Source: Phycisphaerae bacterium
GTDB taxonomy: Bacteria; Planctomycetota; Phycisphaerae; UBA1845; Fen-1342
NCBI GenBank assembly: GCA_028279405.1
Contig: JANQNU010000036.1
Span: forward strand, 248,001 to 312,000
DNA length: 64,000 bases
Direction of reading: 5' to 3'
The position numbers were made by a program, and so were the translations under genes. How positions within the stretch are numbered: position 1 is the first letter of the stretch; each line of letters opens with the position of its first letter. Of this stretch, positions 1 to 64,000 are shown in pieces. Under the pieces are notes generated by a model, which was given only the letters and a program-made list of their open reading frames with translations, did not search any database and had not been told where the DNA came from.

Positions 1-45
1 GGGCAAAACCGGGCTGGTGCGCTACGAATCAAGCGGGCTTGCTTC

Positions 46-51
46 TATAAT
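46..51 (+). promoter_or_regulatory. -10 element of the VKOR-DsbA gene
   Basis: A perfect TATAAT lies 37 bases before the ATG at 88. No good -35 hexamer is visible 16-18 bases upstream, so this is only a half-supported promoter. A GAGGAG ribosome binding site follows at 79-84. Confidence 0.4.
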
Positions 52-87
52 CACTCCTCGCCGATCAATCAGGGATGCGAGGAGCCC

Positions 88-2079
88 ATGTCGAAGAAGC
101 GCAAGCGGCGCGATACCGCCGGGCGGTCGAACGCCCGCTCGGAACAGTCGCCATCGTCTACCGCGGATATGGCCGTGAACCCGACGCCGGCCGCGTCCAC
201 CGTCGTGTTCGTGATTGGGGCCATTGCGCTGCTGGTGGCGACGGCTGCTGCCGGAACGTTGGTGGTCGAGCATCTTGGCGGGATCGCCGTACCGGGTTGC
301 GGGGATGGCGGGCCGTGTCAGGAGGCGGCGAAGAGCATCTGGGGTAAGGTGCCGCTGGTGAACTGGCCGGTCTCGAACCTCGGGCTGGCTTACTTTGCCG
401 CGATGCTGATTGCGTGGCTTGTCGGGCGGGGCCGGCTGAGTGGGGCGGTCGTTCGATGCGGGCTGTTTGGTGGACTGATCTCCTTGTTCTACATGGGCGT
501 GGTGCTCATCGCCAAACTGCACTGCCCGTATTGCATCGCTTCGCACATTGCGAACTTCGTGTTCTGTGCACTCTTGATCCTCGGTCGCAGGTCGGCGGTC
601 GGCGGCGCTGGCCTGGTGATACCGGCCGGCGTTTTCCTGGCGACAACCGCGTTCCTTGCGGGCGCGGAATACAATGTGGCCCAGCGGGTCGAGGCGGAGC
701 GCGAGAAGTCGACGCAGGAGATCATCGAGCGCTCGCGCGCCAACCAGAACGACAACGCCAGCGACACACCGCCAGCCAACGCCAATCTCAATGCCAGTTC
801 GGGCGCTGACGCGAACGCGAACGGTACGACGGCGATTGGCAACGCGAATATGAATGGAGCTGCACCGTCGCCGCCGACGGTCGACGAGCCTGAGCCGTTC
901 ACGGGGCGCTGGTTGTTGGGGCCGAAGAAGTGTCCGGTGCGAATCGTGATGTTCACGGACTATCAGTGTCCGGATTGCCGCATCTTTGAAGGCCAGGTGA
1001 TGGACATCGTGCAGGGCCGGTCGGACGTGTCGCTGTCGGTAAAGCATTTTCCCTTCTGTACCGACTGCAATCCCTATGCCGGTCGGACGCTGCACCCTAA
1101 TGCCTGTTGGGCGGCACGGGCTGCTGAGACGGCCGGATTGTTGTATGGGAACGAGGGCTTCTGGAAGATGCATCGCTGGCTCTTCTCGATTGAGGGGCGC
1201 TTCGAGACGACGGAGTTTCTCAATGACGGCATCAGCGGCCTGGGGTTGGACCCGACAGGCTTTGCGGCGCGGATGATGCAGCCCGAGAGGCTCGATCTGG
1301 TCAAGGAGGACATCGAGGAGGCGTTTGCGCTCGGGATCGAGCGCACGCCGATGATTTTCATCAATGGTGTGGAGTTTAAGGGCTGGCATACGAGCGACGC
1401 GCTGAAACGCACCGTGGACCAGTTGATCGCCAGTGATCTGCCAGCACGTACGGCCGCCGCCGATCAACCGCAGTCGGCACTTAACCGCTGGGTCGAGAAA
1501 TGGCGATCGCAGTCGCAGCGACGGATCCCCCCGTTGCGCGACGCGTTTTCGTTCGGGACGCCTGGCGAGAAACCGGAAGTGCTCATGTGGGGAGACTTCC
1601 GCGAGCCGTACACCCAAATCGCGGACAAACACATTCGCGACTTCCTGGCGGCGAACGGTGGCCACTACACGTTCCGGCACTACCCGTTCGACAAGTCGTG
1701 CAACACGTTCCTGCAGGTCGACACTCGGCATCCACTGGCCTGTTTCGCTGCCCGACTCGCGGAGGCCGCCGCTCAGCTCGGCGGTGTCGATGCTTATCTA
1801 GCGATGCACGACTGGCTGTTCAAAAACCGCGAAGCGCCGATCGATGGTATGCTCGATGAGGCGGCGGCGCTGATCGGCGTCGACACCGCGACGTTGCAGC
1901 AGACCATGGCGGGCCCGGAAGTGCGCGAGGCGGTGCAGGCGGATATGGCCGTGACGCGCCAGCTGCGGATGCGCGGCATCCCGTTCATGTTCATCAACGG
2001 CAAGTATCTCCAGCGAACGCACCACGGTGAGGTGAGTATCATCGACGGTGTGCTCACGGCGGCGAACGAAGGCGAGTAG
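88..2079 (+). CDS. VKOR-DsbA fusion thiol oxidase with a second, CxxC-less thioredoxin-fold domain
   Basis: Predicted inner-membrane disulfide-forming enzyme of 663 residues. After a basic, disordered N-terminus, residues about 35-210 form a vitamin K epoxide reductase domain: hydrophobic helices, the paired cysteines C71/C77, the conserved NWPVSNLG loop and the CPYC redox motif at 146-149. VKOR proteins of this kind pass electrons from a DsbA-like partner to quinone. An Asn/Ala-rich linker (about 240-280) leads to a DsbA-like thioredoxin fold with CPDC at about 294-297. A second thioredoxin-fold unit follows, ending in a cis-Pro-like GIPFMFING segment. At its active-site position it has EPYT (about 505-508) instead of CxxC, so it looks redox-dead and may bind substrate. 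GAGGAG precedes the ATG. It lies ten bases before an ABC ATPase gene. Domain assignment is firm; the role of the second DsbA unit is inferred. Confidence 0.9.
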   Translation: MSKKRKRRDTAGRSNARSEQSPSSTADMAVNPTPAASTVVFVIGAIALLVATAAAGTLVVEHLGGIAVPGCGDGGPCQEAAKSIWGKVPLVNWPVSNLGLAYFAAMLIAWLVGRGRLSGAVVRCGLFGGLISLFYMGVVLIAKLHCPYCIASHIANFVFCALLILGRRSAVGGAGLVIPAGVFLATTAFLAGAEYNVAQRVEAEREKSTQEIIERSRANQNDNASDTPPANANLNASSGADANANGTTAIGNANMNGAAPSPPTVDEPEPFTGRWLLGPKKCPVRIVMFTDYQCPDCRIFEGQVMDIVQGRSDVSLSVKHFPFCTDCNPYAGRTLHPNACWAARAAETAGLLYGNEGFWKMHRWLFSIEGRFETTEFLNDGISGLGLDPTGFAARMMQPERLDLVKEDIEEAFALGIERTPMIFINGVEFKGWHTSDALKRTVDQLIASDLPARTAAADQPQSALNRWVEKWRSQSQRRIPPLRDAFSFGTPGEKPEVLMWGDFREPYTQIADKHIRDFLAANGGHYTFRHYPFDKSCNTFLQVDTRHPLACFAARLAEAAAQLGGVDAYLAMHDWLFKNREAPIDGMLDEAAALIGVDTATLQQTMAGPEVREAVQADMAVTRQLRMRGIPFMFINGKYLQRTHHGEVSIIDGVLTAANEGE

Positions 2080-2088
2080 CAGCGGGCC

Positions 2089-2871
2089 GTGAATATCGAG
2101 GTTCGCAACCTTTCGATTGCGATCGGGGCCGGCGCCGGTCGCCGGTCGGTGGTGTCAGGTCTCACGTTTGCGATCGCGCCAGGCGAGGCGTTCGCGCTGG
2201 TCGGGGAGTCCGGGAGCGGCAAATCGATCACGGCCCTCGCGATGATGGGTCTGTTGCCCCGCGCTGCGCGGCAAACGCACGGCGAGATTCTCTACGACGG
2301 GTGCAACTACGCCGATGCGTCTGACGCGTACTGGCGGACGCTTCGCGGGTCGCAGGTCGCGATGATCTTCCAGGAACCGTTGAACGCCCTCAATCCGCTC
2401 ATGACCGTTCAGGATCAACTTTGCGAGAGCCTGCGCCGTCGCCAGCGTTCCGCCCGTGCCCGGCGCGCGGATGCCGTCGCGTGGCTACAGCGGGTTGGAA
2501 TCCCGGCGCCGCGCGAACGCGCACGTGCCTATCCCCACGAACTCTCCGGCGGTATGCGGCAGCGGGTGATGATTGCCATGGCGCTGGCTTGTGAGCCGGC
2601 GTTGTTGATCGCTGACGAGCCGACGACGGCGCTCGACGTGACCGTGCAGGCGCAGATTCTGTCACTGCTGACGGGCCTTCGACGAGAAACAGGCTTGTCG
2701 CTGCTGTTCATTACGCATGATCTCGGCGTGGTTTCGCAGATCGCGGATCGTGTCGCGGTAATGCGCAGCGGTCAGATTCTCGAGATCGCTCCCGTCGCTG
2801 AGCTGTTCACACGGCCCCGGCACGAATACACCCGCGAACTGCTCGACTGCACTCCACGATTGGAGGCGTGA
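2089..2871 (+). CDS. ABC transporter ATP-binding protein, oligopeptide/nickel (DppD/OppD) type
   Basis: Cytoplasmic ATPase of 260 residues that would energise uptake of peptides or related solutes. Visible motifs are Walker A GESGSGKS, the Q-loop [12 protein letters not shown], the signature LSGGMRQR, Walker [13 protein letters not shown] and the H-loop FITHD. The EPLNALNPL run is typical of the peptide/nickel subfamily. It starts with GTG directly after the VKOR-DsbA gene. It lacks the extended C-terminal oligopeptide-binding tail common in DppD (usual length about 320), ending soon after HEYTRELL. No permease, binding protein or second ATPase is adjacent, so it is an orphan here and its partners must be encoded elsewhere. 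Function as an ABC ATPase is certain; the substrate is not. Confidence 0.9.
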
Positions 2872-2951
2872 GGCAGGGGCAGGCCCGCGATGGCGTGCCC
2901 CGGGTCGAGCGCCGGCGCAGCGATTGCGCCTCCACCGGCGTGTCCTCGCTC

Positions 2952-2975
2952 CGGATTTGATCATCCGTCTTTTTT
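2952..2975 (+). terminator. weak intrinsic terminator after the ABC ATPase gene
   Basis: A five-base-pair stem CGGAT/ATCCG with a six-base loop is followed by TC and a T7 run. The stem is short, so efficiency is uncertain. The rest of 2872-3109 shows no gene. Confidence 0.4.
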
Positions 2976-3109
2976 TCGACTTTCTTGCAAGGCTCGGCTC
3001 CCCGTCGCGACCAATCGGTCAAACGCGGGCATGGCGCGTGTCGTGTCCGAAAATGTCTGGGTTGATTGGACTCACGGTATCAGAGAAGTTCATAAGGAGA
3101 ACGAGGAAG

Positions 3110-3919
3110 ATGCGTACAGCACGTCTATTTTCGACTGGAATTGTCGCTTTGGCTGCCATGGCGACGGCGCGGGCCGTCGATATCGATATCACGATCGAGA
3201 ACACGCAGCCGAGCGGCTACTTCTACTTCACGCCGTTCTGGGTCGCATCCCACAATGGTGGGTTTGACTCGTACGATGGCGGCGACTTCGCGGCCGGTTT
3301 TCCCGGGATCACCGAAATTGCGGAGGTCGGCAACACCGGCCCGATCAGTGCGGCATTCTCGGCGAGTGCGGCGGGCGCCGCTGGCGGCGCGCAGGACACG
3401 ATCACGGCCGTTAGCGGTCCCGGCGATGCGCCCGTCTTCGGACCCGGCGAGTCGCAAACGGTCACGCTCGACATCGGCGATGCCACCGTCAACCGCTACT
3501 TCAGCTACGCATCCATGGTTGTTCCCAGTAACGATCTGTTCGTCGCTAACGGCAACCCGCTGGCGCACGAGCTGTTCGACGCCGCGGGCAATTTTCTCGG
3601 ACCGGTGACGATCAACCTCTTCGGCAGCAGCGTGAATGACAACGGAACCGAGACCAATTCCGCGGTCAATGACGCCGCCTTCTCCGCGCTGGACGGTCAG
3701 TCGTTGCCGGAGAACGTCGTCGTTCGGAACTTCTTCACGGCCCCCGGCGACGCGGACTACCTGGACAGCTTCGTCGGCACGCAGGTCGCGACCGGCGACA
3801 CCATCACGGGCGCCTTCGGCGCCGATACGCTGATTGGCCGGATTACGATCACCCCTGAACCGGGCAGCCTGGCGTTGCTCGCCGGGCTCCTGCCGCTGGC
3901 GCTTCGTCGTCGGTACTAG
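3110..3919 (+). CDS. spondin-domain PEP-CTERM secreted protein
   Basis: Exported protein of 269 residues. The ATG at 3110 has an AAGGAG at 3094-3099 and opens a clean signal peptide (MRTARLFSTGIVALAAMATA), so it is preferred over an upstream in-frame start. The mature part matches the spondin N-terminal domain: ITIENTQPSG, TPFWVASHNG near the start, an EIAEVGNTGP segment and long stretches typical of this beta-sandwich. The C-terminus has a PEP-CTERM signal: PEPGSLALLAG, hydrophobic segment and a terminal RRRY. Such tails are recognised by exosortase and the protein is anchored or released at the cell surface; no exosortase gene is in this window. The family occurs in metal-binding or adhesion contexts, but no substrate can be read here. 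Confidence 0.85.
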   Translation: MRTARLFSTGIVALAAMATARAVDIDITIENTQPSGYFYFTPFWVASHNGGFDSYDGGDFAAGFPGITEIAEVGNTGPISAAFSASAAGAAGGAQDTITAVSGPGDAPVFGPGESQTVTLDIGDATVNRYFSYASMVVPSNDLFVANGNPLAHELFDAAGNFLGPVTINLFGSSVNDNGTETNSAVNDAAFSALDGQSLPENVVVRNFFTAPGDADYLDSFVGTQVATGDTITGAFGADTLIGRITITPEPGSLALLAGLLPLALRRRY

Positions 3920-4013
3920 GTCAGCGGCAGGCGTAGCGGTGCGGTGTGTTCCCCGGACAGCGTCCGTGTGCCAAGGCGCACGTGACCGGGAGCACCGCGG
4001 TCCGGCGGAAGCA

Positions 4014-4040
4014 CCGACACCGCTGTTATTATGGTAGAAT
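4014..4040 (+). promoter_or_regulatory. possible promoter of the ECF sigma operon
   Basis: CCGACA at 4014-4019 and TAGAAT at 4035-4040 are separated by 15 bases, which is short. The terminator-like hairpin that follows would lie inside the transcript leader. Confidence 0.25.
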
Positions 4041-4046
4041 GCGCTG

Positions 4047-4098
4047 GAGCAGTGGGTGTCGCGGCACGGTGTCCGATACCCACTGCCTCGGTTTTTTT
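4047..4098 (+). terminator. terminator-like hairpin abutting the ECF sigma ribosome binding site
   Basis: Bases 4047-4061 pair with 4074-4089 (about 15 pairs, one G-U and one bulge), followed by GG and seven T at 4092-4098. The GAGG of the next ribosome binding site starts at 4099. The arm end CCTC (4086-4089) can pair instead with GAGG (4099-4102), with the T7 run in the loop, so terminator and start-site occlusion are alternative folds. Confidence 0.7.
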
Positions 4099-4114
4099 GA
4101 GGACTTGCTGCACG

Positions 4115-4726
4115 ATGACGGGCGTGTGCGACCAGTCGACTCCTGAGGCCATCCCGCCGTCGGATCGCGGTGCCGCGGTGGACCCGGAGGCGTGGATCGA
4201 TCGGCATGGAGATGTGCTGTATCGGTTTGCCTTGACGCGACTGGGGCAGGTCGACGCCGCGGAAGATGTCGTGCAAGAGGCGCTGCTGGGTGCGTGGCAG
4301 GCGCGCGATCGGTTCGCAGGCGCCGCCAGCGAGCGCACCTGGCTCATCGGGATTCTGCGGAACAAGATCGTGGATCGCATTCGCCAGAACGTACGCAGCG
4401 AGACCATCGACGGGCCGTCGACGGATTCGGTTGGCGCGTTTCGCGACGGCTTGTGGATCGAGGCGCAGCAGGACTGGTCGGCCTCGCCGGATGGTGCGCT
4501 GCAGAGTCGCGAGTTCCGATCGGCGCTCGACGGCTGCATGCAGGCGTTGCCGTCGCCTTATCGCGAGACATTCTGCCTGCTGGAGATCGATCACTACGAC
4601 AGTGCGGCGGTTTGCGATATCCTGTCAGTGACCCGCACCAATCTCTGGACGCTTTTGCATCGGGCGAAGCTGCAGCTGCGGGATTGCCTGAATCACAAGT
4701 GGTTTTCCGGGCGAGGCCGACCATGA
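4115..4726 (+). CDS. ECF-type RNA polymerase sigma factor
   Basis: Sigma-70 family factor of 203 residues that would direct RNA polymerase to a stress or envelope regulon. Region 2 is seen in RHGDVLYRFALTRLGQ...AAEDVVQEALLGAW (about residues 27-60) with the melting segment ERTWLIGILRNKIVDRIR. Region 4 is ALPSPYRETFCLLEIDHYDSA...LSVTRTNLWTLLHRAKLQLR (about 145-195). The ATG at 4115 is chosen because it follows GAGGA at 4099-4103 and begins the conserved part; a start at 4031 would add about 28 unrelated residues and include the upstream hairpin. It overlaps the next gene by four bases (ATGA), the usual arrangement for a sigma/anti-sigma pair. Confidence in the family is high; its signal is unknown. 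Confidence 0.9.
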   Translation: MTGVCDQSTPEAIPPSDRGAAVDPEAWIDRHGDVLYRFALTRLGQVDAAEDVVQEALLGAWQARDRFAGAASERTWLIGILRNKIVDRIRQNVRSETIDGPSTDSVGAFRDGLWIEAQQDWSASPDGALQSREFRSALDGCMQALPSPYRETFCLLEIDHYDSAAVCDILSVTRTNLWTLLHRAKLQLRDCLNHKWFSGRGRP

Positions 4727-5022
4727 AACGCATCTGGTACATCCTGAGTATGCGATGCGAAGAAGCGGATCGGTTGCGCTCGGTCATGTCGCAGGTCAAA
4801 CTGACGCGCAGCGAGCGGATCGCGATGACGTTGCATCAGGCTATTTGCCGTTCGTGTCGGGCCGCGGCGAGGCAGGTGCGCGTGCTTGATGAGGCAGTCC
4901 GGGACTTGCGGGAGACGCCGGAATCGGTGGGTGGGGTGCCCGAGGTTGGCCTGTCCTCCGCCGCCAAGGATCGCATCCGGCACCGTTTGCGTGCAGCGCG
5001 TTCCGACACTTCCAGCCACTAG
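4723..5022 (+). CDS. small zinc-binding (ZAS-type) anti-sigma factor candidate
   Basis: Cytoplasmic protein of 99 residues translated in ATGA overlap with the ECF sigma gene. It has an HQAICRSC segment, that is Hx3CxxC, the zinc motif of ZAS anti-sigma factors, plus an upstream Cys (MRCEEADRLRS). No membrane segment is visible, so it is a soluble redox- or metal-sensing type or a truncated regulator rather than a membrane-spanning one. By family analogy it would hold the sigma factor inactive until zinc is lost or the cysteines are oxidised. The motif and the overlap are seen; the interaction is inferred. Confidence 0.75.
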   Translation: MKRIWYILSMRCEEADRLRSVMSQVKLTRSERIAMTLHQAICRSCRAAARQVRVLDEAVRDLRETPESVGGVPEVGLSSAAKDRIRHRLRAARSDTSSH

Positions 5023-5060
5023 CGGCCCGATGGGCGCGCCGCGACCCATGCAGATGATGG

Positions 5061-6674
5061 TTACGCGATGATTTCTTCGTGTTGTTCCGTGGCGTTCGCA
5101 AGATCCGCAATTTCGCCGTCGTGTCGCATTTCCCGCGTCGTGGGCGGCTCTTCTTGCGGGCTTCCGGACCCAACCGGCGCCGCTTGCGGCGTTCCCGAAC
5201 GTCGCGGCCGTGATCCCCAGCCCAGCATGAAGAGCCCGATCGCGAACAGCAGCAGGAACGTCCCACCCACGTAGCGATCGGCCCGTAGGAACCATAGCCA
5301 CTGAAAGAGGCATAGTCCGCTGAGGGCCAGCTCGGCGAGCCAGACGCGCGAGCGTATCGCGTCATACTGGCTTTGTCGTCGATCGCGGCCCTTGCTTCCG
5401 GACTTCGGCGTGCGGACGAATGTGCCGCCGCGCTGGAAGAGCCCGGCCACAACCGCTAGGCTGTTGTTGACGGAGAGGCCCAGTCCCAGGCAGATTAGCT
5501 TCAGCAGGCCGAACAGGCCGATCCTCCGGCGCGCGATTGTCCAGCGCGCATACCAATAGGCGATCGAAGGCGCAGCGGCAGCGATCAAGACCACGAACCA
5601 GCTCGATTCCAGATACGGTCGGTACCGCTCTTCCGGCACCGCCATCAGCAGCCAACGCCCGATGACGATCATGAGGAGCATGTACACTGCGACCGAGTAC
5701 TGCGTCAGGTGGATCGTCGCCTCGAGCTTCTGCACGATGGGCAGCCTCGCGGCCCAGACGCGCGGAAGGATCTTGCGGGCCGTTTGGATCGAGCCCGTGG
5801 CCCATCGTCGTTGCTGGGTTTTCAGGGCATCCACGTCGGCCGGGATTTCCGCCGGGCATTCGACGTCGAGGCAGTATTCGATCTTCCAGTTTGCAAGTTG
5901 CGCCCGATAGGACAAATCGAGATCTTCGGTGATGGTGTCGCCGCTCCAGCCGCCGACCGCTGGATCATCGATGGTCGCCTTGCGCCAGATGCCCCCCGTG
6001 CCGTTGAAGTTGAGAAGCAGTCCGTTCCAGGCCCGTCCGCCTTGTTCGACGCCGAAGTGGCCGTCGATACCGATCGAGATCGCCGCCGTGATCCAGTTCT
6101 CGTCGCGGTTCAGGTGGCCCCAGCGGCCTTGCACACAGCCGATCCGCTCGTCGCTATCGATCAGCGGGATCATCTGGCGAAGAAAATCGGGTCGCGGTTC
6201 GAAGTCGGCGTCGAAGATCGCGATGTAAGTGCCTGTCGCGGACGTCAAACCGTGCGCCAATGCCCCGGCCTTGAACGCGGTGCGCTCGGGCCGGCGAACG
6301 ACCTCGATGTCGTACCCGTCAGCCTGGAGCCGAGCGACGCAAGCGTCGACGATTTCACGCGTGGCGTCGGTGCTGTCGTCGAGCACCTGGATCTGATGCC
6401 GGTGACGCGGATAGTCGAACGCGGCGACGGCCTCGATGATCCGTTCGGCGACTGCTTGTTCGTTGTAGAGCGGGATTTGGGTCGTTACCGCCGGTGCTGC
6501 CTCTGCTGTGCGGCTACGCCAGTAGTTCACGACCACTTCCCGTTGTCGACGCTGAACAGCGGTATGCCGGCGCCAGGCGAGCACCATCAAGGCATAGAGG
6601 TGCAGTCCATAGACACCCGGCGTCGCCATCAAAATCAGGAACAGCGTGATGAAGACCGTTTCGAGGGTATTCAA
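5061..6674 (-). CDS. processive family 2 glycosyltransferase, cellulose-synthase-like
   Basis: Integral membrane glycosyltransferase of 537 residues. An N-terminal membrane helix (ETVFITLFLILMATPGVYG) is followed by a GT2 domain with VLDDSTD, IFDADFEPRPDF, the TED of GDTITEDLDL and QQRRWATG; these are the D, DxD, TED and QxxRW motifs of processive synthases that bind the UDP-sugar, the base and the growing chain. At least four further membrane helices follow in the C-terminal half. No PilZ domain is visible. It would extend a polysaccharide at the inner membrane, such as a beta-glucan or glucomannan-like chain, but the sugar cannot be read from sequence. It is followed upstream on the same strand by two secreted coiled-coil paralogues and is convergent with the sigma/anti-sigma operon. 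Confidence 0.88.
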   Translation of the reverse strand: MNTLETVFITLFLILMATPGVYGLHLYALMVLAWRRHTAVQRRQREVVVNYWRSRTAEAAPAVTTQIPLYNEQAVAERIIEAVAAFDYPRHRHQIQVLDDSTDATREIVDACVARLQADGYDIEVVRRPERTAFKAGALAHGLTSATGTYIAIFDADFEPRPDFLRQMIPLIDSDERIGCVQGRWGHLNRDENWITAAISIGIDGHFGVEQGGRAWNGLLLNFNGTGGIWRKATIDDPAVGGWSGDTITEDLDLSYRAQLANWKIEYCLDVECPAEIPADVDALKTQQRRWATGSIQTARKILPRVWAARLPIVQKLEATIHLTQYSVAVYMLLMIVIGRWLLMAVPEERYRPYLESSWFVVLIAAAAPSIAYWYARWTIARRRIGLFGLLKLICLGLGLSVNNSLAVVAGLFQRGGTFVRTPKSGSKGRDRRQSQYDAIRSRVWLAELALSGLCLFQWLWFLRADRYVGGTFLLLFAIGLFMLGWGSRPRRSGTPQAAPVGSGSPQEEPPTTREMRHDGEIADLANATEQHEEIIA

Positions 6675-6844
6675 GTCGGTATCGCTTACTTCTCAGGCTC
6701 GCGCACTCAGTCGCCGGGGCCAACGGCGCGGCGCACTGGCACTCTACCGAGCGGCGCCAAGTCATTCAACGGTGGACGTTCGGCCGGTATCGATACCCGC
6801 GGATGGGGCTGGATCGTCGTTGGCCGGCGATATCGGTAACGCAT

Positions 6845-7906
6845 TCATTTCTGGCTGGGCCGGGTGGTGGAGCCTGTCGTTTGCAGCTTGTCGCGCTCGG
6901 CCGCGGCCAGTCGTTGGGAACGGGTCGGGAGCGTGTCGAGCCGCTCTTTGAGTCGGGTGAAGTATCGCTCGACCGGCGCCTTCAGCCGTTGATAGCGTTT
7001 TTCATACTTTTTCAGGTCCTCGGGATCTTCTGTCTTCTTGATGAGCGCCTCGAGTTTCTGATAGTCCGGTAGCTTGATTGCGAGGTAACGGTCGCGGGTT
7101 TCCATCGCCTCGCGCAAGAACACCTGGGCACGCTCGCGCTGGCCATCCTGAAGCTGGTAGCGTTCGATGAATCGCTCAACGTATTTCTCCCACTCATCCT
7201 GGCCCGCCTTCTGCGCGGCGGCTACTTCAGAAGGGCGGCGCGGCAGTGGCTCGTCATCAGGGACTCCCATCGCGGCACGCCGCGCGGCCTCCTCCGCTTT
7301 GATATGCGCCTGATGCTCCGCTTGTTGGGCTTCGCGGTGCTTTGCGCCTTGGGGCCAGTCGATATCAGGGTCGTAGCCACCATCGGCCCAAAGCTGCATT
7401 TTGCTCGAAAGGGCGGAGAACCCGACGCGGATGGCTGCCAGATCGCCGTCCAAGATGATCGCTTGGTCGTAGGTTAGGTGCGGCCGCATTTTGTCGCCGC
7501 ATTCCTGGATGACCTCGTGCAATTCGGCGGCCAGGGGCAGCGTCCGGTTCGCCCAGCCGGCGACATCCTCGATCGAGGGCGGTTCTCCGTTCAGTAGCGC
7601 CTCGATATAGCGGTTGGTCAGCCGTTTGATCTCGCCCTTGTTGCGTTCAAGCCACTGGGGCACGCGGGCCTTGATCACCTCTCGAAACTGATCCAGCTGT
7701 TCGTCATCCAACTCGAGTTGTTCGGCGAGTTCCTCTGTGATGCGGTCGATCGCACGGTCGACCATGACCGGTGTCGGAAAGAACCCGTCAACGGGGACTT
7801 CATCCGGCTCGCCGAGATCGTTCTGGGCGAAAGTGATGGGCGGCAAGCACGTGAGCGTGATTGCCAACAGAAGCGCGTGTCGCTGAACTCCCGGTCGTTG
7901 GGCCAT
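6845..7906 (-). CDS. secreted coiled-coil protein of unknown function, copy A
   Basis: Not a family I recognise. The ATG at 7906 opens a signal peptide (MAQRPGVQRHALLLAITLTC...TFAQ); 353 residues. The body is rich in charged helices, with a central WADGGYDPDIDWPQGAKHREAQQAEHQ region and a basic coiled-coil C-terminus (KKYEKRYQRLKAPVERYFTRLKERL). It is a paralogue of the next gene upstream on the same strand: both share an initial (D/E)xxAGWAN or AEWAG segment, a (L/M)VLDG(D/H)xAA motif, a GGYDxxxDW motif and the closing LxAPxERYFTxLKxxLxxLPTRxQR block. The two genes are ten bases apart, so they are probably co-transcribed. A role in the periplasm or envelope is inferred only from export. Confidence 0.75.
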   Translation of the reverse strand: MAQRPGVQRHALLLAITLTCLPPITFAQNDLGEPDEVPVDGFFPTPVMVDRAIDRITEELAEQLELDDEQLDQFREVIKARVPQWLERNKGEIKRLTNRYIEALLNGEPPSIEDVAGWANRTLPLAAELHEVIQECGDKMRPHLTYDQAIILDGDLAAIRVGFSALSSKMQLWADGGYDPDIDWPQGAKHREAQQAEHQAHIKAEEAARRAAMGVPDDEPLPRRPSEVAAAQKAGQDEWEKYVERFIERYQLQDGQRERAQVFLREAMETRDRYLAIKLPDYQKLEALIKKTEDPEDLKKYEKRYQRLKAPVERYFTRLKERLDTLPTRSQRLAAAERDKLQTTGSTTRPSQK

Positions 7907-7916
7907 GGTTTGCGTC

Positions 7917-9083
7917 CTATTCGCGTGCTGTTTCAGCCTTCTCCGGCGTTCGCTGTAGTGCCGCGGCACGTTGCTTTCTCGTCGGGAGCTTCTGGAGCTT
8001 GCTCTTCAACATGGTGAAGTAACGCTCGAGTGGTGCCCGGAGGCGTTCGAGCTGCGCCTTGGCCGTCGCTTTGCCACCATCCGTGCGGGCGGAGGTCGCC
8101 AATTTTTCGAGCTTGGTAACCCGGCCGGAATAGGTGCTTTCCCAGCGGGACCGTTGCTCCTGCGCAACACGGAGGAAATCGCGGGCCTTGTTCGTCTGGC
8201 CATCATTGAGCTGGTAGCGACGAATGAAGTCCTCGACGTAACGGGTCCACTCGTCGGACGCCGACTTCACGGCTGTGGCGCCGTCGCCGCGCTGGCGATT
8301 TCGCGCCTGTTGGAGGGCCCGCGCCGCGGCTGGATCGCGCGCCACCGGCGGGTTGGCCGCTGATGCCGGTCCGGAATCGACAAGCCGTTGCGGCGTTGCG
8401 GGCTGCATCCGGCCCTGCTCGTCGAATTGCGGTGGTTCGCGACCTTCGGCGATTGCTCTGGCGGTCTCCTCTTCCTGGTAGCGGAGCCGGCCCTCTTCCC
8501 GGATGTACTCGGCGTGTTTGGGGCTGCGGTGCCAGTCCAATTCGCGGTCGTATCCGCCTTCCTCCCAGATCTGGAGCTTCTCGCCAGCGAATCGCGTGCC
8601 GACCTCGAACGCGGCCATGTGCCCGTCCAGCACCATCTTTTGGTCGTCCGTCAGGAACTCGCCGAACGAGTCGGCGGTCGAGAGCATCTCTTTGGAAAAT
8701 TCGTGCAGCATCGGCTTGGCCCGCCCGGCCCATTCCGCAACGTTCTCTGCGCTGGGCGCTTCGTCGCCGGCCCACATGTTCATGAAATCGTTGATGACCG
8801 GTTGCAGCCCCTCGCGGTTGTCGACCAGGTAGCGCGACAGCGTCTGTTCAAGCCGCTCGCGGGTGAGGTCACGCTGCTCGATGTCCATGTCGAGCTGGTT
8901 TCCGAGCTGATCGCTCATTCGCCCGACGATCATCTTGACAAGATCCTGAGTGAAATAGAAATCCCGCGGCAGCTCGCCGAGCGCGTCACGCGGTTCCTCG
9001 GCGTACTCGTCTTCCAGCGCCATTGTTGGCGTTGCGAAGACCAGAATCGCCAGTAACACCGCTCCACAGCGACACAGCATCAT
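7917..9083 (-). CDS. secreted coiled-coil protein of unknown function, copy B
   Basis: Paralogue of the gene at 6845-7906; 388 residues. The ATG at 9083 has GGAG about eight bases upstream and starts a signal peptide (MMLCRCGAVLLAILVFATPTMA). It shares the GGYDRELDW motif and a C-terminal LRAPLERYFTMLKSKLQKLPTRKQR block with copy A. A Pro/Ala/Arg-rich linker sits in the middle, and the rest is predicted helical. The tandem, secreted arrangement suggests two subunits of one complex or a duplicated structural protein. No catalytic motif was seen. Confidence 0.75.
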   Translation of the reverse strand: MMLCRCGAVLLAILVFATPTMALEDEYAEEPRDALGELPRDFYFTQDLVKMIVGRMSDQLGNQLDMDIEQRDLTRERLEQTLSRYLVDNREGLQPVINDFMNMWAGDEAPSAENVAEWAGRAKPMLHEFSKEMLSTADSFGEFLTDDQKMVLDGHMAAFEVGTRFAGEKLQIWEEGGYDRELDWHRSPKHAEYIREEGRLRYQEEETARAIAEGREPPQFDEQGRMQPATPQRLVDSGPASAANPPVARDPAAARALQQARNRQRGDGATAVKSASDEWTRYVEDFIRRYQLNDGQTNKARDFLRVAQEQRSRWESTYSGRVTKLEKLATSARTDGGKATAKAQLERLRAPLERYFTMLKSKLQKLPTRKQRAAALQRTPEKAETARE

Positions 9084-9253
9084 GCCGATCTCCTATCCAG
9101 GGGTGCGTCCGTACCCGCCGCTGACGTGCGACGAATAGGGCCAAGCGTACCCTCGCCTGGCAGTATACGAGCGTGAAATCAAATCCCGGACGCTCCAGAA
9201 CCGTCAAATTGTACACGCAGATAGACGCGGGAACCCCTCACCCAAAGCGAGTT

Positions 9254-9281
9254 CTGACAATCACGGACAAGTCCGTACAAT
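9254..9281 (+). promoter_or_regulatory. promoter of the receiver-XRE/aroDE operon
   Basis: CTGACA (9254-9259) and TACAAT (9276-9281) are each one base from consensus with 16 bases between. The predicted start of transcription falls at about 9288, on the A of the ATG itself, which implies a leaderless messenger. Confidence 0.65.
9263..9276 (+). promoter_or_regulatory. palindromic operator inside the promoter spacer
   Basis: ACGGACAAGTCCGT is a perfect six-base inverted repeat around AA, placed between -35 and -10. A dimer bound here would block polymerase. The XRE-type DNA-binding protein encoded immediately downstream is the obvious candidate. Confidence 0.6.
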
Positions 9282-9287
9282 GAAGCA

Positions 9288-9890
9288 ATGCCAATTCCGG
9301 GCCCCATCCGCGTCCTGGCGATCGACGACGACGAGGTGGTCTGTCGGCGAATCTCCGGCGCGCTGGTCACCGCGGGCTTCGACGTCGTGACCTTCACCGA
9401 TCCGACGGCGGGGCTGGCGTTCGTGAAAGAGGCCGGCTGCGATGTGGCGCTGGTCGATCTCCTGCTGCCGGAAGCTGACAGCTCGGACGTGATTGCCGAG
9501 GTCTTGCGTCGGGCGCCACGTACGATAGTGGTCGCGTTGGCAGCCATGCCGGAGCCGCATCGCATCATCGCAGCGATGCGTGCCGGCGCGTGCGACCTGG
9601 TTGAGAAGCCGATTCAGAGCCCCGCGTTGTTGCACGCGATCGAGCGGCAACTCGCCCGCAACGGCCGACTCGTGGCTGACGAACGGGCACTCGCAGACTG
9701 GGTTGCACACCGTGTACGCGCACTTCGCCAGGAAGCAGCGCTGACCCAGGCGCAGATCGCTGAACGCAGTGGCATGTCCGTCGCGCAGCTTTCCTCGGTC
9801 GAGTCCGGCCACTCGCTTCCGACGCTTTGGACGTTGGCACGCGTCTGCGACGCTTTGCGAATCCCGTTATCACGCTTGTTCGAACAATGA
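9288..9890 (+). CDS. response regulator with receiver domain and XRE-type (Cro/CI) DNA-binding domain
   Basis: Cytoplasmic regulator of 200 residues. Residues 7-120 are a CheY-like receiver with acidic D13-D15, phospho-acceptor D57 (ALVDLLLPEAD) and K107 (LVEKP). The switch Ser/Thr position at about 84-85 is Leu-Ala (VVALAA), which departs from the norm. Residues about 137-195 are a five-helix XRE domain (RVRALRQEAALTQAQIAERSGMS...SLPTLWTLARVCDALRIPLSRLF). Receiver plus XRE is a much rarer output than OmpR or NarL types. It is probably autoregulated through the palindrome in its promoter. Its last codon overlaps the ATG of aroDE (ATGA), so the two are translationally coupled, suggesting control of shikimate synthesis. 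No histidine kinase is nearby. Confidence 0.88.
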   Translation: MPIPGPIRVLAIDDDEVVCRRISGALVTAGFDVVTFTDPTAGLAFVKEAGCDVALVDLLLPEADSSDVIAEVLRRAPRTIVVALAAMPEPHRIIAAMRAGACDLVEKPIQSPALLHAIERQLARNGRLVADERALADWVAHRVRALRQEAALTQAQIAERSGMSVAQLSSVESGHSLPTLWTLARVCDALRIPLSRLFEQ

Positions 9891-11467
9891 TGGAACCGTG
9901 GATGTCTTCCAGGACGCTGCTGGCCGTTTCCGTTACGCACGATTCCCCAGGGATCGCTTCGCAGGTCCGCGCCGCAATCACGGCGGGGGCGGAGGTCGTC
10001 GAGCTGCGCGTCGACCTGATCGGAGACATCGAGGCCGTGCGCGACTACCTGCGAGACGAGCGCGCTGATGTACCACACATTCTCACCATTCGCTCGAGTA
10101 CCGAGGGCGGCGCTTGGGAGGGTGACGACGCAGCGCGCATCGCCTTGATCGAATCACTCGGTCTCGAGCTGCCCGGCTATGTGGACATCGAGCTGGCGAC
10201 CTGGGAGCGGTCGGCGAACCTGCGACAGAAGGTCGGACTCGTCTGTGCGCGAACCGATCGCGCGTCCGTCGACGAACGACCCAAGAATGCGTTGATCATG
10301 TCCTGTCATGACTTCGAAGACGCTGCATCGCTGGCACCGCTGCTGACGTCGGTCGGTGCTGCACCCGCTGCAGTCCGTAAGGTCGCGGTGATGGCACGGG
10401 ATGCGACGGACGCCTTGCACGTCCTGAACGCGCAGCGGCAACAGGCGCCGTTCGAAGCGATTCTGATCGCGATGGGGCCGGCTGGTGTTGCGACGCGCGT
10501 TCTCGCGCGCAAATTCAATGCGATGCTGACGTTTGCAACGGTCGATGTCGACAGCGCTTCAGCACCCGGTCAGCTTACGCTCGACGCACTGCGCCACGAC
10601 TACCACTGGGATGAAATCAGTCCGGATACGCGCGTCTTCGGCGTACTTGGCTGGCCGGTTCAGCATTCGCTCAGCCCGCGCGTCCACACTGCCGCTATGC
10701 GGGCGGCGGGGATCGACGGTGTCTACGTCCCGTTTCCGGTTCGCGAAACCTACGCGGACTTCGTGCGGTTCATGGATTATGCGGACGCACATCCGGAACT
10801 CGATCTGCAAGGCTTCAGCGTGACCATCCCGCACAAGGCGCACGCATTGCGATGGCTGACGGCGCACGAATTCTCAGTCTCGGACGTTGCGGCGCGGTGT
10901 GGCGCGGTCAACACACTGGTACGGACGGCGACCGGCTGGCACGGCGACAACACAGACGTCGTCGGCGTTCGCCACGCGTTATCGACCCACGGACCGCTGT
11001 CAGGCCTGCGTGGCACGAAAGTACATCTAATTGGCGCCGGTGGAGCGGCGCGCAGCGTCCTTGCCGCGTTGTCGGACCTTGGGGTCACGGCGCACATCTT
11101 TGCCCGGCGACACGATCAGGCCGAAGAGCTGACGAATGCGTTTGGCGGACACGCACAACCATGGGCGGATCGAGCGGCGGCTTGCGATCTATTGATCAAT
11201 GCGACGCCGATCGGAATGCTGCCCGCGACCGAGGAGAGTCCGGTTCCGGTAACGTGCCTCGGGCCGGAGACATTGGTGTTCGATACCGTGTACAACCCGC
11301 GCCAAACGCGATTGCTGCGCGACGCGCTCGCGCGCGGTTGCGCGACGATTGCCGGCGACGCGATGTTTATCGGGCAGGCTGCCGCTCAGTTCGAGTTGTG
11401 GCACCAACGGCCTGCGTCGCTCCCGCAATTTCAGACCTTGGTGGATCGACTTCTCGCCGGAACGTGA
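9887..11467 (+). CDS. aroDE: bifunctional 3-dehydroquinate dehydratase (type I) / shikimate dehydrogenase
   Basis: Fusion of two consecutive shikimate-pathway enzymes, 526 residues. The first domain (about 1-225) is type I dehydroquinase: ELRVDLIGD at the start, the catalytic His in MSCHDFED and the Schiff-base Lys in VRKVAVMARDATDA. The second (about 240-526) is AroE: GVLGWPVQHSLSPRVH, the substrate-binding GFSVTIPHK with catalytic Lys, GAVNTL, GDNTDVVG, the NADP-binding LIGAGGAARS and LLINATPIGM. It converts 3-dehydroquinate to 3-dehydroshikimate and then to shikimate with NADPH. The same order is known from plants and some bacteria. The start at 9887 overlaps the regulator stop; ATGs at 9890 and 9902 are alternatives. 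Both active sites look complete. Confidence 0.93.
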   Translation: MMEPWMSSRTLLAVSVTHDSPGIASQVRAAITAGAEVVELRVDLIGDIEAVRDYLRDERADVPHILTIRSSTEGGAWEGDDAARIALIESLGLELPGYVDIELATWERSANLRQKVGLVCARTDRASVDERPKNALIMSCHDFEDAASLAPLLTSVGAAPAAVRKVAVMARDATDALHVLNAQRQQAPFEAILIAMGPAGVATRVLARKFNAMLTFATVDVDSASAPGQLTLDALRHDYHWDEISPDTRVFGVLGWPVQHSLSPRVHTAAMRAAGIDGVYVPFPVRETYADFVRFMDYADAHPELDLQGFSVTIPHKAHALRWLTAHEFSVSDVAARCGAVNTLVRTATGWHGDNTDVVGVRHALSTHGPLSGLRGTKVHLIGAGGAARSVLAALSDLGVTAHIFARRHDQAEELTNAFGGHAQPWADRAAACDLLINATPIGMLPATEESPVPVTCLGPETLVFDTVYNPRQTRLLRDALARGCATIAGDAMFIGQAAAQFELWHQRPASLPQFQTLVDRLLAGT

Positions 11468-11773
11468 AGGGGTGGGTCTGATAAGAGAAGGCCGCTTCGT
11501 ACCGGGTGCGTGTTAGGGCGGGCAGACCGGAGAAGCAGGGGGATTTTCTTGCTCGCTGCGGAATTGCTTCGCATGCTTCCACTGTCGCCGTGCTGGCCGG
11601 GATGGCTTGCGGGGCACAGAGGGCTGCCAAGTGCAGACCTGCCGCTGCTGCGGACAGGCGGATCGGACCCGCGGAGCTGTCCGGAGGGAAGCAAGGAAAC
11701 CGGGTGTGGGCAAGGAAGCACGGACAAAAGCGGCCGATCGCGGCCGGCATTCTCAACTTGGTGGGAGATGAAG
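11468..11773 (+). other. long GC-rich leader before the Flp pilin gene, no gene seen
   Basis: About 300 bases without a convincing reading frame. Several local inverted repeats are visible, for instance CGGCCG-ATCG-CGGCCG near 11731-11746 and CCTG-CCGC/GCGG-A-CAGG near 11638-11658, and the words GGAAGCA and GCAAGGAA recur. It may be a structured untranslated leader or a small RNA. It does not match the consensus of c-di-GMP riboswitches, SRP RNA or RNase P RNA as far as I can judge by eye. Confidence 0.35.
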
Positions 11774-11956
11774 ATGCAGACGATTCAGAATCGCATCAAG
11801 CAGTTCATGGTCAGCGAAGATGGCCCGACCGCGACGGAATACGCGGTCATGCTGGCGCTGATCATCATCGTCGCACTAGCGGCGATCACGCTGCTCGGCC
11901 AGAAGGTCAACACGATCTTCACGAACGTCGAGGGCGCGTTGCCTAACGGTGCGTAG
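11774..11956 (+). CDS. flp: Flp/Fap-type pilin
   Basis: Major pilin of the Tad pilus, 60 residues. The ATG at 11774 has GGGAG at a spacing of six and is preferred over the in-frame ATG at 11768. A short leader ends in EDG, the cleavage point, followed by PTATEYAVMLALIIIVALAAI, the hydrophobic N-terminal helix with the Glu-Tyr pair that defines Flp pilins. The prepilin peptidase encoded next (12125-12679) would process it. The short acidic-polar tail is typical. It is the first gene of a ten-gene Tad cluster and sits behind a long untranslated leader, as expected for a highly and separately expressed subunit. Confidence 0.93.
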   Translation: MQTIQNRIKQFMVSEDGPTATEYAVMLALIIIVALAAITLLGQKVNTIFTNVEGALPNGA

Positions 11957-12124
11957 TTCTACGGGCTTGCCGTAGGACGACCGAAGGCTAAGGACCAGCG
12001 GCGGCGCCGTTCCGTACGGTGACCGCCGCTGTCTTTGTCACGGACCACGGTTTCCTGACCGATGAATCAGACGTGCGGCGCAACTGCGGCGTACGACTAT
12101 GGGACTCGACGAGGAGCCGGCCGA

Positions 12125-12679
12125 ATGAACCTTGGGTACTGGGAAATCACGCTCGCCTTGCTGATTCCCGGGATACTCTACGCATCCTGGATCGACTATG
12201 CGGAACGCCGCGTGCCGAACTGGCTCAACGCGACGATCGCAGTTATCGGCTTGTCATTCCAAACCGCGTACTTCGGTCTGGACGGATTCGGCTGGGGTAT
12301 GGCCGGTCTCTGGATCGGCTTTGCGCTACTGATCGTGCCGTGGCTCATGCACGGGATGGGCGCCGGCGACGTCAAGCTGATGATGGCCATCGGCGCCTGG
12401 CTGGGGCCGTGGCTGACCATCTACAGCTTCGCCGCGGGGGCGGTTATCGGCGGCATCGCCGCGATCATCATGATCGCGACCACCGGTCGGGCCGTGCACG
12501 CCTATACCAACCTGCAGACGATCATGACCAAGATGCGCCGGTTCGACACCGCCTTCGGCGAGTTCGGCGGCGCCAAGACTTTTGGGGACACCAGTCAACT
12601 GCTTCCGTATGGCGTACCGCTGACCGCGGGGACCCTCGCGGTCTTGCTGACCCATTACTTCGGAGGATGGCTGTCGTGA
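12125..12679 (+). CDS. tadV: prepilin peptidase, A24 family (CpaA/TadV)
   Basis: Membrane aspartic protease of 184 residues that cleaves and probably methylates Flp-type prepilins. The two catalytic aspartates are seen in SWIDYAERRVPN and in MGAGDVKLMM, the GxGD motif. About six hydrophobic segments span the membrane. The ATG at 12125 follows a GAGGAG at about nine bases; an upstream frame from 12062 would add 21 non-hydrophobic residues. It lacks the long N-terminal methylase domain of GspO/PilD, as usual for TadV. The end overlaps the start of tadE. Confidence 0.9.
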   Translation: MNLGYWEITLALLIPGILYASWIDYAERRVPNWLNATIAVIGLSFQTAYFGLDGFGWGMAGLWIGFALLIVPWLMHGMGAGDVKLMMAIGAWLGPWLTIYSFAAGAVIGGIAAIIMIATTGRAVHAYTNLQTIMTKMRRFDTAFGEFGGAKTFGDTSQLLPYGVPLTAGTLAVLLTHYFGGWLS

Positions 12680-13074
12680 AAAACGCAATCGGAAAGAAGC
12701 GACGTTTGGGAGGCGCAGCAGTGGAAATGGCGATCGTCATGCCGCTGCTGCTGACGATGCTCTTCGGGATCATCGAGTACGGCTGGATGTTCAACGTCCG
12801 ACAAGGACTGTCGACCGCCGCCCGCGAGGGCGCCCGGACCGCGACGCTGCCCGGGTCGACTGAAGCGGACGTGCAGGCACGTGTCAATGAATACCTGGCG
12901 CCGCTCGGAATCACGTCGGCAAGCGTGACGCTGACGCGCGCGACCGAAGGCAATCCGACCGAGACCGTTTCGGTCATCGTGCCGTATGCGGACGTGACGC
13001 TGGTCGGCGACTACTTCGGAACCGGACGGACCGAGGTCGGTGCCAAGGTTTCGATGCGCAAGGAAGGATTCTGA
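12676..13074 (+). CDS. tadE: TadE-like pseudopilin
   Basis: Minor pseudopilin of the Tad system, 132 residues. The GTG at 12676 forms a GTGA overlap with the tadV stop and has GGAGG nine bases upstream, which decides the start against the ATG at 12667. The signature GGAAVEMAIVMPLLLTMLFGIIEYGWMF has the Glu at the fifth hydrophobic position and fits TadE-type sequences processed by TadV. The rest is a short extracytoplasmic domain. Known TadE/TadF proteins are needed for pilus assembly; the same is inferred here. Confidence 0.9.
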   Translation: MKNAIGKKRRLGGAAVEMAIVMPLLLTMLFGIIEYGWMFNVRQGLSTAAREGARTATLPGSTEADVQARVNEYLAPLGITSASVTLTRATEGNPTETVSVIVPYADVTLVGDYFGTGRTEVGAKVSMRKEGF

Positions 13075-13110
13075 TCGCGACGGAGGAGTCGCGATCGGTC
13101 AGGGGATCTG

Positions 13111-13183
13111 GAGCAGGCGCGCTCGGCGCGCACGGTCACCGACCTCACGGCGAGGTCGGTTCCGGTCTGCGCTCGGTTTTTTT
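13111..13183 (+). terminator. three-way-junction terminator-like element in the cpaB leader
   Basis: An outer pairing (GAGC at 13111 with GCTC near 13171) encloses two hairpins: GCGCG/CGCGC and a perfect nine-pair stem (13138-13146 with 13152-13160). Then come GG and seven T (13177-13183). The T run leads directly into GAGGGA, the cpaB ribosome binding site. It shares the 16-base word CTCGGTTTTTTTGAGG with the ECF sigma leader. It lies inside the Tad operon, where full termination would separate tadE from cpaB. Confidence 0.65.
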
Positions 13184-13198
13184 GAGGGAAGCTAACAG

Positions 13199-14275
13199 AT
13201 GAACACCAGAGCGATTATTCCACTCGTCGCCGGTCTCTGCATCGGTGGTGTCGCGCTGAAGATGGTCTTCGACACGGTCAAACGTGCCAAAGGCGCACAG
13301 ACGAAGTACGCCGCCGTCTTGAGCGCCCAAGGCGAGATCCCCCTGTCGAGTCTGATCTCCGAGGGCAGCCTCACCACGATCAAGTTCCCCGAGAAAGCCG
13401 TTCCGTTGGGCGCCTTCACCAAGAAGGAAGACCTGGTCGGGCGCGTACCGCGCGTCTCGATCGTGCCCGGTGTCCCGATTGTCGAAGACATGCTCTATCC
13501 GGAAGGCGTGCCTCCCGGACTCGTTCCGCCGAGCGGTTTCCGCGCTGTGGCAGTCAAGATCGACGAGAGTTCCGGCGTCGACTACCACCTCTATCCGGGG
13601 TGCTTCGTCGACGTGATCGGTTACTTCAACTCGCGCCGTGCGGGCAAGCAGGAAACCATCGCCCGGACGCTGGTCGAGAACGTCGAGGTCGCCGCCGTCG
13701 GTGATCGGATCGCGATCGCGTCGACGAGTGAGGACGGTGGGCAGAAGGAGAGCGGCAAGCCGATCCGGGCCGCGACGCTCTACGTCAAGCCCGAAACCGT
13801 TCCCATCCTGCATTTGGCCGAGCAGAAGGGCAAGCTCAAGCTCAGCATGCGCAATCAGAACGACGCTACCGGCGTTGGCAACAAGAAGGATGGCTCGACC
13901 GACACCGTCGACTTTTCCGTCGTCCTGACCGGCAAGTCTGAAGAAGAGGGCGAGCCCAAGGGCATCCTCAGTTGGTTCTTAGGCGGTAAGCAAGATGAGC
14001 AGCCGGTCGTACAGGTCGCGGCGATGCCGGAGCCCGAGCCGGAAAAGAAGCCCGGCTGGAGCATGCGCGTCGTCAACGGCGCGGATGAAGAGGTTGTTGA
14101 CTACGTCAGCCCCAACTCGCGCGAACTGTTCGAGCCGAAGAAGAAGCGCGGGAATTCGAGGGCCGATAGATTTCAGCCGCCGCCCAATCCGTACGACAGA
14201 AATACCGGAAGGGACTATCGAGGCGACAGGACGCCAGAACCCGAGCCCAAACCACTGCCGCAGGAGCCATCGTAA
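13199..14275 (+). CDS. cpaB: Flp pilus assembly protein CpaB/RcpC
   Basis: Periplasmic Tad component of 358 residues anchored by an N-terminal hydrophobic helix (AIIPLVAGLCIGGVALKMVF). The CpaB/RcpC domain follows: a SAF-like segment with KFPEKAVPLGAF, VPGVPIVEDMLYPEG and FRAVAVKIDESSGVDYHLYPGCFVDVIGYF, then a central beta domain. The C-terminal third is proline- and charge-rich. In other Tad systems CpaB works with the secretin CpaC, perhaps binding peptidoglycan. GAGGGA lies at 13184-13189. Its stop overlaps the cpaC start by one base (TAATG), so the two are coupled. Confidence 0.9.
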   Translation: MNTRAIIPLVAGLCIGGVALKMVFDTVKRAKGAQTKYAAVLSAQGEIPLSSLISEGSLTTIKFPEKAVPLGAFTKKEDLVGRVPRVSIVPGVPIVEDMLYPEGVPPGLVPPSGFRAVAVKIDESSGVDYHLYPGCFVDVIGYFNSRRAGKQETIARTLVENVEVAAVGDRIAIASTSEDGGQKESGKPIRAATLYVKPETVPILHLAEQKGKLKLSMRNQNDATGVGNKKDGSTDTVDFSVVLTGKSEEEGEPKGILSWFLGGKQDEQPVVQVAAMPEPEPEKKPGWSMRVVNGADEEVVDYVSPNSRELFEPKKKRGNSRADRFQPPPNPYDRNTGRDYRGDRTPEPEPKPLPQEPS

Positions 14276-15795
14276 TGAGAATCGTTATTTCACATTCTCT
14301 GATAGTGCTGGTCGCTGCGCTCGGCCTGACGAAGCCGACCTTTGCGCAGACCGCCACGGGAGCCCAGCTCGAATTTAAGGTGACCGAGGTTCCCGAGCAT
14401 GCCCGACTCATACACGTTTCCGTCAACAAGGGCGTGCTGGTCGATTTCAATCAGCCGATCAAGGAAGTCCGCATCGCGAATCCGGACATCGCCGACGTTT
14501 CGGCGACCTCTCCGAGGCAGGTGTTGGTCAACGGTCGCTCGTTCGGCACGACGCAACTGATCGTCTGGGTGGACGACGATCGCCAGCAGGTCTTTGACAT
14601 CGCGGTCGATCTCGATCTGAAGCGGCTCGAAGCGAGCATGCTCGGCGCCGCACCGCGGGCAAACGTGCGCGCGACGTCGGTGCTCGATTCGGTCGTGCTG
14701 ACCGGAACGGTGCCCGATGCCGAGTCGGCCGAGCGCATCCTGCAGATCGCGCGGATCTTCTCCGACAAGCTCGTGAATCACATTCGCGTCGCTGGCGTTC
14801 AGCAGGTGCTGCTGCGCGTCACGGTGGCTGAAGTGAATCGTGCCGCCACGCGCCAGCTGGGCTTCAATGGCTGGCTCGCAGGCGACAACTTCCGCGACGT
14901 CTTTGCGGTTAGTCAGCTCGACGGCATCAATCCCGTCAACATCGGCGGCGCCGCTGACGTGAACGTCGCCGGCACGATTCCGTTCCTGACGGATACGAAC
15001 GGTCTCCCGCTACAGCCGACGCCGGCGCTCAGTCTTGGCTTCCCGCGGCTGCAGATGCAGATCTTCATCAAGGCATTGCGCGAGAACGCGCTGTTGCGTG
15101 TCCTGGCCGAGCCGAACCTGGTGACGGTCAGCGGCGAGCGCGCCGAGTTCCTGGCCGGCGGCGAATTCCCGATTCCGGTTCCGCAGGGCGGCCTGAATAG
15201 TGCGACGACGATCGAGTATCGCGAGTTTGGCGTGCGGCTGAACTTCACGCCGGCGGTCCTGGATGGCGGTCTGATCCGGCTCAATGTCGCGCCCGAGGTC
15301 AGTGAGCCCGACTTCTCGACGGCGGTAACGCTTAACGGGTTCGTCGTTCCGGGTCTGACGCAGCGGCGGGTCGAAACGACTGTCGAACTTGGCTCGGGCC
15401 AGAGCTTCGCGATCGGCGGATTGCTGAGCCATCGGACCCGCGCCATCAGCCGTAGCATTCCTGGCCTGGGCGAGGTGCCGATTCTCGGCGCGCTGTTCCG
15501 CTCGGTGGACTACCAGGAGGACGAGACCGAACTGGTCGTGCTGGTGACGCCCGAGTTGGTGGCGCCGCTTTCGCCGGACCAGATCACGGGTATTCCGGGC
15601 GGCGGGTTCGTGGGCCCGAATGATTACGAACTATTCATCGAAGGCAAGCTCGAGGGTGCAGCGAGCCGCGGCAACGCACTGCCGCCGCGGACGCACCGCG
15701 ACTGGCCGGCGCGGCCGAGCAAGAAAGCCGGCGGCCCGATGACCGCGAGCCTGCGGGGCCCCTTCGGACCGGCGGGTATGAGCGAAGGCAAGTAG
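14275..15795 (+). CDS. cpaC: Tad pilus secretin CpaC/RcpA
   Basis: Outer-membrane secretin of 506 residues that would form the pore for the Flp pilus. A signal peptide (ISHSLIVLVAALGLTKPTFAQ) is followed by the pilus-secretin N-terminal domain (VNKGVLVDFNQPIKEVRIANPDIADV), a BON-like repeat (SVLDSVVLTGTVPDAESAERIL) and the secretin core. The core is marked by VLLRVTVAEVNRAATRQLGFN, an LAEPNLVTVSGERAEFLAGGEFPIPVP segment and the closing IPGLGEVPILGALFRSVDYQ, VLVTPELVAPL. AGGAG lies eight bases before the ATG. It is coupled to cpaB by a one-base overlap. A terminator hairpin follows directly. Confidence 0.93.
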   Translation: MRIVISHSLIVLVAALGLTKPTFAQTATGAQLEFKVTEVPEHARLIHVSVNKGVLVDFNQPIKEVRIANPDIADVSATSPRQVLVNGRSFGTTQLIVWVDDDRQQVFDIAVDLDLKRLEASMLGAAPRANVRATSVLDSVVLTGTVPDAESAERILQIARIFSDKLVNHIRVAGVQQVLLRVTVAEVNRAATRQLGFNGWLAGDNFRDVFAVSQLDGINPVNIGGAADVNVAGTIPFLTDTNGLPLQPTPALSLGFPRLQMQIFIKALRENALLRVLAEPNLVTVSGERAEFLAGGEFPIPVPQGGLNSATTIEYREFGVRLNFTPAVLDGGLIRLNVAPEVSEPDFSTAVTLNGFVVPGLTQRRVETTVELGSGQSFAIGGLLSHRTRAISRSIPGLGEVPILGALFRSVDYQEDETELVVLVTPELVAPLSPDQITGIPGGGFVGPNDYELFIEGKLEGAASRGNALPPRTHRDWPARPSKKAGGPMTASLRGPFGPAGMSEGK

Positions 15796-15803
15796 CGATC
15801 GAT

Positions 15804-15849
15804 GGCAACGTCCCGGGCGCCGGTGTCCGGGACGTCGCCGCGTTTTTTT
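15804..15849 (+). terminator. intrinsic terminator after cpaC
   Basis: A nine-pair perfect stem (15808-15816 with 15827-15835), extended by GGC/GCC beyond one mismatch, precedes GCG and seven T (15843-15849). The arm end CCGC can also pair with GCGG (15850-15853) that begins the next ribosome binding site, with the T7 run in the loop, as in the ECF sigma leader. Confidence 0.75.
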
Positions 15850-15861
15850 GCGGAGGTGGAA

Positions 15862-15906
15862 ATGATGGAAACACAGGTTCGGTGTTCCATCGACTGGCAT
15901 TGGTAA
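15862..15906 (+). CDS. possible 14-residue leader peptide before tadG
   Basis: A tiny frame, MMETQVRCSIDWHW, starts with ATG-ATG five bases after GCGGAGGTGG, a near-perfect ribosome binding site, and stops at TAA 51 bases before the tadG ATG. It begins just after a terminator T run and contains a GGAA-a-CAC/GTG-TTCC hairpin. It is rich in Trp, His and Cys for its size. It could be a leader peptide that senses translation; coding is unproven. Confidence 0.35.
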   Translation: MMETQVRCSIDWHW

Positions 15907-15956
15907 TTCGGTTCATTGCATTTTGATACGGGCGATTCGGGAATGGAGGATTTGGA

Positions 15957-17729
15957 ATGAAGCGCATGCCCATCGCACAACAGAACGCGCGCCGTCGCGG
16001 CGCGGTCGTGGCACAGGTGGCCGTGATGCTCGTGGTGATCATGGGTTTCGCGGCGTTGGCGATCGACGCCGGTTCGATGTATTCGACGCGCGCCGAGTTG
16101 CAGCACACGGCGGACGCAGCGGCGCTGGCCGCTGTCGGCATCATCATGGAGGGTGAATCGCCGGACGGAACGACGCTCGAGGAGTACGCGCGTCAGATCG
16201 CTGCCGAGTACGCGCTGAAGAACGAGGCCGGCGGGGTCAACATCGTCGTCGATCCCGACGGCGACATCGAACTCGGCCAAGCGGCCTACAACGCAGGTAC
16301 CGGCGGCTGGGATTTCACGCCGACGGCCGGCGGCTTCAACGCCGTCCGGGTGACGACTCGTCGTACGGACAGCAGCGCCAATGGCTCGCTGGGGCTGACC
16401 TTCGCCCACATTTTCCATAACACCGAAGCGAATCTGACCGCGCAAGCGACGTCGATGCTGCTTCCGCGCGATCTGGCGGTGGTGATCGACATCTCGGGTT
16501 CGATGAACTTCGACAGTACGCTGCGCGACTGGAACCGCAACGACGGCGGTACGGCCAACCTGCGCGATATCTGGGCGTCGCTGGACGGTCCGGAGCCGTC
16601 TCGACCCTACATCCCGGTCGATGAGACCGAGTCGGAGTATGCCGACGATACGGGTCCGACCTACGGCTACATGACGCAGTGGGGCGACCCCCTGTTCCCC
16701 GATACGTACAGTCCGTCGTCTGATGCGGCACTGGTTTACATTCGTCGCTATCAGAGTACCAACGATGCGTCGATCACGGCCAACCTGACGAGCGCGGGCT
16801 ACAACTCCGCCGAGCGCAGCGCGCTGATGAGCAGCTCGCACGACAACTCTTCCTCGCACTTCCGGCGTCGGACGGGTGTCATGCTCGGTCTGGCGACGTG
16901 GAATTCGGGCAAGTCGGGTTCGGCTTTTCCGGGCGGTAACGGGGACAACCAGCTCGATAGCTGGGAAGTCAACTGGCTTCCGCTGCCGGACTATCGCGCA
17001 TCGAGCTGGGACTGGGAAGACTATGTCTGGTGGGTCTACAACGGCAACGAGTACCGCGGCGGCAATGATAGCGTCTTCCGCTACCGCTACGGTCTGAAGA
17101 CCTATGCCGACTTTCTGCTGAGTGGTTCGGCGCGTCCGTATCAGCGGACCGACAACCTATGGGGCACGCCGGCCCAACCGTTGCGGGCGGTGAAGGACGC
17201 GGTACAGATCCTGTCCGACACGATCGCGACGATGAACACGCCGGACCGTATGTCGCTGGAGGTGTTCAACGGCACGTCGAGCCACGAGGTGAGCCTGACG
17301 GACAACCTGCAAGAGATCCCCGATCGGCTCTACGACATGCAGGCGGACCACTATCTGCCGGGCGGTACGGGTATTGGCGCCGGTCTCTTCCGGGCGACCG
17401 CCGAGCTCGACAACTCGGACCGTTGGGCCGCGAAGATGATCGTGCTGATGTCGGACGGCGTTGCGAACATCGACGAGGACGGGAACTACAACACGTCGAC
17501 CGCTCGCACGTACGCCATCGCTGAAGCACAACGTGCGGCCGATAAGGGCTACCTGATCTACACGGTCAGTGTCGGCTACGGCGTCGACCGCGCCTTGATG
17601 CAGGAGATCGCCGAGATCGGAAACGGACGTGAGTTCCATGCGGACGGTTCGCCGGAGGAGTACACCGAGGAGCTGGAGCAGATTTTCCGGTCCTTGGGCG
17701 GCATCCGACCGACGGTTTTGATTCAGTAA
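15957..17729 (+). CDS. tadG: TadG-like pilus assembly protein with von Willebrand factor A domain
   Basis: Extracytoplasmic protein of 590 residues. The N-terminus (RRRGAVVAQVAVMLVVIMGF...AIDAGSMYSTRAELQHTADAAALAA) is the Tad/TadG signature of a pseudopilin-like membrane helix. After a beta-rich region comes a VWA domain with the MIDAS motif DISGSMNFDS at about 180-190, split by a long insertion, and continued by GGTGIGAGLFRATAEL and IVLMSDGVANIDEDGNY. VWA domains bind divalent metal and ligands in adhesion. A Ca- or Mg-dependent adhesive tip or anchoring role for the Tad pilus is inferred. GGAGGATTTGGA precedes the ATG. It has its own start region after the terminator at 15804-15849. Confidence 0.88.
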   Translation: MKRMPIAQQNARRRGAVVAQVAVMLVVIMGFAALAIDAGSMYSTRAELQHTADAAALAAVGIIMEGESPDGTTLEEYARQIAAEYALKNEAGGVNIVVDPDGDIELGQAAYNAGTGGWDFTPTAGGFNAVRVTTRRTDSSANGSLGLTFAHIFHNTEANLTAQATSMLLPRDLAVVIDISGSMNFDSTLRDWNRNDGGTANLRDIWASLDGPEPSRPYIPVDETESEYADDTGPTYGYMTQWGDPLFPDTYSPSSDAALVYIRRYQSTNDASITANLTSAGYNSAERSALMSSSHDNSSSHFRRRTGVMLGLATWNSGKSGSAFPGGNGDNQLDSWEVNWLPLPDYRASSWDWEDYVWWVYNGNEYRGGNDSVFRYRYGLKTYADFLLSGSARPYQRTDNLWGTPAQPLRAVKDAVQILSDTIATMNTPDRMSLEVFNGTSSHEVSLTDNLQEIPDRLYDMQADHYLPGGTGIGAGLFRATAELDNSDRWAAKMIVLMSDGVANIDEDGNYNTSTARTYAIAEAQRAADKGYLIYTVSVGYGVDRALMQEIAEIGNGREFHADGSPEEYTEELEQIFRSLGGIRPTVLIQ

Positions 17730-17772
17730 GCGAGGTCTGATGTAGCGACGGACCGAATCGCACGATGTATTG

Positions 17773-17806
17773 GCAGACGCCCGGCATCTTTGCGCCTGGC
17801 GTCTGC
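17773..17806 (+). other. strong hairpin between tadG and cpaE
   Basis: Nine perfect pairs GCAGACGCC/GGCGTCTGC, one mismatch, then GGC/GCC around the loop ATCTTTGC. No T run follows. It could slow transcription, protect the upstream messenger end or act as a processing site. Confidence 0.55.
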
Positions 17807-17853
17807 GATGCCAACCGGAGCCGCGCACGAGCGCAAGAAGGACACAGGCAGCC

Positions 17854-19086
17854 GTGAGTGCCACCGTACGCGTCATAGTAGTGAACACGGACGAAGAGGC
17901 CGCCCCGGAACTTCGGTCACACCTCCTGAGCGTCGACGGTGTCAAGATCGTCGCCGAGGTGGACGAGCCGGCGTTCCTCGCGCAGGCATTGAATCAGTTC
18001 CATGCCGAAGTCGTCCTGCTGCATCTCGACCCTACCCCGGGGCCGATGATGGATGTTATCACCCCTTTGCTCGAGGCGCGCAAGGGGGAGTTCGTTGCGA
18101 TCGGGATGACCGAGGACCGGGACGCCGAACTGGTCGTGCGAGCGATGCGCGCGGGCATGCGCGAGTTCCTCTGGAAGCCCTTCCCGCCCGAACAGCTCAC
18201 CGAGATCCTACGGCGTGTCCAGAACGAAGCGCCCGAGGGCGTGCGTCGGTCGGGCAAGCTGATCCCGGTCGTCGCAACCAGTGGTGGAGCGGGGGCGACG
18301 ACGATCGCGACCAATCTTGCGGTTGAGTTGGCTCAACTCGAAAACTGGGACGGCCAGCCCGCGACTGGGGGAAAACCCCGGGTGGCGATCGTCGATCTCG
18401 ACTTTCGTTTCGGCCAGGTGGCGATGTTCCTCGACGCGCAGCCGGACTACACGATCGCCGAGCTTTGTGATTCGGCAGAGATGCTTGAAGCCGACCAGCT
18501 GGAGCGCGCGATGTACAAGCATCCCTCCGGCGTTCACGTCCTGGCGCATCCGCCGGACTTCGAGCAGGCCGAGCGGATCACCGCGGCGCAGGCGGTGAGC
18601 GTGCTGGCGGCACTGCAGGAGCACTATGACTACGTCGTGCTCGACGGCCCGTTGCGTCTCGATCATAGCGCGCGCGCCATTTTCGACATGACGGACATGT
18701 ATTTGCTGGTCGTCCAGCTGCTGGTGCCCTCTGTGCGTAGCGCGGATCGCTACATCTCGGAGTTACGTCGCAGCGGCTACAACACGGATCGCATCCGGTT
18801 GGTTTGCAATCGCTACGGGCGCGAGGCGGCGTTTCTCGAGCCCGGCGACGTGGAAACGACACTCAATCGCAAGCTCGGCTGGATCCTGCCGGACGATTGG
18901 AAGTCGAGCTCGACCTCGGTCAACGTCGGACAGCCGTTGCTCGAGTCGGCACCGAAGAGCAAGTTGCGCAGCACCTATCAACAGATGGCGCAGGATATTG
19001 CGAAGGCGCCCCCGTCGGAGACCGACTCGGGTGATGAAGGCGATGGCAAGAAGGGATTGTTCTCGCTCCTGTCACGGGGCGGGTGA
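17854..19086 (+). CDS. cpaE: CpaE/TadZ pilus-localisation ATPase-like protein, P-loop lysines lost
   Basis: Soluble protein of 410 residues. Residues about 1-125 form an atypical receiver (the acceptor Asp position reads VVLLHLD). From about 138 a MinD/ParA-like domain follows with VVATSGGAGATTIATN and VAIVDLDFRFGQ. In ParA-type proteins the P-loop is KGGxGKT; here both lysines are replaced (Ser and Ala), so ATP hydrolysis may be lost. Degenerate P-loops are known among TadZ proteins, which place the pilus at the pole. The GTG at 17854 is preferred, with AAGGA 11 bases upstream, over a longer frame that would read through the hairpin at 17773. Stop is 30 bases before cpaF. Confidence 0.85.
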   Translation: MSATVRVIVVNTDEEAAPELRSHLLSVDGVKIVAEVDEPAFLAQALNQFHAEVVLLHLDPTPGPMMDVITPLLEARKGEFVAIGMTEDRDAELVVRAMRAGMREFLWKPFPPEQLTEILRRVQNEAPEGVRRSGKLIPVVATSGGAGATTIATNLAVELAQLENWDGQPATGGKPRVAIVDLDFRFGQVAMFLDAQPDYTIAELCDSAEMLEADQLERAMYKHPSGVHVLAHPPDFEQAERITAAQAVSVLAALQEHYDYVVLDGPLRLDHSARAIFDMTDMYLLVVQLLVPSVRSADRYISELRRSGYNTDRIRLVCNRYGREAAFLEPGDVETTLNRKLGWILPDDWKSSSTSVNVGQPLLESAPKSKLRSTYQQMAQDIAKAPPSETDSGDEGDGKKGLFSLLSRGG

Positions 19087-19115
19087 ACAGAAGCAAGCGA
19101 CGGATGGGTTGAACG

Positions 19116-20639
19116 ATGGGATTGTTCACGAAGAAAGAACCGACCGCACCGGCAGCGCCGAGTAAGCCGGAGGCACCGACCAAGCCGGCCCCGCCGCCGA
19201 GCGGAAACGCCGCTGCCCCCACGGCACCGGCCAAGCCCGCCGCAGCGCCAGCCAAGCCCGCTCCGCCGCCCGGCGGAACGAGCGTCGCGACGCCGCAGAT
19301 TCCGTCGGCCCCGCCGCCGCCGCCTGGTGGCGCGAAGCCCAAGACCGACGAACGGGCCAATCGTTTTCAGGAACTGAAGGGTCAGATCCACCGCAAGCTG
19401 GTCGAGCAGCTCGACATGAACAAGCTCGCTCAGGACGCGAGTGGCGACATGCGCGAACAGGTCCGGCAGGTCGTTGAAGCGCTGTGCGAGGAAGAGAACA
19501 CGCTGCTCAACTTCTCCGAACGCAAGCGTCTGTCGGAGGAAATCCTCGACGAGACCTTCGGGCTCGGTCCGCTCGAGAGCCTGCTGAAGGACCCGCTGAT
19601 CTCGGACATCCTGATCAACGGCCCGCATCAGGTCTACATCGAGAAGAACGGTAAGCTCCAGATTGCGGACATCAAGTTCAAGGACAACGCCCACCTGCTG
19701 CACGTCATCGACAAAATCGTTGCGCCGCTCGGACGGCGTTGCGACGAAGTCTGCCCGATGGTCGACGCGCGACTCAAGGACGGCTCGCGTGTGAACGCGA
19801 TCATCCCGCCACTGGCGATCGACGGCGCGTCGATGTCGATTCGGCGGTTCGGCAAGGATCCGATCAAGTGGGAAGACTACGTTCGCTTCAAATCATGCGC
19901 CCCGGAAATGGTGGAGTTCCTGAAGGCGTGCGTGAAGTCGGGACTGAACATCCTGATCTCGGGCGGTACGGGCTCGGGTAAGACGACGCTGTTGAACAAC
20001 CTTTCGAGCTTCATCCCCGAGGACGAGCGGATCGTCACGATCGAGGACGCCGCTGAGTTGCAGTTGCGCCAGCCGCACGTCGTGCGACTGGAGACCCGAC
20101 CGGCCAACATCGAGGGTAAGGGTCGCATCACGATCCGCGATCTGCTGATCAACTCACTGCGTATGCGCCCCGACCGGATCGTGGTCGGCGAGTGCCGCGG
20201 TGGCGAGACGCTCGACATGTTGCAGGCGATGAACACGGGCCACGAAGGCTCGATGACGACGATCCACGCGAATAACACGCGCGACGCGGTTCAGCGTGTC
20301 GAGACGATGGTCATGATGTCGGGATTCGAGCTGCCCGCCAAGGCGATTCGGCAGCAGTTCGCGTCGGCGATCAATCTGATCGTCCAGGCTGCACGCCTCA
20401 CGGGCGGGCCGCGAAAGATCCTCAACGTGACTGAAGTGCAGGGTATGGAAGGCGACGTCGTCACGATGCAGGACGTCTTCAAGTTCGAGCAGGATGGGAT
20501 CAACAGCGAAGGGAAAGCGTTCGGGCGGATCGTCTCGACCGGCGTGCGGCCCAGCTTTCTGGACCGCCTCAAGGCGCACGGCTGCCACATTGATACGAAC
20601 TGGTTCTCGCCGCGCACGCTCATCAGTGATGTGGAGTAG
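19116..20639 (+). CDS. cpaF: Tad pilus assembly ATPase CpaF/TadA
   Basis: Hexameric secretion ATPase of 507 residues that powers Flp pilus assembly. A proline/alanine/lysine-rich N-terminal arm (residues about 5-75) is followed by a helical N-terminal domain and the RecA-like core: Walker A GGTGSGKTT, an acidic Walker B-region EDERIVTIEDAAELQL, the Asp box PDRIVVGECRGGETLDMLQAMNTGHEGSMTTIHAN containing the catalytic Glu and the His box. The disordered arm is long for this family and could link to CpaE or the membrane platform. It belongs to the same run of genes as cpaE, tadB and tadC. Confidence 0.95.
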   Translation: MGLFTKKEPTAPAAPSKPEAPTKPAPPPSGNAAAPTAPAKPAAAPAKPAPPPGGTSVATPQIPSAPPPPPGGAKPKTDERANRFQELKGQIHRKLVEQLDMNKLAQDASGDMREQVRQVVEALCEEENTLLNFSERKRLSEEILDETFGLGPLESLLKDPLISDILINGPHQVYIEKNGKLQIADIKFKDNAHLLHVIDKIVAPLGRRCDEVCPMVDARLKDGSRVNAIIPPLAIDGASMSIRRFGKDPIKWEDYVRFKSCAPEMVEFLKACVKSGLNILISGGTGSGKTTLLNNLSSFIPEDERIVTIEDAAELQLRQPHVVRLETRPANIEGKGRITIRDLLINSLRMRPDRIVVGECRGGETLDMLQAMNTGHEGSMTTIHANNTRDAVQRVETMVMMSGFELPAKAIRQQFASAINLIVQAARLTGGPRKILNVTEVQGMEGDVVTMQDVFKFEQDGINSEGKAFGRIVSTGVRPSFLDRLKAHGCHIDTNWFSPRTLISDVE

Positions 20640-20753
20640 CGCGGTCCTATTTGTTGGAAGGGTAGCGGGTGCAGGCCGTTCTTGATGGGGAGTTCGGCGA
20701 GTGGCACGTTACGTCGCAGATGACGTCTTAGTCGCAGAGACAGGAATCCGGTT

Positions 20754-21743
20754 ATGGAACTGTCAGGTGGTATGAAGGACATCATTATGGTTCTGGCTCC
20801 GCTCGCGGGTGGTATTATGCTCGCGTACGGGGTGTTCCAGGTCGTCTATGACGTACGCGGCAGCACGCGCAAGCGCGTGATGGACCGACTCAAGTCCGGT
20901 GCGTCGAGGGGCAAGGACCAGCAGAAGGAAGCAATCGACTTCCGTCGGACGACTCAGAAGGCCACCGGCGTGCTGGCGCAGCAGTTCGCGCGGATGAGTC
21001 TGGCGAAGAACCTGCAGAAGACACTCGACCAGGCCAATCTGAACTGGTCCGCGCCTCAGGTGCTCGTCAATCTGACGGCCACCGCGCTGATCAGTGTCGC
21101 CGGCCTGATGTTCTTCGGCGTTCAGTTGATCGCCGCGTTGGGAATCGGGCTGGGAATCTTCGGACTGCCGATCATGTACTTGCACCAGCGTCGCAAAAAG
21201 CGGCTCAAGAAGCTGGTGAACCAGTTGCCCGATGTGTTCGAGTTGCTGAGTCAGGCGCTGCGCGCCGGTCACTCGCTCGCCAGTGGAATGCAGCTGATTG
21301 CGAAGGAACTGCCCGATCCTGCCGGCACCGAGTTCGGACGTGTCTTTCACGAGCAGAACCTCGGTCTCAAGATCGAAGACGCGCTCAAGAGCATGGCGGA
21401 CCGGATCGACATGCTTGACGTCCGTTTCTTCGTCACGGCCGTGTTGATTCAGCGCCAGACCGGCGGTGATCTCGCCGAGGTGCTCGACAAGATCGGCCGC
21501 GTCATCCGTTCGCGAATCGAGCTGTTTGGCAAGGTCCAGGCGCTCACCGCCGAGGGCCGGCTTTCCGGCTACGTGCTGCTGGCGCTGCCCGGCATCGTCT
21601 TCACGGTCATGCTCCAGGTGAACCGCGACTACGCCATGATGCTGTTCACCACGGATCTTGGCCGCATGATGCTGACTGGTGCAATCGTCATGCAGATCAT
21701 GGGTTGGCTGATGATCAAGAAGATCGTGAACATCAAGGTCTGA
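20754..21743 (+). CDS. tadB: Tad inner-membrane platform protein TadB
   Basis: Membrane protein of 329 residues with the type II secretion system F domain. An N-terminal hydrophobic segment is followed by a central helical domain (PDVFELLSQALRAGHSLASGMQLIAKELPDP...RIDMLDVRFFVTAVLIQRQTGGDLAEVLDKI) and C-terminal membrane helices. It would form the platform with TadC on which the CpaF ATPase acts. AGGA precedes the ATG by about eight bases. A 114-base gap separates it from cpaF and shows no other gene; 25 bases separate it from tadC. Confidence 0.92.
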   Translation: MELSGGMKDIIMVLAPLAGGIMLAYGVFQVVYDVRGSTRKRVMDRLKSGASRGKDQQKEAIDFRRTTQKATGVLAQQFARMSLAKNLQKTLDQANLNWSAPQVLVNLTATALISVAGLMFFGVQLIAALGIGLGIFGLPIMYLHQRRKKRLKKLVNQLPDVFELLSQALRAGHSLASGMQLIAKELPDPAGTEFGRVFHEQNLGLKIEDALKSMADRIDMLDVRFFVTAVLIQRQTGGDLAEVLDKIGRVIRSRIELFGKVQALTAEGRLSGYVLLALPGIVFTVMLQVNRDYAMMLFTTDLGRMMLTGAIVMQIMGWLMIKKIVNIKV

Positions 21744-21768
21744 TGGCCCGGGAAGTCGGAGAACAAGC

Positions 21769-22719
21769 ATGAATACCGAAATGCTGGTTACGGGCGGCCT
21801 GGTGATCCTGTCCATTGGACTCGTGATCTACAGCCTCGCTCCGCGCAAGAAAGACGACCGCAACGTCGTCAAGCGGCGCCTCGCCGGGCGCGGCGTGAAA
21901 GAGGATCCGAACCGTCTGCGGGCTGAAGCGCGGCAGCGCGCTACCGACGAGTTGGTCAAAAAAGCCGCGCCGATGCTGTCCAAGCTGATCATGCCGACCT
22001 CGCCGGAGGAGACCAACACCCTTCGGATGAAGCTGCAGACCGCCGGTTTTCGACAGCCGCAGGCGCAAACGATCTTCCTGGGTAGCAAGACGATCTGTGC
22101 CGTCATGGGGCTCGTTCTCGGCGTGATCGGCGGTATGAGCGCCAAGCTCGACATGACCTCGCTCTTTGGCGCCGTGGCGTTCAGCGGCGGAGCGGGTTTC
22201 ATGCTCCCCAACCTCTGGCTGTCGCTCGCTGTCAGTACCCGCCAGGAAAAGCTGCGCAACGGATTGCCGGACGTGCTTGACCTGCTGGTCGTCTCCGTCG
22301 AATCGGGACTGGCGCTCGATGGCGCCATCAAACGCGTCGGCGACGAGATGTCCGCAGTCCATCCCGATCTGAGCGAGGAACTGCGCATCGCCACCATGGA
22401 GGCTCAAATGGGCATTCCCCGCGGCGAGGCGCTCGACAACATGGCACGCCGCACGGCGCTGGACGAGATCCGCAGCCTGATCTCCGTCATCCTCCAGGCC
22501 GAAAAATTCGGCACCAGTATCGCCCGCGCGCTGCGTAACCAGGCCGATGCGCTCCGCACCAAGCGAAGCCAGGCGGCCGAAGAACGAGCACAGAAGACTG
22601 CGGTCAAGCTGATGATTCCGCTCGTGCTCTTCATCTTCCCCGCGATGGGCGTCGTGCTCGGCGGACCCGCGATGCTCAAGATGATCGAAGCGCTCAAGAA
22701 CAACCCGACCTTGAACTGA
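21769..22719 (+). CDS. tadC: Tad inner-membrane platform protein TadC
   Basis: Paralogue of TadB, 316 residues, with a type II secretion F domain: LPDVLDLLVVSVESGLALDGAIKRVGDEM and LISVILQAEKFGTSIARALRNQADALRTKRSQAAEERAQK, flanked by hydrophobic segments at both ends (LVLFIFPAMGVVLGGP). It closes the Tad cluster and is followed by a strong terminator. No tadD-like TPR gene or tadF follows, so the locus is a compact set. Confidence 0.92.
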   Translation: MNTEMLVTGGLVILSIGLVIYSLAPRKKDDRNVVKRRLAGRGVKEDPNRLRAEARQRATDELVKKAAPMLSKLIMPTSPEETNTLRMKLQTAGFRQPQAQTIFLGSKTICAVMGLVLGVIGGMSAKLDMTSLFGAVAFSGGAGFMLPNLWLSLAVSTRQEKLRNGLPDVLDLLVVSVESGLALDGAIKRVGDEMSAVHPDLSEELRIATMEAQMGIPRGEALDNMARRTALDEIRSLISVILQAEKFGTSIARALRNQADALRTKRSQAAEERAQKTAVKLMIPLVLFIFPAMGVVLGGPAMLKMIEALKNNPTLN

Positions 22720-22765
22720 CGAACGCGCCGCGGCGCCGGCAACACAATCCCCTCCGTACCCAGGT

Positions 22766-22799
22766 GAACCGGACTCCCAGAGTCCGGTTCTTCTTTTTT
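22766..22799 (+). terminator. strong intrinsic terminator of the Tad operon
   Basis: A perfect ten-pair stem GAACCGGACT/AGTCCGGTTC with loop CCCAG is followed by a T-rich run. From here to 23080 no gene is seen; a seven-pair hairpin TCGGCGG/CCGCCGA lies at 22987-23006. Confidence 0.92.
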
Positions 22800-23021
22800 C
22801 GCGCCCAACACATTCCGTGGCGGGCTGCCGCCCGATGCGGTCCGGCTTCCGCGATTCGATCACGATGCCTGTCCGCCTCGCGTGAACGTCGTTCTATTGC
22901 CGCAGTTCTTCCATTCTATTTTCGAGCACCGTGACAAACGTCGGCAGTCGCGCGCCAAAGGACCTCATCGGGCAGTGAAAGCTCGATCGGCGGCATTCCC
23001 CGCCGACGGAGGTGGCGGGAT

Positions 23022-23058
23022 GGCGGACAACGGTGTGTCTGCGGACGCCGACTTTTTT
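23022..23058 (+). terminator. possible terminator-like hairpin just upstream of a PEP-CTERM gene
   Basis: GGCG...CGCC with an inner GACA/TGTC pairing precedes a T6 run at 23053-23058. The AGGAGGA ribosome binding site of the next gene begins eight bases later. The stem is imperfect. Confidence 0.4.
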
Positions 23059-23080
23059 CTTCATCAGGAGGACTGTGTTC

Positions 23081-23743
23081 ATGATGACTCGTTTCGGGAT
23101 CGCGTTCGGCGTTCTCATCGGCGGCAGCGCCACGGTTCTGGCAGGGGGCGTTTCCAGGTTAGGCATCCAGCCGACGACCGATGGCCTGGTAACCTTCGAC
23201 AGCGAGCTTGGCTATTCCGTCGAGGATCAGTCGGATCGGATTCGTGCGGACAACTCCGGGCCGAACAGCGTTCGCGACGGCGTCTTCGAGTTCGACCTGT
23301 CGGTGTTGCCGGCCGACGCACAGATCCTTGGCGCCAACCTGCAGATCACGACGGCCGACGTAATTACGGCGCCCGGGATGCAGGCGCACGTCTTCTACTT
23401 CGGATTCGCGGCTGACGGCCAGATCGGCGGCGACGACCATCGCGACAACACGCCCGGGGTCTACCTTGCCGACGAGCGCTACGACGCCGGCCCCGCCGGC
23501 GTTCCGGCCGGGGTCCAACTGACCGTGGCCTTCAACGACATCGCACCGCTTCAAGCCGTGCTGGATGATGGACGCTTCTTTGGCGTGCGCATCCAGGCCA
23601 CGGAAGGGGTCGTCCTCGACGTACACAGCATTGAGAGCGCTCTCGCCGATGCCCGCCCGGTGCTGAACGTCAGCTACGTGCCCGAGCCCGCGGCGCTGCT
23701 GTTGCTCGTCGGGGGAACGGCGCTGCTTCGACGAAGGGGATAG
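23081..23743 (+). CDS. PEP-CTERM secreted protein with DNRLRE-like beta domain
   Basis: Exported protein of 220 residues. The ATG at 23081 (or 23084) follows AGGAGGA at 23066-23072 and starts a signal peptide (MMTRFGIAFGVLIGGSATVLAGG). The body resembles DNRLRE/carbohydrate-binding-like beta-sandwiches: GVFEFDLSVLPADAQILGANLQITTADV and a matching C-terminal strand set (LADARPVLNVSYV). The C-terminus carries VPEPAALLLLVGGTALLRRRG, a PEP-CTERM sorting signal. A role as a surface or matrix protein is inferred. A good terminator follows at 23789. Confidence 0.8.
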   Translation: MMTRFGIAFGVLIGGSATVLAGGVSRLGIQPTTDGLVTFDSELGYSVEDQSDRIRADNSGPNSVRDGVFEFDLSVLPADAQILGANLQITTADVITAPGMQAHVFYFGFAADGQIGGDDHRDNTPGVYLADERYDAGPAGVPAGVQLTVAFNDIAPLQAVLDDGRFFGVRIQATEGVVLDVHSIESALADARPVLNVSYVPEPAALLLLVGGTALLRRRG

Positions 23744-23788
23744 CACGCGCAACCGACAGGATTCTCCACACGGCTGCATGCGCTGGGA

Positions 23789-23825
23789 GACGGGTGCTGG
23801 GTGAGCCGCACCCGTCATTTTTCTT
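23789..23825 (+). terminator. intrinsic terminator after the DNRLRE-like gene
   Basis: A nine-pair stem GACGGGTGC/GCACCCGTC is followed by ATTTTTCTTT. The opposite strand gene ends at 23872. Confidence 0.85.
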
Positions 23826-23871
23826 TGCAGAGAAGCCGATGCCGGTCTATCCGATCAGGCGTCGACGGGCG

Positions 23872-24471
23872 CTAGCGATCGTCCACGATCGTCAGCTCCG
23901 CGTCGTCGTAGTAGGTCACGCCCGTTGGCTGGTAGCGGTATGCGATGATGGCAAACTGCGGTCCGAGCGTCGCATCGTCCGGCAACACGATCGGTAAGCT
24001 CTCGAATTGACGCTTTTCGCCCGGCTCCAGGACCGGCAGGCTGTAGAGGTTCGTGTGAACGAGCTTGTCGACTTGCGGGTCGAGTCGCTCGTCCTTGGAT
24101 AGGTAGAGGTTGACTACCGGATAGTCGCCGAGCGTGCTCATACCGACGTTTGTTACATGCATGATGAACTGAAAGGGGGCGTCGCGACTCACGATCTGCG
24201 GAATCTCGAGTTTAACGGTCAGTTGGAACGAGCACTCGCCACCGACGTGGCGTTGAAACACGGCGACATCCGCGAGGTTCGACTCACAATCCCCGGTCAG
24301 ATCGCCGGCGACGCCATCGCCGGAATCGATGAACCGCGCGAGGTCGTGCAGGTCCTCTACGTCGACTGCGCCGTCCTGGTCAAAATCCGCTGCGCACGCG
24401 AACACGACGATGGGGTTGCCCGTAGAACTTGCCAGCGCTGCCAGAAGCAGACCCGTGGGAAGCATGGTCAT
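23872..24471 (-). CDS. secreted dockerin-like/CARDB-like protein, copy A
   Basis: Secreted protein of 199 residues. The ATG at 24471 starts a signal peptide (MTMLPTGLLLAALASSTG). Two EF-hand-like loops follow (DFDQDGAVDVEDL and DLTGDCESNLADV), as in type I dockerins, so calcium binding is likely. The C-terminal half resembles a CARDB beta-sandwich: FIMHVTNVGMSTLGDYPVVNLYLSKDERLD and a closing YRYQPTGVTYYDDAELTIVDD. The next gene upstream is a clear paralogue. A start at 24498 is possible but would not give a clean signal peptide. Confidence 0.75.
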   Translation of the reverse strand: MTMLPTGLLLAALASSTGNPIVVFACAADFDQDGAVDVEDLHDLARFIDSGDGVAGDLTGDCESNLADVAVFQRHVGGECSFQLTVKLEIPQIVSRDAPFQFIMHVTNVGMSTLGDYPVVNLYLSKDERLDPQVDKLVHTNLYSLPVLEPGEKRQFESLPIVLPDDATLGPQFAIIAYRYQPTGVTYYDDAELTIVDDR

Positions 24472-24579
24472 GTTTTCGCCCTCTTCTCCGGATGACATGT
24501 TCGAGACCGGACTCCCAGTATGCCGGAGCGGCCGTCGCGATTCAACGCAATTCTGCACGGTTCGTGACCGTGCGGGTGC

Positions 24580-25170
24580 TCAGTTGCCCGCGATGATTGT
24601 CACCGATTGGACGTCGTAGTATGTAACCCCGGTGGGTTGATAAAGATATGACATGATGATGAACTGTGGCCCCAACGGGACATCGTTGGGTAGCTCGGGC
24701 AGCGCAGCCCCGAATCGGCGATCTCTTCCCGGAAAAAGGGCCGGGAGCGTCGAGAATCCCCAAAACACCTGCGTGTCCTGATCCCGGTCGAGGCGTTCGT
24801 CAGCCGAGAGGTACAAGTGTACCAACGGGTAGTCCGCCAGGATGTAGGTTCCCGTGTTGGTCACATGCATGTCGAAGGGGATAACCGTGCCGAGCGAAAG
24901 CACCTCGGGCAGTTCGAGCGCGACCGTCAGGTCCGCGAAGCAATCCGCGCCGGCGTACCGTTGCAGGAACGCCATATCTGCGAGATCCGCCTGCGTGTCG
25001 CCATCGAGGTCGGCTGCGAAACGATTGCCCGTAGCGATCAGCTCGACGAGTGTCGCGAAGTCTTCGACGTCTACGACGCCATCCACGTCGAGATCGGCCC
25101 CGCAGGGGTACTCCGGATTGGGTTCGCCGGTACTCGAAAGGGCCACGAGAAACAGTGTCGCTGGCAGCAT
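24580..25170 (-). CDS. secreted dockerin-like/CARDB-like protein, copy B
   Basis: Paralogue of the gene at 23872-24471, 196 residues. After a signal peptide (MLPATLFLVALSSTG) come EF-hand-like loops DLDVDGVVDVEDF and DLDGDTQADLADM, then the CARDB-like part with FDMHVTNTGTYILADYPLVHLYLSADERLD and YLYQPTGVTYYDVQSVTIIAGN. The shared segments, equal order and tandem position show a recent duplication. Function is unknown; a calcium-dependent extracellular adaptor is inferred. Confidence 0.75.
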   Translation of the reverse strand: MLPATLFLVALSSTGEPNPEYPCGADLDVDGVVDVEDFATLVELIATGNRFAADLDGDTQADLADMAFLQRYAGADCFADLTVALELPEVLSLGTVIPFDMHVTNTGTYILADYPLVHLYLSADERLDRDQDTQVFWGFSTLPALFPGRDRRFGAALPELPNDVPLGPQFIIMSYLYQPTGVTYYDVQSVTIIAGN

Positions 25171-25272
25171 CGCATGTTCTCCATCCCATTCGCCGAGTTT
25201 TCACCCTAAAACTCAGATCCAGTATGCCATCTGACAACGCAGGGTTCAACGCAATCCGCAGCGTCCGCTGTA

Positions 25273-25301
25273 TTGGATTCCCGCCGACAGGCCGTTAGAA
25301 T
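25273..25301 (+). promoter_or_regulatory. promoter of tRNA-Leu
   Basis: TTGGAT (25273-25278) and TAGAAT (25296-25301) with a 17-base spacer; the predicted start lies about eight bases before the tRNA. Confidence 0.65.
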
Positions 25302-25315
25302 CCGGGACTCACGCG

Positions 25316-25399
25316 GCCGAAGTGGCGGAATTGGCAGACGCGCGGGATTCAAAATCCCGTTCCCGCAAGGGAGTGTGGGTTCGATTCCCACCTTCGGCA
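25316..25399 (+). tRNA. tRNA-Leu(CAA)
   Basis: The acceptor arms GCCGAAG and CTTCGGC pair fully and are followed by discriminator A. The anticodon stem CGGGA/TCCCG holds the loop TTCAAAA with anticodon CAA, reading UUG. A long variable arm (TTCCCGCAAGGGAG region) marks a class II tRNA, and the T arm is GTGGG-TTCGATT-CCCAC. No CCA is encoded. Confidence 0.97.
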
Positions 25400-25437
25400 T
25401 TCTCTTCTTTCTGTTCGCTTCATCGGGTCGGGGACGT

Positions 25438-25959
25438 ATGCCCAAACGGCGTGGCAAAGTGCGGTTTCCGTGGCGCGATTGGCCGAAGCCGTTGCGGTGC
25501 GGTGTCTGGTGTCTACTGGCCCTCGCAGCCTACTGGCCGTTGTCCGGCTGGGTGGGTGGGTCTGCCAGCCTCTGGCTGTATGGCGTTTCGTCGGGGATTC
25601 GTTGCCAGCCCGGTGCGATCACGGTCGACGCGCACTATGTTGGCCAACCGAAGCCGCGAACCTACGCGCACTGGCTCGGCTTGCAGTATGAGCATATGAG
25701 TATGAGGCAGCCGAGCGGTTATGGTTCGACGACGAACGTTGTAAGCGTGCAGGTACCGATTTGGATTCTGCTGCTGATTGGCGCGACACCGGTCGGGTTG
25801 TTCTACTATCGATCGCGTCAGATGGTCGTTCTCGCAAATCGTCGCCGGGTGAGAGGGGCGTGTGTCGAGTGCGGCTACGATCTCTTCGGCGTTGAATCCG
25901 GCACCTGCCCGGAATGCAGCGCACCGGTCCCATCGCCACGCTCTCGAGGGTGGGAATGA
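25438..25959 (+). CDS. small membrane protein with C-terminal zinc ribbon
   Basis: Predicted membrane protein of 173 residues of a type common in Phycisphaerae. A basic N-terminus is followed by one membrane helix (GVWCLLALAAYWPLSGW), an extracytoplasmic middle, a second helix (IWILLLIGATPVGLFYY) and a cytoplasmic zinc ribbon ACVECGYDLFGVESGTCPECSAP. The CxxCGYDL...CxxC ribbon recurs in two other places in this window. The ATG at 25438 is chosen because the longer frame would overlap the tRNA. Function is unknown. Confidence 0.7.
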   Translation: MPKRRGKVRFPWRDWPKPLRCGVWCLLALAAYWPLSGWVGGSASLWLYGVSSGIRCQPGAITVDAHYVGQPKPRTYAHWLGLQYEHMSMRQPSGYGSTTNVVSVQVPIWILLLIGATPVGLFYYRSRQMVVLANRRRVRGACVECGYDLFGVESGTCPECSAPVPSPRSRGWE

Positions 25960-26047
25960 GTCGTGCGCGGCAAGTGCTCCAGGACCGCGTAGCGTTCGCG
26001 AGCCGGTCTTGCTAGCAACAGTGGTTCGGTAGTCGGATTGGGGACCG

Positions 26048-26377
26048 ATGACGAAACCTCCGCGTAGACGACGCATGCCCTGGCGCCGCTGGCCCTGGTA
26101 CCTGCGTTGGTTGGCAACGGGTACGCTCCTGCTGGCGCTCTACTGGCCGCTGTCGTACCACGTCGGCGGATTCAGCCAGCTAGAGGGGGATACTGTTTCG
26201 GTTCGACTTGCGGCCGCCAGTGGACGTCGTCCATCACACTCCGTTACTACGCCGACCAAGGAGTTGTACCCGTTTGGGTGTTCTGGCGTTGCTGTTTCGA
26301 GCGAGTCGATGACGGCTCACGCGATGTACGACTTGATCGCGATCGGCAGCGTGTCGGCGACTTCGCGGGCCAGATAG
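26048..26377 (+). pseudogene. degenerate paralogue of the zinc-ribbon membrane protein
   Basis: The first 45 residues (RRWPWYLRWLATGTLLLALYWPLSYHVGG) closely track the gene at 25438 (WRDWPKPLRCGVWCLLALAAYWPLSGWVGG), after which similarity is lost in this frame. The zinc ribbon is missing and the frame ends inside the convergent nnrD gene. Another frame keeps open beyond about 26190, so a frameshift plus 3' truncation is likely. Confidence 0.5.
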
Positions 26378-27192
26378 CCGATCGGCGTTTGGGTTTGCGC
26401 CAGGTTGTCCGCCGCTGCGCCGTGGACGTGCACGGCCAGACAGGCTGCATCGAACGGTGACATACCCTGACCGATCAGCGCCGCCAGGCAACCCGTCAGG
26501 ACGTCACCCATGCCGCCGGCGGCCATGCCCGGGTTGCCGGTCGTGTTCACAAACACCTGTTGACCGTCAGTGACCACCGTCCGATGGCCCTTGAGCACGA
26601 CGATTGCCCGCGACTGGCGGGCGAACGCGACCGCCGGGCCGACGCGGGTTTCGTCGGTCTCGCCCACTTTTTGCGGAATTCTGGCGCCGTCGAGCAACCG
26701 CTGCATTTCCCCCGGGTGTGGCGTCAACACCGCGGCGAGTGGGCGTGCAAAAACCGCCGGCGTGCGAGCGAGTACGTTCAGTGCATCTGCGTCCAGCACG
26801 GTCGGGCCCTGAAACCGTTGGAGTAACGCGAACAGGAAGCCGGCGATCGATGGCCCTTGCCCGAGTCCGGGGCCGACTGCCATGACGTCCGGCCAATTCG
26901 TATCGATCTCGTACGCCGACGGTTCGGCGAGCTCGCCGATCCCGTCTTCCGAAACGGGGGCACACATCAGGCACGGCTCGGCCGTCGCGACAACCGGATG
27001 CGCGGACGCAGCGGTCATCACCCGAACCAGGCCGGCTCCGCTCCGCAACGCTCCAAGGCCACACAGAACAGCCGCGCCGCCCATCGTGCGCGAACCGGCC
27101 ACGATCAGGACTCGGCCGGACGTTCCCTTGTGGGCTTGCTCGGCGCGCTTGGGGAGCGTGGGGATGTCCTTGACGCGTTCAGTTGTCTCCAT
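26317..27192 (-). CDS. nnrD: ADP-dependent NAD(P)HX dehydratase
   Basis: Repair enzyme of 291 residues that returns hydrated NADHX/NADPHX to NAD(P)H using ADP. Motifs of the YjeF C-terminal domain are seen in order: GSRTMGGAAVLCGLGALRSGAGLVRV, AVGPGLGQG, VLDADALN, LTPHPGEMQRLL, VLKGHRTVV and GNPGMAAGGMGDVLTG, the last carrying the catalytic Asp. It has no N-terminal epimerase (NnrE) domain. The ATG at 27192 follows a GAGGGGGG run. It overlaps the end of larB by 14 bases, so the two are coupled. Confidence 0.93.
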   Translation of the reverse strand: METTERVKDIPTLPKRAEQAHKGTSGRVLIVAGSRTMGGAAVLCGLGALRSGAGLVRVMTAASAHPVVATAEPCLMCAPVSEDGIGELAEPSAYEIDTNWPDVMAVGPGLGQGPSIAGFLFALLQRFQGPTVLDADALNVLARTPAVFARPLAAVLTPHPGEMQRLLDGARIPQKVGETDETRVGPAVAFARQSRAIVVLKGHRTVVTDGQQVFVNTTGNPGMAAGGMGDVLTGCLAALIGQGMSPFDAACLAVHVHGAAADNLAQTQTPIGYLAREVADTLPIAIKSYIA

Positions 27193-28009
27193 GGTGCGTG
27201 CCCCCCTCGGGTGCCGGTGGCTTGGATGCACGTGTGGCGTCCGGGTTGCTGGACTGGGACGCCAGCCGATTGATCAGGGCCGCCTGGTAGCCGGCGCCGA
27301 ACCCGTTGTCGATGTTCACTACCGAGATACCGGCCGCGCACGAATTGAGCATCGCCAGCAGCGCGCTGATTCCGCCGAAGTTGGCACCATAGCCGACGCT
27401 GGTCGGAACGGCGATCACCGGACATTGCACGAGGCCGCCGACGACGCTTGGCAGTGCGCCTTCCATGCCGGCGACCGCGACAATCACGTTCGCCTGCTGA
27501 ATGACGTCCGTTTCCGCCAGCAAACGGTGCAAGCCCGCGACACCCGCGTCATGGATGACCCGGACCGGCTGGTCCATCAGTTCCGCCGTGATGCGCGCCT
27601 CTTCGGCGACCGGGACGTCGCTCGTGCCTGCCGAGACGACCGCGATGTAGCCGACCGGTCGTGGTGTGGGCTGCTGCTGACGCAACGTTACCAACCGGGC
27701 TGCGTCGTGGTAGGTACACCCTGGAAATCGCGCAACGAGGCGCGCCCCGAGATCGGAGTGGACACGCGTCACGAGCAGGTTGCCGCCGGCGGCGATCAGG
27801 CGTTCCACGATCGACTCGACCTGTGCCGTTGTCTTTCCTTCCGCGAACACGACTTCCGGAAACCCGCAGCGTAGCGCGCGATGGTGGTCGATGCGCGCTT
27901 CCCCGAGTGTCTCGAAGGGCCAGGAGCGCAGGGCCGCGAGCGCCTCCGTGACCGGCATGCGGCCGGCGGCGACAGATTCGAGCAACCCGTTCAACGACTC
28001 GAGATTCAT
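27179..28009 (-). CDS. larB: nickel-pincer cofactor biosynthesis protein LarB
   Basis: 276 residues. LarB carboxylates the pyridinium ring of nicotinic acid adenine dinucleotide and releases AMP, the first step to the nickel-pincer nucleotide of lactate racemase-type enzymes. The AIR-carboxylase-like core is seen: GYIAVVSAGTSDVPVAEEA, VRVIHDAGVAGLHRLL, VIVAVAGMEGALPSVVGGL, VIAVPTSVGYGANFGG and VVNIDNGFGAGY. The ATG at 28009 begins the conserved N-terminal helix; a longer frame has no support. larC and larE are not in the window. Its overlap with nnrD couples two steps of nicotinamide nucleotide chemistry. Confidence 0.9.
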   Translation of the reverse strand: MNLESLNGLLESVAAGRMPVTEALAALRSWPFETLGEARIDHHRALRCGFPEVVFAEGKTTAQVESIVERLIAAGGNLLVTRVHSDLGARLVARFPGCTYHDAARLVTLRQQQPTPRPVGYIAVVSAGTSDVPVAEEARITAELMDQPVRVIHDAGVAGLHRLLAETDVIQQANVIVAVAGMEGALPSVVGGLVQCPVIAVPTSVGYGANFGGISALLAMLNSCAAGISVVNIDNGFGAGYQAALINRLASQSSNPDATRASKPPAPEGGTHHGDN

Positions 28010-28054
28010 GCCCGCTATCTTATCTCGGTTCTTACGTAACGCACGCGAGTCGGC

Positions 28055-28060
28055 TAGAAT
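28055..28060 (+). promoter_or_regulatory. -10 element before groES-like gene
   Basis: TAGAAT lies 18 bases before the ATG; no convincing -35 is seen. GCGAGGATG gives a nearby GAGG binding site. Confidence 0.35.
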
Positions 28061-28077
28061 CGCGTTCCGGAGCGAGG

Positions 28078-28413
28078 ATGATGGCACAGACGCGAAGGAC
28101 CACCGCATTGGAAACCGTCGAGCCGATCGGCAAGCGGGTCTTGATCCGCAAGGATGAAGACAAGAAGACCACCAAAGGCGGCATCGAACTGCCCGGCAAC
28201 ATCGAGATCCCGACGATCACGGGGCGCGTCGTGGCGGTCTCGTCGCAAATCGATCGCGACGAGGACTATCCGATCGCCCAGTACGATCGCATCCTGTTCA
28301 ACCCGAAGAACGCGGTTCCGGTCGATTTCGAAGGGGATAATCGGCTGTTCGTGATCCCCGTCGAGGATATCGTCGCGGTCTTTCGCCGATCGGCACCCAA
28401 ATCCGACGAATAG
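28078..28413 (+). CDS. groES: divergent GroES/Cpn10 co-chaperonin
   Basis: Co-chaperonin of 111 residues. The Cpn10 fold is recognisable from VEPIGKRVLIRKDEDKK, the mobile-loop region TTKGGIELPGNIEIPTITGRVVAVS, the roof and the closing LFVIPVEDIVAVF. It differs from canonical GroES by an insertion with RDEDYPIAQYDRILFNP and an N-terminal extension. No groEL is adjacent, so it is a stand-alone copy that may pair with a specific GroEL elsewhere. It is transcribed away from larB and ends in a short terminator. ATG 28081 is an alternative start. Confidence 0.85.
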   Translation: MMAQTRRTTALETVEPIGKRVLIRKDEDKKTTKGGIELPGNIEIPTITGRVVAVSSQIDRDEDYPIAQYDRILFNPKNAVPVDFEGDNRLFVIPVEDIVAVFRRSAPKSDE

Positions 28414-28422
28414 GCTCACTCC

Positions 28423-28449
28423 GCCGCGCCAGCACGCGGCGACTTCTTT
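28423..28449 (+). terminator. intrinsic terminator of the groES-like gene
   Basis: GCCGCG/CGCGGC stem of six pairs with loop CCAGCA, followed by GACTTCTTTTT. Confidence 0.75.
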
Positions 28450-28576
28450 TTCCACGGTAGCTTGTATCAGCGCCGGCAGTTGCGCCTCTTCTTGGCGAAG
28501 CCGTCGACACGCGGGCGGTCTGATTGCCGCCGACGGCGGAGTGCGGGCACGTCTTGAATCGAGAAGGAGGTACACC

Positions 28577-30772
28577 GTGGAGAACATCTTGCGCATTGAC
28601 CGAATCTGTTCCGCATTGGTGGGCTTGGGCTGGATCATCCCGTCGCTGCCCGTCGCTGCCGATGAGTGGCGCCTGATCAAGCCGACGAATTCCGGTGTCC
28701 CCGGGGAGTCGGTCATGTCCGCCCGGTTTGCGCCGGACGGAAAACTGTGGGTTTCGGCGCGTTGGCCGTTCTTTCGTGAAGGTGGGATCGGCATCTACGA
28801 CTTCGACACGGAAACGTGGGAGACCCATGCGAACTGGGACTCGCCGATTCCGAGCGAGTACGTCAACGACGTCGAGTTCGCCGCGGACGGTTCGGTGTGG
28901 ATGGCATCGGGCGCGATCACCGGACCCGGCGGGCTGGTTCACAAGGCCGGTGACGAATGGACGATCTACGATCGCACGAACTCGCCGTTGTTGCACAACA
29001 TCGTTGCCGCGATCGATCTCGACGCGGACGGCCATGTCTGGGTACTGAACCACGGCACCCAGGAAGTTCGTAGCGCCGTGTTCGAGTTCGACGGCGAGAG
29101 CTGGCGCAAGTTCGAGGCGCCGACGGAGATTCCCTTCGAAGCGCCGTGGGACGGTCTTGCGGGGATGCTTGTCGCTTCCGACGGACACGTCTTCGTCACC
29201 AACACCGTCCTGCCTGGAATGGCCGAGTTCGACGGAGAGCGCTGGACGCTGCACGGTTCCGATGTGACCCGGTTCAGCGGGATGATGGAAGACGCCGAGG
29301 GCAATCTCTGGACGGCGGGCGGCGTCGGCGGCGGCAACCTCTTCTACAAATTCGATCGGACCACAGGCGAATTCACCAGCTACGGCAGCCACAATACACC
29401 GCTCGCCAATACGACGCCGACAACGTTGTCTCGTGATCGCGACGGTCGGGTCTATCTGGGAAACTGGTTCGGACAAGTCGTTCGCAGCCCGGACTTCGGC
29501 GAGAGTTGGTCGCTGTTCACCAATCAAGGAATCCGAATCACATCGATCGCGCAGCAGGGTGACGGCGACTTCTGGGTCGTCACGCCCGGCGCCGTTCGGC
29601 ATCTCGATTCCAATGGGACCTGGCTGGAGGCTTTCAATACGTACAACACCGGGATTCCCGATAACTTCGTCGATCGATTGCACCGTGCGCCGAACGGAAA
29701 CATGATGGTCGGTTCGCTCGGGGCCGGCTTCTCGGAGTACGACGGTGCACGCTGGAGCAATCTCGGCTCGCACAACCCCAACGATCCCTGGCCCGTGCTC
29801 GCGGACGGCGTCGATACGGTCTTCGTCGACGATACCAACAGCGTTTGGCTCGGCACGAACGGCGTCGCGCGCTACGCAGACGGCTTTCTCGAATTGTGGG
29901 ACTGGCGCAACACGCCGGCCTTCGGAGTAATGGGTGTAAAGTCGCTCGGCCAGGACGGTAACGGCGAGATCTGGGGGGGCACAGAGTACTCCGGCCTCTA
30001 TCACTTCGACGGCTTCGAGTGGGAGTTCGTCGACCTGGGCGCCACCAGTGGGGCCGATCGCAACATTCAGAAGATCTTGCGCGACAGCGCCGGCAACATG
30101 TGGGTCGCGGCAGAGTCGGCACTGCATCGTTACGACGGGGCGCGCTGGCAGACCTGGGACTGGGTGTCTCATCCAATGCTCTTCGACCAACGCGGGATTC
30201 AGTCGATGGCGATCGGCCCCGATGACATCATCTGGCTCGGCATGGGCGACGGGCTGATCCGCTTCGACGGCACGACCTTCTCGCTTTTCACGCAGGCCAA
30301 TTCGCCGCTTCCTGCCAAGAACGTACGCAGCATCGCATTTCGAGAGAGCGACGGCCGCATGGCGCTCAGCGTGCACACGTTTCAGGCAGTCACGCCGTTC
30401 CCGCACGGACTGGTCCTGATCGACGGCCCCATCGAGGATTCGAAGAACTGGACCATCCATACGTTCCAGGACTCCCCCATGCGACACTACCAACTCGGTG
30501 ACGTCGCGTTCGACGGCGATGGCAATCTCTGGCTGGTCACCGTCAGCGAAGGCGTCGCGATTCTGCTGAATGATGTGCTACCCGGAGACTTGAACTGCGA
30601 CGGCAGCGTGTCGGTCGGCGACATCAATCCGTTCGTGCTGGCCCTGACCGATCCCGTCGGTTATGCGGACGCGTTCCCTGACTGCGACCCGCTCGGCGGT
30701 GATTGTACCGGTGACGGTCAACTGACGGTCGGTGACATCAACTGCTTCGTGGCACTCGTCGCCGGCGATTGA
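28577..30772 (+). CDS. secreted reg_prop beta-propeller protein with dockerin-like tail
   Basis: Exported protein of 731 residues. The GTG at 28577 has AAGGAGG at 28564-28570 and is preferred to an in-frame ATG at 28541; a signal peptide follows (ALVGLGWIIPSLPVAA). The body is built of repeats of the kind DGxVWxG(T/S)xxGLxRFDGxxWxxY (for instance GEIWGGTEYSGLYHFDGFEWEF and DDIIWLGMGDGLIRFDGTTF), the two-component-regulator propeller unit. No membrane helix or kinase domain follows, so it is not a sensor kinase. The last 60 residues are two EF-hand-like loops (NCDGSVSVGDINPFVLAL and CTGDGQLTVGDINCFVALV), almost identical to the end of the protein at 42074-45025. A surface or secreted complex part is inferred. 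Confidence 0.85.
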   Translation: MENILRIDRICSALVGLGWIIPSLPVAADEWRLIKPTNSGVPGESVMSARFAPDGKLWVSARWPFFREGGIGIYDFDTETWETHANWDSPIPSEYVNDVEFAADGSVWMASGAITGPGGLVHKAGDEWTIYDRTNSPLLHNIVAAIDLDADGHVWVLNHGTQEVRSAVFEFDGESWRKFEAPTEIPFEAPWDGLAGMLVASDGHVFVTNTVLPGMAEFDGERWTLHGSDVTRFSGMMEDAEGNLWTAGGVGGGNLFYKFDRTTGEFTSYGSHNTPLANTTPTTLSRDRDGRVYLGNWFGQVVRSPDFGESWSLFTNQGIRITSIAQQGDGDFWVVTPGAVRHLDSNGTWLEAFNTYNTGIPDNFVDRLHRAPNGNMMVGSLGAGFSEYDGARWSNLGSHNPNDPWPVLADGVDTVFVDDTNSVWLGTNGVARYADGFLELWDWRNTPAFGVMGVKSLGQDGNGEIWGGTEYSGLYHFDGFEWEFVDLGATSGADRNIQKILRDSAGNMWVAAESALHRYDGARWQTWDWVSHPMLFDQRGIQSMAIGPDDIIWLGMGDGLIRFDGTTFSLFTQANSPLPAKNVRSIAFRESDGRMALSVHTFQAVTPFPHGLVLIDGPIEDSKNWTIHTFQDSPMRHYQLGDVAFDGDGNLWLVTVSEGVAILLNDVLPGDLNCDGSVSVGDINPFVLALTDPVGYADAFPDCDPLGGDCTGDGQLTVGDINCFVALVAGD

Positions 30773-30790
30773 CACGGAGTGCCGATGATG

Positions 30791-30833
30791 GCGGCCCTGC
30801 CCGATCGGCGGTATTCCGATTCGGCTGGGCCGC
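30791..30833. terminator. bidirectional hairpin between convergent genes
   Basis: GCGGCCC (30791-30797) pairs with GGGCCGC (30827-30833), with an inner CCGATCGG/CCGATTCGG pairing. It sits between the end of the propeller gene and the end of the kinase gene. No T run follows on either strand. Confidence 0.5.
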
Positions 30834-30874
30834 TAACCTGCGCCATGCGGCGCCCAGAACTCCTTCGCTTACGT

Positions 30875-33406
30875 TTACTCGGCAGGGCCCCCGAGCGCCG
30901 CCAGGCGTTCGGCAATCCCCACCGTTCGGGGGTGGTCCGGGCCGAATCTCCTCGATGCGATGCCATGTGCGCGCTCGAGCAGCTGGCGCGAACCGACAGT
31001 ATCGCCGTGATCGTGCAGCACCGCCGCGAGCCGACTTGCAATGATTGCCGTCGGGAGACTGTCCGGTCCCGCCACGCGCTCAGCCAGCGCGAGGGCCTGA
31101 CGGCCCTGTATCACTGCCTGCTCCGTTTGATCGCATTGACGCAGGACGTCCGCACCGATCGCCAGGCAGAACGCGACATCGAGATTATTCTCGCCGAACA
31201 GGGTGCGGAACATTGTCAGTGCGCCGGCGGACAGTTCCAGCGCGCGACCGCATTCACCCTCTTCCGCCAGAAACCGCGCAAAATTGTCCATCGTCGTCGC
31301 CAGGTCCGGGTGTGGGCCGGGAAACACGCGTTGCTGGATATGCAGGGCTTGCTCGTAGTGCTCTCGCGCAGCTTCCGTATCCTCGAGTTCTTCGTCCAAT
31401 AGCGCGAGGTTGGAATACGTCAGGGCCGTGTCAGGATGGTCGACGCCGAAGAGATCGATGCCCAGCTTCAGGGCCTCTTCGTATGCCGACCGGGACTCTC
31501 GGTAGCGCCCCTGACGCTTCAAGGCCAGTCCCAGATTGTGGTACGCGGTGCGATGCTCGTCGGACTCCGCAAGCGCGATGACCTCCCGAAACGTGCGTTC
31601 GGCGTCCGCAAACCGACCGCGTTCGAGCGCCATGAGGCCGACGTTCGAGAGCGCCGCCATCGCGTTGCGACTCGATGGTCCCTCAGCGGCGCGAATCGAC
31701 TTGAGCGTCAGATCGGCCATGGCAGCGGCTTCGTCCAACTGACCCCGTTCGCGTAACACGCTCATCAACTCCCCGGCGGCCAATGCCACGCCGCCGTGCG
31801 GACGTGGCTCGAGCGATTGCTGGATCGTCAATGCCTCCCGCAGATTTCGCTCGGCAGCGTCATAGTCCGCCAGACTGCGATAGACCGTTCCGATCGTCAC
31901 GCGAATCTGGGCCCGTACATCCGGCAGCGCTTCCAGCCGATCGACGCGCTGGTCGGCATCCTTCAGCACCTCTCGGAGGAGCGCGGTGTCCGCGCCCCGC
32001 GCAGATTCGGGCGTGATCGAAAGCAGGATGTCCTGCAGGAATCCGGAGAACTGCCCCGCCTTCAAAGCCTGGGTTCGTGCATCATTCTCGGCGGCCACCG
32101 CGTCCTGCTCGGCGGCGACCGCGTCGTTACGGGCTTCGATTGCCGCGTTGCGCTCACGCTCGAGCCGACGACTCTGCCAGCTTGTCGTGGTCGTCCATCC
32201 GGCCAACAGCACGACGATCGTGGCCGCAGTCGCCACACCGAGCGCATTCCGCGCGACGAATTTTCGCAGGCGGTAGAGTCGGGCCGGGGGCCGCGCACGT
32301 AGCGGTCGGCGATCCAGGTAGTTTTGAATGTCCTCACTGAGCGCGGAGACCGTGGGATAACGTCGTGTCGCATCGCGCTGTAAGGCGGTCGCGAGCATTA
32401 CGTCGAGATCGCCGCCCAGGTCGGCGCTTCGGTGCGATGGCGCGACACGACTTGCCGACGGGGGCTCTCGCGTTGCAACCGCATGCTTGAGCTTGTCGCG
32501 CGTCTGCTCCGATTCCTGAAACGGTCGACGCTCGCTGAGCAGTTCGTACAGCACCACACCCAGCGAATACACATCGCTGGCGACCGTAACCGGATCACCG
32601 ACGAGCTGCTCCGGACTCGCGTAGGGGAGCGTCAGCGCCTGGTCGGCTTCAGCGGTCATTGTCTGGAGCCCGTCTTCATCGGGGCCGGCCAGCACTTTGG
32701 CGATACCAAAGTCCAGCAGCTTGACGACGCCGTCGTCCCTGACGAGGACGTTGCTGGGCTTGAGGTCCCGATGAACGACGAGCTGCTGGTGTGCCGACTG
32801 GACCGCGTCGCACACAACCCGCACGAGCGTGAGCCGGGCACGCGTATCGAGCTCCCGTGCTGCACAAAACGCATTGATCGGCGTACCCTCGACATGCTCG
32901 AGTACCAGATACGGCAACCCGTCCGGCGTCGCGCCGCCGTCGAGCAGGCGGGCGATGTTCGGGTGCTCGAGCCGCGCCAGCACCTGACGCTCGTTTCGAA
33001 AACGTTCCAGAATCGCGTCCGTGTCCATTCCGCGCTTGAGCAGCTTGATGGCCACCTGCTTCTCGAACGCTTCATCGGAGCGCGATGCGCGGTAGACGGC
33101 ACCGAATCCACCAACGCCGATCACCGCGTCCAGCCGGTAGGCGCCGATCGTGCGCCCGACCGCATCGCGCGCATCCAGGCGCGTGGACAGCGCCTGCGGC
33201 AGACTGCTTGGCAACACGGAAACACCCGCGTCGGCGTCAAGTAAGATGCTCACTTCCTGCCGAAGCCGAACGTCTGAGCCGCATGCCGATTCAAGAAACG
33301 CGGCGCGCTCGGCTGGCGACAAGACGACTGCGCGATGAAACAGCGTCTGGACACGCTCCCACTGGTCGTCATTCAATGGAACGAATGAGGGGGATCCCGC
33401 GGTCAT
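30875..33406 (-). CDS. Ser/Thr protein kinase with transmembrane helix and TPR domain
   Basis: Membrane-bound Hanks-type kinase of 843 residues. After about 85 helical residues (DDQWERVQTLFHRAVVLSPAERAAFLESACGSD, typical of kinases next to ECF sigma factors) comes the kinase domain: GVGGFGAVYRA, VAIKLLKRGMD, VVHRDLKPSNVLV, LLDFGIAKVL and TLPYASPEQLVG, all catalytic residues intact. A hydrophobic helix (LGVATAATIVVLLAGW) is followed by a coiled coil and at least eight tetratricopeptide repeats with many LALKRQGRYRESRSAYEEAL-type units. The ATG at 33406 overlaps the stop of the ECF sigma gene (ATGA). The pair is a known planctomycete arrangement in which the kinase probably controls the sigma factor. 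Confidence 0.93.
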   Translation of the reverse strand: MTAGSPSFVPLNDDQWERVQTLFHRAVVLSPAERAAFLESACGSDVRLRQEVSILLDADAGVSVLPSSLPQALSTRLDARDAVGRTIGAYRLDAVIGVGGFGAVYRASRSDEAFEKQVAIKLLKRGMDTDAILERFRNERQVLARLEHPNIARLLDGGATPDGLPYLVLEHVEGTPINAFCAARELDTRARLTLVRVVCDAVQSAHQQLVVHRDLKPSNVLVRDDGVVKLLDFGIAKVLAGPDEDGLQTMTAEADQALTLPYASPEQLVGDPVTVASDVYSLGVVLYELLSERRPFQESEQTRDKLKHAVATREPPSASRVAPSHRSADLGGDLDVMLATALQRDATRRYPTVSALSEDIQNYLDRRPLRARPPARLYRLRKFVARNALGVATAATIVVLLAGWTTTTSWQSRRLERERNAAIEARNDAVAAEQDAVAAENDARTQALKAGQFSGFLQDILLSITPESARGADTALLREVLKDADQRVDRLEALPDVRAQIRVTIGTVYRSLADYDAAERNLREALTIQQSLEPRPHGGVALAAGELMSVLRERGQLDEAAAMADLTLKSIRAAEGPSSRNAMAALSNVGLMALERGRFADAERTFREVIALAESDEHRTAYHNLGLALKRQGRYRESRSAYEEALKLGIDLFGVDHPDTALTYSNLALLDEELEDTEAAREHYEQALHIQQRVFPGPHPDLATTMDNFARFLAEEGECGRALELSAGALTMFRTLFGENNLDVAFCLAIGADVLRQCDQTEQAVIQGRQALALAERVAGPDSLPTAIIASRLAAVLHDHGDTVGSRQLLERAHGIASRRFGPDHPRTVGIAERLAALGGPAE

Positions 33407-33981
33407 GAGCCTGCCCCCGGCATCTCGCGCAGACGGCTGGTCAGCCAGGCGCGCGCTACACGCCACTCCCGTTCGGCAGTGGGTACGGAGATATCGAGCG
33501 TTTGCGCCGCTTCCGCCATGGTCAGCCCGGCAAAGAACCGCAATTCGACCAACCGACCTTTACGCGCATCCTGCTGCGACAAGGCATCCAGCATCTCGTC
33601 CAGATCCAGCATGTCCACGCCCTGCTGGCCCAATGCCTGTACGGCTTCATCGAAGAGCACCCGCTGCGCGCCTCCGCCGCGCTTCTGTGCCTGACGGGAG
33701 CGCGCGTGATCGACCAATACGCTCCGCATCGCCTTGGCCGCTACGCACATGAAATGCGATCGGGACTCCCAGTGCGTCCGAGCGTCCGCGCGCACCAGTT
33801 TCAGAAACGCCTCATGAACCACCGCCGTCGTCTGCAGCGTTGAGTGGGGCTCGCTGCGCAGGATGTGATGCGCGAGCCGTTGAAGCTCGTTGTACACCAA
33901 AGGAACCAATTGCGCGAGCGCGTCAGACCGCCCCGCGGCTGCCTGCGTCAACAGCCTATCCACGTCAGTCGCGTTGGTCAT
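33403..33981 (-). CDS. ECF sigma factor of the kinase-linked (sigma-70 ECF-like) family
   Basis: 192 residues. Region 2 is VYNELQRLAHHILRSE...TTAVVHEAFLKLV, and the HFMCVAAKAMRSVLVDHARSRQAQKRGGG segment is diagnostic of the family found beside Ser/Thr kinases. Region 4 is RKGRLVELRFFAGLTMAEAAQTLDISVPTAEREWRVARAWL. No anti-sigma factor is encoded; control by phosphorylation from the coupled kinase is inferred. It is transcribed away from a PEP-CTERM gene and a perfect inverted repeat lies between the two starts. Confidence 0.92.
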   Translation of the reverse strand: MTNATDVDRLLTQAAAGRSDALAQLVPLVYNELQRLAHHILRSEPHSTLQTTAVVHEAFLKLVRADARTHWESRSHFMCVAAKAMRSVLVDHARSRQAQKRGGGAQRVLFDEAVQALGQQGVDMLDLDEMLDALSQQDARKGRLVELRFFAGLTMAEAAQTLDISVPTAEREWRVARAWLTSRLREMPGAGS

Positions 33982-34051
33982 TCGCCTTGGCTCCGCGAGC
34001 CCCTTGGGAGATGCCTCATTTTATCCGGCCTCGCCTGATCCTTCCAGAATT

Positions 34052-34072
34052 TTCGCGGCAACCTACCGCGAA
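34052..34072. promoter_or_regulatory. inverted repeat between divergent sigma and PEP-CTERM genes
   Basis: TTCGCGG and CCGCGAA are perfect seven-base arms separated by CAACCTA. It is a candidate operator, 70 bases from the sigma gene start. A second hairpin CCTTGC/GCAAGG at 34178-34191 covers the ribosome binding site AAGGAG (34188-34193) of the next gene. Confidence 0.4.
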
Positions 34073-34199
34073 TCAAACGGGATCGCTTCTGCATCGACTT
34101 TCGGAATTTTTCATTGGAAACAGTGATGGCTGATGTGCCATCTTCACGTGATGTGGGGCAAGCTCCCAATCCGACGCCCTTGCGGGCAAGGAGACTACC

Positions 34200-34997
34200 A
34201 TGAGAACGCTGCACGCATCCCTCCAGCCCACTTCCGCGCTCGTATTGCTGTTCCTTTGTAGCAGTCACGCCTCAGCGGCGATGATCAAGACGATCTGGGT
34301 CAAGAACCAGGCGGCCGTCGTCGGTACGTCGCTCGAGGTGCGCCACTTTGCCAGGACCACGCGGCCCCGCGGTGTGACGGCTGCCCGGCAGATCTTCCCA
34401 TCCGAGACGTTTGACAGCGTCGGTGGCATTGGCACCAACGTGTTGCGCTTTTTCCAAGGATCGCTCGCTGCCGGTGCCACGGACAGGTACATCGTCGGAA
34501 TCAACGGCGAACCCGGTCGCGGCGCTGCAGTCCTCCGAGGCATAACACTCCGTTCGGCTGCCGGCGCCGCGCTGGCGCGCACTTTCGGGGGTTTCGGAAA
34601 CGACGAATCACTGACGCTCGAGGGCGGCACGCATTGGCTGAACCTCGGCAACGAGCTCGGCGACGGCACAAACCTGGCCATGGACGAACTGTCGATCTGG
34701 ACGGATCTCTCACGCAGCCAATTCAATGTAGATCAGGTCGACGACGTGGCCGGGCCCGCCAGCTTCACGGTACCCGCGGTCTCCCTCGACGCCGACGACG
34801 AACTCCGCGTCGACCTCGGAAGTCTCCTTTCAGACCAGACCTACGTTCTTGCCCGGGCAACGAACCTGCAGATCACGGACAGCTTCGGTACCTCGAACTT
34901 CGGTGACGGCTTCTTTGCCATCGAAGTGCCCGAACCCGGGTCGCTCAGCCTTCTGCTGCTCGGCGGCCTCTCGATGCTGGGCGTACGTCGGCGCTAA
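34200..34997 (+). CDS. PEP-CTERM secreted protein of unknown function
   Basis: 265 residues. A signal peptide (SALVLLFLCSSHASAA) follows the ATG at 34200, which has AAGGAG at a spacing of six. The body has beta-rich, low-complexity segments without a family I can name. The C-terminus is VPEPGSLSLLLLGGLSMLGVRRR, a PEP-CTERM signal. AAGGAG is half covered by a hairpin, so translation may be restrained. It is divergent from the ECF sigma/kinase pair, which might control it. Confidence 0.75.
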   Translation: MRTLHASLQPTSALVLLFLCSSHASAAMIKTIWVKNQAAVVGTSLEVRHFARTTRPRGVTAARQIFPSETFDSVGGIGTNVLRFFQGSLAAGATDRYIVGINGEPGRGAAVLRGITLRSAAGAALARTFGGFGNDESLTLEGGTHWLNLGNELGDGTNLAMDELSIWTDLSRSQFNVDQVDDVAGPASFTVPAVSLDADDELRVDLGSLLSDQTYVLARATNLQITDSFGTSNFGDGFFAIEVPEPGSLSLLLLGGLSMLGVRRR

Positions 34998-35041
34998 CGA
35001 GCATCGCTCGGCGATCCGCTAGCAGCCTTTCATCACCAGCC

Positions 35042-35071
35042 GGGTCCGTCGTACGCACGCGCGACGGACCC
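35042..35071. other. strong hairpin after the PEP-CTERM gene
   Basis: A perfect ten-pair stem GGGTCCGTCG/CGACGGACCC with a ten-base loop, followed by ACCCCTTCCC rather than a T run. It may end or protect the PEP-CTERM transcript. Confidence 0.5.
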
Positions 35072-35112
35072 ACCCCTTCCCACGCCGGCATCCCCATGGT
35101 GTGCCAACGCGG

Positions 35113-35142
35113 TTGACACACGCTTGTCTTCTGTATATGCAG
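35113..35142 (+). promoter_or_regulatory. marR promoter with overlapping operator
   Basis: TTGACA (35113-35118) is a perfect -35; TATGCA (35136-35141) at 17 bases serves as -10. The near-palindrome CTGTATATGCAG (35131-35142) covers the -10. The predicted start is at about the ATG at 35148, so the messenger would be leaderless. The same 12 bases recur at 35612. Confidence 0.6.
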
Positions 35143-35147
35143 ATTTA

Positions 35148-35594
35148 ATGTCCGCCGAGCGTACCACATCCGCCGTCAGAATCCCCAGGGAGTGTCTGGC
35201 GCTACGCGTCAAAATGGTCAATCGCGTCATCACCAAAATCTATGACGACGCCCTGCGACCACTCGGGATTCGCGTTACACAGGCGGCCATGCTCGCATTT
35301 GCCCTCGAACGCGGCGTGCTGCGACAGTCCGAGTTGTGCGCCGAGTTGCAGCTCGACGATTCGACGATGAGCCGCAACCTCGAGCGATTGTGCAGCCAGG
35401 GTTGGCTCGAGCCAGTCACGGAATCCAGCGACGCTCGACAGCACCCGTACCGGCTCACCCGCAAGGGGGCAGCGCTGCTGGAACGCGTCATGCCGCGCTG
35501 GGAGGCGGCGCAGCAACGTGCCCGGCAATTGCTCGGTGCCGACGGCGTGAGCGCTGTCCGCGCCTTCGCATCAGCGCATGGCCTGCACGGATAG
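35148..35594 (+). CDS. MarR-family transcriptional regulator
   Basis: DNA-binding repressor candidate, 148 residues. The winged-helix is seen in RPLGIRVTQAAMLAFALERGVLRQSELCAELQLDDSTMSRNLERLCSQGWLEPVTESSDARQHPYRLTRKGAALLE: helix-turn-helix, recognition helix (DDSTMSRNLERL) and wing (DARQHPYRLT). Helices at both ends form the dimer arm. The ATG at 35148 gives a normal MarR length and falls right after the operator-like CTGTATATGCAG. A second copy of that word precedes the AhpD-like gene, so the regulator probably represses itself and that gene. The inducer is unknown; a peroxide or phenolic ligand would fit the target. Confidence 0.88.
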   Translation: MSAERTTSAVRIPRECLALRVKMVNRVITKIYDDALRPLGIRVTQAAMLAFALERGVLRQSELCAELQLDDSTMSRNLERLCSQGWLEPVTESSDARQHPYRLTRKGAALLERVMPRWEAAQQRARQLLGADGVSAVRAFASAHGLHG

Positions 35595-35611
35595 TTTTTT
35601 GTAACCAATAC

Positions 35612-35623
35612 CTGTATATGCAG
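35612..35623 (+). promoter_or_regulatory. second MarR operator-like site
   Basis: CTGTATATGCAG, identical in all 12 bases to the site at 35131-35142, lies 77 bases before the start of the AhpD-like gene. No clear -35 is seen here. Confidence 0.55.
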
Positions 35624-35699
35624 TCAAAAGCGTGGTGCCGGATCGGCGACGGGCCGGATGGGCATGTTTCTATGGGAACGGTTTGATCACGGTGATGTC

Positions 35700-36272
35700 A
35701 TGGCGTTCTTCAGCTACGCACGAGGGTTCAAGGGGGTTGCGGACGTTTTCATGCGGGATCCCGAGCTCTACGAGCCGATGATCGAGTTCATTTCTCGGGT
35801 AATGACTCGTGAGTCGGATGTGAGTGTCGTGGAGCGTGAGATGATTGCGGCCTATGTCTCCGAGCGCAACGGCTGCAAGTTTTGTATCGGCGTGCACCGC
35901 GAGACGCTACACAGCCTGGGCGTCGAGGATGAGGTCATCGATGCGATCCCGACTGGGTCCGCTGCGCCGGAGTTCGATACGCGCCAGCGGAGCGCATTTG
36001 CGTTCGTGGATGTCCTGGTGGACCGGCCGCAGGCGCTCTCCCAGGCTGACGTCGATCGGGCCGTGGCGGCCGGATGGAGCGAGCAAGCCGTGGAGGACAT
36101 CGTGAACGTGGTCGGGGTCTTTTCGTACGTCAACCGGCTCATTGACGCGTTCGGCGTACAAGGGCAGCCTGCTTACTACGAGTACGTCGGTGGAATGTTG
36201 GCAGCCAGCGGCTATTCCCCGCTCGTTGATATGGTCCGCGCGCAGGCCGTGAGACGATCGTTGCAGACGTGA
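35700..36272 (+). CDS. AhpD-like peroxidase / carboxymuconolactone decarboxylase family protein
   Basis: 190 residues. The AhpD core is seen: VEREMIAAYVSERNGCKFCIGVHRETLHSLG contains the CxxCxxxH redox motif (CKFCIGVH) that forms the disulfide and proton relay in AhpD. The rest (QALSQADVDRAVAAGWSEQAVEDIVNVVGVFSYVNRLIDAFGV) matches the helical fold of the family. Proteins of this group reduce peroxides or act as thiol-based antioxidants. Its gene follows marR by about 105 bases and carries the second copy of the operator-like word, which fits a redox-responsive pair. The ATG at 35700 opens the conserved part. Confidence 0.87.
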   Translation: MAFFSYARGFKGVADVFMRDPELYEPMIEFISRVMTRESDVSVVEREMIAAYVSERNGCKFCIGVHRETLHSLGVEDEVIDAIPTGSAAPEFDTRQRSAFAFVDVLVDRPQALSQADVDRAVAAGWSEQAVEDIVNVVGVFSYVNRLIDAFGVQGQPAYYEYVGGMLAASGYSPLVDMVRAQAVRRSLQT

Positions 36273-36505
36273 GCGCGCTAGCGAACGGAGTTGTCGGCAT
36301 AGCACTCGGGTTCGGAAGCGTAGCGGATGCTTTGAGGAGAGGTCCCGTCATCGGGCTGGCGGATGTACTGGATCGGGCTGCGCAAGGACAGTCGAACGAG
36401 CGGTTACGGAGGCGCTTCGGAGTCCCGCTTCCACTTCCGGGGCGCCCCGTACCCTGCTCAGTTCGGAGCGATCAGGCCCGCCGCGCTTTGCTTGAAAAGA
36501 TGTTC

Positions 36506-37528
36506 CTAGGAGGTGGTCGGATCGGCGCGCACGATGAACTGCCGGTCGTCAGCGAGCCTGACGCGGATTGCGAGCTGACCGCGTTCGTTGATGGACACAG
36601 GGTTGAGCGCAAATTCAACGACGGTTGAGCCCAGGAGTGCGTCGCCGATGCCCAGCAGGCGGTCGTGCTCAGGATTCGGGCCGGTGAAGATCCCGAATTG
36701 CCCGCTGCGTGTCGTCGCATAGAAGATCACAGTCCCTGCGTTATTGATCAGTGCACCGCGGAACGTCTCGAAGGCGCCGTCGGAATCGATGATTGTTCGA
36801 AGCTCATTGCGCACTGCGGCGAAGATCCCCGTTCCGCCGGTAGACCGCGTGGCAGCGAGGATCACCGTACCTCCATCGTTGAGGCACGGAAACGCACCAA
36901 GCTGCGACAGCTGACCGCCCGTCGCGACAATCGGCTTGCACTGCGTGCCATCGCTTAGGCAGATCTGTTGATCGCCTTCGGAACGGTCGACGCGAAAGGC
37001 GACCGTTCCATGAGCGTTGACCACTGGAAGCCCGTGAAACGCACTGAACGGACCGCCGGTCGCGGCCAGACAGGCGGTGTTCGAGGTAGATGCAATGTAC
37101 ACGCCGTTCGCGTCGGGGTCGTTTTCTGTCGCGGGCGTCGCGCGGAGCGCCACTTGCCCGGCATCGTTCATGGTCGGTCCGAGTGGGCCGCTCGGTTGTC
37201 GGAGAATCGGGATCACATGGGCGTCCCGACAGAGAAATGTCGCCGGGCCGTGCGCGAGATGTGTAGCGTAGAAACAAACGGCTCCATCGCGATTGATATC
37301 CGGATGACTATAGATGTCTGAGAACGGATCGTCGGGCGCGATTACTGTACGTACGGCGTCTCCATCGCCGATGTGGATACCGAACCCGCCGGCACGGTGG
37401 GTTGCCTGAAAGGCGACCATTCCGTTGTCATTGATCGATGCGACGTAGGGTGCGAAGTCGCTGAAACGGTCGCCTGTCTCCGCGATCGCGACCAACTCGT
37501 ATGTTTGACTCGCAAGACCGATATGCAT
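36506..37528 (-). CDS. beta-propeller-like protein with NDxGxVAFxA repeats, no signal peptide
   Basis: 340 residues. At least six repeats of the form IN(D/E)NGxVAFxA...GIFxG are visible, for instance SINDNGMVAFQATHRAGGFGIH and LNDGGTVILAATRSTGGTGIF, each about 45-60 residues, which suggest a propeller of the kind found in secreted cyanobacterial and planctomycete proteins. No family can be named with certainty. Unlike relatives it begins directly with MHIGLASQTYELVAIAETG and lacks a signal peptide, so export is in doubt. The start could lie elsewhere, but no upstream hydrophobic stretch is available in frame. Confidence 0.6.
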   Translation of the reverse strand: MHIGLASQTYELVAIAETGDRFSDFAPYVASINDNGMVAFQATHRAGGFGIHIGDGDAVRTVIAPDDPFSDIYSHPDINRDGAVCFYATHLAHGPATFLCRDAHVIPILRQPSGPLGPTMNDAGQVALRATPATENDPDANGVYIASTSNTACLAATGGPFSAFHGLPVVNAHGTVAFRVDRSEGDQQICLSDGTQCKPIVATGGQLSQLGAFPCLNDGGTVILAATRSTGGTGIFAAVRNELRTIIDSDGAFETFRGALINNAGTVIFYATTRSGQFGIFTGPNPEHDRLLGIGDALLGSTVVEFALNPVSINERGQLAIRVRLADDRQFIVRADPTTS

Positions 37529-37606
37529 GATGGAATCTCAACGGGCGATCAGAGTCGACCGTCGACATAGTGTCAAGCCAGGGAGTACGACGGGGGCCGT
37601 CGCGGA

Positions 37607-39637
37607 TCAATCGACCTGCTGCGCCGCGCGACCATTGCGCGATCTGACGGCATATCGGCGATGTTCGGCGGCGCGCTCCGGATCGTCCTTGGCGCGTTCG
37701 TAGAGCTGCGCCAGGCAGCGATGCGCCAGTGTGAGCATGGGATTCAGTTCGAGCGCAACGTGGAAGGCGCGAATCGCCCAATCGAATTGTCCGACCTCGG
37801 CGAGCGCCAGGCCGAGATGGACGTGGGTTGTCGGGCGATAGTGCAGCAGCGAGATCGAACGCATATGCTGCTCGACGGCTTCTGCCGACCGGCGCTGCCG
37901 CCGGTACGCGACGCCGAGTCCATCGTAGGCCTCCGGGTCGTGCGGATTGAGTTCGATGGCCCGCGCGAAGTTGCGCTCGGCGTCCTTCCAGCGCCGCCGA
38001 CGGAGGTAGACGGAGCCAATCTGTCGATGCAGCCCCGGGAGTTCCGGATTGTCGCGTTCCGCCGCCCGCAGATGTGCGAGCGACTCCGTCACGTTGCCGC
38101 GGTGAAAGGCAATTATGCCCATGATGAGTTGGGCCCGCGGCGCGTCGTCTTCGGCGTCCAGCACTTCGCGGGCGACCGCCTCGCAGGCGTCGTAGTCCCG
38201 GAGCTGCAGGTGACACATGGCTTTTGCCATCTTCGTGCCGACGTCGTCCGGCTCCGCCGCAAGGACCTTGTCATAGCACTGCAACGCCTCTGAAGGGCGA
38301 TCAGTGGACGAGAAGACCTGGCCGAGATTGCGCTCGCGATCGAGGACGATCCGCTCGCGCTGCTTACCCGAGCTCCGCTCGATATAGCCGAGTGCCTCGA
38401 GCTGCGCCAGCATCTGCTCGTTGGCCCAGGGATCTTCGCGGTAATCCACGATCGGCGCTGCCGCCTCCTCGGTGTCGTACGTGGGGATGCGCGGGATCCG
38501 GACGGACGAGATGTCAGTCGACAGAACCTGTCGCAGCGGCTGGCCGTCCATGTCGCGGGCGACCGGGAGACCCAACAGCATCAGCACGGTTGGAGCGATA
38601 TCGAGCAGCGACGCCCCGTAAAGGCGCTCATCCTTCTTGATGCACGGCCCGCGCAGCGCCACGATTCCATGCTGGCGATGCCATGCCACCGGGTTGGCGT
38701 CTATGGCGCTGGAGCCGGCAGGTCGCAACTCGTCACAGTGAAAACCGTGATCGCTGAGCAGGATGATCGTCGCGTCGTCGCCGGCCAGCTCCATCTGTCG
38801 GCCCAGCATCATGTCATGGAAGCGATAGCAGGCGGTCATCACCTCCCGGTATCGCTCGAACGCCTCGGGCTCGACGTGCTCCATGCGTGGCGGATGGAAC
38901 TCCATGAAGCCGTGAGCGAAACGATCGATCGCGTCGTAGTAGACGCCGCAGAAATCCCACTCCTGCTCCTGCATCAGCCAGGTAGCGGCCATGTGTACGG
39001 TCGCGCACTGTGCCAGCAGGCCGCGGAGTTCCGCGACGTGCTTGTCCGTCGTGGCGTCCCAGCTGCCGAGTGTGGGCAAGAATTCCTTGAGCTGACGGGG
39101 ATTGACCATTGCGGGGTGGACGCGCAAGCGACAGGCCGGCTCGAGCAACGCGGCGGGATGAACCGAGTGTTGCACTGCGGGCCACTCTTCGTCCAGCGGC
39201 CCGACGGCTGTCGGATAGCGATCACTGACGACGAAGCCGTTGATCGGCTCTGTCGGATGGCTTGCGAACCAGTTCACGACTCCGGCTTTCATGCCGGCGT
39301 CCGAGATGATGTTCCAGAGCGCCTTGCAGCGGCGCGAAGTGCTGGTGACCGGGCGGATGCCGTCGGCGTGCGGATCGGGCTCGGCGAAGCCGAGAATGCC
39401 GTGCTTGTCGGCGTGCTTGCCCGTCGCGATCGAGGTCCACAAGATCGGCGAGAGCATCGGGCGCAGACTTGCAACATTGCCCATGATGCCTTCATCGAGG
39501 AAGCGCGCGAGGTTGGGCAGCTCGCCGCGCTCGATCAGCGGCTCGATCATCTTCCAGTCGGCGGCGTCCCATCCGATGAGCAGGACACGCTGGGACCAGC
39601 GCTTGGCAGTGGGCGTCGCCGGTTGTTCCGCGCTCAT
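37607..39637 (-). CDS. alkaline phosphatase superfamily protein (type I phosphodiesterase-like) with TPR repeats
   Basis: 676 residues. The N-terminal domain has LLIGWDAADWKMIEPLIERGELPNL (metal Asp), PMLSPILWTSIATGK (nucleophile region, Ser/Thr), YDAIDRFAHGF and LLSDHGFH, the metal-binding motifs of phosphodiesterase/nucleotide pyrophosphatase enzymes. Four or more tetratricopeptide repeats follow (SEALQCYDKVLAAEPDDVGTKMAKAMCHL, WKDAERNFARAIELNPHDPEAYDGLGVAYRR). No signal peptide is seen, so it may be cytoplasmic. GAGGAGG precedes the ATG at 39637. The substrate is not readable; the phosphatase-TPR arrangement recurs in planctomycetes. Confidence 0.88.
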   Translation of the reverse strand: MSAEQPATPTAKRWSQRVLLIGWDAADWKMIEPLIERGELPNLARFLDEGIMGNVASLRPMLSPILWTSIATGKHADKHGILGFAEPDPHADGIRPVTSTSRRCKALWNIISDAGMKAGVVNWFASHPTEPINGFVVSDRYPTAVGPLDEEWPAVQHSVHPAALLEPACRLRVHPAMVNPRQLKEFLPTLGSWDATTDKHVAELRGLLAQCATVHMAATWLMQEQEWDFCGVYYDAIDRFAHGFMEFHPPRMEHVEPEAFERYREVMTACYRFHDMMLGRQMELAGDDATIILLSDHGFHCDELRPAGSSAIDANPVAWHRQHGIVALRGPCIKKDERLYGASLLDIAPTVLMLLGLPVARDMDGQPLRQVLSTDISSVRIPRIPTYDTEEAAAPIVDYREDPWANEQMLAQLEALGYIERSSGKQRERIVLDRERNLGQVFSSTDRPSEALQCYDKVLAAEPDDVGTKMAKAMCHLQLRDYDACEAVAREVLDAEDDAPRAQLIMGIIAFHRGNVTESLAHLRAAERDNPELPGLHRQIGSVYLRRRRWKDAERNFARAIELNPHDPEAYDGLGVAYRRQRRSAEAVEQHMRSISLLHYRPTTHVHLGLALAEVGQFDWAIRAFHVALELNPMLTLAHRCLAQLYERAKDDPERAAEHRRYAVRSRNGRAAQQVD

Positions 39638-39770
39638 TCGTGCGCCTCCTCGCGACGGACGGGCCATCGCGCCCGGCCGGAGAGCAAGGAAGCGGGCAGG
39701 CCCGACAGCCACTGCCCGCTCCCAATTCGATGCTGGCCGCAAATGGGGTTACTTCGTCTAGACCTGCTGC

Positions 39771-40421
39771 CTAGTGCCGACGGCGCGGGTTGCCCGCGGC
39801 GCAAAACCCGAGCGCGAGCAACGCCAGGCTGCCGGGCTCGGGGGCGCCGGCCGGCACGCTGACGCCGGGCTCGCTCTCGTAGCCCCACGCGAAGGTATCC
39901 AGCCGTCCCTCCGTTCGGACAACGCCGATCCAGCCGTAGTGCGTCTGATAGTCGATCTGGATTTGGGCACCGAGATAGGTCTGCACGCCCTCCGGGATGT
40001 ACGTTGTCTCTTGGCCGTAGTACGTGGACAAGATGTTGGTCAATCCGGTAAACGTGCCGCCGCCGCCGATGATCGTGCCGCCATCGACCCCGATCGCGTG
40101 CGCGTTGGTGGAGAAGATGCCCGCGTAGGAGTAGATCGACGTCGTGTAGTTGCTGCCGCCGTAGTAAAGCACCTGTTTGAAATTGCTGTAGCCAAGATAG
40201 GTGTCGCCTTGGCTCCCGGCATCAAGCGTGATATCGAGGAACTGCTGTGGCATACTGCCGCCAAAAAGCGGTCCCAGCTCCCAGTCCCATTGGTTCCCGG
40301 GATTCTCGAACCGAATCGGGTCCGCGTAGGCCTGAGTGCCGGCGGCGATCACACCCGCGGCGGCCAGCGCCTTCGTGCCGGCCTTGTTGAGCGTTTGCTG
40401 ACGGGTTCGCTTGTTCGACAT
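39771..40421 (-). CDS. PEP-CTERM secreted protein, FG-GAP-free beta-sandwich type
   Basis: 216 residues. The ATG at 40421 has GGAGGAGG upstream and starts MSNKRTRQQTLNKAGTKALAAAGVIAAGTQAYA, a long signal peptide with a twin-arginine-like basic start. The mature part is rich in Gly, Tyr and Thr (YGGSNYTTSIYSYAGIFSTNAHAIGVDGGTIIGGGGTF) with YGWIGVVRTEGRLDTFAWGYES near the end, a pattern seen in secreted planctomycete proteins of unknown function. The tail is APEPGSLALLALGFCAAGNPRRRH, a PEP-CTERM-like signal with Asn-Pro before the basic end. Confidence 0.78.
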   Translation of the reverse strand: MSNKRTRQQTLNKAGTKALAAAGVIAAGTQAYADPIRFENPGNQWDWELGPLFGGSMPQQFLDITLDAGSQGDTYLGYSNFKQVLYYGGSNYTTSIYSYAGIFSTNAHAIGVDGGTIIGGGGTFTGLTNILSTYYGQETTYIPEGVQTYLGAQIQIDYQTHYGWIGVVRTEGRLDTFAWGYESEPGVSVPAGAPEPGSLALLALGFCAAGNPRRRH

Positions 40422-40584
40422 ACCTGCTTCCTCCTCCACCCCATTCCGGGCTCCATCTGACGCGAGCTTCCCTCGGAGGCTCCGCACACGTGCAGTGCTC
40501 AGGCGGCCGCGCACAACGCCGATCGGGCTGCCTGCCAACCTTGAGAGCCAGTCTACAACACTCGCGATCGCTAAATCAACAGTT

Positions 40585-40688
40585 TTTGGACAAATATCCA
40601 AACATGCGTAAAACATTTTAAAATATTGACTTAAGAGGCTATATTGATGAGATTCTGCTTGAGTTCCCTGTCGCTACCGTGCTAGACT
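40585..40688. promoter_or_regulatory. AT-rich divergent promoter region with two palindromes
   Basis: The gap between the PEP-CTERM gene and the gene at 40698 is AT-rich, unlike its surroundings. It holds TTTGGA-N6-TCCAAA (40585-40602) and ATTTTAAAAT (40615-40624). TTGAGT (40659-40664) and TAGACT (40683-40688) with an 18-base gap may drive the rightward gene, with its ATG about nine bases beyond. Confidence 0.4.
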
Positions 40689-40697
40689 ATCGCCGCG

Positions 40698-41972
40698 ATG
40701 ATGATGGTCGATGATCCACATTCTCAGCCGACGGCGGCGTTTGCCACCGAAGCGCGTCAGGTGATTCAGGAATTGCGCGGTGCGCTGGGCAGTGTGATTG
40801 AGCGCGTCTCAGGCGACCCGAACGTGCGGCCTTCGAGGCTGGCGGATGCACTGATCCTCGATAACCGGTTGGCGTGGAAGATCTCCAAGGTCGTGAGTAC
40901 GCGCGATCCGTTTCTGGCGTCGCAGTACGTACCGGGCTCGAAGGGGCTGCGGATCTTTTTGCGCGCGGCGGCGAAGAAGGACGTCGCGGATGAGGTGCTG
41001 ACGGCGGCGCAGGTTGCCTTCGATCGTTTCCGGACCATGATGAAGCTGCACGCCAGCGACCGGACGAACTTCGAGTCGCTGCTCGCGGGGCAAGTGAGTG
41101 AGGACCCGGCGCGGGTGGACTTGCAGCACCGCAAGGGTGCCTTTCAGCATCTCTCTTATATCTGGGGTGTTCAGGCACGGGCCCATTTGCACACCTATAT
41201 CATTCGCGCATCCGAAGACCAGCGTCGTATCGACGCGGCCACGTTGCGCGGATACATCGACCTGCGCTGGATTCGACCGAACGTTCCGTGGCGGTTGTCG
41301 CGTTTCTATACGGTGGACGATGCGGGGGACCGCCACACGCGATTCGATCGTCAGCCATTGGCGCCGACCGCGTCCGGCGGAGCGCAGGTGCCGGAGTTAC
41401 CGCTGTTGACGGACTTCTGCTCACAGCCGCTGCCGCGCATTCGGCGAGTGGACGGTCCGCGGGGCGACGTCTGCTATCAGTTGGTTGAGGGTGCGGTCGG
41501 CAATACCGGCTCGTTGACCTGCGTGCTGGGGGAGGTGATTCGCGGTGCCGAGCCGCGATTCCGGCAGCCGGATCATCGCGAGTTGGTGATGGTGGCGTTG
41601 CCGCGCACGCCGTGTGAGACGCTGTTGTTCGACATCATCATTCACCGCGATGTGTTGGAGCGCGTCGACCCGCGCGCCGAGATGTTCAGCGATCTGTTCG
41701 ACCGTGCCTTCGACGAGCGTCCTGCGGCGCATGATCGACTGCCGTTGCACGCGCGCGTCGCGCACCTCGGATCGGGGCCGGCTGTCGTGAGCACGCCCGA
41801 CGTACCGCGCTACCGCGAGATGGTTCGTTATGCGATGAAGCAACTCGCGTGGCCCGAGGACGAGTTCGACGTCTATCGGCTCCAGGTTCGATATCCGCCG
41901 ATACCGACTGCCGTTCGACTCGTCCAGGAGTTGCCGGAGCCACCCGCGGCCGAGCCGCGCATGGATACCTGA
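40698..41972 (+). CDS. conserved-looking cytoplasmic protein of unknown function
   Basis: 424 residues; I do not recognise a family. No signal peptide, no membrane segment. The N-terminus (FATEARQVIQELRGALGSVIERVSGDPNVRPSRLADALILDNRLAWKISKVVSTRDPF) looks like a helical bundle with a possible DNA- or RNA-binding turn, as in regulators that read a ligand through the C-terminal part. The remainder is mixed alpha/beta with many Arg and His. It starts with three consecutive ATGs at 40698. It is expressed away from a PEP-CTERM gene. A regulatory role is inferred from the N-terminus only. Confidence 0.65.
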   Translation: MMMVDDPHSQPTAAFATEARQVIQELRGALGSVIERVSGDPNVRPSRLADALILDNRLAWKISKVVSTRDPFLASQYVPGSKGLRIFLRAAAKKDVADEVLTAAQVAFDRFRTMMKLHASDRTNFESLLAGQVSEDPARVDLQHRKGAFQHLSYIWGVQARAHLHTYIIRASEDQRRIDAATLRGYIDLRWIRPNVPWRLSRFYTVDDAGDRHTRFDRQPLAPTASGGAQVPELPLLTDFCSQPLPRIRRVDGPRGDVCYQLVEGAVGNTGSLTCVLGEVIRGAEPRFRQPDHRELVMVALPRTPCETLLFDIIIHRDVLERVDPRAEMFSDLFDRAFDERPAAHDRLPLHARVAHLGSGPAVVSTPDVPRYREMVRYAMKQLAWPEDEFDVYRLQVRYPPIPTAVRLVQELPEPPAAEPRMDT

Positions 41973-42073
41973 TCGGCGGTGAGGCGGTCGACGCCGCCCA
42001 TTGCCAGAGCGAGAGACCAGGGTTGCAGGGCCTCGTCGTCGACCGCGTAACGAGGCGAAGGGAGGAGAGCGAG

Positions 42074-45025
42074 ATGGTGCATCCATTGAAATGTCGGCTT
42101 GCCTTTGCCGTTGCCTGTGGCGCGCTACTGGCCGCGACGGCCGCCGCGGCACCCGGGATTCGGTACGTGGATGTCACGGCAGCACCCGGCGGCGACGGTC
42201 AGGCGTGGGGGAGCGCCTACGATGATTTGCATCGTGCGTTGCAGGAGGCCTCCGGAAACGCCGCCATCACACAAATCTGGGTCGCTGACGGCAGTTACCC
42301 GACCGGCGGCAGTCCATTCATGCTCACCGGTGCCGTACAGGTCTATGGTGGATTCGCCGGAGGCGAACAGTCGCTCGAGCAGCGCGATCCAGCGGCGAAC
42401 CACACCTTGCTCGACGGTGCAGGCGGCGGAAGCGCAGTGGTCGCGTTCGCAACGAACACAATGGCCCGACTCGATGGATTCACCGTTGCGAGTGCCGAGA
42501 CGACCCGCGGCCTCAGTTTGGCCGTCTCCGCGCCGACCGTCGCGAATTGTCGGGTCCTCGACAACCGTACCATCGCCAGCGGTGCAGGTGTTCGGATCGA
42601 AGGGGGATCGCCGACCTTTCGCGCGTGCGTCTTCGCCGGCAACGTTACCAACGATCGCGGCGGGGCCGTTTATCTCGTCAGCGGTGATTGCTCGTTCGTG
42701 AATTGCACCTTCGCGCGCAACGAGGCCTTCAATGGTGGCGGCTTCGCTTCAAACGCCGGTACCGCGACGTTCGTCCAGTGCGTCTGGCACGACAACCAGG
42801 CGCGATTCGGCGGCGGCGCGTACAGCTTCTCCGGAACGCTGGAACTGATGAGTTGCACGCTCACCGAGAACGACGCGGTTACGGCTGGCGGCGGTGTCTA
42901 TACGCTGATTGGCGCGGCGAGCCTTTCGAACTCGATCGTGTACGGAAATACGGCCAACAGCGAATCGCAGATTCGCGGAACCGCGACGGTGTCGTACTGC
43001 TGCGTGGAAGGGGGAGCGGCCGGAGCGGGCAACATCGATGATGCGCCGGTCTTCGTCGATCCCGCGAGTGACGACTTCCGGGTCCGACTGCCTTCGCGCT
43101 GCATCGACGCCGGCAGCAATCTGCTGGTTGCACTCGATGCCCACGATCTGGACGGCGATGGCGACCGGACCGAGCGCCTTCCGATCGATCGGGCCGACGC
43201 GCCGCGGTTCGTGGACACGGTCAATGCCCCTGATGAAGGTGTCGCCGATCCGCCCGACTATCCCTTCGTTGTCGACATGGGCGCCTACGAATACACCGAC
43301 GATTGCAACGGCAACGGCATACCCGATGCGGAAGATCTCGCGATGGGCAGCAGCCTCGACTGCAACGGTAACGGTCTTCCGGACGATTGCGAGCTGATCA
43401 ACAACGACTGCAACGCCAACGGCGTCCCCGACGAGTGCGACCTCGGCGGCGATCCGCTCGTTACCTATGCACTCGATGATGGTGGGGCCGAGGACAGCAT
43501 CGGCCTGAACAATGCCGGCGATACCGCGTGGCTGACGAACTTCGTCGTGCAGCCGGACGGCGAGTCGATCGGCGCCCTTCGAATCGCATTCGGCTCCGTG
43601 GCGGAGGGAACACCCGTGACGGCCTACGTCTGGTCCGACCCGAACGGAGACGGCCAGCCCGATGACGCGCAAGTCATCACGTCGGCCGTGTCGAGCGTCC
43701 AGAACCCTGACTCGAGCACGTTCACCTTCATCGAAATCCCGGACACGCACCTCGGTCCGGTGGGCACGAGCTTCTTCGCTGGTGCGCTCGTCACGCACAA
43801 GGCGGGCGAACTTCCCGCCGCAGTGGATCTCGACCAGCACCAGGGGGCGGGATGGGTCGCGGCCAGCAGCGGCGGCGTCGATCCGAATGACCTCAGCGCG
43901 GCCGGCGTCTATGGATTGGTCAACGGCAACTGGCTTGTGCGAGCCGTGTCGGCCGGGGCGACGCCTTCCAACGACTGCAACGCGAACTCGATTCCCGACG
44001 ACTGCGAGATCGCCCAGGGCAGCCCCGATTGTCAGCCAAACGGCGTACCGGACGAATGTGAGCTCGCAGGCAACGATTGCAATAACAACCTCGTCCCCGA
44101 CGAATGCGACATCGCGTTGGGCACAAGCCGCGATTGCCAACTGGATGGCGTGCCGGATGATTGCCAGCTACTCGATGGTAGCGAATTCACGTACGTGCTG
44201 GACGACGGGAGCGCCGAAACCAACATCGGCTTCGCGCCGGATGTCTATGCGGCCTGGTTCAACGGATTCACCGTCACAGAGGGGCACGAGCAGGTCGGCG
44301 CGATCGCGATTGCGTACGGCGCCATCGCCGCCGGGTCGCCCGCGAAGCTGTATGTGTGGAGCGATCCTGACAACGACGGCAACCCAGCGGACGCCGAGGT
44401 GTTGGCAGAAGTGGAGACGATTGTCGCCAACCCCGACACCTCGATCCTGAACGTGAGTACGTTTGAGCCTGTACGGATCGGGCCGGCGGGAACGCGGTTC
44501 TTCGTCGGCGCGATCATGCGCGTGCCGATCAACAACACCGCCGGGGCCCTGGACAACTCTCTGTCGGCGCAGCAGAGTTGGATCGTTGTCAACAATGCGG
44601 TGCCGCCGGACGAGGACTTCCCGATCGATCCGAACGATCTCCTGCGTCCCTATCCGGGCCAACTCGCCGGCTTGATCGACAACTTCAACTTCCCCGGGAA
44701 TTGGCTGATCCGCGCGCTGGAGCCGCCGGCGAACGATTGCAACGCCAACGCGGTCCCCGACGAGTGCGACATTGCCAGCGGGCACTCGTTCGACATCGAT
44801 GGCAACGGCGTTCCGGATGAATGCGAGCGCTTGATTGGCGATTGCAACTGCAACGGCACGGTGAGTGTTGGAGACATCAATGCGTTCGTGTTGGCGCTCA
44901 CCGATCCTGCGGGTTACGTCGCGGCTTTTCCGGACTGCAACATCCTCAATGCCGACTGCACCGGTGACGGCAATGTGAGCGTCGGCGACATCAACTGCTT
45001 CGTGGAACTCGTTACCGGATCATAG
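42074..45025 (+). CDS. large secreted parallel beta-helix protein with dockerin-like repeats
   Basis: 983 residues. The ATG at 42074 follows GGAGGA and opens a signal peptide (LKCRLAFAVACGALLAATAAAA). Residues about 25-400 form a right-handed beta-helix of the choice-of-anchor/polymorphic type (IRYVDVTAAPGGDGQAWGSAYDDLHRALQ, NCTFARNEAFNGGGFASN). Next come strings of DCNGNGIPDAEDLA and DCNANGVPDECD repeats alternating with two larger beta domains (about 480-620 and 760-900), ending in NCNGTVSVGDINAFVLAL and CTGDGNVSVGDINCFVELV, a double EF-hand tail nearly identical to that of the propeller protein at 28577. Calcium binding and a surface or matrix role are inferred. Confidence 0.88.
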   Translation: MVHPLKCRLAFAVACGALLAATAAAAPGIRYVDVTAAPGGDGQAWGSAYDDLHRALQEASGNAAITQIWVADGSYPTGGSPFMLTGAVQVYGGFAGGEQSLEQRDPAANHTLLDGAGGGSAVVAFATNTMARLDGFTVASAETTRGLSLAVSAPTVANCRVLDNRTIASGAGVRIEGGSPTFRACVFAGNVTNDRGGAVYLVSGDCSFVNCTFARNEAFNGGGFASNAGTATFVQCVWHDNQARFGGGAYSFSGTLELMSCTLTENDAVTAGGGVYTLIGAASLSNSIVYGNTANSESQIRGTATVSYCCVEGGAAGAGNIDDAPVFVDPASDDFRVRLPSRCIDAGSNLLVALDAHDLDGDGDRTERLPIDRADAPRFVDTVNAPDEGVADPPDYPFVVDMGAYEYTDDCNGNGIPDAEDLAMGSSLDCNGNGLPDDCELINNDCNANGVPDECDLGGDPLVTYALDDGGAEDSIGLNNAGDTAWLTNFVVQPDGESIGALRIAFGSVAEGTPVTAYVWSDPNGDGQPDDAQVITSAVSSVQNPDSSTFTFIEIPDTHLGPVGTSFFAGALVTHKAGELPAAVDLDQHQGAGWVAASSGGVDPNDLSAAGVYGLVNGNWLVRAVSAGATPSNDCNANSIPDDCEIAQGSPDCQPNGVPDECELAGNDCNNNLVPDECDIALGTSRDCQLDGVPDDCQLLDGSEFTYVLDDGSAETNIGFAPDVYAAWFNGFTVTEGHEQVGAIAIAYGAIAAGSPAKLYVWSDPDNDGNPADAEVLAEVETIVANPDTSILNVSTFEPVRIGPAGTRFFVGAIMRVPINNTAGALDNSLSAQQSWIVVNNAVPPDEDFPIDPNDLLRPYPGQLAGLIDNFNFPGNWLIRALEPPANDCNANAVPDECDIASGHSFDIDGNGVPDECERLIGDCNCNGTVSVGDINAFVLALTDPAGYVAAFPDCNILNADCTGDGNVSVGDINCFVELVTGS

Positions 45026-45216
45026 CACTACGGACGAAGCGAGTACTCTCCTCCGCTCCGGGCAGGTACCCCGCCTCTCGAGACACCCTCGCGAGGCCGG
45101 CCCTGCCAGCGGGGCATCGAGCGAAGTGGTCGGTAATCCAGGCGACGATCGCCAGAACCGGGCAGCGACGCGCTCGCGCTGGTCATTCAGGAATCGATCA
45201 CCGAGTTCCTTCAGGG

Positions 45217-45222
45217 TACAAT
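45217..45222 (+). promoter_or_regulatory. -10 element before the tRNA-Arg fragment
   Basis: TACAAT lies 21 bases before the first base of the tRNA fragment; a weak TCGATC (45194-45199) is 17 bases upstream. The promoter of the broken tRNA appears to survive. Confidence 0.4.
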
Positions 45223-45242
45223 CCGAACGACCGAACACGGTT

Positions 45243-45281
45243 GCGCCCGTAGCTCAGTTGGATAGAGCAGCGGACTTCTAA
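45243..45281 (+). pseudogene. 5' half of tRNA-Arg(UCU), cut after the anticodon loop
   Basis: The acceptor strand GCGCCCG, TA, D arm GCTC-AGTTGGATA-GAGC, A, anticodon strand GCGGA and the loop CTTCTAA with anticodon TCT match a bacterial tRNA-Arg(UCU) base by base. The next bases should pair as TCCGC but read GTCTC, and no variable loop, T arm or acceptor CGGGCGC follows. The gene is truncated exactly at position 38. No 3' half was found elsewhere in the window. Confidence 0.85.
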
Positions 45282-45788
45282 GTCTCGCCGTGGACCTGCT
45301 CGCTTCGTCTCATCGCGGTTCTTTCGCCGACCAAGCCGCTGCAATGCGCCGAAGTCCGCAAGAAGCAATTCTTACGGTTGTCGCGACAACTGGTCGACTT
45401 CTCCGTTCGTGCGGTCGTGTCGTTGCCGAGCGTGACGTAGCCGTGCCGCATTTCGGGCACCGTCCGGTTGTATCCTGACTAAGAGAGTATCTGCACCGAC
45501 ACTCTCTAGCGGTGGCGCGAAGCGCAATCGGATCCGCCAGGTAGTTCCATCCCCGGCGACTGGCGCACCTTGAGTTAGTCAGCATTCCTAATCGAAGTTT
45601 AACGCACTTGGATATTAGAGCGAATCGTTATAAGTAATAGTTGCAACACCGTATACAAGGCACCCCAGTTTCTTTCGAATAAACACACTGCTGTCCGAGT
45701 CGCCAGGATCGCTAAGCAGTCGACAACACCAGCACACATGGCGAACTGTAGTGACAGGCGCCTGGATGCGATCGCCAACTCGCCCAAC
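45282..45788. other. junction region without intact gene, lower GC content
   Basis: No convincing gene. On the minus strand at about 45424-45510 the frame reads CRCRYSLSQDTTGRCPKCGTA, a recognisable zinc-ribbon C-terminus of the CxxCGYDL type; it is listed separately as a remnant. The rest is AT-richer than its surroundings, with short inverted repeats, and marks the left edge of a foreign-looking segment. Confidence 0.5.
45424..45510 (-). pseudogene. remnant of a zinc-ribbon membrane protein gene
   Basis: A short stretch on the minus strand encodes a C-terminal CxxC...CPKCG ribbon like that of the proteins at 25438 and 45789, but with no membrane helices or start upstream. It looks like the leftover 3' end of a gene destroyed at the junction with the tRNA fragment. 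Confidence 0.5.
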
Positions 45789-46469
45789 CTACAACGGCCT
45801 AGTCTTTCCTCTGGGAAGCAAGACGGCGCCGCATTCGGGGCAACGAGATGGATTTGACGCGATATCATATCCGCAACGCGGGCACTTGCCTTGAATTACG
45901 CGAATCCGGCGTTTGGCCATTGCAACTAGGCGCAAGACCAGAAGTGCAGCCAAAATAGCCAGACCGAGATTGCGGAAGCAGTTCATATGGACTGCGATGG
46001 ACTCGTTTCCAATCTGGTATACGGGTTGGTGCACGGACAGCGTTAGCAAGTCACTATAGACATCAATTCGGACTGGACTTTCTTCATCAAGGACTATGGC
46101 ATTCAGGTCCATGCCGACTGAGCGAGGCTCAGATGAAACAAGAACCTGAGCACTTCTCGGCCCAGGTTCGCCGTTGCCATCACAAGTCCTCTCGTCGGTC
46201 GAGAGCTCGGTCAAGTTCTCTGGTGTCTCAGGCTCGCTGACGAGGCAATATTCGTGCCGATGGGGATAGTGTGCCAAGGCCGCATAGCCATGATCCATAA
46301 TCAAGCTGTAGGGGCCGAACAGGTTGATGTGGAACAGGTCATATGCACTGGAGTACCGAGATGTTGCCTGCCAAAGCAATAAGATCAGTATCGATACTGC
46401 GAGCAGTGAAGCGCGGAGTGCCGAGATTGTACTCGATCTTTGACGCTGATCTGCGGGGATCGAAGGCAT
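45789..46469 (-). CDS. membrane protein with C-terminal zinc ribbon
   Basis: 226 residues. One N-terminal membrane helix (LRASLLAVSILILLLWQATS), a long polar extracytoplasmic domain, a second helix (FRNLGLAILAALLVLRLVAM) and a cytoplasmic zinc ribbon KCPRCGYDIASNPSRCPECGAVL. Same architecture as the gene at 25438, but the outer domain is unrelated and its base composition is clearly more AT-rich than the genome around. It lies 39 bases behind the RHS gene on the same strand, the place where immunity genes of polymorphic toxins sit. That role is only a suggestion. Confidence 0.72.
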   Translation of the reverse strand: MPSIPADQRQRSSTISALRASLLAVSILILLLWQATSRYSSAYDLFHINLFGPYSLIMDHGYAALAHYPHRHEYCLVSEPETPENLTELSTDERTCDGNGEPGPRSAQVLVSSEPRSVGMDLNAIVLDEESPVRIDVYSDLLTLSVHQPVYQIGNESIAVHMNCFRNLGLAILAALLVLRLVAMAKRRIRVIQGKCPRCGYDIASNPSRCPECGAVLLPRGKTRPL

Positions 46470-46508
46470 CAGAAGTTACTCCGCGCTAGTCGTAGGCAAG
46501 GCTAGTAC

Positions 46509-49500
46509 CTAGAGCCCGCAGGAGGCCATTGCTGCTTCGAACTCTGCGGCGAAGCTTCGTATAATCGCCAGTTCCTCTCGATCGAACGCAAGTCCTTCTT
46601 CGATCCATTGGCGCACTCTCTGCTGATGTATAGCGTTCGCTATCGCCACGTTGCCGGCGGCAATTTGCTCGGCCATATTCTCGGCCCCTTGCGTTCCGCA
46701 CGCAGTCTTTGTCACCGGGGGAAGACTGAATGGCACAAAGATCCTGCGAGCTGCTGCTTCATGTACCATTTCATGCTTCACCGTGTAGGCCGTCAGTGCA
46801 TTTGCAATACTTATCAAGGCCGGGCAGCGCGCAGCCCATGCTGGCGGTATTTGGACCGGACTAATAAAGATGTTAATAGATCCCGAATATGTGCAGCGGG
46901 TTTTCACTTCCACTTGCCATTTTGTTCCGCTCCCGTCCTCGCAACATCCGAGTTTTTTGTACTTAGTGGGGTGTTGGCAGCCAAAATTCAAGTCCATTAG
47001 AGAAGTAAGTCCAATTTGGGCATTGCCATTAGGATCATTTGCGATGTCTAAGAACTCTGGTAGGAGGAAACCCGGTATGAAATCAATGTTGGTACGGATA
47101 GGTTCTGGTGGGGCTGCCATGAGGCCAGCTGGATCGAGAGAGTTTAGCGGCGAATGAAGCCTGAGAGCGTAGCGGTTGTTGCCACCGATGGGACCGATCG
47201 GGTCCCGGGTCAAGTATCGACTTGCTCGTGTACCATACTCCCGCCATCGATTCTGATACGCATCTTTTTCTTTATCGAGTAGTAGCCCTTGATCCAGGAA
47301 TGGGCTCCCGTTGACGCCGACGAGTTCGACGGCTCCAGTGGTTCCGTTCCGGAAGGTTGGGGTACCGTAGGGCGTGTAGCTGATGCGCTGCTCGATCTTG
47401 CCGTCGGAGCTTCCGCCGATTCCGGGGCTCTGGTAGCCGGTCAGCGCGATCACGTTCCAGTTACGGTCCTGGTGATAGAAGTAGCGGCGATCGAGTTCGC
47501 TCTCAGCGGTTTCGCTACCGGCTTGCGTGTCCGGACTACAGTCATTGTTATCGCTGGGATCACTGTTGACGTCCATCAGGACCAGTTCATCGGTGTATCG
47601 CCACCCCCACAACCACTGGCGCAGCGCCCGGTCGCTACCATCGCGCGTCTCGATGATGTTCCAGCCGGGTTGCGAGGCTATACCGGCGTAGTAGAACTGC
47701 ATGGTTGTGTTTCCGCCGTCGCCGGCGAGGTATTCGGTGCCGCGGTTCTCGACGACCTTGCGCATCCGTCGGTTACGGCCATCGTACTCGTAGCTGGCGA
47801 TCCGCTGGCCCAAATCACTCTTGTCGCTGTCGGCCATGTAGACCTCGGCGAGTCGGTTCCAGCCGTCGTAGACGTACTGCCGCACGCCGTCGTTGGTCAG
47901 GTTGCCGTTGTTGTCGTAGGTGAACGAGACCTTCTGCCAGGTGCTGCTCATCGGGTCATTGAAGTCGTAATCGGCCCAGATGTGATCGCCGGCGTCAGCA
48001 ATATCGCCGTCGGCGTTCTGATCGTCGCCTGCCTTGAAGTCATCGAAGGTGATCGTGGTCGAGGTGGCAGACGTCGTCCGCCCGAGTCCGACGAAGCCGC
48101 CGGACCAGGTGTCGTCGATGGTGCCGGTGGACAGCGGCGTCTCGTCGCTGAACGAACCGTCCTGATCGGTGTCACAGGCAAAGCTCAATGTCTGGTTACC
48201 TCCCGACTCGGTCACCTTACATTGTAAACCATACACCTGACCGTCCGTCAAGCTGAACGTCGAGCTGAACGCCTTGCTGGTGAACTTGCCATCGCGCACT
48301 TCCCACAGCAGCAGCCGCTTGGAACTGCCGGTGTCGTTGATTACGGCGAAGTTGTAGTTGCTGGGATTCTGGTAATGCAGGACGATGCCGCCGTCGACGT
48401 CGTTCTCGACCTTCATATCGACCTCGACGATCCCGACACCCATACGGATGCCAGAGATCGCCAGTCGGCCAGCTTCGTCACTGTTGTAGAACTCCAGCGC
48501 GCCGGAGTTGACGCGCACATTCGCGCCCGTCGAGGTAAAGCGGCCGTCGACGGTGAACTGGCCACCCATATCGCGACAGACGAAGTTGTCGGCCTTGACT
48601 GCGGCCGAGCCCGCACCCGCCCAGACGCCGACCTGACCGGCCGCGGTCCCGAACGCCGCTGGCAACAACAAGGTCCCGGCCGCAACGATTCCGTTGATCG
48701 CGCCCGCACGGATGTCCAGCGCGATCGAGTACGTGCCGCCACTGCCGGAGACTGAGCCCCCGAGCGTGCGCAACGTCCACGTTCCCGCACTCACTTCATA
48801 CACGTAAAAGGTGGTGGCGGCCGGTCGGGCCAGGATCACCCAGAAGTTTTGGTGGTCCTGATAGCCGAAGACCAGGCCGGCGTTCTCCGTGCTGCCGACG
48901 GCGATGTCGGCACTGAGCCGCACATCCTGGAACCAGCCTTCATCGACCAGCAGTACACTGCCGTTGCCGCTGTCGGGCGCGCCGGTGACGGCTACGACCG
49001 TATCGTTCTGCAACTGACCGGACGAAGCAGACCAGGTGCCGTCGTTGTTGTTGGCGCCGTTGCCGGTGATATCCGCCACAGCCCAGTCGACCGTGTCATT
49101 ATCCGCAAAATCGTCATCCACGAACTTGCGGACCGACTCGGCGACGTAGGTGACGTCTACGATCTCATTGGTCGCGTTGTGCGTTCGCGTCTGTGACGCG
49201 CTGGCGCCGGAATTCTTGTAGTCGATCGCGGTGAAGTTGCCGAGGATGTCCATCGTGTAATCGATTTCTTGCGGGGTGGACCACTCGCTGATCACCGCGG
49301 TCTGTCCGCTGTTGAGCACGCCGACGTCGGCGTTGGTCAGTCGATTGAGCGTGTCGTAGGTGTAGATGGCGCTGTAGGGCCGCATGAACTGGACGGCCTG
49401 ATCGGCGAACTTCGGGCTGCCGTCTTCGTTGGCCTCGTAGTCGATGTCGTCGCGGGTGGTGGCCTCGTCGGCGCTGCTGACGAGCTGGCTGACAACGCGG

Positions 49501-52500
49501 CCGAAGATGTCCTTGCCGTTGTACTCGTCATCGGTACCGGTGTCGTAGTCGAGGAACGTGTCGTTACCGGCAGAGCCGCTGGTGTTGTCCGCTTTGCGAC
49601 CGACCAGTTCGGACAGGCCGGCAAAGGTGTAGGCGACGTAGGCATCGCCGCTGGCCGTACCGCGGATGGCTGCGACGCGACTAAAGGCATCGTCAGTACT
49701 GCTGGCGGCGCCGTAGTACATGTAGACCTTGCGGTCGTTGGGATACTCGACGTAGTCGAGTCGGCTGTGGTTGTCGGTACCGTTCTCGGTCCAGGCGTAT
49801 TCGACCGCGAGCGTGCTGCCGTCGACGAGACCGTCGTATTCCTGCTCGTCCTTGATCAGCTGGCCGTAGCCGTTGTAGGTGAACTCGACCTCGTTGCCGA
49901 CGGTGCCGCTGTCCTTGGTAGAGCTGTCGCGACTGGCAATGCCGGAGATGCGGCCGTGACTGTCGTAGGTCCAGACGAGTTGGAGGATGGCGTTGTCGAC
50001 GCCGCTGCCAATGGCGGTTACACGCTCGTGCGTCTTTCGGCGGAGCGTGTCGTAGTCATAGGTGATCACGCTACTGTTCTGATCCGTCCGAGTCGCGACG
50101 GTGCCGTCGACGTTGTAGGTGAACGTTACGGTGTCCGCCGACGCAGTCGACGGCTGGCCGTCACTTCCCGGATAGTGGATCTTGGTGAGCCAGACGCTGC
50201 TGACGTTGTCTTCGTACTTGTACTCCGTGACCTGATTATCGAGCCCCGAGTGGCCGGCGTCATACTCGCCGACCGCTTCGGCGGTAATCTTGGTGAGCTT
50301 GCCGTTGCCGTCGTACGCGTAGAGCGTGACGCGCTGCTTGCCCGACATGGCCGCATCTTCGGTCATCTTCGTTCGTCGCCCCAGATCGTCATACTCGTAT
50401 GTGGTCTCCATGCCGTCGGGCGCGACCATCTTCTGTAACCGACCAGCTGTGTCGAAGGTGCTGGTACTGACGTGCACGGTTGGCGACGCGGTCTCGGGCG
50501 ATGAAGCGTTGTAAGGGCTGGGATCCGTTCGACTACCGTTCATTGGACCGTCGACGCCACCATCGGCGTAGGTGCCGAAGCTAGTGTTCTGCTTGTTGCG
50601 GTCAGCGTCGTCGTAGTAGGCGCGGGTCTTGCTCGCCATGCCTTTGGCACCAGGAACTGCCGGATCGATCGTGCCGCTCGCACCGGCCTCGAGCACCCAG
50701 TGGTTGGTCTCGATCACGCGACCGCCGGAGTCGTAGGTCAGCTGGCTCATCTCGATTACCGGGTTGTCGCTGGTGTAGTCGAACGCGCCCGAGCTATAGA
50801 TCGTCGAGCCGACGCTCCGCGCGATCTGCGTCTCGGTGACTTCCCCGGCGCCATTGTACTCAGTGATCTGCGCGCCACCGCCGGGCGAGACTATTGCCAC
50901 CCGCCGATTTGCGCGATCGTAGTAGGTATCGGTCGTCAGGCTCGAGTCGAGCGTGCCGTTGGTCAACACTTCATGTCGCTCAGTCTGATAGACGCGGCCC
51001 TGCTTGTCGTAGGACATTTCGTTCAGGCGAAGGCGGTTCGTACTCGTGGTCGTCGGGTCGGCCGCCGAGGCCGGTGCGGTGCTGTACGTCGCGCTGGCGA
51101 CCATGCGGCTGAGGTTGTCGTACTTGTTGAGCGTGTAGGGCGCGTTCGGCGGCGTGGCCAGCAAGAGGCGCCGACGGAAGTCGTAGGTGAAGGAGGTGCT
51201 GTTCGAGTTGCTGCTGTCGTAGTAGCTCTTGACTTGCGTCACCAGCCCCAGTCGACCGCGCGAGTCGCCGGTCCCCGGGGTGGCCTGATCGTAGAGCCAC
51301 TCGGTGATCGTCACGTAGCCGGTCGGCGAGCCCATGCTCTCCTGGGTGGTGCGCTCCAGCTTGGTTCGACGACCGATCGCGTCCGTCGTGGTGCGCGTAT
51401 AGCCACCTTCATGGTCCTTGACCTGTACGGTCTTGACCTTCTTAACGTTGTCGGCAGCATAGCTATACGTCATCTCGTAGTAGTTCGTGCCGGAGCTGCC
51501 ATCGCCGCTGGTCGGGATCGTGTGGTAGCGCTGCACGCTGGACTGTTGCAGATTGCCGTCGTAGGTGGTCTTGGTCCAGGCAACCCAGTTGGTCTGGCCG
51601 CTGAGGTCGGTCGCGCCGTTGGGCGGATCGTTGACCGTCATGCTGGTCGCAATGCTGATCGTCTGCTCAGTCCGACCGTCCTCGTCGGTAAGCACCCGGC
51701 GAATCGGCGCCGCGGTCTTGTCGGTGGTTGAGTCGAAGTTGGGATAAGTGATCGTCTCGCTGTCGTTGTAGGCGAAGTAGGTCTTGTCGCCGTCGGGACT
51801 CTCCTGCCATCGCAGGCGGCCGACGCGATCGAACGAGCGCTTCGTCTCGCGCTTGACGCCGCTGGACGTCTGGAAGTCGTAGGCCGGCGTGGCCATCGTG
51901 TCCTTCGGCGCGGCACCGGTCCAGGTAGCCCAAAGGTTGACCATGTTCTCCTGCTCGGGAGTGACAATCCTAATAGGTGAGATCGAGCCTTGGGTCGTGC
52001 CGGTGTTCACGTCGCTGACCGTGTAGGCCAGATTGCCGGTCAGGTTGTTATAGCTCTGGTAATCGACGTTGCCTTCGGCGTCCTTCGTCCAGCGCGGCCG
52101 GCCGACATCGTCGATGTAGGTGAACTCTTCGACCGCGACGTTCGGACCGTTCTCGCTGGTGGGGATGGTCGGTCGGATGACCTTCACGACCAGCGGCCGA
52201 TCGCTGTCCTCGGTCGAGTTGGTGTCGCCGTCGTCGTCACCGGAATCCACGTAGAAGACATATTGATAGTCGGTCTGGATGCGGCTGGAATCGGCCGAGT
52301 TGGTCGTCTCGGTCGGATAGACGTAGGACGCATCGAGGTGGTATAGCGTGCGATAGCCGAAGCTGGAATCGGTGTACTCCCAGAGCCCGAGGTACTTGGC
52401 GCTGCCGTCGCTCTCCGAGTACTTGCGGACTCGCTTGCTGGCGATCCGCTTGGCGTTGGCGTCGTAGGTGTAGACGAAGACCAGTCCGTCGTTGTCCGTT

Positions 52501-54119
52501 GTGACGGCGTTCGTTGCGACGTCGTAGTCGGTGAAGCACGACTCGGTGAACAGCTTGGTCACCTGACCGGTAGCGGTGTCGCGATCGTATTTGCGGATCC
52601 AGACGGGATCGGTGTTCGCGTCGTCGGTGGTGAAGAGCACGTCGAGGAACAGCTCGCCCCAGTTGTTGGTCTCCATATAGCGCGTTGTGCCGTTGTGCGT
52701 GATCTTGCAACGCGCCGCCCAGTCGTTGCGGTTGCTGCTGGATTGCGTTGTATAGGTCAGCTCAAAGACCTCGGCGCCCGCGCCGCTACCACCGCCGCCG
52801 CAGCAACCGCCACCGCCGCCGACACCACCGGCGATGGTCTGCTTGTCACAACGGTTGCTGGAGTCGTACTCGAACTGGTAGGTGGCGTAGTCGTCGACCT
52901 GCGCATCGGTCGCGGTCAGTACGTTGGTCAGCGCCGCCTCGGCGCGATCGAAGTGCTCTGACCGCAGGATAAACTTCAATTCGTGCGCGTGACCCGGATG
53001 CGTATTGTCGTTGAAGGTCTCGTTCTCCCAGTAGCGATAGTGGACCGTTCGAACGATGCTCAGGTTGGCGCCGGTGTCGCTGGTCTTGCGGGTCTTGACG
53101 ACCACGCGGATCAGGTCGCCGACCTCGCCCACACCGTCGTCGTAGGTGCTCAGGCTGTCCTGATAGGTGAACTCGACCCGCGCCATCAGGTCGGCATCGG
53201 TAGTCCCCGAACTCTTGAACACCCGGATATAGTCCAGCTTGCCGCTGTTGTCGCCGCTGGAGAGGTAGGTGTAGCGGAAGTGGTGGCCGGATGGGTCGGT
53301 AATGTAGTCGATCCGCCCGCTGCCGTCATAGAAGACCGACAGACGGTTGCCGTACAGGTCCTTTATGTATTTCAGATTTCCACGCTCGACTGCTGTCGAG
53401 TGATCGAAGTCGTAGAAGATGAAGAGTGTGCCATCGGGGAATTCGATGCGGTACGTATCTGCGGGATCGCCGGCGTGCTCATGTGACAACACGGCGAAGG
53501 TGTCGTCGTTCGCATCAAACGTATAACTCCCAGTATTGTTAAACAAGAAGGTTCGCCGTGCGTTCGAGCGCCAAGTAATGTCCGCATCCGCGTTGGCGAC
53601 CGCCACCTCCTTAACTAGGTTCATCATGTACGTATGGAACCAGTGGTAACCCTGTGACGTGTCGCCAGGACCGTTTGATTGGTGCTCAAACGTCCGATGG
53701 TGCTTCCATTGGACTACCGAACGCCCCTTCGACGGTAGTAATAGGTCGGCCTTGCTTTCATGCACGGCTCCGGAGTGGCTAAAGACGAGGCCGATGTTCC
53801 GTCGGCTCCAGAGATCTCCGCTGGCCTCGATTGGCGAGAGTCCAATCCGTCGTGCTGAATCGTCCCAACCGCCGCCGCCGGGAGGTAGAGGCGGCGGACC
53901 TTCCCATCGTATGCAGCCATCCCCGTAGGTCTCCTCGCCTCCACCTGGAACACAGTCGCCACAGATCACGACTTCCCCAAAATAGTCCACACCCCAGGTA
54001 AAATCGCCAATCCTCATCCCTGGGAATGGTGTTACGTTCTGAGCGGTGCACTTCTCCTCGATGGCAGGAAATAGGCATAACAAGATCGTGCCGATCACGG
54101 GCGCTCTGTATGTGTACAT
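46509..54119 (-). CDS. giant RHS/YD-repeat protein with metalloprotease-like C-terminal tip
   Basis: Secreted protein of 2536 residues. AGGAGG precedes the ATG at 54119; a signal peptide (APVIGTILLCLFPAIEEKCTAQ) follows. The body is a long series of YD repeats (YDxxGRxxxxxxxxG and similar), which fold into a closed beta-shell. A Gly/Cys-rich stretch lies near residue 430-445. Two lectin-like beta-sandwich insertions (about 1675-1850 and 1850-1990) break the repeats. The RHS core ends with RYLTRDPIGPIGGNNRYALRLHSPLNSLDPAGL at about 2300-2332. The last 200 residues are a distinct tip with AYTVKHEMVHEAAARR at about 2445-2460, an HExxH zinc-protease motif, and several cysteines. The tip region has lower GC. 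Toxin or processing function is inferred from the architecture. Confidence 0.92.
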   Translation of the reverse strand: MYTYRAPVIGTILLCLFPAIEEKCTAQNVTPFPGMRIGDFTWGVDYFGEVVICGDCVPGGGEETYGDGCIRWEGPPPLPPGGGGWDDSARRIGLSPIEASGDLWSRRNIGLVFSHSGAVHESKADLLLPSKGRSVVQWKHHRTFEHQSNGPGDTSQGYHWFHTYMMNLVKEVAVANADADITWRSNARRTFLFNNTGSYTFDANDDTFAVLSHEHAGDPADTYRIEFPDGTLFIFYDFDHSTAVERGNLKYIKDLYGNRLSVFYDGSGRIDYITDPSGHHFRYTYLSSGDNSGKLDYIRVFKSSGTTDADLMARVEFTYQDSLSTYDDGVGEVGDLIRVVVKTRKTSDTGANLSIVRTVHYRYWENETFNDNTHPGHAHELKFILRSEHFDRAEAALTNVLTATDAQVDDYATYQFEYDSSNRCDKQTIAGGVGGGGGCCGGGGSGAGAEVFELTYTTQSSSNRNDWAARCKITHNGTTRYMETNNWGELFLDVLFTTDDANTDPVWIRKYDRDTATGQVTKLFTESCFTDYDVATNAVTTDNDGLVFVYTYDANAKRIASKRVRKYSESDGSAKYLGLWEYTDSSFGYRTLYHLDASYVYPTETTNSADSSRIQTDYQYVFYVDSGDDDGDTNSTEDSDRPLVVKVIRPTIPTSENGPNVAVEEFTYIDDVGRPRWTKDAEGNVDYQSYNNLTGNLAYTVSDVNTGTTQGSISPIRIVTPEQENMVNLWATWTGAAPKDTMATPAYDFQTSSGVKRETKRSFDRVGRLRWQESPDGDKTYFAYNDSETITYPNFDSTTDKTAAPIRRVLTDEDGRTEQTISIATSMTVNDPPNGATDLSGQTNWVAWTKTTYDGNLQQSSVQRYHTIPTSGDGSSGTNYYEMTYSYAADNVKKVKTVQVKDHEGGYTRTTTDAIGRRTKLERTTQESMGSPTGYVTITEWLYDQATPGTGDSRGRLGLVTQVKSYYDSSNSNSTSFTYDFRRRLLLATPPNAPYTLNKYDNLSRMVASATYSTAPASAADPTTTSTNRLRLNEMSYDKQGRVYQTERHEVLTNGTLDSSLTTDTYYDRANRRVAIVSPGGGAQITEYNGAGEVTETQIARSVGSTIYSSGAFDYTSDNPVIEMSQLTYDSGGRVIETNHWVLEAGASGTIDPAVPGAKGMASKTRAYYDDADRNKQNTSFGTYADGGVDGPMNGSRTDPSPYNASSPETASPTVHVSTSTFDTAGRLQKMVAPDGMETTYEYDDLGRRTKMTEDAAMSGKQRVTLYAYDGNGKLTKITAEAVGEYDAGHSGLDNQVTEYKYEDNVSSVWLTKIHYPGSDGQPSTASADTVTFTYNVDGTVATRTDQNSSVITYDYDTLRRKTHERVTAIGSGVDNAILQLVWTYDSHGRISGIASRDSSTKDSGTVGNEVEFTYNGYGQLIKDEQEYDGLVDGSTLAVEYAWTENGTDNHSRLDYVEYPNDRKVYMYYGAASSTDDAFSRVAAIRGTASGDAYVAYTFAGLSELVGRKADNTSGSAGNDTFLDYDTGTDDEYNGKDIFGRVVSQLVSSADEATTRDDIDYEANEDGSPKFADQAVQFMRPYSAIYTYDTLNRLTNADVGVLNSGQTAVISEWSTPQEIDYTMDILGNFTAIDYKNSGASASQTRTHNATNEIVDVTYVAESVRKFVDDDFADNDTVDWAVADITGNGANNNDGTWSASSGQLQNDTVVAVTGAPDSGNGSVLLVDEGWFQDVRLSADIAVGSTENAGLVFGYQDHQNFWVILARPAATTFYVYEVSAGTWTLRTLGGSVSGSGGTYSIALDIRAGAINGIVAAGTLLLPAAFGTAAGQVGVWAGAGSAAVKADNFVCRDMGGQFTVDGRFTSTGANVRVNSGALEFYNSDEAGRLAISGIRMGVGIVEVDMKVENDVDGGIVLHYQNPSNYNFAVINDTGSSKRLLLWEVRDGKFTSKAFSSTFSLTDGQVYGLQCKVTESGGNQTLSFACDTDQDGSFSDETPLSTGTIDDTWSGGFVGLGRTTSATSTTITFDDFKAGDDQNADGDIADAGDHIWADYDFNDPMSSTWQKVSFTYDNNGNLTNDGVRQYVYDGWNRLAEVYMADSDKSDLGQRIASYEYDGRNRRMRKVVENRGTEYLAGDGGNTTMQFYYAGIASQPGWNIIETRDGSDRALRQWLWGWRYTDELVLMDVNSDPSDNNDCSPDTQAGSETAESELDRRYFYHQDRNWNVIALTGYQSPGIGGSSDGKIEQRISYTPYGTPTFRNGTTGAVELVGVNGSPFLDQGLLLDKEKDAYQNRWREYGTRASRYLTRDPIGPIGGNNRYALRLHSPLNSLDPAGLMAAPPEPIRTNIDFIPGFLLPEFLDIANDPNGNAQIGLTSLMDLNFGCQHPTKYKKLGCCEDGSGTKWQVEVKTRCTYSGSINIFISPVQIPPAWAARCPALISIANALTAYTVKHEMVHEAAARRIFVPFSLPPVTKTACGTQGAENMAEQIAAGNVAIANAIHQQRVRQWIEEGLAFDREELAIIRSFAAEFEAAMASCGL

Positions 54120-54130
54120 TGCTGAGCCTC

Positions 54131-54724
54131 CTATTGGCCTTTAGTTCTGTTCTGTTGGAATGTGATTGCCCGCCGGGCCCAGTCGCGCCAGGCAGGATCG
54201 TCGTCCTGGGCCGCGACCTGTTGCAGCCAAGCCAGCGTCTCGGATGTGCATTTGTCCTGGCGCAGGTGGACCCGCGCCAGTTGCCCGATGATCTCGATAT
54301 GATCAGGAGCGCGCTCCAGCGCGGCGCGCAGCAACTGCTCCGACTCGTCGTACTTGCCGACTTTCTCGTAAAGAACCCCCAGGTTGACCCGCGGCTGGCT
54401 GGCCCGCGGCATCAGCTTCGCCGCGTAGTTCAGGTGCCAGCCGGCATCGTAGTACTTCCCCAACTCCAACAGGCACACGCCTAGATTGCAGTGTGCCGGT
54501 CCGAAGAATGCATCGGCCGTCAGGCTTCGTCGCAGCAGCTTCTCGGCGTCCTCGAACCGCTCGTTCGCGAGCAGTTCCAACGCTTCGTCGTTCCAGCGCT
54601 GCGCCGCCAGCCGATCGCGGCGCGGAGCACCCGCCCCGTGCAGACCGCGCTCACGATGCGCGCAGCCGCACAGCTCAATGACGAGTCCCGCACCGAGCAA
54701 GATGCGCGTAATGCGCAGCCTCAT
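54131..54724 (-). CDS. TPR lipoprotein upstream of the RHS gene
   Basis: 197 residues. The signal sequence ends in IELCGCAH, a lipobox-like LCGC, so the mature protein is probably a lipoprotein. Three or more tetratricopeptide units follow (ANERFEDAEKLLRRSLTADAFFGPAHCNLGVCLLELGKYYDAG, VNLGVLYEKVGKYDESEQLLRAALERAPDHI). Its stop is directly followed by the AGGAGG and ATG of the RHS gene, so both belong to one operon. A scaffold for export or display of the RHS protein is inferred. Confidence 0.8.
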   Translation of the reverse strand: MRLRITRILLGAGLVIELCGCAHRERGLHGAGAPRRDRLAAQRWNDEALELLANERFEDAEKLLRRSLTADAFFGPAHCNLGVCLLELGKYYDAGWHLNYAAKLMPRASQPRVNLGVLYEKVGKYDESEQLLRAALERAPDHIEIIGQLARVHLRQDKCTSETLAWLQQVAAQDDDPAWRDWARRAITFQQNRTKGQ

Positions 54725-55272
54725 CGGCGCTTCTCGATTCCTGAGTTGTCAGAGACGGGGTTGTTTACCGTGACAATCCCGCTTATGTCTCACGCCTATT
54801 CATGCGCAGACCTGCCGACGAATGCAAGAAAAAAGTGCGCGACGAACACCGCGGAATGGGTTGCGCTGCGCGCTCATTCGACGCAAGCACCAGCCGGTTA
54901 GATAGTTAGCGCGCAGACCGCCCCGAAAAAAAAGAACGCGCATCGAGTAACATGGGGGCGATTTCCGTCGAGCGCGCGCGAACCAGTGTTGCCAAAACAT
55001 GTTTCAACACCTGTTAACAGCAAGGTTGTTTCGATGAAGGGCGCTGGCAGTCACCGTTCGGGCGGCGCATGCATTCATTGTTGGATGGTGTTGGAGCGCG
55101 ATGGACAGTCTGGACCAGCTTGTCAACACCGTGCGCGCACGAAGATGGTTTTTTCTTGCAAACGAATTGCGCGATGACTACGCTTCTCAGCAGTGCGGGC
55201 GTGGGCTTCTTGTCGAAGCCTGGTTACGGGCGCTCTCATTTCTGAACAACATTGCAGGTGGGAGATGCAATC
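54725..55272. other. intergenic region without gene, divergent promoters expected
   Basis: About 550 bases. No gene could be supported. An A8 tract at 54928-54935 and several short TTGNNN/TANNNT pairs are present but no promoter is convincing. Confidence 0.4.
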
Positions 55273-56061
55273 ATGTCGACACGCACGTTGCAACAACGCG
55301 CAGGCGTATCTGCATTGGCCGTATTGACGGCAGTCCTTTGTGCGGCTGCATCGCCGTTCAGCTTCCATCCATCGCATTCGTATTCGGTCATGTGGTACTA
55401 CACCTCGTGGACCGAAATGGATGGGGTGGCATTGGGCCATGTCGACCAGCTCATGGCGGATGCTATGTTGGACGACAATTCACTTGCCTGTCTGAATCTC
55501 TCACAACTCCAGTCCGATGGTGTCTTCGAGGGTCTGCGAACATGGTACGAGGCGAACACTAGTGCTTACACGACCGCACTTCAGGCGCTCCGCGATGCGG
55601 AGGCCAAGGTGCGTTACTGGGAGGCCGCGATCGGCAACGGCGAAGATCGCGCGACGGAACTAGCGTCCGCCCAAACGGCGTTGACCACTGCGCAGTCATC
55701 GTACAACACGCAGGTGGCAGCAGCGCGCACCGCGTCGATCTCTGGATTGACCACGGAGCAAACGACGCTCGCCGATGCGCTGACCGACAACTCGGGGCCG
55801 ATGCCTTATCGCGTACTTGAGTTGACTAGTGCGCAACTGCAGGGGTTGGAGGACGCGCTCGAGACGCTCCGCCAGCAGCTAGCGGTCGCAACGTCTGCGC
55901 AGCAGCGCGCCACGGCACGGTCGACGTTCGATAGCGCCGTTACGACGGCAATTGGATCGGGGAACGTAAGCACACTAACGAGCGTTCAGGCATACCTCGG
56001 CACTGTCGCACATCGCGTGATGATGTCGCGATGTGAGGTGTTGCATGGTGTGACGCACTAA
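55273..56061 (+). CDS. secreted coiled-coil protein of unknown function
   Basis: 262 residues. The ATG at 55273 follows GGGAG at about nine bases and starts a signal peptide (GVSALAVLTAVLCAAASPF). The first mature part is short and polar; from about 90 to 240 the sequence is Ala/Thr/Gln-rich and predicted helical, with many heptad-like repeats (LRDAEAKVRYWEAAIGNGEDRATELASAQTALTTAQSSYNTQVAAARTA). It is not a family I recognise. It precedes the type II secretion operon by about 220 bases and is a plausible client or stalk protein. Confidence 0.7.
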   Translation: MSTRTLQQRAGVSALAVLTAVLCAAASPFSFHPSHSYSVMWYYTSWTEMDGVALGHVDQLMADAMLDDNSLACLNLSQLQSDGVFEGLRTWYEANTSAYTTALQALRDAEAKVRYWEAAIGNGEDRATELASAQTALTTAQSSYNTQVAAARTASISGLTTEQTTLADALTDNSGPMPYRVLELTSAQLQGLEDALETLRQQLAVATSAQQRATARSTFDSAVTTAIGSGNVSTLTSVQAYLGTVAHRVMMSRCEVLHGVTH

Positions 56062-56217
56062 TTAGCCTAACCACATTCCTGAGCCGCGCTCGCTGGGACG
56101 GAGGATGGCAAGAGAGCGGCGATAAGATTATTGGTGTTTGTGGTTCGCTTCGCCGGCTGCGCTAGCAGGTCGGTTGCAGGCGCACCGGGCGGTTTCTTTG
56201 TCGGGAACAAACAAACG

Positions 56218-56250
56218 CCCCCTGCGACTCGTGAGAGGAGCCGCAGGGGG
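56218..56250 (+). other. strong hairpin in the gspD operon leader
   Basis: A perfect nine-pair stem CCCCCTGCG/CGCAGGGGG with an inner CTC/GAG pairing lies 33 bases before the gspD GTG. No T run follows. It may be an attenuator, a regulatory-protein site or a messenger-stabilising element. Confidence 0.6.
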
Positions 56251-56283
56251 ACATAAGCGACGCCTACTCCCGGAGGAGCAGAC

Positions 56284-59200
56284 GTGTCACGGTCAAGTTC
56301 TGTCTTCGCACGTCAAGAATGGAAGCAAATCAGACCCAATCGAGGGCTTTGCGCTGGACTCGCTCTCGTGCTCGTTTGCACTATAGCCGCTGACGCGGCC
56401 GATGCAGCGCCGGAAAATATGAAATTTGGCCGGGGCGTTCGCGCCGCGCCACCAATGCTGGACTTCGGCGACGTTGTCCGTGGACGCCCCTATGTAAGAG
56501 AAGTGGGGGTGCAACTTATAGGGCGTGAGCCAGTAGCCCTAACGGCGGGGTCGGACTGTGTTTGCTTGACGCCGGCGCCGGAACGGCTCACGGCGATGCC
56601 GGGTAGGGCGTTTACCTGGTCCCTGAAGTTGGAGACCTGCTCGTTGCTTGGTGACGTCCGTAGCCGCGCGTGGCTGCAGGACATGTCGGGGCGGGTCGTA
56701 CTCGATCTACCCGTGCGCTACCGCGTCGTACCCTCGGTGTTCGCCGAGCCGCCTGCGCTCCATATGGGGATTCTCGGCAACGAGCCGGCTGACCTGCTGG
56801 TCCGAATTCACTCCGCTGACGAGGAACGCCGGGTTCTCGCCGTAGGATGTGGTCATCCGGGTGTGCTTGTTGAAGCCCAGGACCGGACGTTCGCCCCGGG
56901 TGCGCCAGCGACGCTTCGTGTGTTGGTCCAAGCGGGCGCGCCGGGACCGTTTTCGGCGGTCGTCTGGGTGGATACCGACGATCCGGAACGCCCGCGACTG
57001 CGGATTCCGATCGTCGCGACGCACGTGCCGGGAGCCAAATGCGATCCACGGGCCGTGAACTTCGGCGAGGTTCCATTCGGTTCATCACAGACGCACGAAT
57101 TGCTCATCGATTGCCCGCCCGGGACGACGATCAGCGGACTGCGATCGTCCGACGACGCGGTTCGGGTGACACAAACCAGGACCGCTGCGCGCGCGGGAAG
57201 CGAAGATATGCAGGTGCGGGTCACGCTGTCGTCGAGTCCCGAATTGCGGCTCGGTATCTTCTCCGGTCGGTTGACAGCCGATTGTCGGGGCGCGTACGAC
57301 GGCAAGATCTACTTCCATTACCGGGGCCGGGTCGTGCCCCCGACTGCTAACGATGTTTCGACGGACGAACGTGGGAATGGGGCGCCGGGCGCGGCGTTCG
57401 CCGGCGTTTGTTTGCTGCTGCCCGCGCTCTTGTCGGCAGACGAAGCCGTGCGGCTCGATTTTCCGGAGAGCGTCGAGCTGCGGATCCTCATCGACTACGT
57501 GGCGCGCACGCTGGGACTCAACGTGCTCTACGATGCGAACCAGGTTCGCCAGGAAGTATCGATGCGAGTCACGAATACCGTGAACCGCGACGAGTTGCTG
57601 CCGTTACTCCGGGCCGTGCTGCGCAGTCGCAACCTGGCGCTGCTGCCACGAATGGCGGACTGGTATGAGGTGGTACCCACCGACCAGTTCGCGGCGCGGG
57701 TTGGTGCGTCGGTCGAGGCGATTCCTGACGGTAATGGCGACAACGAGGTTCTGAGCCTGCTGATCCCGCTGGACTTCGCCGACCCGCAGCAGGTGAGCAC
57801 GGCGCTGAAGCCGTACTTGCACAAGAACGCGGCTATTTCGGTCAGTGGGCGTCGGCTCGTCCTGACCGACTTCGTCAACAACCTGCGCCGGGCGCAGGCC
57901 GTCGCGGCGCAATTGGACCAACCGGCGACAGCCCATGAGATCACGGCAATTGCTGTCCGGCATCGATCGCCGATCGAACTTGCTGCCACAATCAACGATC
58001 TGCTCCGCGAGCCCGGTGCGCCGAAGCTGCCCGGCGTCCGGTCCAGCGCGGCGGTCCAGCCTGGGCCGGAGGGCGCCAGTCTGCTCGTGCTCGGCTCCGT
58101 TGCGCTGGCGCAACGGGTTCAGTCTCTCGTGGAGCGGTTCGATGTCCCTTCCGATCGGCTGACGCGAAGCTACAACCCGCAGTACATCACCGCGGCGCGC
58201 CTACGTACACTGATCGAGCAATTGTTGCCGCAATACGACTTGCTACTGGCGGCGGACGAGTTTTCGAACACGTTGATCGTCGAGGCTCCCGACGCCGCCC
58301 ATACACGGATCGTCGAGATCATTGCACAGTTCGATCGGGCGCGGATCAACGCCGCGACGCCGCAACGGATTTACAGGCTGCTGAACCGTCGGGCAGACGA
58401 CATGTTTGCGACCCTCGGCAGTCTCTTGCTTGGGGAAGATGCAAATGCCGGCGCAGCTGGAACGTCCGCACAGAATCCGCTCACTTTCGCCAACGGCAGC
58501 GCTGGCGGGGCCGACTCCGCGCCGCGCGATGGCAACATCGGTCAGGCGACGAGCGGCGGGGTAACATCGAATGCGAATGGTGATGTTGCCGGTGCTGGCG
58601 GTCGGGCCGTGACGACGGCGTTACGTGGCGAAGGATTCTCGCTGGCGCTCGACGAGCACACCAATTCGATCATCGCGATCGCGACGCCGGAGGTTCATCG
58701 ACAGATTGAGGACCTGATCCGGCAGCTCGATCGACGCCGGCCACAGGTGTTGATCGAAGTAACGCTCGTGTCGGTCAGCGTGGAAGAGAGCGTCAATCTC
58801 GGCGTCGAGCTGCAAACGCTCGACCTCGGCGATTCGTGGGACTTTTTGCTGTTCACGTCCTATGGGCTGACAAACGTAAACACGACTACCGGGCAGCGCA
58901 CGCTCGCCGTCGCGCCCGGCGGCAGCGGGATCCTGCTCGCGCCGGACGAAGTGCCGATCGTGCTGCAAGCGTTGCAGTCCAGGGGCACGACACGGGTTTA
59001 CTCGGCGCCGCGAATCCTGGTCGACGACAACGCAACCGGTCGGATCGAAAGCGTGGCCGAGGCGCCATTCACGAGCGTCAATGCATCGGACACGGTTGCG
59101 ACGACGGCCTTCGCTGGCTTTGCCAAGGCGGGTACGCAGTTGACGATCGAGCCGCACATCGCCGAAGGGGACCACCTTGAGATCGAATACGACCTGACGG

Positions 59201-59556
59201 TGAGCTCCTTCACCGGCAGCGGCGGCGCGAATACGCCGCCCCCCCGGAGTTCGGACGCGATCAGCAGCACGATTCGGGTCCCCGACGGGCACACGGTGGT
59301 TGTAGGGGGGCTGCTGACCGAAACGCTTGCCGAGTCAACTAGCCAGGTGCCGGGTATCGGCGACGTGCCAATCCTCGGTTGGCTCTTCGGATCGCGGTCG
59401 GACAGTCGAAGCAAGGTGCGGCTCTATGCGTTCATTCGCCCGTCAGTGTTGCGCGACGAGGCTTTTGCCGACCTGCGTTACCTGAGCCAGCGGGATCTCG
59501 AAGCCGCCGACGTCGACGATGGCATGCCGCCGACCCGTTTGCAGACAATGAGGTGA
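56284..59556 (+). CDS. gspD: type II secretion secretin GspD fused to an N-terminal DUF1573-like module
   Basis: 1090 residues in one frame. GTG at 56284 follows GGAGGA. A signal peptide (LCAGLALVLVCTIAADAADA) leads to a beta-rich part (about 30-345) with two or three DUF1573/Ig-like repeats (MLDFGDVVRGRPYVREVGVQL; NFGEVPFGSSQTHELLI) and single cysteines in each. At about 360-380 lies an internal hydrophobic stretch (GAAFAGVCLLLPALLSADEA) that looks like a second, buried signal peptide, after which the secretin begins: N0 (VRLDFPESVELRILIDYVARTLGLNV), N1-N3 repeats (about 480-720) and the secretin domain (VLIEVTLVSVSVEESVNLGVELQ, VPGIGDVPILGWLFGSRS). A GTG at 57334 could start an independent secretin. 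gspE follows without a gap. Confidence 0.85.
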   Translation: MSRSSSVFARQEWKQIRPNRGLCAGLALVLVCTIAADAADAAPENMKFGRGVRAAPPMLDFGDVVRGRPYVREVGVQLIGREPVALTAGSDCVCLTPAPERLTAMPGRAFTWSLKLETCSLLGDVRSRAWLQDMSGRVVLDLPVRYRVVPSVFAEPPALHMGILGNEPADLLVRIHSADEERRVLAVGCGHPGVLVEAQDRTFAPGAPATLRVLVQAGAPGPFSAVVWVDTDDPERPRLRIPIVATHVPGAKCDPRAVNFGEVPFGSSQTHELLIDCPPGTTISGLRSSDDAVRVTQTRTAARAGSEDMQVRVTLSSSPELRLGIFSGRLTADCRGAYDGKIYFHYRGRVVPPTANDVSTDERGNGAPGAAFAGVCLLLPALLSADEAVRLDFPESVELRILIDYVARTLGLNVLYDANQVRQEVSMRVTNTVNRDELLPLLRAVLRSRNLALLPRMADWYEVVPTDQFAARVGASVEAIPDGNGDNEVLSLLIPLDFADPQQVSTALKPYLHKNAAISVSGRRLVLTDFVNNLRRAQAVAAQLDQPATAHEITAIAVRHRSPIELAATINDLLREPGAPKLPGVRSSAAVQPGPEGASLLVLGSVALAQRVQSLVERFDVPSDRLTRSYNPQYITAARLRTLIEQLLPQYDLLLAADEFSNTLIVEAPDAAHTRIVEIIAQFDRARINAATPQRIYRLLNRRADDMFATLGSLLLGEDANAGAAGTSAQNPLTFANGSAGGADSAPRDGNIGQATSGGVTSNANGDVAGAGGRAVTTALRGEGFSLALDEHTNSIIAIATPEVHRQIEDLIRQLDRRRPQVLIEVTLVSVSVEESVNLGVELQTLDLGDSWDFLLFTSYGLTNVNTTTGQRTLAVAPGGSGILLAPDEVPIVLQALQSRGTTRVYSAPRILVDDNATGRIESVAEAPFTSVNASDTVATTAFAGFAKAGTQLTIEPHIAEGDHLEIEYDLTVSSFTGSGGANTPPPRSSDAISSTIRVPDGHTVVVGGLLTETLAESTSQVPGIGDVPILGWLFGSRSDSRSKVRLYAFIRPSVLRDEAFADLRYLSQRDLEAADVDDGMPPTRLQTMR

Positions 59557-61083
59557 ATGATGGCTGCCCCGTTTCAGCCTGCCGACATCAGCCGATTGTT
59601 CGCCGAGCGCATTCCGATCCACTTTGCTCGCCGTCATACTCTGGTCGGCCTCAACGATAATGACGACCGCTTCATTCGCGTCGCGACGGATGACGCCGAC
59701 AAACAACGGATCGTCGACAATCTCGCGGTGACGCTCGATTGCGCCGTTCGACTGGAAGTCCACGATGCGGCAGCCATTCAGGCCGCGATCAATACGGCGT
59801 ACGAAGAACAGTCGGTCGATGTCGCCGGTGCGATTCATCGGATCGATGTCGAAAACGGGTCGGAACAGGCCGTTCAGGTGGAAGGCGACCTGCTTGATAA
59901 CGCGACCTGCGCTCCCGTCATCCGGCTGGTCAACCTCGTGCTGTTCGAGGCGGCGCGGCGACGAGCGTCCGACGTGCATGTGCATCCGCACGACGGCCAC
60001 GTCATGTTGCGGCTGCGGATCGACGGAGTACTGATCGACTACCAGCAGGTGCCCGGCACGTTGCGGGACGAGCTGACCTCGCGGATCAAAGTAATGGCCG
60101 GCATGGACATCGCCGAGAAGCGCTTGCCGCAGGATGGCCGCAGTACCGTCCGTATCGGCGAGCGTTTGATCGACCTACGCGTTGCCAGCATTCCCACGGC
60201 CCACGGCGAGCGGATCGTCCTGCGGCTGCTCGACAAAGGGGCGCGGCGGTATGACCTGACCGAACTCGGCATGCCCGACGATACGCGCCGACGCTTCGAG
60301 CAGTTAATTCAGCGCTCCCATGGCATGATCCTGATGACCGGTCCGACCGGCGCCGGAAAGAGCACGACGCTGTACGCGGCACTACAATGCATCGACTACC
60401 AACGGCTGAACGTGGTGACGCTGGAAGACCCGATCGAATACCAGCTCGTCGGCATCAGCCAGACCCAGGTGAGCAATCGCAAGGGGATGACGTTTGCCGC
60501 CGGTCTGCGCAGCCTGCTGCGCCAGGATCCGGACGTCATCATGGTCGGAGAGATCCGCGACGAGGAGACTGCCCGATTGGCAATCCAGAGCGCGCTCACC
60601 GGCCACTTGGTCATCAGCACCTTGCATACCAACGATGCCGCGGGCGCTCTCACGCGACTGCTCGATTTGGGCATCGAGCCGTACCTGGTCGCGGATTCGT
60701 TGCTAGGTGTCGGTGCGCAGCGGCTAGTACGCACCAACTGCTCGGCTTGCTCGCACGTGGCGCGATTCGAGCAAGCGGACCTCGCCGAACTGGGATTGGA
60801 GCCGGGCCGCGACGGATATCACGCAGGTGGCGGGTGCGAGCAATGCGACGGCCTGGGCTTCCGCGGACGCGTGGGCTTGTTCGAGCTGCTTGTGATCGAT
60901 GACGCGATCCAAGCGCTGATACATCAGCAGGCGGCCCTGAACGCGATCCGCAATGCTGCCCGACAACAAGGGATGCGCACCCTCCGCGAAGAGGGCGTGC
61001 GGCTGGTCCAGGCTGGCGCGACAACCCCAGCGGAAGTCCTGCGTGTGACGCAACGAGGTGAGCTGGTCGAAGAGGTCGCATAG
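59557..61083 (+). CDS. gspE: type II secretion ATPase GspE
   Basis: 508 residues. Starts directly after the gspD stop (TGAATG). An N-terminal domain (about 1-130) binds the inner-membrane part. The core has RLRIDGVLIDYQQVP, Walker A GPTGAGKSTTLYAAL, the Asp box ALEDPIEYQLVGISQTQV in the form TLEDPIEYQL, Walker B RSLLRQDPDVIMVGEIRDEETA and the His box ALTGHLVISTLHTNDAAGALTRLLDLG. Two CxxC pairs (CSAC and CEQC) near the end form the zinc site. All catalytic residues are present. Confidence 0.95.
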   Translation: MMAAPFQPADISRLFAERIPIHFARRHTLVGLNDNDDRFIRVATDDADKQRIVDNLAVTLDCAVRLEVHDAAAIQAAINTAYEEQSVDVAGAIHRIDVENGSEQAVQVEGDLLDNATCAPVIRLVNLVLFEAARRRASDVHVHPHDGHVMLRLRIDGVLIDYQQVPGTLRDELTSRIKVMAGMDIAEKRLPQDGRSTVRIGERLIDLRVASIPTAHGERIVLRLLDKGARRYDLTELGMPDDTRRRFEQLIQRSHGMILMTGPTGAGKSTTLYAALQCIDYQRLNVVTLEDPIEYQLVGISQTQVSNRKGMTFAAGLRSLLRQDPDVIMVGEIRDEETARLAIQSALTGHLVISTLHTNDAAGALTRLLDLGIEPYLVADSLLGVGAQRLVRTNCSACSHVARFEQADLAELGLEPGRDGYHAGGGCEQCDGLGFRGRVGLFELLVIDDAIQALIHQQAALNAIRNAARQQGMRTLREEGVRLVQAGATTPAEVLRVTQRGELVEEVA

Positions 61084-61086
61084 GGC

Positions 61087-62289
61087 ATGCCGACGTTCGC
61101 GTACAGGGCACTTACTGCAACGCAGCAATCGGCGGCGGGTACGCTGACGGCCGACACGCCGGCCCAGGCGCGGATGAGCCTCCGCGCGCGCGGCTACTGG
61201 GTGACCGAACTTGCGCCCATGAACAATGGCGCGCGGGGTTGGGTATCGCTTCGGCGCCGCGGGCAACAGGCGGCGATTGCCGAACTCTGGCGGAATTTGG
61301 CGCTATTGCTGCAAGCCGGAGTACCGCTCACGGATGCGGTGAGCATTTGTCGCCGACAACGGGGCGGTCCGCTCGGCGCCATGCTCGACGAAATCATCGA
61401 AGAGATCCGCGGCGGTCGCTCGTTGACCGAAGCGCTAGTCGGGCATCCGCGTTGGTTCGACGAGTTGGCCCGCGCCATGCTCGGCGTCGGTGAGCAGTCC
61501 GGCGATCTGGCCACCGCGTGCGGCGAGTTGGCGACCTACCTCGAACGCGCCCAGTCGACCGCGAATCGGCTCGCGACCGCATTGATCTATCCGGCAATTC
61601 TGACACTCGTCGGCATTGGGGTTGCTGGATTCCTGATGACATACGTGGTGCCGCAACTCATCGAGGTGCTGGTCTCGGCGGGCCGGGAGCTGCCATGGCC
61701 GACGCGCGTGCTGCAGGTCTTGACGAACGTACTCACCGCGTGGTTCTGGCCGATCTTGATCGTCGTCGGCGGGATTCTGGCGGGGCTTGGCGCACTCTAT
61801 CGTACGTCGACTGGTCGGCGCGGCTTTGAGCGCGGTTTGCTCCGCATCCCAGTCGTTGGCGATCTCGTTCGTAAGTCGGGCGTCGCGCGCTTCAGCATGA
61901 TGCTCGCAGCGTTATTGCGTGCGGACGTGCGCTTCACGACAGCCGTCTCGATCGTCCGTAAGAGTTTGCCGCCGGGTTTGCTCGCAGCCGAGTTGCAGCG
62001 ACTCGAAACCGCCGTCGAAGAAGGAGCGGCGATCCGCAAACCGCTCGAGGGCAGTGTTGTCATCCCGCCGCTCGTCACGCACCTGCTGCACGTTGGCCAG
62101 GAGAGCGGTGAGCTTTCGCAGATGCTCGACCAGGTTCGTGGCAGCTACGAGGACGAACTTCGTATCGCCACCCAGCGGTTTCTCGCTGTGCTCGAACCGA
62201 CACTGATCGTGATCCTGGCGCTGGTTATCGGCTTCATCGTTTTCGCAACCGTGTTACCCATCCTGGAATCCACGAGGATTGTGCAATGA
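61087..62289 (+). CDS. gspF: type II secretion inner-membrane platform protein GspF
   Basis: 400 residues with two copies of the T2SSF domain: LWRNLALLLQAGVPLTDAVSICRRQRGGPLGAMLDEIIEEIRGGRSLTEAL and FSMMLAALLRADVRFTTAVSIVRKSLPPGLLAAELQRLETAVEEGAAI, each followed by hydrophobic segments. It is the platform on which GspE works. It begins three bases after gspE and its TGA overlaps the gspG ATG (ATGA). Confidence 0.95.
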   Translation: MPTFAYRALTATQQSAAGTLTADTPAQARMSLRARGYWVTELAPMNNGARGWVSLRRRGQQAAIAELWRNLALLLQAGVPLTDAVSICRRQRGGPLGAMLDEIIEEIRGGRSLTEALVGHPRWFDELARAMLGVGEQSGDLATACGELATYLERAQSTANRLATALIYPAILTLVGIGVAGFLMTYVVPQLIEVLVSAGRELPWPTRVLQVLTNVLTAWFWPILIVVGGILAGLGALYRTSTGRRGFERGLLRIPVVGDLVRKSGVARFSMMLAALLRADVRFTTAVSIVRKSLPPGLLAAELQRLETAVEEGAAIRKPLEGSVVIPPLVTHLLHVGQESGELSQMLDQVRGSYEDELRIATQRFLAVLEPTLIVILALVIGFIVFATVLPILESTRIVQ

Positions 62290-62711
62290 GAGGACGATCA
62301 GGCCGGTCCATTCGTCGCGCGATGACGCTCGTTGAGCTAATGGTCGTCGTCGTGATTCTCGGGATCCTCGCGACAACCGTCGTCATCTCGGTTCGCGACT
62401 ACCTGGTCACCGGCAAGCAGAGCGCTGCCAAACAAGAAATCGCGCAGTTGGTCTCAGCGCTCGAATTGTTCTACCTCGAAAACGACCGCTACCCGTCGTC
62501 GCAGGAGGGGCTCGCGATCCTGCTCGAACGCAGCGAGCAACACCCGGATGGGATTATCCGCAGTGGCGATCTCAACGACCCGTGGGGTAATCCGTATGAG
62601 TACGTCCAACCCGGCGTGCACGGCAGCTTCGACATCGTCAGCTACGGTGCCGACGGTCTCGAAGGTGGCAGCGGCGGCAACGTCGACATCACGAGCTGGA
62701 CCCAGGAATGA
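62286..62711 (+). CDS. gspG: major pseudopilin GspG
   Basis: 141 residues. The prepilin signature RRAMTLVELMVVVVILGILATTVV has Ala, not Gly, before the cleavage point and Glu at position five. The C-terminal half has the calcium-binding GspG fold: YLENDRYPSSQEGLAILLER, DLNDPWGNPYEYVQPG and FDIVSYGADGLEGG. It forms the pseudopilus shaft. A GspO peptidase is not encoded in this window. Confidence 0.93.
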   Translation: MRGRSGRSIRRAMTLVELMVVVVILGILATTVVISVRDYLVTGKQSAAKQEIAQLVSALELFYLENDRYPSSQEGLAILLERSEQHPDGIIRSGDLNDPWGNPYEYVQPGVHGSFDIVSYGADGLEGGSGGNVDITSWTQE

Positions 62712-62715
62712 CTCC

Positions 62716-63213
62716 ATGCGGGCCTTCACGCTGCTGGAACTTCTGATCGTGGTTACGCTGATCGGCCTGCTAGCCGGATTGGCGACGCTCAGTCTAACAT
62801 CGCGCACGGATGGCGCACGCTTACGCGGCGCGGCGCTCCAGATCGAACAGACGCTTCGACGGGGCCAGTTCTTTGCGCGGACACGGTTCACGCCGATTTG
62901 GCTCGAGTTCGACGTCGGGAGCAACCGGCATCGACTGCGCCGTACGTCGCCTCGAATGCGGGGGCTGGCTGCCGATCCAGAGGAAGGCGCCTGGAAGACA
63001 CTCGTCGGTGTCACCGTCGGGAGTGTTCGGTACATCGACCATCGCGACGGGGCGTCTAATCGCGACCATGTGCGGCTCCGCATCCTGCCTTCTGGCGCAA
63101 CGCTCCCTTGGGAGATCGAGCTTCGCGCGGGGGAGCAGCGACGAATGTATGTGACCGACGGAATCTCGGGCGTGCTGTCGAGAACGGAGCTCATCGGTGA
63201 AACGCAAGCGTAG
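62716..63213 (+). CDS. gspH: minor pseudopilin GspH
   Basis: 165 residues. The ATG at 62716 begins MRAFTLLELLIVVTLIGLLAG, with Ala before the cleavage point and Glu at position five. The rest fits the GspH fold (LTSRTDGARLRGAALQIEQTLRRGQFFARTRFTPIWLEFDV). A longer frame would overlap gspG and has no leader. Its end overlaps gspI by 17 bases. Confidence 0.87.
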   Translation: MRAFTLLELLIVVTLIGLLAGLATLSLTSRTDGARLRGAALQIEQTLRRGQFFARTRFTPIWLEFDVGSNRHRLRRTSPRMRGLAADPEEGAWKTLVGVTVGSVRYIDHRDGASNRDHVRLRILPSGATLPWEIELRAGEQRRMYVTDGISGVLSRTELIGETQA

Positions 63214-63577
63214 CTTTACGTTGCTCGAAGTCGTGGTCGCATTGGCCTTACTTGCATTGCTCGGTGTGCAGCTACTGGACGCGCAGTCCCGCGCCGTTCG
63301 TCAGCTTCGGGCAGCCGAGCAGCGGAAACGGGTCGCTTTGGCGGTCGATAAGCTGCTCGATGAATGGGCGGAGGCGGGCGTCAAGGTGACGCTTCCGGCA
63401 AGCGGTGCTCTCGACGAGCCCGACCTTCGCTGGGTTCGCACAGCGCGCCCGGTTCGTATCGCCCGCGGCGTGCTGCCCAAGCAGGTCACGTTGACCGTGT
63501 TCGATCAACATGACGAAGCAGTCGTGCGCGTCGACTGGTGGGTGCCCGACCGGCAGGATCGCAGGAGCCGCCGATGA
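63197..63577 (+). CDS. gspI: minor pseudopilin GspI
   Basis: 126 residues. KRKRSFTLLEVVVALALLALLG has Ser before the cleavage point; Glu at five is present. The short globular part fits GspI (AVDKLLDEWAEAGVKVTLPASGALDEPDLRWVRTARPV). It overlaps gspH upstream and gspJ downstream (ATGA), typical for the I-J-K tip complex. Confidence 0.88.
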   Translation: MKRKRSFTLLEVVVALALLALLGVQLLDAQSRAVRQLRAAEQRKRVALAVDKLLDEWAEAGVKVTLPASGALDEPDLRWVRTARPVRIARGVLPKQVTLTVFDQHDEAVVRVDWWVPDRQDRRSRR

Positions 63578-64000
63578 AGCGCCGTGGCCTTACTCTAATC
63601 GAGCTGGTCATCGCGCTGGCGCTGGGGGCGCTCATCGCCGTCGCACTGCAGACGTTGGCGGTTCGTGCTTATAGCTCGCACAAGCTGGTCGTCGAGCGCG
63701 ATCGCACCGCACGTCGGGGGGAACTGCCGCGGACCGTCTTCGAGCACGACTGTCGGAACCGCGCCGCCGGCGACGACTTCGAGCTTGCAGGAAACATGCT
63801 ACGGTTCCGCACGCTGATGGCGTTTCAGAGCGAGCGGGCTGCCACGCGGCATGCGGTCGAAGTGCGCTATACGATCGTCCATGAAGACGACGAGACGGTG
63901 CTTCTTCGAGCCGAACGCGAGCTCGGCGACCAAGCGGCATGGTCGTCACCGCTCCGTCTGGGGCAGGCACAAAGGATCGATATCGCAGTATTTGACGGCC
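63574..64000 (+). CDS. gspJ: minor pseudopilin GspJ, cut by the window edge
   Basis: At least 142 residues; the 3' end is outside. MKRRGLTLIELVIALALGALIAVALQTLAV has Gly before the cleavage point, the normal residue, and Glu at five. The start overlaps the gspI stop. The visible globular part (FEHDCRNRAAGDDFELAGNMLRFRTL) fits GspJ, which caps the pseudopilus with GspI and GspK. Confidence 0.85.
   Translation, partial: MKRRGLTLIELVIALALGALIAVALQTLAVRAYSSHKLVVERDRTARRGELPRTVFEHDCRNRAAGDDFELAGNMLRFRTLMAFQSERAATRHAVEVRYTIVHEDDETVLLRAERELGDQAAWSSPLRLGQAQRIDIAVFDG

Follow-up and report, generated by a model that had tools for sequence, protein, structure and literature searches.

A half tRNA-Arg(UCU) gene at the probable left end of a 68-kb island and the 5'-side integrase family associated with it

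The half tRNA and the island beside it

The window, the whole 64,000-nucleotide stretch analysed here (G000:C57:248001-312000), contains half of a tRNA-Arg(UCU) gene, GCGCCCGTAGCTCAGTTGGATAGAGCAGCGGACTTCTAA, which lies at C57:293243-293281 in contig coordinates. Its 39 nt are free of mutation and comprise the acceptor 5' strand, the D arm, the 5' strand of the anticodon stem and the complete 7-nt anticodon loop. The base that follows is G, where an intact tRNA would continue with TCCGC, and ARAGORN and Rfam scans of the window called no tRNA at this position, their sole call being a tRNA-Leu. The exact 39-mer has two copies in the 5.6-Mb genome, the second being the start of a complete tRNA-Arg(UCU), so the half tRNA is not a chance resemblance. 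The original prediction had raised the question of another tRNA-Arg(UCU), and the genome has one complete copy, 68,080 bp downstream of the half on the same strand. In public genomes, 37 of the 39 stretches with the 39-mer run on into the cognate 3' half. Two public loci (L036:2409-2447 and L053:344-382) have the same 5' half with the same cut point, and in these assemblies a complete tRNA-Arg(UCU) lies on a separate contig (L070, L050). The L036 and L053 halves are likely independent 5'-side insertions; an integrase of the family described below was not found at either half-tRNA locus.

The identity between the two copies extends beyond the tRNA. It forms a 45-bp direct repeat (C57:293237-293281 and 361317-361361, same strand, 68,080 bp apart) that begins 6 bp ahead of the tRNA and runs as far as the last base of the anticodon loop. 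This bears out the original description of an intact 5' half whose 3' half is replaced, the sequence departing from that of the tRNA directly after the loop. Neither an integrase nor the 3' half had been seen in the window, and both were located outside it on contig C57, the former beside the complete tRNA (Table 1). Beyond position 64000 the 3' half occurs twice, once in the complete tRNA and once as an exact orphan at C57:362648-362688.

The DNA between the repeats holds varied cargo. Close orthologues of its GspE (62-64% identity) are present in 4 of 26 family relatives only, a patchy distribution expected if the type II secretion genes are cargo. Further cargo includes an ECF sigma factor, Ser/Thr kinases, a DNA methylase, HerA-like ATPases and DnaK/GrpE/VWA genes. 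A second tyrosine-recombinase-like gene, weakly recognised, lies mid-island at C57:335978-337228 (L078:5978-7228); this gene and the mixed composition of the island suggest that it may be composite. Elsewhere in the window, positions 40698-41972 encode a member of a 424-aa protein family that has no Pfam match and is found in 23 of 27 family genomes, with up to 11 matches per genome.

Table 1. Features of the locus, in window positions unless marked C57 (contig) or L (locus)
Feature	Position	Strand	Remarks
Integrase-gene relic, same family (CTLKELGDRFLNDQRERVAAR)	45157..45222	-	Just upstream of half tRNA; 83% identity over 66 bp to the island's integrase gene, same orientation
45-bp direct repeat, left island end	45237..45281	+	Identical to C57:361317-361361 (window-equivalent 113317-113361)
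Displaced 5' half of tRNA-Arg(UCU), very probable attL	45243..45281	+	Exact match to first 39 nt of complete tRNA at C57:361323-361396
Anticodon loop CTTCTAA, putative strand-exchange segment	45275..45281	+	Identity with complete tRNA ends directly after loop
In-window part of 68-kb island	45282..64000	.	Bounded by att repeats, with Pfam content and patchy GspE; continues to C57:361361 (window-equivalent 113361)
Inverted pair GGTTGTCG/CGACAACT, putative P' arm site of integrase	45376..45391	.	95 bp inside left end
RHS/YD-repeat protein, 2536 aa, cargo	46509..54119	-	Pfam RHS_repeat; NCBIfam Rhs_assc_core
Type II secretion genes (secretin, GspE, GspG, pseudopilin), cargo	56284..63213	+	Pfam Secretin, T2SSE, T2SSG, N_methyl
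CBASS-like defence set	C57:337271-342447 (L078:7271-12447)		capP-like peptidase 337271-338167; oligonucleotide cyclase 339788-340969; patatin-like effector 341293-342447
Excisionase-family HTH protein	C57:358248-358640		Small; adjoins integrase
Tyrosine integrase	C57:359573-360970	- (opposite to tRNA)	465 aa from likely start; divergent, directly 5' of complete tRNA
Two direct GGTTGTCG copies	C57:361248 and 361260		75 and 63 bp upstream of complete tRNA

Both sides of the tRNA site bear traces that may be older. The integrase-gene relic ends 14 bp before the 45-bp repeat, and a similar relic precedes the half tRNA of the relative G015. The orientation of the relic is that expected if an earlier island of the same integrase family once occupied the site, which is how we would read it. 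On the other side, a 1.25-kb segment with an azoreductase-like gene (C57:361397-362690; L079:13397-14690) separates the complete tRNA from the orphan 3' half. The orphan and the segment together may be what is left of another insertion into this tRNA, made from the 3' side; no integrase remains near the orphan.

The integrase family and its arm motifs

The gene directly 5' of the complete tRNA encodes a divergent tyrosine recombinase. Its open reading frame spans 359573-361183, and the start was set near 360970 by alignment with relatives. Against Pfam Phage_integrase the island's copy scores 18.9 bits, below the cutoff, and five relatives score 30-42 bits, with the cutoff passed in all five. 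The canonical catalytic set of RKHRH plus Tyr is incomplete in the family. The canonical TGxRxxE reads GGFGNTDC, which places Gly at Arg I, and His II is Tyr (YxLR); the Lys, Arg II, GH and Tyr are kept. Profile alignments to IntI4 and XerA agree with both replacements. An arginine two residues ahead of the catalytic lysine (R-x-K) is present in all 18 sequences inspected and may substitute for the missing Arg I. The island's own integrase carries a 50-aa repetitive insertion (GIPGDTDRGLPGDSNRG...) in the catalytic domain, at codons about 325-375 (roughly L079:12060-12210), that is absent from all relatives aligned, and the enzyme may be inactive because of it.

Relatives of this integrase occur widely in the phylum and have a marked preference for one side of the tRNA. 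Matches were found in 24 of the 61 genomes searched, the window's own genome included, as well as in a distant family of the phylum (four genomes). The phylum of the window's organism is probably Planctomycetota, judging by a HYExAFE protein and the style of its genes. Twenty-seven of the 28 relatives that lie beside a tRNA are divergent from it and sit at its 5' end, several of them as truncated relics. They target 12 anticodons: Arg-UCU, Arg-CCU, Arg-ACG, Thr-UGU, Thr-CGU, Ser-GCU, Ser-UGA, Phe-GAA, Met-CAU, Lys-CUU, Lys-UUU and Leu-UAG. As a control, the seven other tRNA-linked integrases in the window's genome were examined, and every one is on the 3' side of the tRNA. The lone exception among the 28 is a distant relative, L100, found 3' of a tRNA-Pro; it too lacks Arg I, which rules out a strict rule by which the absence of Arg I dictates the 5' side. 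Searches of phages, plasmids and IMG/VR returned no relatives of the integrase, and no description of its family was found in the open-access literature.

The presumed arm sites are legible by comparison of the two island ends. The palindrome GTTGTCGCGACAAC at 45377-45390, which falls within the span of the inverted pair, is the only one of its form (GTTGTCnnGACAAC) in 112 kb, where about 0.005 would be expected, and the same motif stands as two direct copies upstream of the complete tRNA. Across islands, the complete tRNA is preceded by direct repeats at about -75 and -63, and the inverted pair lies at about +95 to +125 past the crossover at the far end. The motif varies in type between elements (GGTTGTC, GGTGTC, GGTATC) and matches between the two ends of each. 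Of 10 islands, 8 were positive at both ends in an automatic arm test, and shuffled sets gave 0.01 of 10; when ends were paired across islands, 22 of 90 pairs were positive, all between islands of equal motif type. The two negative islands, G046 and G165b, have near-matches visible by eye. Most integrase loci for which no far end is known have direct repeats at an equal distance as well. Because a matching motif is found at both places, the half tRNA in the window and the complete tRNA outside it can be taken as the two ends of one element. In addition, many rebuilt tRNAs (for example L083, L091 and L090) have a CGTAAGTCnTTAT-like motif about 15-25 bp ahead of them, possibly a further arm site or a component of a tRNA promoter supplied by the element.

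A proposed route of insertion and its alternatives

The same layout is repeated in nine further islands, at loci with enough readable contig, where a displaced 5' half in direct orientation ends at the anticodon loop. These are G015 (Thr-UGU, 28.4 kb), G023 (Arg-CCU, 43.8 kb), G046 (Arg-CCU, 29.7 kb), G060 (Phe, 13.8 kb), G047 (Met, 16.0 kb), G212 (Thr-CGU, 11.0 kb), G351 (Leu-UAG, 42.1 kb) and two in G165 (Ser-UGA, 16.1 kb; Arg-UCU, 12.3 kb). The boundary of identity in the other islands falls at the loop end or within 2 nt of it, and in the distant family a displaced 5' half was present in all four islands tested. The other islands tested either lay on a short contig or yielded no half in the stretch examined.

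This recurrence, the direct repeat, the complete tRNA at the far end, the adjoining integrase and the matched arm motifs all favour the proposal, made from the window alone, that the half tRNA is the remnant of an attachment site bordering foreign DNA. It is very probably the attL of a 68-kb integrative island, C57:293282-361361, that would have been inserted into the tRNA gene by its own tyrosine integrase. The repeat, the rebuilt tRNA, the integrase, the arm motifs and the nine parallel islands can all be read in the DNA, and the steps that would connect them are as follows. The integrase would recombine the tRNA gene of the chromosome with an attP that includes the tRNA-Arg(UCU) 5' half, with strand exchange probably falling within the 7-nt anticodon loop. 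Integration would strand the old 5' half at the left end, and at the right end the 5' half brought by the element, joined to the 3' half of the chromosome, would make up a full tRNA again. The enzyme probably holds attP through arm sites, namely the two upstream direct repeats and the inverted pair about 95 bp past the crossover, which gives a predicted attP order of P direct repeats, 5' half, CTTCTAA, GTCTCGCC and inverted pair. The excisionase-family protein would be the likely directionality factor. Since element DNA lies upstream of the rebuilt tRNA, its promoter must presumably now reside in the element.

Searches for the uninterrupted site and the circular form gave little. The proteins that flank the island on the left and on the right are both common in the family and were never adjacent in any relative, no genome of the same genus being among those compared. 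Around tRNA-Arg(UCU) in G002, in G055 and on one public contig, no flanks shared with the window locus were found. The attP junction was absent from IMG/VR, which says little on the circular form.

Three other explanations of the locus were weighed against an island ending at the complete tRNA. A single larger element of about 69.4 kb, with its left edge at 45282 and its right edge at the orphan 3' half (C57:362648), would have split the tRNA and carried the complete copy as spare cargo; in keeping with it, the complete tRNA is flanked by a 5' half to its left and an exact 3' half to its right, each with its break at the anticodon loop. The P-arm repeats and the integrase, however, stand at their usual fixed distance from the complete tRNA and not from the orphan 3' half, the exact 45-bp repeat with its 6 bp of 5' flank would have to be a coincidence, and in eight relatives the 8-18 kb inspected on this side of the tRNA contains no 3' half. 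Such an element is very unlikely.

The chance that the half tRNA is a functional, transcribed half-molecule is slighter still. Its 39 nt without mutation would suit such a role, but a fresh attL would be equally unmutated, and relatives keep halves of many unrelated isotypes at their island ends. The original prediction had also described its promoter as seemingly intact. This was not confirmed: a scan of 45050-45450 found no sigma-70-like promoter, no terminator was found, and the DNA just upstream is the integrase relic. Equally improbable is a misjoin of contigs at the tRNA repeat in this fragmented assembly (92 contigs), since an artefact would neither recur in the single-contig genomes G023, G165, G212 and G351 nor give both sides of the junctions a matching arm motif at the distance expected.

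With the half tRNA read as the attL of the 68-kb island, we lean towards the view that its integrase belongs to an apparently undescribed, phylum-wide clade specialised for the 5' side of tRNA genes. This clade would combine a relocated catalytic arginine (R-x-K) with a fixed attP plan, in which two direct repeats 12 bp apart lie upstream and an inverted pair downstream, and would use at least 12 anticodons, each insertion exchanging the 5' half and promoter of the tRNA. If this is true, the host's tRNA supply runs from mobile DNA, since the 5' half and the promoter are the element's.

Comparison with known systems

The half tRNA itself is ordinary biology; the integrase family behind it is less so. 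Islands on the 5' side of tRNA genes are a kind already known from the Islander survey of Hudson, Lau and Williams, which reports a 5' tDNA fragment in 159 of 3919 tRNA islands (PMC4383910), and from pTN3-like integrases. The present locus has several features of the 5'-fragment class. The complete tRNA and its cognate fragment share one orientation with the island between them, the fragment lies upstream and ends at a known crossover sublocation, after the anticodon loop, the integrase gene falls inside the interval (C57:359573-360970), and the 68,080-bp length is within the 2-200 kb range. The Islander 5'-fragment islands likewise have a tyrosine integrase, a split and rebuilt target tRNA, an upstream displaced fragment and an anticodon-centred site; the parts of that account consulted describe no single integrase family or attP architecture, in contrast to the family here, with 27 of 28 members on the 5' side and 12 anticodons (PMC4383910). 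The pTN3-like integrases, compared by description only, also use the 5' half of a tRNA gene as attB, but belong to archaeal elements and were called unique in archaea (PMC8371274). Tycheposons, from a second-hand description, are similarly islands that carry cargo and a tyrosine recombinase and adjoin tRNA genes (PMC10872708). The seven classical integrases of the window's genome are tyrosine recombinases and neighbours of tRNA genes too; they differ in lying 3' of the tRNA, as judged by integrase position, and the six with a readable motif all keep the usual arginine.

The catalytic site also has parallels. The CTnDOT integrase, IntDOT, lacks the first catalytic arginine at its usual place and another, downstream arginine substitutes for it; IntDes, reported solely from Desulfovibrio and of unknown function there, has a shifted arginine and a change of the first His to Tyr (PMC8138268). 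Both resemble the present family in the absence of Arg I from its usual place, and IntDes also in the tyrosine of YxLR, a likeness by description only; both come from other bacteria than the window's family. R-x-K may add another displaced catalytic arginine to those described up to now for CTnDOT-type integrases. Rare as a class, 5'-side insertion into tRNA genes is the consistent habit of this one integrase clade, and both attP arms are readable by comparison. The clade offers a ready system for asking why most tRNA islands go to the 3' side, how integrases move among tRNA isotypes and how hosts tolerate a replaced tRNA promoter.
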